64,000 bases of DNA from Sinotaia quadrata (Eukaryota; Mollusca; Gastropoda; Architaenioglossa; Viviparidae). The stretch is taken from the NCBI GenBank assembly GCA_028829895.1, contig CM054180.1:105665635-105729634 (forward strand), read 5' to 3'. Shown one piece after another: positions 1-64,000 of this stretch. Below the pieces are notes generated by a model. That model saw only the letters and a list, made by a program, of their open reading frames with translations, did not search any database and was not told where the DNA came from. The translations under genes were made by a program, and so were the position numbers. How positions within the stretch are numbered: the first letter of the stretch is position 1; the number at the start of each line of letters is the position of its first letter.

Positions 1-271
1 TTAAGAGGAATATATTAACCGACATTCTCAAATATATTTCACTTTCTATAGTAGAATTCAAATTCCAGATTAGTATAAAAAGATGTATTTGTTGAGGTAG
101 CTTATAATTAATCGTTTTTCATTTGTTTCACCGATGGAACATGTCTACAACGATGAGTATATTCATAGTGTTTAAACTACTTTTAATTTCAAGTAATTCT
201 ATTAGCATGGCTTTAAAGTAAACAAAGTGCTTTCATTGTCTCTTCCTCAATTTGAGGAGATATAGAAAACA
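1..271. other. AT-rich flank, left end of duplicated block
   Basis: No gene seen. The stretch aligns with 42508-42765 in the right half (shared segments around the caaatatatttcactttcta block and the acaacgatgag block), which marks the visible left edge of the segmental duplication. The true boundary may lie left of the window. Confidence 0.6.
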
Positions 272-720
272 ATGTTTAATCATTTCTTATTAGTCTGCTG
301 CATTCGTCATCATTTCCTATTAGTCTGCTGCATTCGTCATCATTTCTTATTAGTCTGCTGCATTCGTCATCATTTCTTATTAGTCTGCTGCATTCGTCAT
401 CATTTCTTATTAGTCTGCTGCATTCGTCATCATTTCTTATTAGTCTGCTGCATTCATCATCATTTCTTATTAGTCTGTTTCACACGTCATTATTTCATAT
501 TAGTCTATTGCAGACACAATCATTTCTTATTAGTCTATTGCAGACACAATCATTTCTTATTAGTCTGTTGCAGACGTCATCATTTCTTATTAGTCTATTG
601 CAAACGTCACCATTTCTTATTAGTCTCTAGGAGACGTCATCATTTCTTATTAGTGTGTTACGGAATTCATTATTTCTTATTAATCTTTTGCAGACGTCAT
701 TAATTCTTATATGCCTATAT
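272..720. repeat. 30-bp minisatellite
   Basis: About 15 tandem copies of a 30-bp unit built on catttcttattagtctg. The first six copies are nearly identical and carry attcgtcat; later copies carry a gacgtcat variant and decay towards the right. Because 30 is a multiple of 3 it leaves an open frame that reads as a repetitive peptide, which is not a gene. The right-half counterpart (42815-42990) holds only about six copies, all of the gacgtcat type, so the attcgtcat copies amplified after the duplication. Confidence 0.9.
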
Positions 721-1245
721 GAGACGTCATTAGTTTTAATCTATGCCTCAGACTAAACTAAAAGTTCTGTTTTAAAAAAAATGAACATAGAATTTCTCCA
801 GTTAAATTCAAATAGTTAGTTGTAATTAGTATTTAATCGTTTTCGCTTTAGTTAGTGCTTATTTAGCAGTTTCACTATGTTTAAAATTAATTAAATAAAG
901 TAATTTCTCTTGAATTGCTGAATACAAATGTCACAAAGGGCACTGTACTGGATGACAGAAACTATTAAATAATTTCTATTGGAGAATCGGACTGCTATGT
1001 CTATTTTATTGAAATAAACGAGAGAAGCAATTTCAAATGCAAAAGGAACTACAAATGTTACTGAGGGCAATTTTATGTTTTTGCATGACGTCACACGTAG
1101 GCCTCATAATTTCTAAGGCCTGGGCGATGGAGACAGAGCAAACAAGGCAAGAGACTGACATAGGCAACAAAAACGGTAAAGATATGATATTAATTATATG
1201 ATATGATATAACATCACATCATATCCTATCCTACCGTATTATGTC
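721..1245. other. Non-coding AT-rich spacer
   Basis: No gene seen. It aligns closely with 42990-43600, including the gtttttgcatgacgtcacac block (1076 and 43436). The right copy carries a small extra stretch and a short internal duplication near 43270-43380. Confidence 0.6.
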
Positions 1246-1480
1246 ATGTCATGTCATATAATTTTATATTATATTATATTATATTATATTATATTATATT
1301 ATATTATATTATATTATATTATATTATATTATATTATATTATATTATATTATATTATATTATATTATACTATATTATATTATATTATATTATATTATATT
1401 ATATTATATTATATTATATTATATTATATTATATTATATTATAATATATTATATTATATTAATTTGTTATGTAATGTTTT
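1246..1480. repeat. (ATATT)n pentanucleotide microsatellite
   Basis: About 40 tandem copies of a 5-bp ATATT unit with rare interruptions. The equivalent place in the right half (43617-43706) is an (ATATC)n array, so the repeat motif itself has changed between the duplicated copies. Confidence 0.95.
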
Positions 1481-4189
1481 AATGGAATCTGTATCAAGTC
1501 TATAATACACATCAAAATCGGCATTTCCCCAATATTCATACTATATTAAATCTACTGACATCAACAAGTCAACATTCAATCTGAATTATCAGTCTAGTGA
1601 AGGTATCAAGTCAATACTCACAATACATTACCATTGTGAGAGAGCAAAGTCGTTTGTCTCTCACCCCCCCCCCCACTATTTAATTACATATTTGTTGATT
1701 ATGTTCACGTGATTCGACCTTGGGTGCAGCTTAAGTTTATATTTTGTAACGGCTGAATTGTTTTTTTGCGCTTGCTGATGTAATGCAAATCAGTTTCAAG
1801 TGGATGAACACAATTTCTGTCTAATAGTGTCACACTTGTTCCGTACAATTTTATCGATTGTGGATAGACAGAAACTTTGTTGGAGAAAGTTCTCTATTCC
1901 AGGCACTTCGATTTTGACGTAAAGTTCTGTAATGAAGACAATCATTAGCTTACGTAAATTTAACTGACTGATAAAGAAAGAATTGACACGTTTTTCAATT
2001 GATCTGTATTTTGAATTAGAGAATGCTTATGTAATTCTACCATTATTTCTAAGTTCACTAAGTTGATTATATTGTACTTTAGGCCCGCATGAATCCTGAT
2101 CGATGAAATATTTCTTATGCTGTGTGCATATCGGGCTAACGAATATTGTTGCAGGGTTTGTAAGTTGAGCATGTGTGTAAAGAGAGAAAGTAGTATTGTG
2201 ATGATATATGAATGAAACTTAGTGCTGCTGTCATGGGAAAAGCATGGAGTCAGAATTAAGATTTTTATTTCACGAATCACGTAAGCAAAAACGTGGACTA
2301 AGGGAGGTAATCTGCAATTAAAAACGCGATTTTGATAACACACAGACGCACTAACATTTTGAATAACTATAGCATGTAAACACTAATTTGTTCTCCCAGT
2401 CTCACTTAGATAAGAAAGACCTTTGTAGATATAATGTACATATCATCTGATGCATAAGTGTATATATATATATATATGGAGATTTATACATATGTTGAAT
2501 GAATCCAGTTATGTGCATAGAAGTGTGTATGCATGAATGCACTTGTTTACGAGCCAAATAGCTAGCGTACATTAGATTTTGCCATAGCTAGCGAGATGCA
2601 ACCAAATAAAGTACATGCATTGGTGAATTAAATTCACAAGGTTAAAAGATTCTAGAACCTTCTGCAGTTCCATTAAAAAAAGTATAAATAGGAGAAGTGA
2701 AGGATAGATCTGAGAGAGATCCAAAACATCATGCAGCACAAACTACAAGTTATGGAAACTCATTGAGGTACTCACCTGTGATATGACATAGGTCATGCCA
2801 TGTGGCATTCAACTAGTGACAAAGAAGCATTTCTTTCCATATGACATCAACATTTCTTTCCATATAACATTTAGTAACATTACACTTTGTCCAAGAACGC
2901 AGTGTTTGTCAGAAGGAAGAAGAATTTCTAATTTCTAAAAAGGAAATTTACATGAAGACATCTTACTTCATTTGTGGTGAAATTTCGTATACAGAGATTT
3001 TACTAAGGATTGTTGGGAATATTTCTTTCCACCTGTTTTTTCATCCATTGACTGCCAAGTATTAAAACAATGAGGCAACTTGTTTCAATACACCCTGGCA
3101 GAGTGAAAAGTTTGACTTTTAAAACAGCTTATGCATGCAACATCAGTTGCAAGCAGTTAGCGACAGATGAGCCATTTTCATCCCTCTGTCTGAGTTTTGT
3201 TTGAAATCTTATTCCATGGTTGGAGGGCCAGGATCTTGGAGTCTTACAGATACAAGAAGCACTGCATCCATAGACGCAACAACACACTTCACTAGAAGAT
3301 TCATCTGGTAATGATATACATCACTGAGTTTTGTCTGTCATCATGGTAACCAAAGAAATCAGCAATAATTACCAAGGTTGGCATCAGGCCAAAGCACAAA
3401 AATTAAAAAGGGCCCCACCCAATCATCAATGGTGTCTGTCATTTTGTCTTGTATAATGCATTACTGGCACATGTCACAAGCTTCTCGGAGATACACTGGA
3501 ACAGCCAGACCACCCTCATCTATCTACTGGCTGACCATGACAGCTGCCTTAATTTGACTTTTGCAGAGAGGAGATTGCCTTTTGATGTTTTGTAACCTTG
3601 TATCTGCTTCAGATTGCAGTGACTACTCTACTGTAAGGGATCATGTTGGCGTGTGTATCGAACATTGTCATTGACCTTATCAATGAATGTTTTGATGTAA
3701 TTTGATTCCAGTGAATTCAGTTCAAGAGTCAATATGACAGAAATAGAAATTGAATTTAGTCAGGAGAATTCATGAAGATTTTTCAAACATTCCTCATAGT
3801 GTGCTTGAGTAGCGCACATGATATTTCTGGAGCACTCCTTGTAATATGCTTTGATAGTGAATATGAAGTTCTCCATGGTGTGCTTGTGAGCACTTCAAAG
3901 ATTCTGGAATGGTTGCGAATTTTGCCTAGGAGAGGGGTCATGTGACCGTCATCTAATAAGAAAAGAAAGTGACTTGTTGCAAACCATGTGATTGTGAACA
4001 CATGCTAGTTACAGCTGCCATCATTGAAAAGTTATGTAATTGACTATAATTATCTCTCTTAAACTCCACTCTCATTTCTATGATGAAACTATATCAATAA
4101 ACTTGATTATACATATGTGTTAATTTGACTGCTGATATCTAATCAAGGATAAACTGAATAAGTGTCAAATGTGTAAACAAACATTGTTG
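1481..4189. other. Left-copy-specific insertion, no gene recognised
   Basis: The right half passes directly from its pentanucleotide array to the sequence matching 4190, so these 2.7 kb are either an insertion in the left copy or a deletion in the right one. There is a C-run near 1666 and a short (TA)n at 2461-2476. Open frames such as 1960-2343 (-) and 3783-4001 (-) have no recognisable domain. A heat-shock-element plus TATA arrangement sits at 2650-2690 and is listed separately. Confidence 0.6.
2650..2690 (+). promoter_or_regulatory. Heat-shock-element plus TATA-like promoter motif
   Basis: Three alternating 5-bp heat-shock units, TTCtaGAAccTTC, lie at 2650-2662, and TATAAATA lies at 2683-2690, about 20 bp downstream. 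That spacing and order is typical of a heat-inducible promoter or of an LTR promoter. No clear coding exon follows: the first ATG at about 2731 closes after a few codons. It lies on the same strand as A1, about 2 kb upstream of its first visible exon, and has no counterpart before A2. Function is inference. Confidence 0.35.
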
Positions 4190-4560
4190 TTATGTGATGT
4201 AAATGTCAACGCTCTTTTGATTAAATTAAAATGTTCCTTATATCTTTTTAAATGTTGATTTAATAAATTTATTGTGAAAATCATGAATCTTCTTGCACAT
4301 GTATTAAAAACTTATGTTAGAGTAACTGCTGGTGGATGGGGGCTCGTTTAAAATATGTAAACATCGGATTTTCCATTATGCACAATTATTATGTGACAGG
4401 AAAACGTCTATCCTATTACTGTGTAAAGAGTAGTGTTTTATGACATCCGTATTATCCACCAAGGGAGAAACTTGTTGGTCTTGTAGGAGTATATAATTTA
4501 TAACCATAAATTAAGAGTCTTGAGGCGATAATGACAAAATGAAATTTTCTTTACTAGTGA
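4190..4560 (+). repeat. Dispersed MITE-like repeat, copy 1
   Basis: Shares blocks with the right-half copy at 43705-44060 and with diverged copies at 20150-20540, 27290-27490, 36655-36930 and 57515-57795. A typical shared block is the ggatgggggctcgtt motif near 4333, seen in reverse as agaccccatccacc near 57767. No coding capacity. It lies just upstream of the first A1 exon. Confidence 0.5.
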
Positions 4561-4645
4561 TAGACGTAAATAATACCCGTCATATAATCTTAAAACTAAA
4601 GTAGTTTGTGTGCATTAACACATAATTGATCAAATCGAATCACAG

Positions 4646-5064
4646 GTTATGTTGATATTTTCGTTTCACATTACGTCAGCACTGCCAGAGCAGACTCTTG
4701 AAGGAAGGTGGAACTGTTCTTTGCCGATCTGGGATGATGTTAAACAACACCTGTCTTGTAACCTGATTGAGGAATGCATAAATGGCGAGGATGAACAAAA
4801 CTGTCCTCTGCTGACCGGCACCTGTGAGCCTGGTTATTTCAAGGCCGGAGGAAGCTGTTTCATGTTCATTCCGACCAATCAAAAGATGTCGTGGTCAACC
4901 GCTGAAGACATTTGCCATCAGAGAGGAAGCAGACTGCCGTCGCTTAGCGCGTGGCAAAAATATACAGAAGTCTTTAATGTATTATCCACACACTTACCTA
5001 TGAGTTTTCAAAACACTGGGGTCTTCATGGCAATCAGAGCTATTGCTTCACGGAAAGGAACAAT
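4646..5064 (+). CDS. A1 receptor, exon 1 visible: LDLa and first half of C-type-lectin-like domain
   Basis: A1 model: join 4646-5064, 5586-6123, 9604-11670; from the ATG at 4649 it gives 1,006 codons in phase. This exon follows an acceptor (ends in cacag at 4645) and ends at donor aat|gtaatg, phase 2. It encodes an LDLa module (RWNCSL to EDEQNC, about residues 20-51) and the start of a C-type-lectin-like domain (GSCF, then CHQRG and RLPSL). The homologous B1 exon continues upstream into a CUB-like module; here an acceptor and an upstream in-frame stop at 4616 replace it. Either unseen upstream exons exist left of the window, or translation starts at 4649, where a short hydrophobic MLIFSFHITSA could act as a weak signal peptide. 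The N terminus is therefore unresolved. Nearly identical to the A2 exon at 44123-44541. Confidence 0.8.
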
Positions 5065-5113
5065 GTAATGTTATTTTATGTTTTATTTTAACATGTCTAA
5101 CATGTATATTAGA

Positions 5114-5190
<77 letters not shown>

Positions 5191-5585
5191 CAAATTCGTT
5201 GATTGTATACATTGTACAGAGTAATACTCATAAATAGACTAACTCCTATAATGCAAGTGTAGAGTATACAGTTATAAATAGATTCTTACACTGCCAGTAT
5301 AGAATACAACAGTTATAAACTGGTAACCTCATATTCCTCTCTATGAGATACTTAAATACGTGTCCGCATATTGCTTGAATGTAAGCGAAACACGAAGTGG
5401 TAAGTAATAAGAGAAAAAATGTTTGAAATAAACAACATATGACAATGCGAAATGTGATAAATGAACATGTCCCATATTGATGATTGAGGATATGAATAAG
5501 TAAACAATGACAAAAGTCTCAAGGACATTCTAATTCCACGCACCTTCTTGAATGTTATTCTGTTGTTGCTGTTTTTTTCTGTCAG
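5065..5585 (+). other. A1 intron 1 with CT and TA microsatellites
   Basis: GT donor at 5065 and AG acceptor at 5585. Holds (TC)n at 5117-5167 and (TA)n at 5167-5190. Outside these arrays the intron is almost identical to A2 intron 1 (44542-45076), far closer than the following exons are to each other. Confidence 0.8.
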
Positions 5586-6123
5586 GTATCGATGGATGAC
5601 TGAGTGGGCTGACGAAACTGTGGCTTATACTGTTTCATACGAATTATCAAATGTGTTGCTGAAAGAAGCGTCGTTTGTATCATCTACGAAAAGCAAAATG
5701 CATGTTATTAAAGTTATGAAAGAAGAAAATTTGAACCTTCTCTGTGAGAGAAAAATACATTCGGAAAATGCACTGACTGCTAATGTCAGTACTTTAATTG
5801 ACTTTGTCATTCAGAAAAGCAATATAACTTTAAATACATACCAAGAGACAAAACACAAATACGTTCAGTGTCCAGCCGGTCACGTACAGCAGACGTTTCT
5901 AGCGTGTGACGTCAAGAGTGCTTGTTGGGGGACTGAGCATGCTGGGTGCACAAATGTTGTCGCGTCACTTCCGCCATCTTTTTCTTGTTCCAACAACAGA
6001 GAGGTAGTGCAGTACACATTCATTTGTGACTTTCGCTCTGACTGCAGCGATGAAAGCGATGAAGATTTCTGCATTTTTCCTCAATGCTGGGAACAAATGA
6101 AACACGACTGTGGTAACTTACAG
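5586..6123 (+). CDS. A1 receptor, exon 2: end of C-type-lectin-like domain and LDLa modules
   Basis: Acceptor after tttctgtcag and donor cag|gtaacg; 538 bp, phase 2 in and phase 0 out. It completes the lectin-like domain (YRWMTEWADE, then the closing NLLCE cysteine). No EPN, QPD or WND sugar-binding motif is visible, so protein binding is more likely than carbohydrate binding. Then follow a serine- and threonine-rich linker and an LDLa-like cysteine module (CPAGH to SDESDEDFC). The last cysteine pair (CGNLQ) continues into exon 3, where it pairs with CFTSHERCDG to form another LDLa. An open frame runs on past the donor to 6318 but has no counterpart in the paralogues. The first 40 bp match A2 almost exactly, after which similarity drops. 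Confidence 0.8.
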
Positions 6124-7499
6124 GTAACGATAGCATCGAAAATTAATCTATTATTGTGTGGCAGAGTAAATGTGCCTCTCCTTATTTTAAAATTTAATTG
6201 TTATATAAATTGTCAAATTGTCAGAGTAACTTGGGCACTCCTTAAGATGGTATGTATGAAAGTGTCAGAGTTTGAAGTAAACACCCAAGTTGATTATGCT
6301 ATAAAATTGCTGATGTAATGCAAACTATCACAACTGGGTGAGTAGTTTTTATTATCCAATGGTTATGATTTGCGAGAACGAGACCAGCCAATGGGCTGAG
6401 ATAAAAAAAAGCTTACCTGCTGTAGAAGATTTTATTCTCTATTCACTTGAATGTTAGTGGCAAAGAAGAAATCTTGAATGACAGCCATTACCTTGATGGT
6501 GAGATAACTGGCTGGTTGAGAGAGCATGGACTTAGAAATATTTCGTGCATTTCCCTATTGATATTTTATACCCGCGTGGAGATGTACCATGTGAATTGAC
6601 TAGGCTGCTCACTTGTAGTTTTCTGGACACTTGACATGTTTTGATATGCTGTATTTTTATGTTTATCTAACAGCCTCAAAGTATTTTGACTTCTTTTCTC
6701 TGACTGCTTCTGCTTGGTGCATCCACCTTATTTTGCACTCCATAGTTCATGCATGTGTTATTATGTAAGATTTTTGTCTCTTCGTTGTTTCTTTTGGTGT
6801 AATCTGCTCTTGCCAGAAACTGACATCCACACGATATATGTTCAGTTGTTTTTTTTGCTTTGCAGCCTGCATTTTATATAATTTGAGATTTTCAAGATGT
6901 GTGTGTGAGTTCGTGTTTTGTGTTTGGTCTTGGCACTGTAATGAGTGCCACTGCTTCTGTTTCAAATCTACCTCTTTCAAACACATGTATGTTGATTCTT
7001 TTGTTGATGCTTTATAAGCTTGTCATACATACTGGCTGTGAAGAGATTTTTGGCTCCAAGTATTTCTATTGTCTGTTTCGTTGTTTTCTTCCATGTTTCT
7101 TGGTCAGATTGCGTGGAATGGTATACTTATCTCATCATTACTGTTTCTCTCAGTGGTTTATCTTTGTTGTTATTTCAGACGTGGTCCGTCAGGCATTTTA
7201 CTCCTCCTTCAATGCCATCTGACTCCCATATTCCGTGATACATACAATTTGTCTACATTTGCTCTTTGTGTGTTGGACTTCATGTACTTTGACTATTTTA
7301 TATTTTCTTTCTGCCATGATCATTCATTTCACTAGTTGTCCATTCTATGATGCTTACAGTGTAATTATTTACATATATTACGCATACATTGGATATATAG
7401 CTTTAATAGGAGGACTTGTCTAACCCGTTTCCCATATTCTCTCTCAACTTTGGACTTCACTCTGCATATTATCTTGACGTTTCAGTATTCCCAGGTATT

Positions 7500-8078
7500 G
7501 ATATCCATTTTCCATAACTCCCTTTATTTTCTCTAGCAACAGACCGGTGACTGTTCTGTCAATAAGTCCCTTTATTTTCTCTAGCAACAGACCTGTGACT
7601 GTTCTGTCAATAAGTCCCTTTATTTTCTCTAGCAACAGACCTTTGACTGTTCTGTCAATAAGTCCCTTTATTTTCCTCTAGTAACAGACGTGTGACTGTT
7701 CTGTCAATAAGTCCCTTTATTTTCTCTAGCAACAGACCTGTGACTGTTCTGTCAATAAGTCCCTATGTTTCCTCTTGCAACGGACCTATGATTGTCCTGT
7801 CAATATGTCCCTTTGTATTCTCTAGCAACAGACCTATGATTGTCGTGTCAATATGTCCCTTTGTTGTCTCTAGAAACAGACCTGTGATTATTCTGTCAAT
7901 ATGTCCGTTAGTTTTCTCTAGTAAGAGACCTTCGATTGTCTTGTCAATAAGTCTATTTTCTCAAACAACAGATCTGTGACAGTTCTATCAATAACTCCCT
8001 TTGTTTTCTCTAGTAACAGACCTGCGATTGTCCTGTCAATGAGTCCCTTTGTTTTCTCTAGCAACAGACCTGCACAAT
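7500..8078. repeat. 48-bp minisatellite in A1 intron 2
   Basis: About 12 diverged tandem copies of a 48-bp unit built on ctctagcaacagacctgtga and ctgtcaataagtccc. Since 48 is a multiple of 3, it leaves open frames on both strands (7444-7635, 7692-7979 and 7918-8244) that are by-products and not genes. It is absent from the matching A2 intron. Confidence 0.9.
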
Positions 8079-8127
8079 TAATGGCAATACTGCCAGGCAA
8101 ATTTACAGCCATTTCATCGGGTGGTGC

Positions 8128-8205
8128 ACCAAATATTTGACTTTTTCGTTGGACATCGCGGGCCACTCGGCAACTCTTTGCGGGCCGAAGTTTGTGCACC
8201 ACTGA
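8128..8205. mobile_element. Possible hAT element terminal fragment
   Basis: The gcgggccgaagtttgtgcac block, ending in caccactga, resembles the common hAT terminus in which a gcgggccg stretch is followed by a tttg-cacc-tg end. A similar start is seen at 26783. The opposite end is not recognised nearby, so this is a solo end or the edge of a decayed copy. It lies inside the A1-only part of intron 2. Confidence 0.4.
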
Positions 8206-8409
8206 TTTATATTTAGTTATGATTGTGATTTTGCTTGTATGCATTTCCGTTAATTTATATATATATTTGCTATTTTAATTCATTCTTTTCTACTTTTATC
8301 TTTATTCACTTATCATCTGTCTTTCCCTAAGTATGAGTAATGTGTGTCTGGTGTGCCAAGCGTCACACCAAAGTTCACTAGACACTTAGTGAATGCCATT
8401 TTATGTGTT

Positions 8410-8578
8410 GTATATCGGCACTCTGTTACTCTATCTACCACGTCTATTTGTTGTATAGTCGGCACTCTATTACTCTATCTACTACGTCTATTTGTTGCAT
8501 AGTCGGCACTCTATTACTCTATCTACCACGTCTATTTGTTGCATAGTCGGCACTCTATTACTCTATCTACCACGTCTA
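8410..8578. repeat. 44-bp tandem repeat
   Basis: About four copies of a 44-bp unit with cggcactctattactctatc and taccacgtctatttgttg. A2 intron 2 has about two copies at 49925-50005, so copy number differs between the paralogues. Confidence 0.85.
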
Positions 8579-8879
8579 TGCCATCGGCATCCAACTTTAT
8601 CTATTTTGACAACCCATCTTGTGCCTCACGAGCGCTACGAGGGCAGGTCAAGGCCGGCTACATTTTTTCGATGCACGCAATTAGACGGAAATGCCCACCG
8701 CCTGTGCCACACGCCTGTCTGGCCGGGGACGCGAGAATCGCTTCACCGCCTACAGTAGTCGCAGCTCGGCAAGTTCAAAAGACAACTCCAAACTCCTTAT
8801 CCACCAGACAAAGTGAACACAGAACAATCATTGAATACTTAAGACGTGTTACATCATTGTGATTTAATTTCATAATTAT

Positions 8880-9055
8880 TTCAGGCCGCCATCACTCTTC
8901 TTTGTAAAGTTTTTATTTCAGGACGACATTACTCTTCTTTGTAAAGTTTTTTTTTTAATTTCAGGACGACATTAGTCTTCTTTGTAAAGTTTTTTATTTC
9001 CGGACGACATTAGTCTTCTTTGTAAAGTTTTTATTTCAGGACGCCATTACTCTAC
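8880..9055. repeat. About 38-bp tandem repeat
   Basis: Four to five copies of a unit with tttcaggacgacatta and ctcttctttgtaaag. The right half lacks this stretch. Confidence 0.8.
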
Positions 9056-9459
9056 ATTACAAATATTTACATTCTTTCCACGTGTATAGAGGGATGATCA
9101 TTGACAAATATGTATCTCGTTATGTTTCACCTAAACTTAGGAATTATTATAGTAACAGCGTCTTAAAATGGGGCGATTTCATTGAAGTTTAATTATTAGC
9201 GTAAATACATGCATCAAACAAACACTCTAATAGGCAGAGGGATAATTGTGATGAAAAAGAATTTGTTTTATTTATGAATCCAGTTCAGTCATTATTAGTA
9301 TGATACTGTTTCTACTTTTGGGTCTAGAACCCGGTTTTTATCATTACAAGTGTCTGACACATGTGTAAACTGCCTGAATGGTACTTGTATGATGATGACG
9401 TAATAAGCGACTCAGACGACTAGATTAGTATTGCAACAACATGAACGTATCTTCGACAG

Positions 9460-9620
9460 TGTTATAACAGTTGTTCTTTACATTGTGTCATCTAACCAGT
9501 GTTTCACAAGTCGTTATAACAGTTGTTTTTTACATTGTGTCATCTAACCAGTGTTTCACAAGTCGTTATAACAGTTGTTCTTTACATTGTGTCATCTAAC
9601 CAGTGTTTCACAAGTCACGA
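9460..9620 (+). repeat. 52-bp tandem repeat carrying the A1 exon-3 splice acceptor
   Basis: Three copies of a 52-bp unit contain the same acceptor context, atctaaccag|tgtttcacaag. The AG dinucleotides end at 9499, 9551 and 9603. Only the last keeps the reading frame, because 52 and 104 are not multiples of 3. A2 has four 50-bp copies at the same place. Confidence 0.85.
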
Positions 9621-11670
9621 GCGCTGTGATGGCCGAGAGCAGTGTGTGAATGGTGCAGATGAAAAGGACTGCCCACACAGTATATATATGAAAAACATAA
9701 ATCCATCTTTTAATGTAGCTTTTAGAACCAGGCCACCGCCTGCAACTATAAATGTGAACCGTTATACAGAATTGATTATGAATGAAAGTTTGAACTGTCC
9801 AGAAACGCATTTTTCCTGTCCGGAAACTGGTTACTGTATGCCAGTGTTTCTGATTTGTAACGGCGTTTTCGACTGTCCAGGTCACGAGGATGAGGTAGGT
9901 TGTGACAGCTACACGTGTCCTGGCTTCTATCGCTGTCGTGCTTCCAGAGTGTGCGTGCACTTAAGTCACGTGTGTGACGGTATATTGCAGTGTCCTCAAC
10001 GCGACGATGAACTGTTGTGTAACTTTACCTGTCCGGAAAATTGCACTTGTCATGGCCTGGCCTTTGTCTGCACTCAACCATTCCCAGCTCATGAATTTCC
10101 GGACCTTCGTTATGCGGACGTGGCCAACACAGGCATGACACTAGCAAACTTTGAAAACAATTATTTGTTAATATATCTGAATTTGCGGAATTGTGGATTA
10201 AAAGACCTCGATCATTCTGTACTGAGTAATTTGCGAATTCTTGATCTCAGCAGTAACAAACTAATCAGTATAACGTCTTCCCATTTGCAAGGATTTAAAC
10301 GCCTTCGGGACTTGTCACTAGCAGACAACCCACTAAAATATATTTTCCTAAGACAAAACTTTCATTCAACATTTTCCCCAGTTGTTCAGAATTTAAATAT
10401 GTCTCGTGTTTACATGGAGGAATTAGACACAAGTGTATTTAGCATCTTTCCAAACCTTCACACACTGACAATACTTGACAGCGGCATTGAGAAAATTGCA
10501 ATGGAGGGATTTCAATCACTGAAAAGACTTCGTCAGTTGGACGCACGTGGCAACCCGGTTGATGTTTTCCCCAGAAACATTTTTAACGGCCTTGATGAGC
10601 TGGAAATAGTTTTAGCTGATAATTTTAAATTATGCTGCGATGCTACGCTTCCGGCAGGTTTCCTTCTGAAAAACTGTCATGCGCCATCAGATGAGATTTC
10701 TTCCTGTGAAGACCTATTGGTCTCCGATGTTTACCGTATTTTTCTCGCTTCGTTTGGTCTCTTGACGTTGGTAGGAAACTTGAGTAGTTTTATATACCGG
10801 GTATTTATAAATAAAACAGATAGTCAGTATGGCTATGGGGTGTTTGTTACACATTTGTGTATGTCGGATTTTCTCATGGGCGTGTATCTGGCGGTGATTG
10901 GCGTAGCGGACTGGACATTTCGAGGGAATTACCTCTGGGAAGATTTAACCTGGCGAAAGAGTATCACTTGCAAAGTGGCTGGCGTCATATCGCTCTTGTC
11001 CAACGAGGTGTCGAGTTTCATCGTCTGCCTTATCACCCTCGACAGATTTCTCGTTCTTCGTTTTCCGTTAAGTCGACTTCATTTTCGGAAACAATCTGCA
11101 TGGATTGCTTGCACCATGGCTTGGTTGGCAGGCATGGTGTTAGCCTCTTTGCCACTGACTCCTTTTGTATCCGATGGACTATATTTCAGTCAAACTGCAA
11201 TTTGTATACCATTACCTATCACGAGAAAAATATTTAAAGGTCAAGGCTACTCATTTGGCATCATGGTGGTGTTGAACTTTGTTCTCGTTCTACTGGTCGG
11301 AGTGGGCCAGCTCTTCATCTATTGGTCAATACGCATGAACAGTATACTGAGTAGCCAAACGACAAAAAGGTCAAAGGACACGATTATTGCTCGTAGATTG
11401 ATTTCTGTCGTTATGTTTGATTTTTTCTGCTGGTTTCCGATTGGTCTGCTGGGACTTCTTGCATCAAGTGGATGGCCCATTCCCAGCACAGTTAATATTC
11501 CTATAGTGATCTTTGTACTGCCTCTGAACTCTATGTTGAACCCATTTCTGTACACAATGAACATCATTCATGAACGCTGGGTGAGTGCCAATGAACGACT
11601 TGAGGAGAAACGTATTCTACTGGAATTTAAAAGACAGGATCGAAGCACAATTTATGATTATTCCACTTAA
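9604..11670 (+). CDS. A1 receptor, exon 3: LDLa repeats, LRRs and 7TM core (GRL101/relaxin-receptor-like GPCR)
   Basis: Residues 319-1006 of the A1 model. In order: the rest of an LDLa (RCDG to DEKDC), two LDLa (CPETHFSC to DEVGC and CPGFYRC to DDELLC), an LRR N-cap (CPENCTC, about residue 463), six or seven LRRs to about 664, a hinge (FKLCCDATLPAGF and EISSCEDLL) like that of relaxin-type LGRs, then seven membrane segments at about 694-971. Class-A marks are present: GN in TM1, SDFLMG in TM2, D798-R799-F800 at the DRY position, W in TM4, FCWFP in TM6 and N964-P965-F-L-Y in TM7. The tail is short. It should act as a plasma-membrane receptor coupling to G protein; ligand unknown. The usable start of this exon is the acceptor at 9603, since no ATG precedes it in frame. 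Poly(A) signals follow at 11698 and 11869. Confidence 0.9.
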   Translation, partial: CFTSHERCDGREQCVNGADEKDCPHSIYMKNINPSFNVAFRTRPPPATINVNRYTELIMNESLNCPETHFSCPETGYCMPVFLICNGVFDCPGHEDEVGCDSYTCPGFYRCRASRVCVHLSHVCDGILQCPQRDDELLCNFTCPENCTCHGLAFVCTQPFPAHEFPDLRYADVANTGMTLANFENNYLLIYLNLRNCGLKDLDHSVLSNLRILDLSSNKLISITSSHLQGFKRLRDLSLADNPLKYIFLRQNFHSTFSPVVQNLNMSRVYMEELDTSVFSIFPNLHTLTILDSGIEKIAMEGFQSLKRLRQLDARGNPVDVFPRNIFNGLDELEIVLADNFKLCCDATLPAGFLLKNCHAPSDEISSCEDLLVSDVYRIFLASFGLLTLVGNLSSFIYRVFINKTDSQYGYGVFVTHLCMSDFLMGVYLAVIGVADWTFRGNYLWEDLTWRKSITCKVAGVISLLSNEVSSFIVCLITLDRFLVLRFPLSRLHFRKQSAWIACTMAWLAGMVLASLPLTPFVSDGLYFSQTAICIPLPITRKIFKGQGYSFGIMVVLNFVLVLLVGVGQLFIYWSIRMNSILSSQTTKRSKDTIIARRLISVVMFDFFCWFPIGLLGLLASSGWPIPSTVNIPIVIFVLPLNSMLNPFLYTMNIIHERWVSANERLEEKRILLEFKRQDRSTIYDYST

Positions 11671-11697
11671 AATAGAGAATCTGAGATTGACAGAACA

Positions 11698-11878
11698 ATA
11701 AAATAACCAACAAACAATAATTTAATTTTAGCAAAATCTCGTAAATGATGAAAGAAAATTTACTGAATTGAAATCTACAATCACTTGTCGATTATAAATC
11801 TTAAAACCATTATTTACGACACCAATATGATGACATTTGTACACATATCCAGTCGTCAAACGTTTATGAATAAATAAA
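11698..11878 (+). terminator. A1 polyadenylation signals
   Basis: AATAAA occurs at 11698-11703 and again at 11869-11878 (two overlapping copies), downstream of the stop at 11670. The distal pair is conserved after A2 (52681-52690), which supports it as the true 3' end signal. Confidence 0.5.
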
Positions 11879-12569
11879 GTTATCACACTTTAAAATGTTA
11901 TATCACACTCAGCAAATAGAATAGTGAAACGGAATAAATCTATCAAAACCTGGAATTTCTATTCTTGTCATAAACATTTCTAGTGAAGTGTTTTCTGTCT
12001 GTCTGTCTCTATATTTCTCCCTCTCCCACTCCTGTCTGTCTGTCTCTATATTTCTGTATGAAAACTCTATGTTATTATTATTATTATTATTACGTTTAAT
12101 CGATTTTGACAGAAGACATGTGTATACAACATTCACTGTCAGTTAAAGTGTCACGACACACATTTCTTACTTTAAAAACATGTACATATGACAAAGATGT
12201 TGCTATTTCTGTCCAAAATATAATTAGCCAGTTCAAAGATAGAATTTACCTACTGCAGTAGAATCAACTATTGATTTCGTTTTTATTTCTCCTCTTAGGG
12301 TAATCGTTCTTGGTCGTACAATACATTTTCTTGTTTGTTTAAATATTAGCAGTAAATCTAGCAATGAATCTGAAGGCATGTGATGTGTGTATATATATAT
12401 ATATATATATCTTTTAAACAGATAGATAGATAAATAGATAGCAGTGAGTCTGAGGCATGTTTCATGTGATGTGAGTATACATACATATATACATACATAT
12501 ATATCTTTTAAATTTCTTTAAAAAAAATTCTGTCAAACTGATGGTCACCCGTAAATTAATGAATAATTA

Positions 12570-12725
12570 AGACAGCACAACAATTGAGGTCAACACTTCC
12601 GGTAGCTCGTATAAGCTCCCCTCCCCCTGGCCGATGTTTCACTCACAAATAATTGAACAAAGACAAAGACAGGTAATTGACTACAATAATGGATTTTGCA
12701 CTAAGTGAAGTTGATCAGATATGAC
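12570..12725. repeat. Dispersed repeat segment
   Basis: The caacaattgaggtcaa and cttccggtagctcgta blocks recur in the right half (53672-53830) and, diverged, at 28300-28450 in B1 intron 4. The third copy is outside the segmental alignment, so this is a dispersed element of unknown type. Confidence 0.4.
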
Positions 12726-14644
12726 GGAAGATGGGTGAAAAATTATCAAAATGTTTATATTAAAAAATAAACAATGAATGAAAGAAGCAAAAAATCAAAT
12801 TACAAATTCCCACAATTTCATTTCTAAACTGTTTATTAGTCTATTCAGAGAAAACAATAGCCTCCCTTGAAGTCCTTGTTTCTCTCCATAGAAAGTCTAT
12901 CCAGTTCATAATTTACCTCTCTGAGTTCCCTTTCCTTTCTCTACAATATCTGGCTTCTATAACATCGACAGTTTGTACAATCCTGGTAATTAATCTTTAG
13001 TGTACTTAATCAATCACCACTGGTAGAGTCTCTTAGCGCTGTCATTGGCGCAATTGTGTATATGACGTGTCAACCATGGATCTCATGGCAGATCTAGTCT
13101 AGGTGACTTCTTGGCATTTCCACAGGGAACAACCAAGCAACAGTGACGTAGTTATGGTCGTACTAAAGGCCAACAGGCTGAGGGATATACAGACAGCTCC
13201 ATCAACCAACAGCTGGATTGATGGATGGACCAATAGGTCAAGGATTGATCGATCAATGGATCAATGCATCCTGAAATTAATAAAGACAGTAATCAGAGAC
13301 TGCTACACACAAAATGGTAATGATCTTCTGCCAATGGCTAAATTTTTATTCTCTGAGTAGAATCTCACTAAGCTGATATAAAATCAGGAATTAATTAAAC
13401 ATGACAAAATATTCTGTTTATATTTTACTCAAAATCTTAATCATAAAATTAAGAAAAGCACCATCTGCCTTTCCCTGTTCATAGAAACCTAAAGCATGAA
13501 AACAACATCTGTATCATCAAGAAGCTCCTCAATTTTTCCACACAGCTCGTTTGCTCTTTTATGAAAAAAGCATTTCCTAGACTTCAGAACTTCATGATAT
13601 ACTTATATTTAGACCACTCCCCTTAACACACCGAGGTGCGATATCAGCTGTGAGAAGCAATTATTTTCTGATTACCTTTCTTATTTAAAGACTAAGTCAC
13701 GTGATGCGTTTTTGTCACAGCCAGAGATAAGAGTCAAAGAAACTTCCCACACTCAGCTCATTTACAAGTACACAATGAGTTAATCACCAGACCTCTGAGT
13801 CGGTTCCCTCAGTGAAGTACATGATTGTCAGGGTTACCCCCCATTTACACACTCATTGATGAAGACTTCGATCAAGGCTATTGCCACATCACCCCATTCA
13901 TCCATTACTATTTCTGCACACACTTGCGTTTTTGCATTAAGTATGGCCATGCAACTTTGTCAGGATATTCATAAATCTTGCCCTGATCCCATCAATAAAT
14001 ATTAAAAAGGAAATATAGAGAGGAATAAAAATTTAGATGTAAGAAATGAGTAGTAAACAAAATCTAAATGCAGATTAAAAAGGTAGTTTGATAAGGGCTG
14101 ATATACACGTGATATAGCTATTGCATCACCCATAAGACAGAAGAGATGTTTTTCTGGGTCTAAGAACAGTAGATGTTTTTCTGGGACAAAGAAAAGTAAG
14201 TTTGTTAACCACTGTAGTTTACCCAGCAAGCTAGACTTGCTGTGAACCCTGGTAAAGAGTAAATCTGATCAGTCAATTATAGTAAATATGCATAGCATAG
14301 AGTTGACCTATTATTGCAAAGAGTGCCTGAATGAAAAAAGGAGGGGGAGGTTGTTTAGCGTACGCAAGTTCAATATTTGTTGGTGTTTGACAGAATAATG
14401 GACTAAAATCTGTATAACAACAGTTCTTACTATAAATATAGTAAGATAGAAATACCTTTTCCCCTTCATTCTTTCATTCACACTTGTATACACACATTCA
14501 TACGCACACAACGCTTGTTATAAATTAATGATAAAGACATTTTCTTTTCTACTAAATGTAGGGATGCAAGAAGCTGAGCATTAAAAATAAATTGGCCAAT
14601 AGTTGTCACAATCATGGACAATTTTTCCTGTGTCTATATGTCGA

Positions 14645-14715
14645 TATATGTGTGTGTGTATGTGTATGTGTGTGTGTTTGTGTGTGTCTGTGTGTGTGTC
14701 TGTGTGTATGTGTAT

Positions 14716-14766
<51 letters not shown>

Positions 14767-14775
14767 TGTGCAATT
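14645..14775. repeat. (GT)n microsatellite
   Basis: GT dinucleotide array with TATG interruptions. It sits in the same place as the purer (GT)n at 55785-55890 in the right half. The open frames it creates on both strands are not genes. Confidence 0.95.
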
Positions 14776-15254
14776 GAATTTATTATCACGAAAATCTGCA
14801 AAACGCACTATATATTTTCTACAGCAAAATTATGTGTTGCTGATTTAAAAGTCGTCTTCACTGCCATTTATTACTGTATAAAAGAATAACTGATCGGTTA
14901 ACTGCTTGACAGCCTGATTCTATTGTATAACATTCATTTGGGGAAAATGTTGTTTTACAGTGGCTTTTTGTCAACTTACATGTGAGCAATATCCAGTTAG
15001 TCAAGGGAGACTAAGGTAGAATCCGACTTCTAAGGGGGAATTATTTCTTTTGGACTGCAGAACTACATTTCAATTGTTAAAATTGTAGTGAGAAAGACAA
15101 TACAAATTTGCCAATGAATAAAAACGCACTCTTTCACGATGCAAAGAGTTTGCATGCAAACAAATCCGTCAATAACTGACCAGTAACAATGAGTGTCAAG
15201 ATACTGTTGATATGTTTACTAAATATGCAAATTCGTGTACATAATTATTTACCT

Positions 15255-15455
15255 GACCAGAGATCAATTCTACACCGACACAGATCAATTCTACACGGAC
15301 ACAGATCATTTCATCAATGACAGACCAAATCGACACTGCCAAAGAGCTACAAATCAATTCGACAATGACACAGATCAATTCAACACTGACACAAGTCAAA
15401 TCGACACTGATACTATTCAAAGTGACACTAACACAGATCAGTTCAACAATGATAC
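15255..15455. repeat. Degenerate 18-20-bp tandem repeat
   Basis: Repeated cagatcaattc and gacactgacac motifs leave an open frame (15235-15477) rich in Asp, Thr and Gln. Units vary in length and contain insertions. There is no start context, signal or counterpart in the right half, so it is taken as non-coding repeat. Confidence 0.6.
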
Positions 15456-15880
15456 ATGTTGTTTATTTAATTTTTAATTGATATGTTTACCTTGGGTTGT
15501 TAATTATTTTCTTTTACAAATCATTTTATTAATTTTATTCATTTTCTGTCATCCTTGATCATCTTTACAGTATGTAAATTCATCTTGTAATGTACGTGTT
15601 GTCTCTATTTTGTTATATTAAGCAAGAGATAACTTGCTTGGGGCTCATTGATTCACTGGGAGGGTCACTCGTGGTCATGTCCTAGATTTTAATTAATGTG
15701 ACTGACATTGTCAAATGACATTCTACTTACCATCCTTTTATAAAATCTGCTCAGTGTGCAGCATTTTGCAGTGTCACTCTTTACATCATCACTGCAGATC
15801 TAAATAATCATCCAATTTTTAAACTGTCTGCTTAATCACTGTAGACATCATTACATCATGTTTACATTCTAGCAAAGGTT
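15456..15880. other. AT-rich intergenic spacer
   Basis: Nothing recognised. The right-hand part (from about 15740) contains diverged copies of the 62-bp satellite that follows. Confidence 0.5.
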
Positions 15881-16280
15881 AATATTAATAGCTTTGTGCT
15901 GTGTCACACTAAACATCATTACTTCAAGTCTAAGTACTTAGCTAAGGCAATAGCTTTGTGCTGTGTCACACTAAACATCATTACTTCAAGTCTAAGTACT
16001 TAGCTAAGGCAATAGCTTTGTGCTGTGTCACACTAAACATCATTACTTCAAGTCTAAGTACTTAGCTGAGGCAATAGCTTTGTGCTGTGTCACACTAAAC
16101 ATCATTACTTCAAGTCTAAGTACTTAGCTAAGGCAATAGCTTTGTGCTGTGTCACACTAAACATCATTACTTCAAGTCTAAGTACTTAGCTAAGGCAATA
16201 GCTTTGTGCTGTGTCACACTAAACATCATTACTTCAAGTCTAAGTACTTAGCTAAGGCAATAGCTTTGTGCTGTCACTTT
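15880..16280. repeat. 62-bp satellite
   Basis: About six near-identical copies of a 62-bp unit containing gctttgtgctgtgtcacac and aagtctaagtacttagct. The high identity among inner copies points to recent homogenisation. It lies in the intergenic segment that has no match in the right half. Confidence 0.95.
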
Positions 16281-17974
16281 ATACAACATTTATTTCCAGT
16301 CAAAGTCCTCAGCTAAGGCTAATGGTTCTAGCTTTGTTACTATGACCTCCGGCAGTAGTTTTCTTTCGGACGAAATAATATGAATAGCAAGCAGTGTTCA
16401 TATAGTGCTGCTTTAGTGGTTGAGGTGTGTCTTTATGGCTCATATTTCAGTTCCTTGATCCATCTGGCTGAGGTGTTATGTATATTTGAATAGCTCCAAA
16501 ATGTTTTCCCAAAAGGTCTTGGTGTCCTCAATGTTTGGAAATAGTTATATTCTAGAATTTCCTTTGATTTCTTGGTATAGTCTTCCATTGTCAGTTTCGA
16601 ATATTTTCTTCTGTTGGAATTGCAGACCGCTTGCAGTGAATTTCTTCAGACTGTAACTGAGTCCTGTTGTTTTGCAGCTTCTATTGAGAACTTAATATTT
16701 CTGCAATTGAGATGGTATTTTTTTTTTTACTAATATAGTTTGTCGGTTTTCGTTATTATATATTGCTCTCTTTAGGCTTAATTCGTTCCTAGTGCATTCT
16801 ATTTTCTTTCTATTTTACTCGTTCATGGTGGTACTACATTATATTTGAATTATGAATTGCTGTTGTCAGAACTTTGTTGTTTTCAACCTATTTGATGGAG
16901 TTCTGCCTACATGTGATTTAATGTTGACCATGAAACATTTTATATCTCCAAACTGGCATTTCTGTTCTTCAGTTAAATAATTGGTTGTTTCTCTAGTGTG
17001 GACATCAGTTGGATTTGCAAGTTGTAAGGTTTTGGAAGTCTCATTGCTTTCTATTTCATCGCATAGGGTTGTGATATTAGTTTGTTGCTGTTCCATATTT
17101 TGTAGCTTCCAACTTTAATAAGCCTGTTTTGAATGATTGATCTCTTCTGGTTTATTAAGAGTGTTGTAACATAATCTTGTATTTTTTCTATTGTGATCAA
17201 TATGAATTGTTGCTATTTTTTCCTGATGTTGTATCCAGAGAATAGAATAAAATCAAGTTAATTCATGTTCTGTAATTTTTAATAATTCACTGAGATGTAT
17301 ACTGATGTTGTGGGATGCTGTTTTTTCTCCACTGAAGTAAATGTTAAAATGATGATTGTAAAACCCATGTGCATATTTGAACATTTCTGTTTGATGTAAT
17401 AATCATAACCCACATGTGAGTGGTGATATATTTCTATTTCTAATTGTAACAAGCATGTGCATGATTCAGACTATTTCTAGTTTCAATGTAAAAATATGAA
17501 GTGAGGTCAAAATTGTAATAGGACACCTATTGTCTGTTGTCACTACGTATGGATCAGTGAATCATAGGATCATCATTGATGGAAATAATTATTATTGTTT
17601 CAGAAAAGATTTAGAGTTCAGTTTCAGTTTGGTGTTTGTGTTCTTTAGCAAATGATCTAAGAACCTACTGTTGAGGTATGCTATTCATGTGTGATGAGTA
17701 ATGCAGACGAGTCAATTAGAACTTTCAATGATGGACTGTTAATGTATGAATTGCCAGAGAGACTTTTCCGATAACAGCTAATGGAAAGATAACTGGGCAT
17801 CTGACAAACTCTGAGATCAGAATTCATTCTATGATCCGTAAAACATTCAAAGACAGAATATGTGGTGATGACTTTCATATTTATATGTATTAATTAATGG
17901 ATTTACTATTTTTGTTAAATATTAAAATTTTATAATTTTGTTATCTTAATAACGGAAATTGACTAATTATTAGT

Positions 17975-17975
<1 letters not shown>
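16281..17975. other. AT-rich intergenic spacer
   Basis: No gene or recognisable element. The small open frames at 16866-17096 (-) and 17681-17878 (-) have no domain and no counterpart elsewhere in the window. Confidence 0.5.

Positions 17976-18066
<91 letters not shown>
17976..18066. repeat. (GT)n then (GA)n microsatellite
   Basis: About 12 GT units followed directly by about 34 GA units. Confidence 0.95.
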
Positions 18067-18068
<2 letters not shown>

Positions 18069-18484
18069 AAAGGAGAATTGGGCTGGGGGCAGAACTCTAT
18101 GAGTGATTTTGTATGTATAATTAGTTGTTATTAAGATAATATGCCCAATTCTAGTGACGACTGAAGCGCGGTCTGGCAATCAGTCTGTTGTTAGCATAGA
18201 TGTAACGTTAAATTTAACCACTTTTGAAACCTTATGCTGAGACAGGGTCTTTAAACAAATACTGGGATATAACCCATTACTAGGACTATAATTCAAAGAA
18301 ACGCCAAACAACTATGTTAAAAATAATTTTGAATCAAAGGAAAACAAGGTGCATTGCATTGTGATACTAGTTTAGTGACAACACTATTTGGACAAAGCAT
18401 CAATGTGCTAAATTACAATAGCCATTGCAGACTAGCAACTTTGTATCCTTCATCTATCTTTTAAAATAGAAACTTCACTCTGTT

Positions 18485-19570
18485 GTGCATTGTTCCACAA
18501 CTCCCAGCCCCCAACCCAATTGTGCAGTACTGTTGAGTGACCATCTTTTGGGGGACAATGACTTGATAAGTAGAAGAAGAAAACAGTGTAGTTTATTTGA
18601 ACTGTGGGAGCACGACCGCACCACTGTGGAACATCAATTCTATATGTGTGAGTTTTGTAAAAAAAATAGAAACATTTTAGCCATGGATACTGTTGACAGT
18701 AATAAGCACAGTTCAGAACTGTGCTTCAGTGGTTTGATGTTTAGCAAGCATGCAGCTCGCAAAACCAAGATGTGATAGAAATGTGTGCAAAGATCAAGTG
18801 GTCATTGTCGAGGCAGTTTGACGACAAACTTGAGAAAGAAAATCCCGAGGTAGACCAATCTCACGATCATGCTTCAAATGAGACTCAGGTTCGTCTTGCC
18901 AAAGTGCTCAATGCAATCAAAGACCATCTGCAAATACTCAAGACAAACCATCTCACGGTGTTAGCCAATGTGATGATAATATTTGTGCACTTATACCTTC
19001 TGCTGAATCTGTAAACGTACTCTGCTTACCCAGTGGTGTACACATGCACCTTCTCTACTTCAAGTCTAGGAGAACGAGTTCCTGAAGACAGTAGGACCAA
19101 ATCCTGAAGACTTTCTACTGTAGGATAACGGGCCAAACTCTGATAATTTTAGTTTTTGGTTCCAGTGAAAATGTTTGCCGATTCAGGAATAGTGTTCATG
19201 GATGCCAACTTTGCATGGCCCCGAATATTTTCAAACAACTTTATGTTACCCATGTACCTATCGAGGAGTCAAGTATTACTTCTCTGCATGCTCTTCCAAA
19301 TAAGACCTGTGCCACCTATGTAGAATGGAATAATAAATTCTATAATCTTGTTGGGCATTATCTCCCCTCAATCTGGCGCGTAATTCAATGGTTTCAGCGT
19401 GAAGAAGACAGTCAGAACCATCGTTTTGCAAAATGCTTTTGGCAGACGACCACAGAAAAGATTATGTAGGCAAAATGCAACGTCTTCAAAATTTGTGTGT
19501 AGCCCGACAAGAAAACCGCTATACAGTGCCAGACTTTTTTTGTGGAGCCGGTTGGAACATTCGCCTTAAT
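18485..19570 (+). pseudogene. MULE-type transposase relic (FLYWCH-like start)
   Basis: Several pieces in different frames resemble one Mutator-like transposase. Near 18600 a FLYWCH-like segment (MCEFCKKN); at 18770-19010 an acidic stretch with HDHASN; at 19190-19470 the transposase core (IFKQLYVTHVPIEESS, LPNKTCATYVEW, WNNKFYNLVGHYLPSIW); and a C-terminal piece (QENRYTVPDFFCG) up to the stop near 19580. Stops and frame changes separate them and part of the core appears deleted, so it is dead. It lies between the 3' ends of A1 and B1 and has no match in the right half, so it inserted after the duplication or was lost there. The family call is from remembered motifs. Confidence 0.6.
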
Positions 19571-19589
19571 CATGAATATTAAATTATAA

Positions 19590-20150
19590 ATAAAATATGA
19601 AACGCTAAAATCATTTATAAATCAATCAATCAAACGCATAATAGGAATCATAAAAAATGAAAAAGCTTTAAAACTTAGAAAATTCTGGTATCTTCAATAG
19701 CATATAATAACATAATTATTAGATATAAAATCCTCTAAAATTAACCTGGTATTTATTTTTTAATGTAGTGTGTTTCTGATAATATTGTACTATTTTTCTC
19801 TGCTTTATTTTATGTTTTAAACAAGATAATAATTGTCGGTTTTGTTTGCTTGATTTTATTTTGATTCTAATAAACTATACATTTAAACGGTAGCATGCGA
19901 GCCAAAATGTCGGAAATGTTCTTGAGTTTGGTCTCGAGAGTTCATGCAAAATTCTAGAACAGTCAAAACAGTGTGCTTTTAGAGCTCACACGCGATTCTG
20001 GAACAAATTTGTGCAACATGCATAGAGGTGCACGTTAGACTCATTAACCATTATCTCTCTATAAACGTCTTCTTATTTCTGTTATAGGAATTAGATTATC
20101 TATTATTTTGACTGTTGATGTGCATGTTAAGATAAAGACAGAATAAGCTG
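19590..20150. other. AT-rich spacer
   Basis: No gene or element recognised. Confidence 0.5.
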
Positions 20151-20540
20151 CTGACGTTTATTGGAACACTATTTTTATGCAATGCAAATGTAACGTTCTT
20201 TCAACTGTACTCGTATTTATGCATGTTCGATTATTGATTTAATAAATTTATTACCCTTCTTGCGCATATTATCTAAAATATGTTGGAGTAATAACGGGAG
20301 GATGGAGGCTCGTTAAATATAATAAAAGAGAGATTTTTTAATTAGTCTTTCACTAAGAATTTTCTAAGGAGATATATGACAGTAGAACGTCCATCGTATT
20401 ACTGGTGGAAAGAGTAGAGATTTGAGTCACTCTTATAAACCGCCAAGAGACGTTTTGGTGTCTTATGGGAGAATTATTAATAACCATAAGTCAAAATTCT
20501 CGATCACGTGTATTTAGTTATGAGTTATTAATTAATAATA
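20150..20540 (+). repeat. Dispersed MITE-like repeat, copy 2
   Basis: Resembles 4190-4560 in the same orientation: it shares the taataaatttatt, ggatggaggctcgtt and agagtagag blocks and the order of spacing. Diverged, non-coding. Confidence 0.45.
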
Positions 20541-20744
20541 CTAATCAGAACCATAAAGGGTTGCATGTCATACATTAATTAATGAATAATACTAATCACA
20601 ACCATAAAGGGTTGCATGTCATACATTGTTCTCAGTAACGGGTTTCCATTCGCAGAGAAAATGAAAATAGTTGCCTTAGCAGCCGGAAGTTAATATTCGT
20701 ACAATAATTTCTCCAAACAAAGACTTGTAACCAGTTGTGAAACT

Positions 20745-21015
20745 TGAATTTATAGCACCATGTCCAACATCGTTTGCAAAGCATACAGAGTTATCTGACC
20801 TTGGCCAAGTTAACTTTATAGCACAAGGTCCTACAGCGTTTACAAAGCATGCAATGGAGTTATCTGATCTTTTCCAAATTAGCTTTATAGCACCATATCC
20901 AAAAGCGTTTACAAAGCACGCAATGGAGTTATCTTACCTTAGCCAAGTTAACTTTAAAGCACCATGACCAACAGCGTTTATAAAGCAAGCAAAGGAGTCA
21001 TCTGACCTTGGCCAA
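20745..21015. repeat. 66-69-bp tandem repeat
   Basis: Four to five copies of a unit with gcaccatgtcc, gcgtttacaaagca and gttatctgacctt. The unit length is a multiple of 3 in places, giving the repetitive open frame 20737-20967, which is not a gene. Confidence 0.85.
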
Positions 21016-21610
21016 GAGAGTTTGTACCTAAATAAACAAGGATCAATGGCAACAGTTCAAATTTATTTGAGATATATCTTCAAAAATCTTAGATTATACT
21101 TCATAATGCTGACGTTTTTTTCTCCGCATTTAATAAGTCATATATTTATACTATTAACAAGTGATACTTATTGTACTATTAGTAATTTATATTCATTTTG
21201 CTACCTTGCTTTGCTTAATATATTGCATTTTGTCAGAAACACCAGTACGCGTTGCTTGCTACTCTTATGAACCAAAATAGTGGTGCTGTGGGTGTGTTAG
21301 GTATTAAACGTTTACCCCGTACAACACGAACTATCCAACCCCAAACCGTTATCAGACTTTATATTTAGGACTTATAGGAGTCACCTGTCTCTGGGCAGAG
21401 TGAGGCAACCGGAGTAAGAAGCTATGTATTGTGAGAGAACAGTCAGTGTCCAGTTGTCATCAGGCTAGTGGCAGACTGCTATGAGGGCCGTCTGATACAC
21501 ATTTTGCCACGAGTGTGCCGTATGGATGTGTGAAATGAAGAAAAGACAAGCAGGTTAAGTGAACTTTTCATTGATTTCCCCTTTCATTACCTGAGTATTA
21601 AGACGCTATA
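21016..21610. other. Intergenic spacer
   Basis: No gene seen. The open frame at 21022-21270 has no recognisable domain. Confidence 0.5.
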
Positions 21611-21843
<233 letters not shown>

Positions 21844-22332
21844 GTAATTTTGTCTGATATACTCATGTGCAAATAATGAACACAACTTTAGCATGCAATA
21901 CTTCTCTTAAGCATTCAAAACACACAGGACAAAATGACAGAAACTCTTTAACTTTATACTTGTGACATTTTAAATGATTAATCTCTAACAGGTTCAAATA
22001 ATTTTACATTTTAGTTCATGTTAGGGTTTACCCACAAAATCTGAAAAGGACATATGAAGGACTAAGCAATTTTTTAATTTCCAATTAAAAGACATTCTAC
22101 AGTATCTTTAACTTACACACGAATATAAATTGACTAAAAATCGCTGTTACGATTAATTACGTTATGAGCGAGGTTTGGTATTAACACATAGACACTTTAA
22201 GTACATTGTAACGCATCATTTCAGGTATTGCTATTGAAAATGCCAGTGGCCATGAATTTACAGTACTTAAAAAACTTTCTCTGCAAGAGCCTGAAAAAGA
22301 CTACTGAAAAATTAGTTTACTCCAGTTCTGGA
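21844..22332 (-). other. B1 downstream region
   Basis: Non-coding and homologous to 60085-60570 after B2. It probably includes the B1 3' UTR. No clear AATAAA was identified on the minus strand within the first 200 bp after the stop. Confidence 0.5.
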
Positions 22333-24435
22333 TTAAAATTTCAAACTATTCAAACTACACTGTGAATCGGGATTTCCATGATTAATTTTGTGCAACTGCA
22401 ACATAATTCGTTTCCGTCTCTTTTCATCTCTTGTTCGTATCCCACGCTCACGGAGAACAGTTAGGCAGTAGAGAACAGTAGTCAAGGCTGAGCTAAGTGG
22501 TAAAACTATGATTGCCATGGCAATAGTAATCTCTCTAGTGACATACTTTCCAGTTAATGCGAGGAATCCTAGAATCACGTTTGGAAAGAAGCACATGGCG
22601 TTAAACAAAACAATAATGCTGACACGTTGTGCGATGATGACATCTTGTCGCACAGTTGTCATCTCTGTAGATGACAAGCCTTGTATGCAGATAGCACTAA
22701 ATATAAAGAGTAATCCAACAATGTCTGCCGAGATTAAGACACAGTTCAAGATTATCATAATACCATATGAATAAAACTTGCCTTCAAATGTCTGTCTAGT
22801 TATCGTCAGAGGACTGCATATGTCCGTCTGACTGTACAAGTTCCAGTGTGACGTCATAGGTAGAAAGGGTACAGAGGCTAGCACTATACTAATACACCAA
22901 GTTACTGCACATACAAAATGTGCCGAGCGGTTCTGGAAATGTTTGTGAGCGTGAGGAAAGTAAAACAGACAAACTTGGTCGATCACGAGGAGAGAAGTAA
23001 GAAATGTAGACATTTCTTTGGATACCAGAGCCAGGAATCCCGCCAGTTTACACATGGCGCTGTTTTTCCAGGCTACATCTTCCCAGAAATAGTTCTCCTC
23101 ATACGTCCAGTCTGCCGCGCCAATCATAACAAGGTACACACCCATCAGAAAGTCAGACACGCACAAATGAGTAACAAATGTGTTGCAAGCACGGACATTT
23201 GCTGCAAGACTGACTACTCGGTAGACAAGTGAGCCCATGTTTCCTAGTAAAGATAAAATTGCAAAGATTACAAGAAAACGTCTGTAGATAAAGGACGGTA
23301 AAAGTGTTCCACAAGAAGATATTTCGTCAGTTGGAGCTTGGCAGTCGGTAATCATTACACCTGCAGGCAGCATGGCAGGACAGCAGAGTTTATAGTCATC
23401 AGTGAAAATGGTCTGCAGTTTGGACAGGCCTTGAAAAAGGTCACGTGGATATTTTTTGATTGGACAACCACGAATGTCAACTTTACGTAACTTGTTCAGA
23501 AGTTTAAAACCCTCCCGTTCTACACTTTCAGTACCACTGGACTTCAAGATCAAAGTCTCCAAATTAGGAAACAAGATAAAGGAACTCCCGTTTAGTTCTG
23601 GCATATAAACTCTAGTCAGGTCAAGGCTGCGTATTTTCGGAAAATTAAATGCAACAGGATTGTCAATATAAAAAATAGTCCCTAATGGATTCCCGGCTAA
23701 TGATAATGTATTCAGATTTTGAAAGCCCAGCAGGTGTTTCGGAGGTACGAATCTAAGTTTATTATTGCTGAGATCTAGCGTTTGTAAATTGTCTAATATT
23801 ATGATGTCCATGTCCTTCAGTCCACAATGTTCTAGACTCAGATATACTAAAAATGTGTTGTTACTGAAGTCTCCTGGCGTCATGAGAGAATGTCCAGCAT
23901 TCACATAACGAAGTTCTGGAAAGTCACGAGCTGGGAATGTCCGGGAACACAAGAAAGCCAGTCCGTGACACGTGCAGGTGTCTGGACATTTAAGGTCACA
24001 TAGAAGTTCGTCATCGTGTCTTGGGCACTGGAAAATTCCATCACACACGTGACTGGTGTGCAGACACATCCTGGACGCCCGACAACGGTAGTAACCAGGA
24101 CAAGTGTAGCTGTCACACTCTGTTTCATCCTCATGACCTGGACAGTCGAACACCTTGTTACAGCGGACAAAAACAGGTAGACAGTATCCAGTATCCGGAC
24201 AGAGAAAGTGAGTTTCCGGACATCTAATGATTGAGCTGTGACTGTTTGTTTTTTCCTCCACATAAGGCTGCATCTTATAACGTCCTTTACCGTCCAGGTG
24301 TATCACGGCAGGTGGTGGCAGACTTGTGCTGGTTTCTTGTAATTGAAGTGCACCTCGTTTGTAGGTACACAGTTCTTCATCTGAACCATCTACACACTGC
24401 TCCACACCATCACAGAGTTGATTGATATATACACA
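22333..24435 (-). CDS. B1 receptor, exon 5: LDLa repeats, LRRs and 7TM core with lost GPCR switch motifs
   Basis: Last exon of the five-exon B1 gene; residues 625-1324. The acceptor is ctgtaag|tgtgta, phase 0, and it joins CGGRQ of exon 4 to CVYINQLCDG to form an LDLa. Two more LDLa, an LRR N-cap (CPDTCTC), about seven LRRs, a relaxin-type hinge (YKLCCPAMLPAG and EISSCGTLL) and seven membrane segments follow. The fold marks remain (GN in TM1, SDFLMG in TM2, TM3 and second-loop cysteines, W in TM4), but the switch residues do not: D1110-Q1111-V1112 replaces DRY/DRF, CFFP replaces CWFP, and T1276-T1277-V-L-Y replaces NPxxY. The frame is open over 2.1 kb, so it is not a simple pseudogene. It may be a decoy, a partner subunit or a G-protein-independent receptor. 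Convergent with A1. Confidence 0.9.
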   Translation of the reverse strand, partial: CVYINQLCDGVEQCVDGSDEELCTYKRGALQLQETSTSLPPPAVIHLDGKGRYKMQPYVEEKTNSHSSIIRCPETHFLCPDTGYCLPVFVRCNKVFDCPGHEDETECDSYTCPGYYRCRASRMCLHTSHVCDGIFQCPRHDDELLCDLKCPDTCTCHGLAFLCSRTFPARDFPELRYVNAGHSLMTPGDFSNNTFLVYLSLEHCGLKDMDIIILDNLQTLDLSNNKLRFVPPKHLLGFQNLNTLSLAGNPLGTIFYIDNPVAFNFPKIRSLDLTRVYMPELNGSSFILFPNLETLILKSSGTESVEREGFKLLNKLRKVDIRGCPIKKYPRDLFQGLSKLQTIFTDDYKLCCPAMLPAGVMITDCQAPTDEISSCGTLLPSFIYRRFLVIFAILSLLGNMGSLVYRVVSLAANVRACNTFVTHLCVSDFLMGVYLVMIGAADWTYEENYFWEDVAWKNSAMCKLAGFLALVSKEMSTFLTSLLVIDQVCLFYFPHAHKHFQNRSAHFVCAVTWCISIVLASVPFLPMTSHWNLYSQTDICSPLTITRQTFEGKFYSYGIMIILNCVLISADIVGLLFIFSAICIQGLSSTEMTTVRQDVIIAQRVSIIVLFNAMCFFPNVILGFLALTGKYVTREITIAMAIIVLPLSSALTTVLYCLTVLRERGIRTRDEKRRKRIMLQLHKINHGNPDSQCSLNSLKF

Positions 24436-25752
24436 CTTACAGAAAGAACAAAATAAAACAATAAACACAAGAACAAGTAATGGATCTAGTATTTAGAAAT
24501 AAAATACTGACATATGAAAATTATAATGAAATAGGTTACTTGACATCGATATTTCCACGAACCCACATATGGATAATCTTATATTTACACAGTCCTTATC
24601 CAAAAAATACAATTGATTAATATATCAATACAAACCACTGGTTAGTTTTATCAGAACACAGCAATGCGGATATTAGAGTTAACAGATAATATTTATTCAT
24701 AAACTTGTCTCAATAGTCTTACCATGTGTTTTTCTCAACAAAGCCACAAGTTATTGTCAGCAGTTATCACATCAGCTACAAGTGCCTCACTCGCACGTTG
24801 AAAAACACTTTCCCCACTACTTAGAGTTTACCTGGATGCTTTCTTTCGCCATGTGAACTCCTTCGAATAGAACAATAAGTGTAGCAATGGCCAACAACTT
24901 CTCTACACTATAAATTGTTCAGGTAGTCAACATTATCTTGCCACCACACGTCAGTCAGTATAATGTGGTCTTACACTTATACACCATTTTCCGCTTTACC
25001 AAGGTCGGTTGTAGCAGTTTACAAACTGTAAACCAGGAGACTCAAATCAAAAGTTAAAATGAAAATAGGAAAGGCTAAGGAGAGAACAAATGCTAAGCTT
25101 CCAGTTTATTTTAATACTCCATTCTTTATTATATTCCAGTCTCAACTTACAGTTTCCTGCAATGGTATTTATTAGCACAATTCACCCACACAGCTTAATA
25201 AATACAGCATACCAAAACGATGCCTAGTGATTAGAATACTATATACGATCCGCTTAGTTCAAACATTTGTAGAAATAAAAGTCTACTCACATGTAAACGT
25301 ATGTTAATGTTTAGTTCAAACATGTAAATGTATGTTAATTTATAGTTCAGACATGTAAAGTTATGCTAATATTATTGAAATAAGTATAATTGTGGGGACA
25401 CCTATAGGCACAGTGCATTGATGCGTTGTGGAAATGGTAGGTATGTATGCTAGATTGTTTTATTTACCCTACTCTTACATACTTGTTCACTTTGTCTTTT
25501 CCATGGTTCTTATAAAATTAGGTGTACGATTGTTTTTTTATGAGGCTGACATGTTGAATTATGTCACAATTTTATTTGTCTTCTCCATGGTTCTTACACA
25601 ATTAGGTGAAGGCGTTTTTATGAGGCTGACATGTTGAATTATGTCACAATTTTAATTTTGCATAGCGCTCATAAAGGATGACCCCTGATTTCTGCATGTT
25701 GTAATTACATAATGGAGAAAGGGGAGGAAAGCAGAAAATGCGAAATGTTTAC
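24436..25752 (-). other. B1 intron 4
   Basis: Donor at 25752 (cag|gtaaac on the minus strand), acceptor at 24436. It contains a roughly 95-bp direct duplication (about 25480-25655: ttctccatggttctta and ttttatgaggctgacatg in both copies), otherwise no structure. Confidence 0.75.
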
Positions 25753-26293
25753 CTGCCGGCCACCGCATCTTATTTGTGTCGTCTGGTTACATTTCATGAA
25801 GACACAAAAGTTTTCATCACTCGAGTCGCTGCAGTCGGGCCGATGATCACAGACCAATGTAAATGGCACACTTTCTCCTGAACTTTCACACGAGAAAGAT
25901 GGCGGAAGTGACGTCAATGGAGCATTACATATATTATTTCTTTGACCAAAGCAGAGGCTTTTCTCGTCACATATAAAGAACATCTGAGTCACGTGACCAG
26001 CTGGGCATTCAGGTAATGTTTTATATGATTGCAATTTTGGTTTGCCCAATGTAATGGCTGGTGGAGAAGAGCTATCAAATGCAAAACTATAATTAGTGCT
26101 TTGATGAAATTCAAACTCTTTCCGTTTCTCGCAGAGAAAGTTAGAAAACCTTTTGCCAGCAGAGATGTATATTGTAATTGTCGTTTTATCATTAATATCC
26201 AGGTTTCCATATGCCGATGTGAAAAAATTTGAATCGGAGATGTTCAGTAAATATGCAATAGAATTATCTGCCCATTGCCATGAAACAGCATAC
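25753..26293 (-). CDS. B1 receptor, exon 4: end of C-type-lectin-like domain and LDLa modules
   Basis: Residues 445-624. Minus-strand acceptor gtgcaag|gtatgc and donor cag|gtaaac; 541 bp, phase 2 in, phase 0 out, the same phases as A exon 2. Its continuous reading begins YAVSWQWADNSIAYL, passes NFLCEKRK (closing lectin cysteine) and reaches the LDLa-like module CPAGHVTQMFFIC to SDSSDENFC, then QIRCGGRQ. No EPN, QPD or WND motif. The true exon starts well upstream of the first ATG of its open frame (26049), because it is an internal exon. Identity to A exon 2 is low outside the cysteines, so A and B are old paralogues. Confidence 0.85.
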
Positions 26294-26439
26294 CTTGCAC
26301 AAAGAAAAAAAAAGCGAAATAATCAGTTCCAAAGGAAAAAAATACTTAAATCATTTCTAAACAATAAAAATCAGTTCCAGAGACAAAATAATTAATTCAT
26401 TTGTAAACAGTCATTTAAATAAATACGATTGGTAACGCA

Positions 26440-26645
26440 AGACAAAACATGGTCACTCGTTACTTATAGCTATATGATATTGGGAAATTTATGTCGCTTT
26501 TCATCTTGATTGTCTCGTTATTTATAGCTATTTGATATTGGGAAATGTAAATTTATGTCGCTTTTCATCTTGATTGCCTCGTTACTTATATCTAAATGAT
26601 ATTGGGTAATGAAAATTTTGTCGCTTTTCATCTTGATTGCCTTGT
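26440..26645. repeat. About 60-bp tandem repeat in B1 intron 3
   Basis: Three copies of a unit with tatgatattgggaaat and cgcttttcatcttgattg. Confidence 0.85.
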
Positions 26646-26782
26646 TTTATGGCACTTGTTGATCGCGATGTCTAGGCCTTGGAATTAAACGAATACTTTG
26701 TTTTCTTAAACATTTGAGCCAGAAAATCAATTTAAATAGTCATTGGACATTAAGTTTGGTATCTTACACTATTCAGCCAGAT

Positions 26783-27250
26783 CAGGGGCGGGCAAACCTT
26801 TGAAAGTACGGGCCAGATAAAACTTTTGGAACAGTTCGCGGGCCGGATAGACAACCAAATATCACAAGTCCAGCGAGTTCAGAATATAAAATGAGAAAAA
26901 AATAACTCAGTTTCAATGAAACGTTAATGAGATGGATGGTGTTGCTCACAATGAATCAGTGATTCAATGTCTGGCTTAACTGGTGAGGTTGACAAGTGAA
27001 GAATGTCATTTAGATGATGGTCAGAGAGTTGAGAGCTAAGGCGACTCTTTGTATATTTCATCTTGAGAACAGTTATTCACAGCAAAATGTGCTCCCGAAC
27101 ATAGCTACAATGCACTGAGAATGTTTAACAAAATGTGTAAACTCTCCTGATGGAAGGATGACATCACAAAAATTAGAAACAGGAGAAGTGTTGCAGAACT
27201 TTGCTTTTTAACTCATCGCTGCGTTGCATATCTACCAACTCCATTTGCAA
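26783..27250 (-). mobile_element. hAT transposon relic with transposase C-terminus
   Basis: The left end begins caggggcgggcaaacctttg, typical of hAT termini of the SPIN/Charlie type, with a gcgggccgg block about 55 bp inside. On the minus strand between about 27130 and 26920 the sequence reads as a hAT transposase C-terminal dimerisation region: AMFGSTFCCE, then LFSR, KYTKSRLSSQLSDHHL and LSTSPVKPDIESL. A stop after CCE and a frameshift after LFSR show it is dead. The other end is not recognised. Confidence 0.65.
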
Positions 27251-27289
27251 GGAAGCTGGAGCGTTATCTGTGACGCGCCTGTTGTGTTT

Positions 27290-27490
27290 ACACTAATTAT
27301 TAATTATATTTATGAATTAGTTTGTCATAATCACTTATCAACGATTAAATTTAAGATTTATTTATCGCTATAAATGTACACACTATCGGTACATAACTTA
27401 TCGCAGGTGGAATATCCTACTTAAGGAGTAGTCTAAAACATAACAACATAAATCTCCTTTCATTCACTAGTCTAGCTCCCGAACCCCCAT
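27290..27490 (-). repeat. Dispersed MITE-like repeat, partial copy 3
   Basis: Weak match to the 36655 and 57515 copies (tatctacttaaggag-type block and cccccatccacccac end near 27485). Low-confidence member of the family. Confidence 0.3.
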
Positions 27491-27494
27491 CCAC

Positions 27495-27985
27495 CCACTA
27501 ACTACTTCAGACATGCGTCAAGGCACATATAAGAAATATAACATCAAATAAAGATTTATTATAAAATAATATCTATAATAACAAGTACACAACAATTTAG
27601 AAAGAAAACGGTCCTTGTATCAATGTCCGAAATCTGATGTTCTAACTTAGACAATTAATGCTTAATGTTCTACAAAGTTGCCAATTCTTCTGATCTTTAC
27701 ACGCGATTGAATAGAGAGAAGAGAGTTAACTATGAACAATGTGCTTGACCTGAGTTTGTAGACGTGGCGCTGAGGTATGAATACTCAATAGTGAGTTGCC
27801 TCCCTGTTCTGTGATACCGGCGAGGACTCCGTGAGAATTATAACGACCAATGTCAATTCTTTTCACTACCCTGCCTTTCCATAGTAAGTCGTAGCTAGAC
27901 GAAGAATCGAATTACAGTTACGTACTGTAAGTGATGACCGGGCGAAGTATGGAAGCTGAGTTGAACCAGTCTTCCATGAAGACTC
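27495..27985. other. Intron 3 spacer
   Basis: Nothing recognised. Confidence 0.45.
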
Positions 27986-28180
27986 ACTTAACAATCCTTA
28001 CTAATGTATACACACTTAACAATCCTTACTAATGTATACACACTTAACAATCCTTACTAATGCATACACATTTAACAATCCTTACTAATGTATACACACT
28101 TAACAATCCTTACTAATTTATACACACTTAACAATCCTTACTAATGCATACACATTAACAATCCTTACTAATGTATATTT
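27986..28180. repeat. 28-bp tandem repeat
   Basis: About seven copies of a unit containing cacacttaacaatccttact and aatgtata. Confidence 0.9.
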
Positions 28181-29960
28181 ACAAAATTCTAACTTTGTAC
28201 ATTGATAACTGTTTCTCCATTTTACATCATTTACCAGAGAAACTTAAATTCCACCATTCCCCATCTGTATCAGACTCTCTGTTGGTACCCCCCTAAATAC
28301 GGAGATTTAGGACGGACAACAATTTGAGGACGTCACTTCCGGTAACTCGTATTGAGCCCCCAGAGGAAACGATTCCTCACAGATAAGACAGGACAGACAG
28401 ATAAGACAAAGACAGACTCAAGACAGATGTTAGACAGATGTGACGACAACACTTATAAAATTGTACTAGTCAAGAATGACAATGAATTTGACGCAACACT
28501 AATGAAAATTTAACAATAAGCTTTATATAACATTTAAAGAAATAAAATAAAGAAAATGACAATAAAAGAAGAACAGTTAACAATGTTGGCCAAATTACAA
28601 AGATATAAGTCCTAAATAATTCAGGGAATCACTAGCCTCCCCTAACAAAGTGATTTTTTTAATGTCCGTTTTCCTTTACCCAATCGTTCTCTTTTCCTAC
28701 ATAAGTTTCAATCTTTGTTTCAGTTCCAATACATGTATATCGGTATTATGCACTTCTGTTCAATGTTTACGTTCGCTATACTTAGCTCAAAACTCGAGCA
28801 AGTTGAAAGGTCAACAAAGCGTTGAATTCTCGCCATGCAAGCGTTCCACAACGGCAGGCCCTTGAATAGCAAGCTGGCTCCGCCCCTTTTCGCTCCGCGT
28901 AAACAATCGGCAGAATGCGTTGTCTGCTATCTGACCTGGTTCTGGTCCTAGTTACTGTTTGGTTCTGAAATTTAATTAAGGCAGTGTGAGTAACTGCTGA
29001 CTACCAAATAAACGTATTTAGGTGCCAGGGCTATTACTTCCCTGAGCACATTGGCACTAATCTGAAAGAAAGGTGTAGTTAGAATACATAAATTATCCTC
29101 ACACATCCTATTATTTATTTTCCTAAGTTTTTACAAAATTAAAATCAGCCAACACATACCTTTCTCGTTCCAAAACCGAATGAACCCAACGTCATCTGGT
29201 TGGAGTGCAATACACTCAGGAATTAGTCTTTCTGACTTAGAAATTTTCCAATATTTTCTTCCAAAATTTTACCAGACGGAATCTCTGGGACTGCTTCTGC
29301 ATGGCCTTAGCATTGGATTGTCTTAAGCGAGTGACGAGAGCTATCTAAACCCAACTATATAAAGGATTCCCATTATTTCTGGTATTTCTTTGAAACTAAC
29401 CCTTCCCTCTACCATTAGCTAAGAGTGGCCCTTTGATCCCCCGACCGCTTCCTGTATTCTGGCCCATAGCTCAGTGTGAGACTATCCATTTCCCCTACCA
29501 GTTAGCTACAATTGACCCTTTGATCCCTAACCGTTTCCTGTGCCCTAGCCCTGGGTGGTCAGTCTTGTATAACTCTAATATCCTGCTAATGACTTGGAGT
29601 GGCTGGTCAGTCTTATAATTAGTGTCTTGGTTAAATGCTTTGAATGTGTATTTTGTGCTATGGTCCCTATACACCTTGTGTATCTATATTTTACTATTTT
29701 AATTTTTAAATGTTTATGGAGTGATGCCAGGCTAAGTTTTGTTTCGCCTGACACTCTCCCTCCCTCCCTCTCTCTCTCCAGCATTCAGTATTGAGTTCTG
29801 ATCGCTCTTGGAATGTGTATGATTATACATCAATGTATAAATAAATTAAAACCGTTATTATAACCTTTTTGCATTAAATAAAATGCAATATCAGCAAAAA
29901 AACTTAATTTATCAATGAATATTTTACTTATGATATGTAGTTGCTTATTCATTCATCAGT
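28181..29960. other. Intron 3 spacer with dispersed repeat
   Basis: 28300-28450 resembles 12570-12725 (dispersed repeat). The remainder is AT-rich with no gene. Around 29400-29560 two diverged copies of a roughly 90-bp segment (taccagttagcta, tttgatccc, ccgtttcctgt) are seen. Confidence 0.45.
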
Positions 29961-29965
29961 AGGAG

Positions 29966-29966
<1 letters not shown>

Positions 29967-30062
<96 letters not shown>
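29967..30062. repeat. (TATC)n microsatellite
   Basis: About 24 uninterrupted TATC units inside B1 intron 3. Confidence 0.97.
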
Positions 30063-33000
30063 CAATGAAGTAATAGATGAAAGATTCATATTGTACCACT
30101 AATTTAGAATGTTAGCTAAGGGTAGATGGAAAGATGTGAAATTTTACATCTTTAATTATGAAATATAACATAACACATGTCTTGTGTATTGAAAGTGAAA
30201 CTTTTTTATTCAATCTTTTAAATCTTTTAGGTTAGCTTAGAGAATATATAAAATAAAATTTAAAGAAACAGAGACAAAGATTTACAGAGAACACAGAATA
30301 GATAGGAAAAACAGTGCTTGTACTTAAGATAAGTAAGAAAATTTTAATGACCTTGACTAGATATGTTTATGACGAATGGTGAGGTGCTTGGTGCATGCCT
30401 TACTGAAAGCTGAAAAATGATATAGTAGCAGGTGACTATATTAAACATAGCATAGCTAGAAAGGAAGACTGCCCTGGTGCTTGGTGCATGCCCTACTGAA
30501 AGCTGAAAAAAATTTAGTAGCGGATGAATATGTTAAAGATAGATATAGCTTAATTAGGAAGACTGCATGGTGCTTGGTGACAGATGATTGCCAGGATTTA
30601 TGCTTTGAAGTAAAATTAATTAGTTTAAGTTCAAGTGTGAAAGGATCAGTTTTCTACGTATGCTGACGTGGTCAGAGAGAGAGAGAGAGAAGTAACATAA
30701 AAATTGAAAGAAACTTCACAACAGTGCTCTCTGTGACGGATTCTGGCAAATTCTGTGTCATGAACTCCTAACCCAGTTCTGCTAATTCAAAATCAGATTT
30801 TGAACGAATTCTTTGTTAAAGCTTTTCCCGTGTTGCACCAGTATCGAGAAGCTAGCAAGAGGTCAAATATATTATGTAACTTTAGACCATTGTCCAGTAA
30901 GTTCGAATCAACAAGCATACCATGTGACCAGTCACGTGACGCATTCAATACAGTTCGATAAATACGATAACGTGCGGCAAAACTCTCACTCGCACTCACA
31001 GACCCGGTCGACACACAAGTCAGCTACCTAGCTAGTCACCGCCTATTGCCGAGTCATGCTAGAGAACCCGTTGCTTGAAGCAGTAATCTACTTTTGAGAG
31101 GTAACACGTCTACTTCTTACAAATATTATTGCATTTGTTAATTGTATTTTGTATTTGAATTGATGTATGTATTTTGTACAGGATCATTGCAATTCTAGAT
31201 GAAGTACATGATTCGATTGTAAAATGACAAATCTAAAGGTTTCATTTGTATATAAATTATTATAACTTTTTCTTATCTTTAATTTGTATAAATCCTAAAT
31301 TCACTAGTGCCACAGGAACGTCTGTGCACGTTGCGAATTCCTTGTAATTCAAATTGTTTTCTTGCGTATAATTTTCATGCTAATTTGTAAGGTGCTCATG
31401 CTTAATTTGAATTATTCCTTTGTGTGAATCCCAATTTTTAATGCTGTAAATGTTTGGAAATTCATATGTTCATGTAATGTTAAATGTAACACATATGTGA
31501 ACCGCACTGTATCTTTAAATATGATTATATTTAAATTGTAAACGACACAATAGTCGAAGATTCTAAATTCAGAGCATTTAAATATCAATCACGTGCTTGG
31601 GTTTGCGAACACAAACGCAAATCGCTCATGGAAATCAAAACCTTTTATTCCAGAGCGGGTTCTTGTTCTTCTTACTTCTTCTTGGTTCTTGTTCTACTTG
31701 AACCTACTCTGGGTCATATGTTGACTCACATGTCTTCATATCCCCTGCCTACTTTCTACGTTGGCGCATGTTGTGTTAATCTTTGACGGACGATGACGTA
31801 AGGGCCGGGCCGCCATTGATTAACGATTCTTCGCAGAGTACACCTTAACGCAGTAACTGAGGGGATGGTTGACTGTTGAAGCTATGAGCAGTACCAGCGA
31901 TGAGTCAGAGTGATGTGGACCAGATCTAACCAGTTTAGAGACCACGTGGCATTCAAGAGTACAGATGAGTAACATTCTGTCCTCCTGAAGCAAAAAGACT
32001 ATTGGCTGATTAACTTTCTATAAACATTGACTGTAACTCATTATAAGCACTGATTTATTTGCTACTGTTTAAATCTAGACTTCGTGCTCGTAATTAATTG
32101 TTATCTTTACATGTTAAATATTAAACTCTTTTTATATTTTATTAAAACCTCTTTCGTAGTGATTCTTATGCATATAGACCTAAATCATGGTTTGGATGGG
32201 GGACGATTGAGCTAAATGAACGTTTTGAATGCATATTAATTTAAGAGTTTTAACGGTTTCCAAACCGGCTATTGTACGCAAGTTGTCAGTTCGTAAATCT
32301 GTTTGTCTTAACTACAAAGACGCATATTTGACTTAGTCGAATGATAATTTGAGCAACAAGTCTGTTTAGGGTGAAGAGAGGGAATTAATTTAATCAAGTA
32401 AATTAAAGTTTCCATAAAATCCTAAGCAGGGTCTATAAATAAAAACTGGACACGTAACACTCTCCCTTCCCCCCTCTCTCAAGGTGGCTGGATACTTGAC
32501 TCGGTTGTGCTGGACAACAGAAGATGGGTTACTTATTAAAACATGGAGCAATGGATACACTGAAATAGAAAAAATGTTTACTCGTAGATGTATACTGGTT
32601 CATAAAATGCATTAATTACATGACTTGGTGAGTAAGATTTTATGTAAGATTTCTATAACCATTCTGTTATGAATTATGATTTGTAATACCATGCTATGTT
32701 TATTCCTTCACTAGAATAAATGTAGTGAAAGAAACTGCAAGACATGGCTAGAGTTGTCTGGTCACTGGGAATAGTGGGTAACTGGAATGAAACAACACTA
32801 ATGCATGCGAGCAGTCAGAATGTGTGACGAATATTTTTTTTTTACACATGGATACACAAAGGATTGATACGCAGTCTTGAAGTTATAATTAATCCCCTTA
32901 ATTGAAAAGCATTTCAGTATAACTAATAAACAGTTAGGGACTTGGTATTAACAATAAATAACAAAATAAGAATGAAATCCCCTCCAGTCATACATACATG

Positions 33001-33964
33001 AATCTGTGTACACGTGGATCTTTACTATTGTGCCATTTTCACGACACTGTTATAAAATTAATTAATTAATTAAAATAATATCTAAATATGTCATTATAAT
33101 TAATGAAATAAGAAAGTGGAAGATAATATGATTAAATATATTTAAATTTAGAGATCAAATCTCTCCACTTGACAGGTCATAATGTTAATCTGTTCTCTAT
33201 CATTAGTTCCTAATGATGACTTCACACATTACTTAATTGAAATCACCTCAACTAGCAGTCCACGTACAGCCTACAATGCAGGGATTTCATTACAAAAGGC
33301 ATTAATAAATTGACAAATTAATTATTATGTCCTCACCCGGCTAATTTAATTTTTTCATACCATTAAACAAATACGCATAAAGAAATGTGGAAGAAGGGGT
33401 TTCCGGTTCATTTACAAACGCGGGCTTTTGACATGAATGTGTTTGGTTATTTCATTATCATATTGCTGAAACATAGCAGAATGTTTTAAAAGGTGTATTT
33501 GTTCTGGGGTATTTTCTGTTTAACATTCAAAAGTGAGCAAAAGAATTTATACTAATGTGAGTAATTTAAGAATATTAGCACGAGTGATAACAGTTGGATA
33601 GGTGATCTAAGGACATTAACACTTGTAATTATAGTAGGATAGATTTGTAAGCGCAATTTTTTTCTCACCAAATGTTTGCATAGTGCAAAAAAAGAGAAAA
33701 GGACATTTCCCAAACCTAAGATGTTATGTTCTAAAATTACCTTAATTTAAATTGGTATTTCTATACCTGAATGTTAAACGGTGATAACCAGTTACAGAAA
33801 GCTTTTCGAGGTTTTACTCATTTACGATCACGCATATTCGTAAAATAGTTGTTGTTTTATATGCGCCTACACCGTATTTCTTTAAATGAATATGATTCTA
33901 TGCGCCCTTTGTAATGAGATAAACATTCGAGAAAAATACCCCTACCCAAGAATATCAATACTAA
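30063..33964. other. Intron 3 spacer
   Basis: Mostly AT-rich with no recognised gene. A roughly 93-bp unit occurs 2.3 times at 30388-30582 (ggtgcttggtgcatgcc and ctactgaaagctgaaaaa). A (GA)n tract lies at 30675-30690. Confidence 0.5.
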
Positions 33965-33968
33965 TTAC

Positions 33969-34662
33969 ATTATTGGCAATCCTGACTTAAAAGAGAATAC
34001 CCCTAGTGGTATTTTGCTTCCAATCATTCCTGATGTTAGTAATTCTGAGAAGTATTTCCATTTTGTCCACGTGCTTAGTATGGCCAAACTTGAGTTGTAC
34101 TTCGAACACAGGGTTATCCCTTCATCTCTACTTAACGATGTTCTTGTCATTTCATATCGAAAACAGCTGTCTTCAACAGTTATGTATCCTACGCCACACC
34201 TATCACTCGTGTAAGGACATGACAGTTCGTCTTCACCATTTAGGCACTGGGGAAACATGTCACAAGAAAAGTGATGATTTATGACAGTTTGACTGAGTGT
34301 GGAACAGTTCCACTTGCCGTCAGGCATTTCTTCTGGAAGTGTGGACTCGTGAAAAGAGAAGTTGAGTCTGAAACCAATGTGTAGTATTCCCTTTGTACTT
34401 TTAAAATGCACGAAGAATGCATTCCCTTGTCGTATAACAATAGGATTATAAGTAATAAGCCACGAGTTCCATATGTTGATATGACCATTGAAATGAGAGT
34501 TAAAGATGACTAGACGGTAAAAATCAGGATGCACGTCAAAACGTATAGTTCTGAAAACACTTATTATAACCGAGTTGTTTGGAGGTGTTTCTACTCTCAA
34601 CCATCTGTCAATATCGGCGTTGAATGTTGATTTCTTTTTTTCCCTAGAGAGCTCTATGAAAC
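33969..34662 (-). CDS. B1 receptor, exon 3: second CUB-like module, LDLa and first half of C-type-lectin-like domain
   Basis: Residues 213-444. Minus-strand acceptor atttccag|gtttca at 34662 and donor aat|gtaatt; 694 bp, phase 1 in, phase 2 out. The exon begins FIELSREKKK, and the first ATG of the open frame (34600) is inside it, not a start. It encodes a CUB-like module (RFDVHPDFYRLVIF to GFRLNFSFHE), an LDLa (GKWNCS to GEDELSC) and the first half of a lectin-like domain (CGVGY, SCFRYEM, LCSKYNSSLAIL). The donor is at the same codon as A exon 1. In A the exon starts at the CUB/LDLa junction instead, so A and B differ in gene structure here. Confidence 0.85.
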
Positions 34663-35842
<1,180 letters not shown>

Positions 35843-36362
35843 CGTGTTTGGGAGACATATAGGTGATCTCTAATTTAGGCTGCAATACTTTAAATGCTCC
35901 CGAGAAGTGTACAGAGATAAAAGAAGATTTCAGCACTGCTGGATTAAATTCAAATATCACGTGATTGGTAGCACTTGTCAAAAAAGGGCCAGTGTCTTGA
36001 AATTTCAAAAATGATGGGTAGTCTGGACTATCATATACAAAAATGTCAGGAATGGGTATCTCGGGATCCTGGTGGAGAATCATTACCATGTAGTTCGGTA
36101 AAATCACCTCGACTACAGTCAAACAGTTTTGATACAAAAGGTTTTCGCTTTCACTTATTTCTTCTTCTGAAATGCTCTTGGGTTTGTAATTAAAATTTAT
36201 AATTCCTTCTTCAGAACAAAACTGTAATTTCTCAAGACTTGAATCACATATGTCAGCGTATTTCTTTGAAATGGTGATATTGTTGTAAACCGGGCATTTC
36301 AGCAAGGAATATTGCGTGATGTTTTGCTCCATAAGGTATGGTAGTCTACTCTTGTCAGAAAC
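35843..36362 (-). CDS. B1 receptor, exon 2: first CUB-like module
   Basis: Residues 40-212. Minus-strand acceptor tcctag|gtttct at 36362 and donor cacg|gtaaga; 520 bp, phase 0 in, phase 1 out. It opens VSDKSRLPYLMEQNI, so the ATG of the open frame (36332) is internal. A cysteine-containing CUB-like beta module follows (CPVYNNITISKKY through NHVIFEFNPAV and KLEITY), extracellular, with several possible N-glycosylation sites. The match to CUB is by pattern and moderate. No equivalent exon was found for A1 or A2. The final codons (MSPKH) coincide with an antisense transposon motif. Confidence 0.8.
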
Positions 36363-36654
36363 CTAGGACAAGGATTAAAAAAGATTTGATTAAGAAAGTG
36401 AATTTGAATGAAGGTAAAATAAACACATTTGCTAATATAAAAATAATAGTAATTTCATAAACCATAAATCTCTCCAAAATATGCCTATCATCAATGTATT
36501 TAAAATTATGCCTTACTTATTTACCTAAACTACTTTAGCATTTATCATGAACAACAATGTTCCCTACTTCTTCCGGATTCTTTAATAGATCTTTGCTTAG
36601 AAAGCAGATGTTGGGTATGAAGTTTTATTTCTGTGACACTGCACCCCATTGTTA

Positions 36655-36930
36655 TTGGTTATGATGATGATTATTGTTAATCATCCATAACTAATTACAA
36701 GTGATGGAGAAATCTTAATTTATGTTTATTAATAAATCTCACCAGAGACACTACTGATCTCTCACTTAGCGGATTAAGCTGGTTTAGTAAAGTCTTCTCT
36801 CTTCCACAACAAAATGACGGGCGTTTTAGTGTCTCACAATAATTTTGTATCTGGAAACGTCTTACTAAAGGAGTAACAAATCCGTTTAAATTATATTTAA
36901 TGAGTCCCCATCAAAGCAATCACTGTAGCA
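36655..36930 (-). repeat. Dispersed MITE-like repeat, copy 4
   Basis: Clearly related to 57515-57795: shared cgtctctcactt-type block, cttccacaac, ggaaacgtcttactaaagga and aatccg, in the same order. It is the reverse orientation of the copies at 4190 and 43705. Confidence 0.6.
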
Positions 36931-38039
36931 AATGGTTTATTACTATGTTAAAATATTAGCAATAATGTTATGTAACAATAATCAAATATGGTTATGACAA
37001 ATGCAAAGAAAATATTATTTGACATTAATATTCCATGAAACAACATTCAGATACTTATTATAATTATTTGTGTACTAACACATAATTCAGCAGACAGACT
37101 AGATATAAATCAATCACAGGGCTATGGATTAATAGAGTATATGATAATTGTTTCTACATAACCTGTTCAATGTCGTAAATAGCAACAGTCCTTCCTGTGC
37201 TTTCATAACAATGACACAAGTTTATTGTTCACAATTGAATAGTAAATATTTCAGTGCTCTGCTAAGCATGTTGTAGAATGTTTCAACACTATAGATCCCT
37301 CGAAACTAATCTAGACACACATTCGCTGATTTAGCTTCTCAATTAGGCAATCACATTGACGAACTTCTAGCACTCCATTTGCTGGACATTTCCACAATGG
37401 AGTTGGATTAACTTGCCAATGCACACAAACAGGGCGCAGTGAATCAACACAACTGTTACACTTTAGAATGGAAACTTTTCTAATTTACTACAAGTGTACA
37501 AGTAAAAGTGGAAACAAAAAAAAAATGGCTTGCTCCTTTCTGACTGAGAATATTAGCGAGCAATGCTTAGTTCTAAGTTTAATCATCTCTATTTTTCATT
37601 CTCTCAATCAATCAGTTAAATCAACATTAAGATAATGAATGCCTTTTCATGACCAGACCTGATTTATGTCAAGATTAGAATATACAACTTTCTTCAACAG
37701 GTAGGTTTTGGTTTTTAACCATTGGATAGTTCATTATTTGTAAACCTTAAACTATTGGATAGCAAAAAGGACTCATTCACTCTTGACTGGTTTGGATTAC
37801 ATCCACACATTCTAGCATAATTTTTACCTGAGTTGTTATTTTAAATCTGTTACTTACAATATATCCCAATGCTCAGTACCAAAGGCCATGTCGTGTTGAC
37901 TTTTAACAAACTATATAATAATTATTTTAAAAATAAGGACAAGCATACTTAGTCCACCACATTTTCTTAATACATTTATATTTTTTGGTTTGTTATCATG
38001 ATAACATGATATCTATGCAACACTGATGATATTGTAAAC

Positions 38040-38655
38040 ATATCATATCAATCAGACCTTTATGGCACCATGTTTGTGGAAACACTCGATATCAACCGGT
38101 AGTTTTACAACATACATGATACTATAAAAACTCCATATCTATCAGTAGATTTACAGTATAACTGATTCTATAAATACTCGATATTTATCAGCAGTTTTAC
38201 AGCAGTCTGGAAAAACTAGATATCATGCAGTGGTTTATATCACTTGTGATACCGAAAACACTAGAAATCAATCAGTAGTTCTACAACACTCGTGATATAG
38301 GAAACACACAATATCAGTCAGTAGTTTTACCACATTCATTATATTGGAAACACACGATATCAGTCAGTAGTTTTACCACATTCATTATATTGGAAACACA
38401 CAATATCAGTCAGTAGTTTTATCGCATTCATCATACTGAAAACTCTCGGTATTAATAATTATTATACAGTACTCATGATAATGGAAACACTCGATATCAA
38501 TCGGTAGTTTTATAGTAGTCATGGTGAAGGAAACACTTGACATCAATCAGTAGTTTGACAGCAATCGTGATACTAGAAACACTCATACCAATCATGAGTT
38601 TTACAAGACTCATGATATTGGAAACACTCGGTATCATTCAGTATTTTGCAAGAAG
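38040..38655. repeat. 46-50-bp satellite, direct block
   Basis: About 12-13 diverged copies of a unit with ggaaacactcgatatcaatc and agtagttttac. Two adjacent copies near 38305-38400 are almost identical at 46 bp. Confidence 0.9.
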
Positions 38656-39189
38656 AATGAGTCAGTCAGGAACATCATAAGACACCCCATTCCGTACCCC
38701 TCCCTTCCCATTCCATCGCTCCTTACACAAATGTTTCTCTCTGAGAAGTCATAAACATGCAGGATCCGTTTATCTTCTGTCATGGGACTTCATGCATGGT
38801 GTGTCACCATACTCAATACTTGAGTGCTAGAAAACACTGAATGTCATGTTAACTGTATAGGTGCTTAAGTCGGGTATTTATATTTTAGAACTCATGTACT
38901 GAGTATGGCGAGTCTAACACTCCATTTAGTACACGTGCACTTAATGGCAATACATTACAGACACTGATCCCCAACCACATCCTAACACACACCACACATT
39001 GCGCAAAGGCATATACACGTGTATGTATGTGGAAAACCTGACAAGCAATACCACATATCGAGACGTATTTTCCGAACCTGAAGGCGTGATTGTCTGCCCT
39101 TAGTGGAATGACAATGTTGACACGTTTTCTGTATACAAGAGTGCATTCTTATCAAGAAATTGAAATCAATATTAGAGTAATGTGAGCGT

Positions 39190-39365
39190 CCGTGGGTTGA
39201 TGTTCTTTTATCATGAGTGCTGTAAAACTACCGATTCATATCGAGAGTTTCCATTATCATGAGTGCTGTATAACTACTGATTGATTTCAATAGTTTCCAG
39301 TATCATGAGTACTGCATAACTAATGAATAACATCGAATGTTTCCAGAATCATGAGTGTTGTAAAA
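39190..39365. repeat. Same satellite in inverted orientation
   Basis: Three to four copies, reverse-complemented relative to 38040-38655 (catgagtgctgtaaaacta, then ggtttcc-type ends such as gagagtttccattat). Together the two blocks can form a long imperfect hairpin in the B1 intron-1 transcript. Confidence 0.8.
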
Positions 39366-39995
39366 CCAAGGTTTATCAAAGACATCAAGAGGTAAATGGA
39401 TGCCGATTACCCTCATTCTCTGTTTACGTCACAATTCTGCCAGAGCACAGTCTCACTTTGATAACACTTAAGACATTCTTTCTGGCATTACTGCAGCTGA
39501 TATTGATCCCGCACGTTAATACAGTCTTCAGGGTTTGTTTATTTAACGTTGTAAATCCGCATATTGTAACTGAACTGAAGGTTACGAAAATTATTAAGTT
39601 TATTGTTTGACAGGAAGAGGTTCCAGTGTTGGAGCCAATCGTTTTGTTTAGTGAGGATAGCATTTCAAAGTCCGGTCTTAAAAGATGGTCTGATAAAATG
39701 AGATTTGTTTTCTTGTTAGTCGTATGTTTGTTTTTTACTGATTTCTTTTCTTTGGGATGTTGCGTTATACAATTTACATGTTGTATATTTCATATTTATG
39801 AAAATATTTAAAAATGATAAATCTTAAGATTCATATATTGTGTCTCTTTCACAAGCAGATGAAGACTCGACTGTGGTGTTGTGTTTGTGCAGTTAAATAA
39901 GAGTCTTTTAAAGATGACGACTTCTGTGTTTGTAAGTGCGACTGTTATTTCTAGAATCACTCTCAAGTGTCATTTTGTGAAAAAAAGATATTTAC

Positions 39996-40112
39996 CACAC
40001 GTGTCACTCCGGTTATCTGTTCGACGTCACTTTTGTCCATTGATACATTAACGTCACTACAGGACGTCAAGCGTGACGCGGTGAACACGACCAGTGTGAA
40101 CAGCAGAGCCAT
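39996..40112 (-). CDS. B1 receptor, exon 1: signal peptide
   Basis: Residues 1-39. The first ATG is at 40112; the frame can be read back to a GTG at 40154, but no ATG lies there. The product starts MALLFTLVVFTASRLTSC, a good hydrophobic signal peptide, followed by a short acidic and polar stretch ending GVTRV. Donor gtg|gtaaat, phase 0, matches the phase of exon 2. A TATAAATA box lies 66 bp upstream of the ATG. Full B1 CDS: complement of 40112-39996, 36362-35843, 34662-33969, 26293-25753, 24435-22333; total 3,975 bp, in frame. Confidence 0.75.
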
Positions 40113-40177
40113 GTGTCCGTTCTTGTTTTGCGCACACACACACAATTTCCACACTTGGAATGACAGAAAAAACCCAG

Positions 40178-40185
40178 TATTTATA
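40178..40185 (-). promoter_or_regulatory. TATA box of B1
   Basis: TATAAATA on the minus strand, ending 65 bp before the start codon at 40112, which leaves room for a 5' UTR of about 35-40 bases. No other strong TATA motif is nearer. Confidence 0.5.
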
Positions 40186-42507
40186 ATCGATTAATTTACT
40201 TATGTCTCTGGGTACTGGAGGTAAATCACGTATTGAGTTATTACTTATTCAATTAATTTACTTATTGCTAACTTACAATGCGTTTAATAGCAGTCATAAT
40301 ATTTCTTCTAACTTACCAAAATTACTGAGCTTACATGCAAAAACAACTTATTTCATTAAAGCACTTACCTACAAACAAATATATTTAATTTATTAACTTA
40401 ATGCACATACGTCCTATACTTAACTTCACATATCGTGATGTACTTGATGTTTGCTTGGAAAAGTATTTTCAAATATTCTTTCTGATCCAGTCATAATTCA
40501 TGCTAACTCTGTTCATTGATGGGTTAATCTGCACCAGGAAAAATAAAATAACTACACATGAAAATAGTGAAGGGTAATCTCTCCTACCGCACACCATTAG
40601 AAATTTGCTACTACCCACATTCTGCTTGTCAGACACACCACAGAACTGTGAACATCTTCATCACTTTGGACTTGATAAGTACAGGTAATCGTACTATATA
40701 TAACAGTTGGAAAGGTGTTACACAAAAGAATTGAAATTGTATTTCCTGTTTGCAAAAGAAATAAAATAACTCACATGAATAAAATCTGCCTGGTTCAGAT
40801 TCAGCTTAAGAAAAAGTTTCTGTTTTTAAATCTGAGAACATTTCCTTTCAGAAAATTAAATTCTGAAACCAACAATTTCGACATCTAAATACAATTATAT
40901 CTATGTTTATTATAATCTTTTCTGTTAAAAAAATCTAATTTACATGCAGGACGTGAAATATAAAAAGAAATCCGATATGTTTCACGCACCTCGCAACATA
41001 ATTCTTCTCTCAGCGTGAAGCCACTGTGGCTTGATTACATTTGTATTAATTGTGTGTAGTCGGTCGAACATGTGTGTGTGTGTGTGCGTGTGTGTGTGAG
41101 TGTGAATATATCTATGCGTGTGCTTTCGTGTATGTTTCTGTGTATTGATATTTCTGTGCGTATGACTGTGCATCTGTTCGTCTTAAATCGCAAAATACGA
41201 ACACTGTAAAATTATTTGATAGCTTGCATTGATTTTGAATATAAAACACTTTTTCGACCGCGAGCTTTGCTGTATTTTGTCTCAGTTTTCATTCCGCATT
41301 GTCATTCACTTGGTTTGGTTTCATCTTACATTTAATGTTTGGATAATTTCACGTATCTTAATTGTGTCGTTATGGAACTGCCACACAATTATTTATATTT
41401 ATTTTTGCAATTAGTTTTGTAAAACAGTCGTGCATTGAAATTGAATTCAAATAATTCAGAGCTTGTAAATGCCATTAGAATACACACATATGCCCTGATA
41501 TAATGCTGTCTACATGAGTCCAGGCTGAGCTGACCTTGATGATAAATTATACATAGATATTACTCAAAGGTAGTTTCTATCAAAATGAACTTTGAAAAAT
41601 AATCTAAGCACTTTTAAAAAATGCAATGAAGATAAGTTGGATTGTTTAATACCTCTAAAAATGCGTTCAGTCTTGTATTTCTACGTTCGATCCCAGGCAA
41701 GCTTTTGCGAATTCGCTTTTATCGGATTGCGTTATATCGGAGTAGAAGTGTATATAGGTATCAATTAATTTTTGTAAACAAATTCATTCATTGTCAATGT
41801 TAAAAATGTAATAGCTTTTGTGCCACATACAGTTTATTTTAGCTAGTGTTGGATTTGCCGGAGGTAGACATAACTAACATTTTGATCGACTTGAAAAAAT
41901 AAAAATAAATGTTATAACATATTTGGGTCCAGGCTTTCTACATGCATGTTTGTATTTCATCTCTTTTACTGAAAGTTAAATATATAATTTCACTGAATAA
42001 ATATTGTTTGTGTTTTTCTACTTAATTAATCATTTAAATTTACTGAAGACTAATTTAAAATATAAGTGTCGAATTATTGCTTTGGTTAAGAATATAACAG
42101 ACTTATTTTTCGTCATTTATTTATGAGTACTAGGTAGTGAAAAAGGAATATATATGCATCAGTGCGTGTGTGAATGTTTACGATGTATTTTATATGTGTG
42201 TGTGTGTGTACGCGTTTGTCAGTACGTGTGCCTGTAAATGTGTGTGTTTGCGTTTTTAAATGTGAGTATTGCGCATATATTTGTGTTTAAGATGTATAAA
42301 TATGTATATATATGTGTGATCACATATACATGTGCGTGTGCGTGCGTGCATGTGTGCGTGCGTGTGTGTGTGTGTGAGTGCGCGCGTGCTGCATTTGAGT
42401 CAGTAAGCAGCAATTTTAAGTATTTGATTTTTTTTTTGGCTGAAACATTCAGAAAACTGACGTGGACAATTGTTAAAAGGAACACGACAACAGGTTTGTG
42501 TCATTGT
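40186..42507. other. Spacer between B1 and A2 (head-to-head)
   Basis: AT-rich. It includes a GT/GTGA microsatellite near 41070-41105. No CUB-like or signal-peptide exon for A2 was recognised on the plus strand. Homology to the left end of the window starts at about 42508. Confidence 0.55.
42180..42385. repeat. GT-rich microsatellite
   Basis: Interrupted GT/GTGC tracts with TATA stretches; the open frames here (42219-42485 minus, 42238-42591 plus) are low-complexity by-products. Confidence 0.85.
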
Positions 42508-43616
42508 ATATTAACCAATATTCTCAAATATATTTCACTTTCTATTGTAGAATTCAAAGACCAGATTAGTATGAAAAGTTGTATATGTTGAGATAGTATA
42601 TTATTAATCATTTTCAGTGTTTCACACATGGAGCAAGTCTACAACGATGAGCATATTCATAGTGATTGTAGTACATTTTAATTTCAAGTAATTCTAATAG
42701 CATGGTTTAAAGTAAACAAAGTGCTTTATTGTCTCTTCTTCAATTTGAGGAGACATACAAAACAATGAATATTTTTTTGATTGATTACTGAGTTCAGAGA
42801 ATCATACGAGTTTACAAGGATACTGCAGACGTCATTATTTCTTATTAGTCTATTATAGACGTCATCATTTCTTATTAGTCTATTGCACACGTCATTATTT
42901 CTTATTAGATATTGCAGACGTCATTACTTCTTATTAGTCTTTTGCAGACGTCATTAATTCTTATTTGCCTATAGGGGACGTCATTAGTTTTTATCTATGC
43001 CTTAAACTAAACTAAAAGTTATGTTTTAAAAAAAATGAACATAGAATTTCTCTCAAGAGTACAGGATGATGTGACTAGAGATATTATTCCTGAAGTCAGT
43101 TAAATTCAAAATAGTTAGTTGTAATTAGTATTTAATCGTTTTCGCTTTAGTTAGTGCTTATTTAGCAGTTTCACTATGTTTAAATTAATTAAATAAAGTA
43201 ATTTCTATTGCAATGCTGAATACAAATATTAGCAAAGGCACTTTACTGGATAACAGAAATTGTTAAATAATTTCTAATGGAAAATCGAACTGCTATGTCT
43301 ATTTTATTGAAATAACGAAGAGAGAAGTAATTTCTATTGAAAAACGAACTCCTATGTCTATTTTATTGAAATAAACGAAGAGAGAAGCAATTCCAAATGT
43401 AAAAGGAACTACAAATGTTACTGAGGGCAATCTTATGTTTTTGCATGACGTCACACATAGGCCTCATAATTTTTACGGCCTGGGCGATGGAGACAGAGCA
43501 AACAAGGCAAGAGACTGACATAGGCAACAAAAACGGTAAAGATATGGTATTCATTATATGATATCACATCACGTCAAATCGTATACTATCCTATCCCATT
43601 ATGTCATGTCATAACA
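42508..43616. other. Right copy of 1-1250
   Basis: Collinear with the left end of the window. It contains the shortened 30-bp minisatellite at 42815-42990 and otherwise no gene. Confidence 0.65.
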
Positions 43617-43706
43617 TTTAATATCATATCATATCATATCATATCATATCATATCATATCATATCATATCATATCATATCATATCATATCATATCATATC
43701 ATATCA
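43617..43706. repeat. (ATATC)n pentanucleotide microsatellite
   Basis: About 18 ATATC units in the place where the left copy has (ATATT)n. Confidence 0.95.
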
Positions 43707-44060
43707 TGTGATGTAAATGTCAACGCTCTTTTGATTAAATTAAAATGGTCTATTTGTAAATGTTGATTTAATCAATTTATTGTGAAAATAATGAATATTC
43801 TTACACTTGTATTAAAATCTTATATTAGAGTAACAGCAGGTTGATGGGGGCTCATTTAAATAAACATCGGATTTTCCATCATGCAGAATTATTATGTGAC
43901 AGGAAAACGTCTATCCTATTCCTGTGTAAATAGTAGTGTTTTATGACACCCGTATTATCCACCAAGGGAGAAACTTGTTGGTCTTGTAGGAGTATATTAT
44001 TTATTAAAATAAATTAAGAGTCTTGAGGCGATAATGATAAAATGAATTTTCTTTACTAGT
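43705..44060 (+). repeat. Dispersed MITE-like repeat, copy 5
   Basis: Duplicate of 4190-4560 with small deletions. Confidence 0.55.
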
Positions 44061-44122
44061 GATAGACGTAAATAATAATAGTTTGTGTGCATTAACATAA
44101 ACATGATCAAATCGAATCACAG

Positions 44123-44541
44123 GTTATGTTGATATTTTCGTTTCACATTATGTCAGCACTGCCAGAGCAGACTCTTGAAGGAAGGTGGAACTGTTCTTTG
44201 CCGATCTGGGATGATGTTAAACAACACCTGTCTTGTAACCTGATTGAGGAATGCATAAATGGAGAGGATGAACAAAACTGTCCTCTGCTGACCGGCACCT
44301 GTGAGCCTGGTTATTTCAAGGCCGGAGGAAGCTGTTTCATGTTCATTCCGACCAATCAAAAGATGTCGTGGTCAACCGCTGAAGACATTTGCCATCAGAG
44401 AGGAAGCAGACTGCCGTCGCTTAGCGCGTGGCAAAAATATACAGAAGTCTTTAATGTATTATCCACACACTTACCTATGAGTTTTCAAAACACTGGGGTC
44501 TTCATGGCAATCAGAGCTATTGCTTCACGGAAAGGAACAAT
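44123..44541 (+). CDS. A2 receptor, exon 1 visible: LDLa and first half of C-type-lectin-like domain
   Basis: A2 model: join 44123-44541, 45077-45614, 50413-52482; 1,007 codons from the ATG at 44126. It has the same acceptor and donor as A1 and differs from the A1 exon at about two positions in 419 bp (one changes Thr to Met at residue 9, one is silent). Because only about 4 kb separates it from the B1 promoter and no upstream coding exon is visible there, A2 either starts here or has lost its CUB region. Confidence 0.8.
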
Positions 44542-44611
44542 GTAATGTTATTTTATGTTTTATTCTAACATGTCTAACATGTATATTAGAATGTCTCTCT
44601 CTCTCTCTCAA

Positions 44612-44681
<70 letters not shown>

Positions 44682-45076
44682 CAAATTCGTTGATTGTATA
44701 CATTGTACAGAGTAATACTCATAAATAGACTAACTCCTATAATGCAAGTGTAGAGTATACAGTTATAAATAGATTCTTACACTGCCAGTATAGAATACAA
44801 CAGTTATAAACTGGTAACCTCATATTCCTCTCTATGAGATACTTAAATACGTGTCCGCATATTGCTTGAATGTAAGCGAAACACGAAGTGGTAAGTAATA
44901 AGAGAAAAAATGTTTGAAATAAACAACATATGACAATGCGAAATGTGATAAATGAACATGTCCCATATTGATGATTGAGGATATGAATAAGTAAACAATG
45001 ACAAAAGTCTCAAGGACATTCTAATTCCACGCACCTTCTTGAATGTTATTCTTTTGTTGCTGTTTTTTTCTGTCAG
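44542..45076 (+). other. A2 intron 1 with CT and TA microsatellites
   Basis: GT donor, AG acceptor after tttctgtcag. (TC)n at 44595-44665 and (TA)n after it differ in length from A1; the remainder is nearly identical to A1 intron 1. Confidence 0.8.
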
Positions 45077-45614
45077 GTATCGATGGATGACTGAGTGGGC
45101 TGACGAAACTGTGGCTTATAGTGTTTCCTATGAATTGATAAATGTGTTCATTAAGGAAGCATTGTTTGTGACATCTATGAAAAGCAAAATACATATTATT
45201 ACAGTTATGAAAGAAGAAAATGTGAACCTTCTTTGTGAAAGAAAAATGCATTCAGAAAATACACTGACTGCTAATGTTAGTACTTTAATTGACTTTGTCA
45301 TTCAGAAAAGCAATAGAACTTTAAATACATACCAAGAGACAAAACACAAATACGTTCAGTGTCCAGCCGGTCATGTACAGAAGACGTTTCTAGCGTGTGA
45401 CGCCAAGAGTGCTTGCTGGGGAACAGAACATTCTGGGTGCACAACTGCTCTCATGTCACTTCCGCCATCTTTTCCTTGTTCCAACAACAGAGAGACAGTG
45501 CAGTACACATTCATTTGTGACTTTCGCTCTGACTGCAGCGATGAAAGTGATGAAGATTTCTGCATTTTTCGTCAATGTTTGGAAGAAATGAAACGCGAGT
45601 GTGGTAGTTTACAG
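45077..45614 (+). CDS. A2 receptor, exon 2: end of C-type-lectin-like domain and LDLa modules
   Basis: Same length (538 bp), phases and cysteines as A1 exon 2. From about 45120 the two sequences become clearly different, with clustered replacements just after VAY (SVSYELINVFIKEALFV here), in the part of the lectin-like domain between WADE and NLLCE. The LDLa part (CPAGH to SDESDEDFC) is better conserved. Confidence 0.8.
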
Positions 45615-48600
45615 GTAACGATAGCAACAAAAATTAATCTATTTTATTTTAAAATTTAATTGGTATATAAATTGTCAAATTGTCAGAGTAATCTGACCTT
45701 GGGCACTCCTTATGATGGTATGTATGAAAGTGTCAGTGTTTGAAGTAAACACCCAAGTTGAGAATATGCTATAAAAGTGCTGATGTATTGCAAACTATCA
45801 CAAATGGGTGAGTAGTTTTTATTATCCAATGGTTATGATTTACAAGAACGATACCAACCAATGGGCTGAGATAAAAAAGCTTACCTGCTGTAGAAGATTT
45901 TATTCTCCGATCACTTGAATTTAAGTGGCAAAGAAAAAATCTTGAAAGGTGGCCATTACCTTGATGGTGAGATAACTGGCTGGTTGTGAAAGCATGGACT
46001 TAGAAATATTTCGTGCATTTTCGCTAATGATATGTTATACTCGTGTTTATGTAAAGATGTACCATGTGAATTGACTTTTATTTTAACAAGTGTTAGAACT
46101 AGGCTGCTCACTTGTAGTTTGCTAGACTGTCAAATGTCCGGTGTACATTTAACGACCCTGTCCTATTTTAGATTCCAATTATTGATATTGGTTTACTGAA
46201 TAATTCCTAAAATAGCAACAACCAGATGGCCTGACCTATCTTCCACAAAATGCCACAATATTGGACCAATTATTCGCGACACTTCGCCAGATAAATCAGT
46301 TGTCTCACCCTGATTGATAATGTTACCTCCCCTTATTTATAATTTAAGATTTATGATTCTTTATCCTTTTATTGTGGCTCAGCCCCCAATCAATCGAATC
46401 TCTTGGTCTTGCTACAAACAATTATGTAACAACGGGTAAGATAACAATTCAATTAAACTAAAGAAAAATGAACAATTATGATTCGAGAGTGCTAATCGCA
46501 TGGCCCAGTGAATTACTAACTAACCACACGGTGTTAGAGTTTGTCTTTTGATCAGATCTGTAACTTAACTGAATGCTCATTGAGCAGTTGAACACACTGT
46601 ATGTTGTCATCAATCATTCGATGTGGCATTGACATCGCGTAATGATTCTTCCAGCAGACTCTCATGGTTCTTTATGACTTCGGCCATAGAAGATCATAGG
46701 GTTGTCAGTTGCTGCCAGGCTCCCATCTCATGAGACTGATGATTCCAAGGCTTGCATACTGTCTTTCGTCTGGTAGCTCAGGAGTTGATTTGAAGCTCAA
46801 GACCGGCTGTAATGAATAACATTCAAGCTACAATATCATGTGGCCATAACAATTCTATGGGCTTTGTGGCAGCAGTGATAATCACTTTTTAAAATTCCAC
46901 TAATTAGCTTTAACTAATTCATAATTTAGTTTAATGGAAGTTTCAAATTTATAAAATTCTTTGCAATATATATTTCCTTCATTATAATAGAGTAATGATT
47001 TTTATACAATTTTGCTAGTGATTCATGCAATGTGTGTTAACTTGATAGTCCTTCCATGATAACAATTAATCAACAGAAACATGACTACATACATGGGTGA
47101 GTTTACTCCACCATTTTACAATTGTAATAATCGTTAATACCACTTAGCTTCTGTAAGGAAAATATATCAATATTTGACAACATTAAAATCACATAAATAT
47201 TCTATACAATATTTATAATATAAAATACATAGTATATCAATTTTATGAGTAAGAAATACAATCTAGAAAACCAATTATATTACCACTATGTGAAATTAGA
47301 TGTGGTCATAATGTGGACGCAACTCTCTCTATTTTTACCCCTAGTAGATTGGGCACACTGTATTACAGTCCGCACGTCTAACAAATTCAACCCATTCAAG
47401 CGACTATATGTGTGGCAAAAAGGGGGTTTTCTCTGTGTCTGTCTTGGTTATTAATTAATACTCTAATTAATCTCTTTCATGCCAATCGCTCACAACCTCC
47501 TTAAGGGTCTTGTGCGGTCTGAGAGTGACTAGGTCAAGCCTTGAGTAGTCCGTCAGTCAGTGACCGTCTCCAAGTGTTACCTGTCTCAGAATAGTGACTA
47601 CACTGTGTTTATCTTACTAGTCATTCTACCACTATTCCGGCCCTACCACAAATCTCTCGTCGTCGTCGATGATGGGAACTATTTTAAAACATGTGTATAG
47701 ACCGTCTTCTCAATTGTATTACGTCATTTGGCAGCCCCCACCCATCATCTCACATGTACCTCCCCAAATAAAATGAAGGAGTAAATAGTTTAAAGGAAAA
47801 CAATTTATTAAAAGAAATAAAGATAACAATTTTAATAAATTTACATTGAGATTTCTAAATCACAAATCTCATAAGACTTCCAGAATACAATTAATGAAAA
47901 GATATACCAATGCAGTTCTCTAGAATAATTATATTAGAGAACTTCATGTGAATAACATCAATACAATTTTAGTTAGGCTTACATAAATCCTCCACATAAA
48001 TAAGCCAACTAGATAGTAACAAGTTAGTCAAAAATACATCAATTTCATAGAAGAATCAGAAATAGAATAAGGAATGAAAAATCACATAAACATGTACAGA
48101 TTACACAGAAAATTCAAGTATTTGAATCACCTGATTATGGCCTTGTTCAGCAGTAGCCTTATTCTCGGCAGGTTTGGTTGGCAATTGAATGTCTCATGGT
48201 TTAGCCCGCCTGGTGATGTTAAATGAATGTTCCTTAAATTGTACACAACACAAATTGTCCATGAAAAGTTTAACACAGTATATAGAATCCTTTCACTGGC
48301 ACTGAATAACATATAGTCAGAGTTATTCACAGTTCAGTGCACACTGTTTTGGAAAGTTATCCTCGTAATTACAAGCGAGTCAGACTCACGCTCCTGCTGC
48401 AGCTCACTTCGTAATACCATCTCCCTTGATGGCCCCGATACATACGGAATCCAATCAAGAATTTTACTCCACACCGGCCTTAACACATTCAGCAGGCCAA
48501 GTGGCAGTACTGTTGTCAAACCAAGACAACCAGAAAATGAGACATACATCCCATCCAATACAGAACGGCTTGAACTGCAACAAATTAGTGTAATGGCGCA

Positions 48601-50412
48601 CATCAGGATCATGTTTTAAATTTCTGAAATCTGTATTTTCATTTTCGTTTCTCATTACAATTCCTTTTAACAATTAATTTATCTGATTCTTTATTTAAAC
48701 GAAAATAAAAGCATCATAGTTTAAACTTGTTATAATATTTACAAGAACATAATTCAACATATTCAAAAAGTAAATGTTAAAAATCAGTTACAACGCAATC
48801 TCTATATCAGACATACCTTTCTTCCAGTTCTAACCATGAGCCGTGCATGGGACCCCAAAGATGTGTAAAAGAGTGTAGAGAATTTTGAGTCTGCTCTTTT
48901 ATGTGTTTTCAGAGGTCATGGAAGTTTCTAGAATTTCATAGCCTCTGGCTATGACTTGTTTTTCTTCCTGTGCCTATTGACTCCATAGTTATGGCTGAAT
49001 GCACGCACATAATAGACTGAGTGTGTGAGGTGCCAGAAGTATGCCCATGTTATGTAAGAATTAGTGACCTATAATCCTAACTCCCTTCATTTGTGGATGT
49101 GGGTCAGCGTTGTTTACGTCAAACCAATTTCACAATTCAAATTCAAATCAAAATTTGATTTAAGAATTCAAAAAATTAGCAAAATTAATTAATATTAATA
49201 TAATTAATTATGTAATTAGCATTTTTCCGTCACAATATGAATGAAATGGGGGGGGGGGGCAGCTAGCAGCTTAGTGCTACATCTCTATGCGGAAAGCAAA
49301 TGACCATTTAGGGGTGTTTAGTATCCAGTTTTTGACTCGTCCTTCACTTCTGGCTTACTTTATATTCTCTGAACATTAAAACAACCCATTGCATCAGCCT
49401 AAGCTTAATCGCTTAACGGAAGTCCTCTCAATAATTGTAGAGGCAAGGGAAACTGTTAATACAATGAACGATTAATAATAAAAAATGTGTATTAAAATGC
49501 ATAATTTGTTTAATATATTCTGACATAGACACTTGACATTGTTTTGATATGCTGTATTTATTATGCTTTTCTCAAAGGCCCAAAGTATTTTGACTTCTGT
49601 TTCTTTGACTGCTTCTGCTTGGTGCATCCATACTTGTTTTGCTCTCAATAGTTCACACATGTGTTAGTATGTAAGATTTTGCCTCTTCGTTGTTTCTTTT
49701 GGTGTCATGTGCTCTTGCCAGAAACTGACATCTACACGGTACATGTTTAGTTGGTTTTTTGCTTTGCAGTCTGCATTTGATATAATTTGAGATTTTCAAG
49801 AGTTTCTGGTGAGTTCGTGTTTAGTGTTTGATCTTCGGCAACTGATATGAGTGCCACTAATTCTGTTTCAAATCTACCTCTTTCAAACACATGTATATTG
49901 ATTCTTTTGTTGATGTTTCATAAGCACTCTATTACTCTATCTATCACATCTCTGTGCTGTAGTTTGCACTCTATTACTCTATCTACCGTTCTATTTGTTG
50001 TAGAATGGAGCAATTTCATTGAAGTTAAATTGTTAGTGTAAATATATGCATCAGACAAACATTCTAATAGGCAGAGGGATAATTGCGATGGAAAAGAATA
50101 TTTTTTTATTTTTGAATCCAGTTCAGTCATTATTAGTATGATACTGTTGGTACTTGTATGATGATGACGTAATAAGCGACTCAGACTACTAGATCGCAAC
50201 AACACGAACGTATCTTCCACAAGTCGTTATAACAGTTTTTCTTTACATTGTCATCTAACCAGTGTTTCACAAGTCGTTATAACAGTTGTTCTTTACATTG
50301 TCATCTAACCAGTGTTTCACAAGTCGTTATAACAGTTGTTCTTTACATTGTCATCTAACCAGTGTTTCACAAGTTGTTATAACAGTTGTTCTTTACATTG
50401 TCCTTTAACCAG
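45615..50412 (+). other. A2 intron 2, 4.8 kb
   Basis: In-phase acceptor at 50412. 45615-46125 and 49530-49925 match A1 intron 2. The 3.4 kb between (46125-49530) is unique to A2. No coding domain was recognised in it; a G-run lies at 49249-49259. It could be a composite insertion. Confidence 0.65.
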
Positions 50413-50430
50413 TGTTTCACAAGCAACGAA
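50220..50430 (+). repeat. 50-bp tandem repeat carrying the A2 exon-3 splice acceptor
   Basis: Four copies of a 50-bp unit, each with taaccag|tgtttcacaag. AG ends lie at 50262, 50312, 50362 and 50412, exactly 50 bp apart. Only the last keeps the exon-3 frame; 50 and 100 are not multiples of 3, while 150 is. The copy at 50262 is therefore also in phase in length, although its insert would have to be free of stops. Confidence 0.85.
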
Positions 50431-52482
50431 CGCTGTGATGGCCGAGAGCAGTGTGTGAATGGTGCAGATGAAAAGGACTGCCCACAAAGTATAAATATGA
50501 GATACATATATCCAGCTTTCGACGTAATGTTTAGAACCAGGCCACCGCCTGCAATTATAAATGTGAACAGTTATAATAAAGAACTAATTATGAAAGAAAG
50601 TTTAGACTGTCCAGAAACGCACTTTTACTGTCCGGAAACTGGTTACTGTATGCCAGTGTTTCTGATTTGTAACGGCGTTTTTGACTGTCCAGGTCACGAG
50701 GATGAAGTAGGTTGTGACAGCTACACGTGTCCTGGCTTCTACCGCTGTCGTGCTTCCAGAGTGTGCGTGCACTTAAGTCACGTGTGTGACGGTATATTGC
50801 ACTGTCCTCAACGCGACGATGAACTGTTGTGCAACTTTATCTGTCCCGAAAACTGCACTTGTCATGGTCTGGCCTTTGTCTGCACTCAATCATTCCCAGC
50901 TGATGAATTTCCTGACCTTCGTTATGCAGACGTGGCCAACACAGGCATGACATTAGCAGACTTTAAAAACAATTATTTCTTAATATATCTGAATTTGCGA
51001 AATTGTGGATTAAAAGATCTCGATCATTCTGTACTGAATAATTTGCGAATTCTTGATCTCAGCAGTAACAAACTAATCAGTATAACATCTTCCCATTTGC
51101 AAGGATTTAAACGTCTTCAGGACTTGTCATTAGCAGACAACCCACTAAAGTACATTTTCCCAAGACAAAACTTTCATTCAACATCTTTTCCAGGTGTTCA
51201 CAGTTTAAATATGTCTCGTGTTTACATGCAGGAACTAGACACAAGTGTATTTAGCATCTTTCCTAACCTTCACACACTGACAATGATTGACAGCGGCATT
51301 GAGAAAATTGCAGTGGAGGGATTTCAATCACTGAAAAGTCTTCGTCAGTTGGACGTCCGTGGTAACCCAGTTGATATTTTCCCCGGAAATATTTTTAATG
51401 GCCTTGCGGAGCTGGAAACAGTTTTAGCTGATAATTTTAAATTATGCTGTGATGCCACACTCCCGGCAGGCTTCCTTCTGAAAAACTGTCATGCGCCATC
51501 AGATGAGATTTCTTCCTGTGAAGACCTATTGGTCTCCGATGTTTACCGGGTTTTTCTTGCTTCGTTTGGTCTCTTGACGTTGGTAGGAAACTTGAGTAGT
51601 TTTATATACCGAGTATTTATAAATAAAACAGATAGTCAATATGGCTACAGGGTGTTTGTTACACATTTGTGCGTGTCGGATTTTCTCATGGGCGTGTATC
51701 TGGCGATGATTGGCGTAGCGGACTGGACATTTCGAGGGAAGTACCTCTGGGAAGACTTAACCTGGCGTAAGAGTACAACTTGCAAACTGGCTGGCGTCAT
51801 ATCGCTCTTGTCCAACGAGGTGTCGAGTTTCATCGTCTGCCTTATCACCCTCGACAGATTTCTCGTTCTTCGTTTTCCGTTAAGTCGAATTCATTTCCGG
51901 AAACAATCTGCACAGATTGCTTGCATCATGGCTTGGTTGACAGGCATTGTGTTGTCCTCTTTGCCACTGACTCCTTTTGTATCCGATGGACTATATTTCA
52001 GTCAAACTGCAATTTGTATACCATTACCTATCACGAGAAAAATATTTAAAGGTCAAGGCTACTCATTTGGCATCATGGTGGTGTTGAACTTTGCTCTCGT
52101 CCTGCTGGTCGGCGTTGGCCAGCTCTTCATCTATTGGTCAATACGCATGAACAGTATACTGAGTAGCCAAACGACAAAAAGGTCAAAGGACACGATAATT
52201 GCTCGTAGATTGATTTCAGTCGTTTTGTTTGATTTTTTCTGCTGGTTTCCGATTGGTCTGCTGGGACTTCTTGCATCAAGTGGATGGCCCATTCCCAGCA
52301 CAGTTAATATTCCTATAGTGATCTTTGTACTGCCTCTGAACTCTATGTTGAACCCATTTCTGTACACAATGAACATCATTCAAGAACGATGGGTGCGTGC
52401 CAGTGAACGACTTGAGGAGAAACGTATTCTACTGGAATTTAAAAGACAGGATCGAAGTACAATTTATGATTATTCCACATAA
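50413..52482 (+). CDS. A2 receptor, exon 3: LDLa repeats, LRRs and 7TM core
   Basis: Residues 319-1007, one residue longer than A1. It has the same domain order: LDLa remainder, two LDLa, LRR N-cap (CPENCTC), six or seven LRRs, hinge (FKLCCDATLPAGF) and 7TM. The switch motifs are intact: DRF at residue 799, FCWFP in TM6 and NPFLY starting at 965. Most differences from A1 lie in the ectodomain (for example IYPAFDVMF versus INPSFNVAF in the linker), while the membrane core is almost the same. This suggests the same coupling with a possibly changed ligand site. Poly(A) signals at 52681-52690. Confidence 0.9.
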   Translation, partial: CFTSNERCDGREQCVNGADEKDCPQSINMRYIYPAFDVMFRTRPPPAIINVNSYNKELIMKESLDCPETHFYCPETGYCMPVFLICNGVFDCPGHEDEVGCDSYTCPGFYRCRASRVCVHLSHVCDGILHCPQRDDELLCNFICPENCTCHGLAFVCTQSFPADEFPDLRYADVANTGMTLADFKNNYFLIYLNLRNCGLKDLDHSVLNNLRILDLSSNKLISITSSHLQGFKRLQDLSLADNPLKYIFPRQNFHSTSFPGVHSLNMSRVYMQELDTSVFSIFPNLHTLTMIDSGIEKIAVEGFQSLKSLRQLDVRGNPVDIFPGNIFNGLAELETVLADNFKLCCDATLPAGFLLKNCHAPSDEISSCEDLLVSDVYRVFLASFGLLTLVGNLSSFIYRVFINKTDSQYGYRVFVTHLCVSDFLMGVYLAMIGVADWTFRGKYLWEDLTWRKSTTCKLAGVISLLSNEVSSFIVCLITLDRFLVLRFPLSRIHFRKQSAQIACIMAWLTGIVLSSLPLTPFVSDGLYFSQTAICIPLPITRKIFKGQGYSFGIMVVLNFALVLLVGVGQLFIYWSIRMNSILSSQTTKRSKDTIIARRLISVVLFDFFCWFPIGLLGLLASSGWPIPSTVNIPIVIFVLPLNSMLNPFLYTMNIIQERWVRASERLEEKRILLEFKRQDRSTIYDYST

Positions 52483-52680
52483 AATAGAGAATCTGAGATT
52501 GAGAGAAGAATGAGAAAACCAACAAACAATTTTAATTTTAGCAAAAAATCGTGAATGATGAAAGTAAACTTATTGAACTGAAATCTACAATCACCTGTCG
52601 ACAATAAATCTTAAAGCAATTATTTACGACATCAATATGATAACATCTGTACGTATATCAAGTCATCAAACGTTTAAATT

Positions 52681-52690
52681 AATAAATAAA
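52681..52690 (+). terminator. A2 polyadenylation signals
   Basis: Overlapping AATAAA copies at 52681 and 52685, conserved with 11869-11878 after A1. Confidence 0.5.
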
Positions 52691-52811
52691 GTTATCACAC
52701 CTTAAAATGTTGTATCACACTCACCAAATAGTATAGGGAAAAGAAATAAATATCTCAACACCTGGATGTTTTATTCTTGTTATGGACATTTAGTGAAAAT
52801 TATTTGATAGT

Positions 52812-53260
52812 CTCTATATTTCTCCCTCTCCCACTCCTGTCTGTCAGTCTCTATATTTCTCTCTCTCCTACTCCTGTCTGTCAGTCTCTATATTTCTCCC
52901 TCTCCCACTCCTGTCTGTCAGTCTCTATATTTCTCCCTCTCCCACTCCTGTCTGTCAGTCTCTATATTTCTCCCTCTCCTACTCCTGTCTGTCAGTCTCT
53001 ATATTTCTCCCTCTCCCACTCCTGTCTGTCAGTCTCTATATTTCTCCCTCTCCTACTCCTGTCTGTCAGTCTCTATATTTCTCCCTCTCCTACTCCTGTC
53101 TGTCAGTCTCTATATTTCTCCCTCTCCTACTCCTGTCTGTCAGTCTCTATATTTCTCCCTCTCCCACTCCTGTCTGTCAGTCTCTATATTTCTCCCTCTC
53201 CCACTCCTGTCTGTCAGTCTCTATATTTCTCCCTCTCCCACTCCTGTCTGTCTGTCTATA
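52812..53260. repeat. 37-bp minisatellite, expanded only in the right half
   Basis: About 12 copies of a 37-bp unit, tctctatatttctccctctc followed by ccactcctgtctgtcag, with a few point variants (cctactcc). The left half holds one to two copies near 12000. The open frame across it (52777-53271) is not a gene. Confidence 0.95.
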
Positions 53261-56230
<2,970 letters not shown>

Positions 56231-57390
56231 ACTCTTCCCATAGATCAATATCCGCGACATTTTAACACTTCAAAACAATTACAGTTAATTATACTAGGAA
56301 TTACGATATGGTACACTACACCACACTACAAGACAATTACAGTTAATTCTACAAGGAGTTACGATATGGTACAGTACAGTACGCAACAGTTAACCACAAA
56401 CACGCTAACAATTAAGAATGAAATGTAATAAATTTAACATAATAAAACAGATATGTCTCACAATTCTCATCATAAATCAATTGTAAAATAAACGGCTATT
56501 CTCATTTAGCTACAAACTGTTGTCTTCGTTAGTAGTTTGTATTATATATTTCACAGTCAGTTGAAGCTCGCACAGTAAAAAAAAAAAACCCTACCAAAAT
56601 GCAGAACTAAAAGTAATTAACATGCAGAAAATACAGATGCAAATTTAGTCATGATGCACACAAATGCATTGAATCACCAACAGCAACACTACCAAAGAAT
56701 AATCTAGTTCAGCTTCATTAGTCAATAACAATTACAGAACGTAAACAGCATAAGGAACATTGAACTAGAACTGAATTTGAAAATCGAAAACAGAACTAGA
56801 AATAGGTTGAAACCACTGTTGAAATTAAATCGTGCAGCCTTCACTGGAGACTACTCCTAAGCTTCTCCCCTATTTTCACTTTGTACTCAGTTAAATTCTT
56901 CATCCATCTCTGAAATGGAAGTTCTATTATAAACACAATTCAATATTAAATTTGTACTCAGTTAAATTCTTCATCCATCTCTGAAATGGAAGTTCTATTA
57001 TTAAACATCTCCATTCTTTCACTCAAATAATTTTAACCATAAAATAAAATTCTACAAATTATGTTCTGATAATTTGTTTGTATTCAATCTCATTTCTCTT
57101 CTCTAACTTCTAATATCACACCAGGTTTGAGAGAACTGAAATTCGTTCATCTGTTCTAAATTTCCCGGCAGACAATTCAGTACTCTCTTTATTTTCTGGT
57201 CGATGTCTGACCATGCCTATCTAACCGACCAGTCCTAGGTATATTAAGAACTCCGTTGTCACGCCCTAACTCGACATTGATGGGCAGATACTTCTGTCTT
57301 CAGATTGCTACACGCACACACGTACACACACATCTTCAGATGCACGCATGGACATACACCTGATACTTCTATCTTCAGATTGCTACATGC
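56231..57390. other. Right-half-specific intergenic spacer
   Basis: No gene. Contains short direct duplications near 56260-56380 (acaattacagttaatt and acgatatggtaca) and near 56880-57005 (tttgtactcagttaaattct). Confidence 0.5.
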
Positions 57391-57392
57391 AT

Positions 57393-57393
<1 letters not shown>

Positions 57394-57472
<79 letters not shown>
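57394..57472. repeat. (CA)n microsatellite
   Basis: About 39 CA units. Confidence 0.97.
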
Positions 57473-57473
<1 letters not shown>

Positions 57474-57514
57474 TAACTGAAGCTTCTGAGGGTTACATAT
57501 TGTGACATGCGCCA

Positions 57515-57795
57515 CTTGTTAATGAAGGTAATTATTTATTATTAATTAATCTTTCATAACTAATTTCAAGTGATGAGAATATTAATTTTATTTTATTAAT
57601 GATCCTCCAACAGACACCCACTCGTCTCTCACTTGGCGGATATTTTGGAGTTGTAAACGTTTTCACAGTTCCACAACATAAAACAACATTTACAGTGACA
57701 TAAGGTTTTCTGCAGATGGAAAACGTCTTACTAAAGGAGAAGACAATCCGACTTTATATTTAGCGAGACCCCATCCACCCACTTTCTTCTCCAAT
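57515..57795 (-). repeat. Dispersed MITE-like repeat, copy 6
   Basis: Best match to 36655-36930; ends in agaccccatccaccc. No coding capacity. Confidence 0.6.
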
Positions 57796-58755
<960 letters not shown>

Positions 58756-59014
58756 CTGTAAGATAATACATTTTATTCACACTCATCAGAAGATAAACCC
58801 ACTCGTCTGCTATCTTTTTGAGTAGGGGTGAGTGCGGCTGTTTGTTTGTTTTTCGTCCTGTATTGTTTACATTTTCTTTTAATTTCAAATGCATTCTCAC
58901 TGCAGACACGTCAATAAAACATAACCCTTGCACGTGCAATAAAGAGCCAATCAGACATCAATCGTGGTGTAAATATGGAACTCTGTGACGGTCATCCTAA
59001 CCAGTCATCCCCTA

Positions 59015-59190
59015 CGTTTATATTGACAGCTCACACAACTAACAGTTCCTACGATTATATTGACAGCTCACACAACTAACAGTTCCTACGTTTATATTGA
59101 CAGCTCACACAACTAACAGTTCCTACGATTATATTGACAGCTCACACAACTAACAGTTCCTACGATTATATTGACAGCTCACACAAAGGT
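59015..59190. repeat. 37-bp tandem repeat
   Basis: Four to five copies of a unit with ctcacacaactaacagttcc and tacgattatattgacag. Confidence 0.9.
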
Positions 59191-59249
59191 AGCAAGCCGT
59201 TGGTTTGCTGGGTTTCATTTTCTTGCCCTTATCTTGCTCGTCTTTTGTG

Positions 59250-59274
59250 ACACACACTCACTCACACTCACACT

Positions 59275-59307
<33 letters not shown>

Positions 59308-59390
59308 ACACCCACACCCACAAACACACTCACACACACACACACACTCACACACACCACACACTCAAACACACACACCAAACACACTCA

Positions 59391-59435
<45 letters not shown>

Positions 59436-59450
59436 ATATATATATATTAA
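59250..59450. repeat. (CA)n and CACT-rich microsatellite
   Basis: Interrupted CA array ending in (TA)n. Confidence 0.95.
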
Positions 59451-59769
59451 AATTACAGCTAATTATAGTTCAACAATAGAGTCAATACAAATTGCAGGTT
59501 AGTCCTATCACAGAATAGAAATGGAGTTATTAGAATAGATTATTATAAACTTCTCATAACGTGGATTAAGTACAGCTTTCACAGTAGCATGTGTTCCGCC
59601 TCGTGCGCAAGAAAAAACTGACACGTCATTACTCTCAACCGACCTGGCACTCTCTTGCCGTCAGTTTCTTGAGCAGAACACAATCACAATCACAATGATT
59701 GTGTTATTTTCACTGGACTGATGTAATTAGCATCCTTGCCTTGGTACATCAAAAGTAGGGGTGTAGCAT

Positions 59770-60083
<314 letters not shown>

Positions 60084-60779
60084 AGAGTAATTTTGTCTGT
60101 AATACTAGTGTGCAAATTATAAACACAACTTTAGCATGCAACACTACATTCAAAGTACACAACACTAAGACACAGAAACTCTTTAATTCTATAACTGTGA
60201 CATTTTAAATGATTATTCTCTTAAAATAATAATTGTACAATTTAGTTCATGCAAGGGACTTACCCCCAAAATTTGAAAAGAACATTTCAATGACAAAGCA
60301 ATTTGTAAAAATTTTCCAATAAAAATGACTTTCTACAGTACTTTACACACGAATATAAATTGACAGAAATTGACAGAAACCAGTGTTATATAATTACATT
60401 ATTAGTGAGATTTGGTATTAATACATAGAGACGCTAAGTACATAGAGATGCATCATTTCTGGTAATACTATTGAAAATGCCAGTGGCCATGAATTTTCAG
60501 TACTTATAACACTTTCTTTTTTTTCCTGCAAGAGCCTGTAAAGATAACTTTCTTTTTTTCCTGCAAGAGCCTGTAAAGATAACTGATTCTGTTGCTATAT
60601 AAGACTGTACAGATAAGAACAGCTGCAATCCCACTGTGCTATTGCGGTTACATTGTTATTGTATGAGTTGATAATACCTCTTCTTGACTGATGAAAACCT
60701 TATGGTTAAAACATATGTTTAAGTTTTAGTATAATTACTTATTGAAATCCAGATACAAGAAAAAATAAAGGAATATTTT

Positions 60780-62140
60780 AATTATACACTATTTATGTGT
60801 TAAAGTAAGAATAATAAATATATTTCGACCACCAAAATATAAATAAAATGAGCACAACCAACCACATTTAGCGAAACAAAGAGCACTAGAATACATAAAT
60901 AAAAAATACTTAAACCATCACCACATATACACTGATGGATCTAAAAGCAAAATGGGAACAGGGGCAGCAGCACATACACCCACATTCACACAAACATACA
61001 AATTAGATAAAAAGTCATTCAATACTAACAGCAGAACTAGAAGCAATCCAGAAAGCATTGACAATAGCAAAAAACACCCTAACAACCAAAAAAAAAATTA
61101 CTAATACTGACAGACTCACTAACATCACTACAAAATTTAGCTAACCCCTTCCAAACCACAAGAGCACAAATCACCAATGCAATATGCAAACAAATAAACA
61201 CATTAGAAAAAAAAGAAATAAAAACAACACTGTTATGGATCCCCAGTCACATAAACATAACAGGAAATGAAACAGAGGACAAAGGAGCAAAATATGGAAG
61301 CAAACATGGAATACCTCTAAACACCCCAATACATATACCAGAACTGTAAGCACAAATAAAACAAATCTTTAAAAACAAGTTCCCCACCCCACCCCACCCA
61401 TGCTTAAAGAACATAACACACAACAGAGCAATATATAGATTAAGATACAACTCCACAAGATTTACACATAACCTAAACAATGAACCAAAATCATGCACTC
61501 ACTGTCGAACATACAACACAATAGAACACTTTCTACTACATTGTTACAAATACAGAGAAGAAAGAAAAAATGCTTGACTGACACAATGAGATTATTACAT
61601 TTACCAGTTACCACACAAACACTACTCTTTCCAAATAAATATCACCAAAATCATATACACCAATCCATTATCACATATCTCATACACACAAACACACTTC
61701 ACCTTCTATAAAAATAAATATTAATAAAACACACCACACACACACCATTACACAATAAGTAATAATAAAGAAAACCACAAACTTAGAGGAAGTTACAAAT
61801 AGATTCCTCATATTTAAAAAAATAAAATAATAATAATTTCTATAAATTTATTAACAAAATTCCTAGGAAAAACAATGCATACAATAACTGACACAAGAAT
61901 AAAGCATGCAAGTAAAATGTAAACAATGACAGGCAAGTGGAAAGCTAATTCCATAACTTCCATATATCTTCTATTTTTTTAATTTTTTTAAACATTACTA
62001 CCCTCCTAGAACAGAGTAAGGAGGAAGGCCCCAGAGGAAATCTACAGAAACTGAGAATATCAAGAGGATGAAAAGTTTCCACGCAATTCCTGTGGGGAAA
62101 AAGAAGTCATCGTAAAGAAGAAGAAGAAGAAATGCTATGT
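60780..62140 (+). mobile_element. Non-LTR retrotransposon 3' part: RNase H and zinc-knuckle relic
   Basis: Read in several frames on the plus strand: an RNase H domain with YTDGSK (near 60928), an ELEAIQKAL helix, LTDSLTSL (near 61110) and WIPSHINITGNETED (near 61238), which supplies the expected acidic residues, then a C-x2-C-H-C knuckle (CTHCRT, EHFLLHC, near 61495-61550). The tail is AT-rich and ends in a short (GAA)n near 62120. This order fits the 3' end of an RNase H-bearing non-LTR element (I-clade type). Frameshifts mark it as dead, or as a 5'-truncated copy. It lies inside a 2-kb segment (about 60575-62590) that is missing after B1. Confidence 0.7.
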
Positions 62141-62459
62141 ATGTACATTGTGAAACCTACATAATTTAACTTTCAGGAAGATTTGTAAAGAGCAATTTAA
62201 CACAGTAATATGAAAGAGTAATTTGCCGAATAATTTAATGAAAGCCTCTTACGTTACAATTACTTCTTTCGTTCTATAGATTCGTATATTATATACGACG
62301 TTAATTAAGCAGATTATTTAGTCTCAAATAAAATAACATTGAAAAATTGTTGGCGCCCGCCACACTCTTCTGAAAATTTGATAGTGCTCTTGGCCAACAT
62401 ATGTTGGATTCCACTGGGCTAGGATATTTAACTGTTGTCGAATTAATCCTATTTGACTG

Positions 62460-62497
62460 ATGACGTACGTATGTGGAATCATATAAACGTACGTCAT
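62460..62497. other. Perfect 11-bp inverted repeat
   Basis: Arms atgacgtacgt (62460-62470) and acgtacgtcat (62487-62497) around a 16-bp loop. The arms contain CRE-like tgacgt halves. It lies about 110 bp after the B2 stop, on the side of the possible 3' UTR. Confidence 0.5.
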
Positions 62498-62609
62498 AGT
62501 TTATAAGTATAAAAGTGTTAATTACAGAAATAAATCGTTTACAAGGTTGAGAAGTGTGGAACAAAAGAAAAATTAAGAGAAATCACCGTTTGCGCTATTT
62601 TAATCAGGA

Positions 62610-64000
62610 TTAAAATTTCATATTATTTACACTACATTGTGAATTGGAATTTCCATGATTAATTTTGAACAACTGCAGAGTAATTAGTTTCCGTCTCTTT
62701 TCATATCTTGTTCGTATCCTACGCTCACGGAGAACAGTTAGGCAGTAGAGAATAGTAGTCAAGGCTGAGCTAAGTGGTAAAACTATGGTTGCCATGGCAA
62801 TAGTAATCTCTCTAGTGACATAATTTCCAGTTAACGCGAGAAATCCTAGAATCACGATTGGAAAGCAAGACATGGCGTTAAACAAAACAATAATGCTGAC
62901 ACGTTGTGCGATGATGACATCTTGTCGCACAGTGGTCATCTCTGTAAATGACAAGTCTTGTACGCAGATAGCACTGAATATAAAGAGTAATCCAACGATG
63001 TCTGCCGAGATTAAGACACAGTTCAAGATTATCATAATACCATATGAATAAAACTTGCCTTCAAATGTCTGTCTAGTTATCGTCAGAGGACTACATACGT
63101 CCGTCTGACTGTACAAGTTCCAGTGTGACGTCATAGGTAGAAAGGGTACAGAGGCTAGCGCCATACTTACACACCAAGTAACTGCACATACAAAGTGTAC
63201 CGAGCGGTTCTGGAAATGTTTGTGAGCGTGAGGAAAGTAAAACAGACAAACTTGGTCGATCATGAGGAGACAAGTAAGAAAAGTAGACATTTCTTTGGAT
63301 ACCAGAGCCAGGAATCCCGCAAGTTTACACATGGCGCTGTTTTTCCAGGTCACATCTTCCCAGAAATAGTTCTCCCCATACGTCCAGTCTGCCGCGCCAA
63401 TCAGAACAAGGTACACACCCATCAGAAAGTCAGACATGCACAAATGAGTAACAAATGTGTTGTAAGCACGGACATTTGTTGTAAGACTGACTACTCGGTA
63501 GACAAGTGAACTCATGTTTCCTAGTAAAGACAAAATTGCAAAGATTACAAGAAAACGTCTGTACATAAAGGAGGGCAAAAGTGTTCCACAAGAATATATT
63601 TCGTCAGTTGGAGCTTGGCAGTCGGTAATCATTACACCTACAGGCAACATGGCAGGACAGCAGAGCTTATAGTCATCAGTGAAAATTGTCTGCAGTTTGG
63701 TCAGGCCTTGAAACAGGTCACGTGGATACTCTGTGATTGGACAACCACGAATGTCTACTTTACGTAACTTGTTCAGAAGTTTCAAACTCTCCCGTTCTAC
63801 ACTGTCAATACCACTGGACTTCAAGATCAAAGTCTCCAAATTAGGAAATAAGATAAAGGAACTCCCGTTTAGTTCTGGCATATAAACTCCAGACAAGTCA
63901 AGATTGCGTATTTTCGGAAAATTAAATGCAACAAGATTGTCAAAATTAAAAAACGTTTTTATTGGATTCCAGGATAATAATAATGTATTCAGATTTTGTA
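62610..64000 (-). CDS. B2 receptor, last exon (partial): LRRs and 7TM core with lost GPCR switch motifs
   Basis: The minus-strand frame is open from the stop at 62610 to the window edge; upstream of the first ATG (63896) it continues as NLNTLLLSWNPIKTFF into the LRRs, so the exon is cut by the window. LRRs, hinge (YKLCCPAMLPVG) and 7TM are as in B1. The altered switch motifs are shared: DQV (codon at 63257), TTILY in TM7 (first Thr codon at 62759), and SCFP in TM6, where B1 has CFFP and A has CWFP. The 5' exons are outside the window. Convergent with A2. The 3' flank carries a retrotransposon relic not present in B1. Confidence 0.85.
   Translation of the reverse strand, partial: QNLNTLLLSWNPIKTFFNFDNLVAFNFPKIRNLDLSGVYMPELNGSSFILFPNLETLILKSSGIDSVERESLKLLNKLRKVDIRGCPITEYPRDLFQGLTKLQTIFTDDYKLCCPAMLPVGVMITDCQAPTDEIYSCGTLLPSFMYRRFLVIFAILSLLGNMSSLVYRVVSLTTNVRAYNTFVTHLCMSDFLMGVYLVLIGAADWTYGENYFWEDVTWKNSAMCKLAGFLALVSKEMSTFLTCLLMIDQVCLFYFPHAHKHFQNRSVHFVCAVTWCVSMALASVPFLPMTSHWNLYSQTDVCSPLTITRQTFEGKFYSYGIMIILNCVLISADIVGLLFIFSAICVQDLSFTEMTTVRQDVIIAQRVSIIVLFNAMSCFPIVILGFLALTGNYVTREITIAMATIVLPLSSALTTILYCLTVLRERRIRTRYEKRRKLITLQLFKINHGNSNSQCSVNNMKF

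Follow-up and report, generated by a model that had tools for sequence, protein, structure and literature searches.

Background

The best-known examples of decoy and atypical GPCRs are chemokine and complement receptors of vertebrates. The complement receptor C5aR2 (C5L2) is described as carrying DLC in place of DRY and NPLMF in place of NPxxY, as showing no productive G-protein coupling and as taking up ligand (PMC2697321). For the atypical chemokine receptors, PMC3405870 describes one decoy group that is changed at 3.50, 5.58 and 7.53 as well, and the same source describes the herpesviral receptor ORF74, with a DTW motif, as a signalling receptor. Among the LGRs, LGR4 and LGR5 are reported to keep the DRY arginine and LGR1-6 to keep NPxxY (PMC3873998). 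The relaxin receptor 1 (RXFP1), with lysine at 3.50, has been solved in a complex with Gs, as stated in the title of 7tmw. The ligand proposed for GRL101 is insulin-like (PMC8286064). In the snail Biomphalaria sudanica, SudRes2 is described as a cluster of lectin-type GRL101-like genes within a resistance region (PMC12297450).

Here we analysed a stretch of 64,000 nucleotides, referred to as the window, which contains two kinds of GRL101-like receptor genes, A and B. Like Lymnaea GRL101 (type C2 LRR GPCRs) and the GRL101-like receptors of gastropods, both A and B combine LDLa repeats, LRRs and an RXFP-like 7TM domain. However, whereas 231 listed homologues keep the class A activation path apart from single losses, B does not.

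Results

Two copies of a convergent receptor pair

Four last exons of GRL101-like receptors were found in the window, designated A1, B1, A2 and B2. Self-comparison of the window revealed that the A+B unit is present twice, at a spacing of about 40 kb. Within each unit A and B are convergent, and B1 and A2 are arranged head to head. The following exons were assigned:

4619..5064, + strand: exon of A1 with LDLa-like and C-type-lectin-like parts, provisional at its 5' boundary
5586..6123, + strand: A1 exon, linker and LDLa
9604..11670, + strand: A1 last exon, LDLa, LRR and 7TM with DRF, CWFP and NPFLY
22333..24435, - strand: B1 last exon, end of an LDLa repeat, further LDLa, LRRs, 7TM with DQV, CFFP and TTVLY, stop
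25753..26293, - strand: B1 exon, linker and LDLa, from tblastn with long homologues and splice sites
33969..34662, - strand: B1 exon with a weak CUB-like region, an LDLa-like repeat and a C-type-lectin-like region
35843..36362, - strand: furthest upstream B1 exon identified, open frame with phase-matched acceptor and donor
44096..44541, + strand: exon of A2 with LDLa-like and C-type-lectin-like parts, provisional at its 5' boundary
45077..45614, + strand: A2 exon, linker and LDLa
50413..52482, + strand: A2 last exon, LDLa, LRR and 7TM with DRF, CWFP and NPFLY
62610..63998, - strand: last exon of B2, truncated at the edge of the window, LRRs and 7TM with DQV, SCFP and TTILY, stop

The last exon of B1 lies in an open frame that runs from 24492 to 22333, and its acceptor (...ctgtaag/TGT) places the first exon base at 24435. 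The exon at 25753..26293 ends in the donor CAG/gtaaac and joins the last exon in phase 0; its LDLa repeat was recognized by Pfam with E 1.6e-6. The exon at 33969..34662 was matched in tblastn by the homologues P0033, P0041 and P0225 with agreeing splice phases, and Pfam returned a weak LDLa match alone for it. Altogether, B1 consists of four exons (36362-35843, 34662-33969, 26293-25753 and 24435-22333) with GT-AG introns, consistent phases, 1285 residues and no stop codon; upstream of these four, a first exon with a start codon was not found. The visible portion of B2 comprises 462 codons and aligns with B1 at 93.5% DNA identity, gapless across 1389 bases. The view of the first-pass annotation, made from the letters of the window, that the frames are open and kept holds for the four exons of B1 and for the stretch shared with B2.

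A1 and A2 have introns of the same phase as B1 at the lectin/linker and the linker/last-exon joints. The upstream exons of B1 match long homologues in tblastn, some of them listed with PF00431 or PF00059, which we take to be CUB and Lectin_C, respectively; in the exons themselves, LDLa was the one domain that Pfam recognized well. For the C-type-lectin-like region, Pfam gave a weak match in A (E 0.0097), and in B1 the region was assigned by tblastn to P0225, which is listed with PF00059. Pfam scans of six other frames yielded no match above the cut-off.

The presence of two near copies within one window, with a mosaic divergence of 1.4-1.5% in exon 1 and intron 1 of A, would also be expected if A2/B2 were an uncollapsed haplotype of A1/B1; alternatively, the motif changes described below could be local errors. 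However, the pooled non-coding divergence of 9.4-11.5% and the stretches present in a single copy only are large for haplotypes, and the changes in B are common to both copies. An artefact of assembly or haplotype is, in our judgement, highly improbable.

A and B belong to the RXFP/LGR branch

Pfam 7tm_1 was detected in A1 (76.9 bits) and A2 (75.3 bits), while B1 and B2 were below its reach. LRRs were detected in all four last exons (LRR_8 in B1 and B2) and LDLa (PF00057) in the three complete ones. Among solved sequences, RXFP1 is the closest to A1 as well as to B1 (B1 residues 296-660, E 2e-39), and the best 7TM sequence matches were RXFP1, LHR, a C. elegans LGR, LGR4, TSHR and FSHR. Descent of B from the chemokine or complement receptor family was ruled out by these matches, which fall in the RXFP/LGR/glycoprotein-hormone branch.

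At E <= 1e-20, 493 proteins were matched; the best 120 of these are 40-49% identical, several of them being named GRL101-like. The organisms named among the matches listed are Batillaria, Pomacea, Littorina, Nucella and Babylonia, which makes a caenogastropod source of the window probable, and no relatives were found in viral contigs. The 231 homologues used throughout are the union of three lists, namely the best 120 of 493, of 264 and of 810 matches. In a whole-exon tree, which took in 60 of the 190 homologues with both domains covered, A and B were sisters with an ultrafast bootstrap of 100. Judged from sequence, A and B are by descent GRL101-like receptors of a gastropod, with LDLa, LRR and 7TM.

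B1 and B2 jointly lack residues of the activation path

The first-pass annotation had reported DQV, CFFP or SCFP, and TTxLY in B1 and B2, in contrast to DRF, CWFP and NPFLY in A1 and A2. All of these motifs were confirmed, as were the coordinates given for the last exon of B1; the motifs are located as follows:

22972..22980, - strand: B1, DQV for DRY/DRF (3.49-3.51)
22582..22593, - strand: B1, CFFP for CWFP (6.47-6.50)
22468..22482, - strand: B1, TTVLY for NPFLY (7.49-7.53)
B2, - strand: DQV from 63257, SCFP from 62870, TTILY from 62759
A1, + strand: DRF from 11041, CWFP from 11428, NPFLY from 11539
A2, + strand: DRF from 51853, CWFP from 52240, NPFLY from 52351

The fold-defining residues N1.50, D2.50, C3.25 and W4.50 are retained in all four receptors, as had likewise been noticed at first pass, and P6.50, D3.49 and Y7.53 are retained in B1 and B2. 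Among the 231 listed homologues, R3.50 is absent in one (P0220, which has Leu) and W6.48 in four, while N7.49 and P7.50 are present in all. Not one of the 231 lacks two or more of these four residues, whereas both B copies lack all four, and no further receptor with DQV and TTxLY was present among these homologues. At the codon level, R3.50Q is a two-base difference (AGA in A, CAA in B); at 6.48, A has TGG, B1 has TTC (Phe, two bases away) and B2 has TGC (Cys, one base away).

The changes common to B1 and B2 include Leu for Q5.58, Asn for D6.44 and Ser for N7.45, all in columns with 98-100% constancy among the homologues, and B has a new charged residue, D5.54. Positions such as 5.58, 6.44 and 7.45 are described as part of the class A activation path (PMC6954041). 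Altogether, nine activation-path positions in columns that are at least 95% constant are changed in B1, and at eight of the nine the new residue in B2 is identical. The losses are therefore most simply older than the duplication of the A+B unit. The first-pass annotation had dated them in the same way; this is supported at the eight positions, while at 6.48 (Phe in B1, Cys in B2) the loss is common and the residue is not.

When a list of 43 activation-path positions was applied (the first-round pairs plus the G-protein contacts in PMC6954041, not its final 35 residues), 19 of the 68 constant 7TM columns were on the list, and so were 9 of the 16 changed ones in B1 (P 0.006), 9 of 18 in B2 (P 0.019) and 1 of 6 in A1. 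This enrichment is partly circular, because B was chosen for those motifs, and after removal of the positions noticed at first pass it was not significant (P 0.10 and 0.057).

It had been taken as established that Arg3.50, Trp6.48 and NPxxY control activation. R3.50, however, is not indispensable: RXFP1 reads E-K-Y at these positions. Since RXFP1 with K3.50 and ORF74 with DTW both signal, loss of the arginine alone would mean little, and it is the joint loss that carries weight. The same two receptors lend some support to another explanation, namely that B signals via other residues with a rewired core and a different output, which could be a G protein engaged by the changed core, arrestin or some other effector. 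It would also fit that B retains D2.50, D3.49 and Y7.53, that it gains D5.54 and that its 7TM non-synonymous changes are below the non-coding rate (see below). However, 3.50, 5.58, 6.44, 6.48, 7.45, 7.49 and 7.50 are all lost jointly, and residue 6.48 differs between B1 and B2, although a selected rewired core would be expected to be fixed between the copies. We regard rewired signalling as quite unlikely.

Change in B is concentrated in the 7TM domain

Columns constant in at least 95% of the homologues number 22 in LDLa, 29 in the rest of the ectodomain and 68 in the 7TM domain. B1 has changed none of the 22, 2 of the 29 and 16 of the 68; the corresponding numbers for A1 are 0, 1 and 6, and A2 has likewise changed 6 of the 68 7TM columns. 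B2 has changed 18 of 68 columns in the 7TM and, in the visible part of its ectodomain, 2 of 17, and the homologue median for the 7TM is one. In B1 the 7TM differs from the ectodomain with p 0.004, and within the 7TM B1 differs from A1 with p 0.034. The count of 16 is equalled by a single homologue, P0086, yet its DRF, W6.48 and NPFLY are intact.

The same pattern was seen in mean identity to the homologues, which is 0.468 for A1 and 0.472 for B1 in the ectodomain (197 homologues) and 0.540 and 0.431, respectively, in the 7TM (231 listed homologues). On a fixed topology the ectodomain stems are 0.333 for A and 0.350 for B, whereas the 7TM stems, rooted outside the B stem, are 0.350 and 0.985, the B stem being about 2.8 times that of A. 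In relative-rate comparisons of the 7TM, B was faster against 231 of 231 outgroups, 219 of them at p < 0.05, the outgroups not being independent of each other; in the ectodomain it was faster against 127 of 195, with 4 at p < 0.05. An equal ectodomain rate in A and B together with an accelerated 7TM in B fits a maintained receptor with a binding function only.

Silent-site divergence of A1 from B1 approaches saturation in all three domains (pS 0.69 in LDLa, 0.77 in LRR and 0.77 in 7TM). Recent sequence exchange is therefore no explanation for the likeness of the ectodomains, and its origin by gene conversion between the two genes was rejected. The near-saturated silent sites also imply that B has held a frame of 700 codons for a very long time.

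Selective constraint on B

B1 and B2 differ by 90 substitutions and by no indel in 1389 bases, where 8.8 indels would be expected from five non-coding blocks and 9.8 from six; the probability of zero indels under these expectations is 1.5e-4 and 5e-5, respectively. The five blastn-alignable blocks (divergence 11.5%) omit block 4192-6601, a mixture of exon and intron, and the six-block set (9.4%) adds its non-coding part. Non-synonymous changes between B1 and B2 (58.5 in 1073.7 sites) are less frequent than changes in the non-coding blocks, both with five blocks (347 in 3029, p 2e-9) and with six (412 in 4387, p 1.5e-5). The non-synonymous rate of the B1/B2 7TM, too, is lower than the neighbouring non-coding rate.

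The dN/dS ratio between B1 and B2 was 0.52 by NG86 (bootstrap 0.35-0.79) and about 0.68-0.69 by codon ML, where omega = 1 was not rejected (p = 0.10); for the 7TM the codon ML value was 0.79 (p = 0.45). Between A1 and A2 it was 0.36 (codon ML, p 2e-7), and exon 2 of A gave no sign of positive selection (dN/dS 0.40). A comparison of synonymous changes (31.5 in 312) with non-coding ones (347 in 3029, p 0.57) gave no support for gene conversion between the two copies of the B exon; the codon ML dS of 0.0875 is lower than this comparison implies. As omega = 1 is not rejected, recent constraint on B rests on the absent indels and on a rate below that of non-coding DNA. The first-pass description of B as maintained is supported by these two observations, while the bootstrap range of dN/dS lies below 1 by NG86 and the ML value is not distinguishable from 1.

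A dying pseudogene, in which the 7TM is unconstrained, the frame is open by luck and the ectodomain has not yet decayed, would account for ML ratios that are indistinguishable from 1 in both the whole stretch (0.68) and the 7TM. The eroded 7TM columns are still changing, too, with B1 and B2 differing in 5 of 18 of them compared with 25 of 233 other variable columns (p 0.048), and in neutral simulations the compared stretch of B remained free of stops in 6% of runs, about one in 16. The absence of indels and the non-synonymous rate below that of neighbouring non-coding DNA, 7TM included, argue against such decay, as do the long-kept 700-codon frame, the retention of 22 of 22 constant LDLa columns in B1 and its four intact exons. 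We therefore consider a dying gene unlikely; that B is kept, with its 7TM under relaxed constraint, is much the more probable of the two.

Predicted fold of B1

The AlphaFold2 model of B1 (mean pLDDT 77.1; 79.0 for A1) shows an LRR domain as well as seven long helices, and the solved folds nearest to it were TSHR, FSHR and LGR4. The underlying alignment had 69 rows, with 65 of the 231 listed homologues included; since these are mostly intact homologues, the B1 model indicates compatibility with the fold and is not proof of it.

Discussion

Putative function of B

The reading that we favour, with some confidence, is that B1, and B2 as far as it is visible, acts as a ligand-binding LDLa/LRR receptor without a G-protein signal, as a decoy or as a silent partner of A. 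B would then be expressed and located in the membrane, keeping its LDLa/LRR ectodomain with the seven-helix membrane domain as an anchor, and it would do without the class A activation path (R3.50, Q5.58, D6.44, W6.48, N7.45, N7.49 and P7.50). Its ligand would be of the type bound by A, the intact neighbouring receptor, and B would presumably not couple to G proteins, the simplest output being none. Its action could consist in ligand capture or uptake, as in a decoy, or B may form a complex with A as a silent partner.

In a wider and more tentative interpretation, which may well turn out not to hold, A+B would be a receptor/anti-receptor pair that has been kept within an immune-type cluster and was duplicated as a unit, an LGR analogue of C5aR/C5aR2 that arose independently in molluscs. 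A would sense and signal, and B, with a similar sensing part on a switched-off anchor, would tune or hide A's ligand.

No report of an LGR without DRY and NPxxY was found in the titles and abstract openings of the open literature, a scope that lies mostly outside subscription journals. In the wider interpretation B would, to our knowledge, be the first LGR in which the whole activation path is lost while the gene is under selection. If the favoured reading of B as a binding receptor without a signal is true, B would be an independent decoy-like case and a natural LGR without the 6.48-to-3.50 path but with its ectodomain, and the intact sister gene A adjoins it and permits direct comparison. 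B could also serve as a natural binding-only control for the orphan GRL101 receptors. Similar GRL101-like clusters are described in the Biomphalaria region tied to schistosome resistance (PMC12297450), and silent members would bear on the effects of copy number and of presence or absence in clusters of this type.

Comparison with known systems

The SudRes2 cluster resembles the locus studied here in its tandem receptors with LRR, LDLa and C-type-lectin-like parts (PMC12297450), the lectin-like region being a tentative assignment in A and B. Genes of SudRes2 are described as gained and lost between haplotypes (PMC12297450), whereas A and B are duplicated, and SudRes2 belongs to a different snail lineage, judged from the best matches. 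In a word search of the main text of PMC12297450, 'DRY' and 'pseudogene' did not occur. RXFP1 shares with B the absence of R3.50 (Lys in E-K-Y), but it keeps CWxP and NPxLY and couples to Gs according to the title of 7tmw. LGR4-6 have a non-classical output, their complexes with RSPO and ZNRF3 or RNF43 being named in PDB titles; unlike B, they retain NPxxY, and LGR4 and LGR5 also the DRY arginine.

B is GRL101-like by descent and decoy-like in the parts it has kept, with a function that is putative. The chemokine receptor decoy group with changes at 3.50, 5.58 and 7.53, which we take to be DARC, belongs with C5aR2 and the other atypical chemokine receptors to receptor families to which B is unrelated, and the ectodomain of B is large and composed of LDLa, LRR and lectin-like parts. 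B shares with C5aR2/C5L2 that it is paralogous to a signalling receptor while its own DRY and NPxxY motifs are degraded (PMC2697321). In contrast to both C5aR2 and the atypical chemokine receptors, the loss in B extends to 6.44, 7.45, 7.49 and P7.50.

Divergence between the A copies

The two GRL101-like receptor genes A1 and A2, which keep the canonical activation motifs, were found to differ unevenly along their length. A lectin-type exon together with the intron 3' of it (A1 4619-5585, A2 44096-45076) diverged by just 1.4-1.5%, whereas 9.5% divergence was observed in the exon that follows. This segment is likely a gene-conversion tract. For the A1/A2 exon next to the low-divergence tract, dN/dS was 0.40. 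Upstream of the A1 exons, about 2.8 kb (1348-4191) was without counterpart at A2, with the junction near 43706; on sequence comparison, this presence/absence difference is an insertion or deletion postdating the duplication.

Splice acceptors and repeats

The splice acceptor of the last exon was present as three tandem copies in both A genes:

9500, 9552, 9604, + strand, A1 tandem acceptors, period 52
50313, 50363, 50413, + strand, A2 tandem acceptors, period 50

From the two upstream A1 copies (9500 and 9552) a stop is reached after 15 codons; from those of A2 (50313, 50363) reading continues, in other frames.

Repeats in the window were as follows:

38018-39366, repeats, both direct and inverted, lying between the B1 and A2 heads
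278-735, 7511-8072, 15760-16319, 42507-42994, 52750-53306, 59727-60122, long arrays of minisatellite or microsatellite type

Some of these arrays give open frames when translated, e.g. SIYL repeats.

Motif changes in B copies and homologues

In the motif-deficient receptors B1 (22333-24435) and B2 (62610-63998), TM5 residue 5.54, Ile in 95% of homologues, is Asp, which could possibly provide a substitute polar contact following D6.44 loss. Among the 231 listed GRL101-like homologues, single losses were R3.50L in P0220 and replacement of W6.48 by Lys or Arg in four proteins from Pomacea (P0015, P0033, P0052, P0102).
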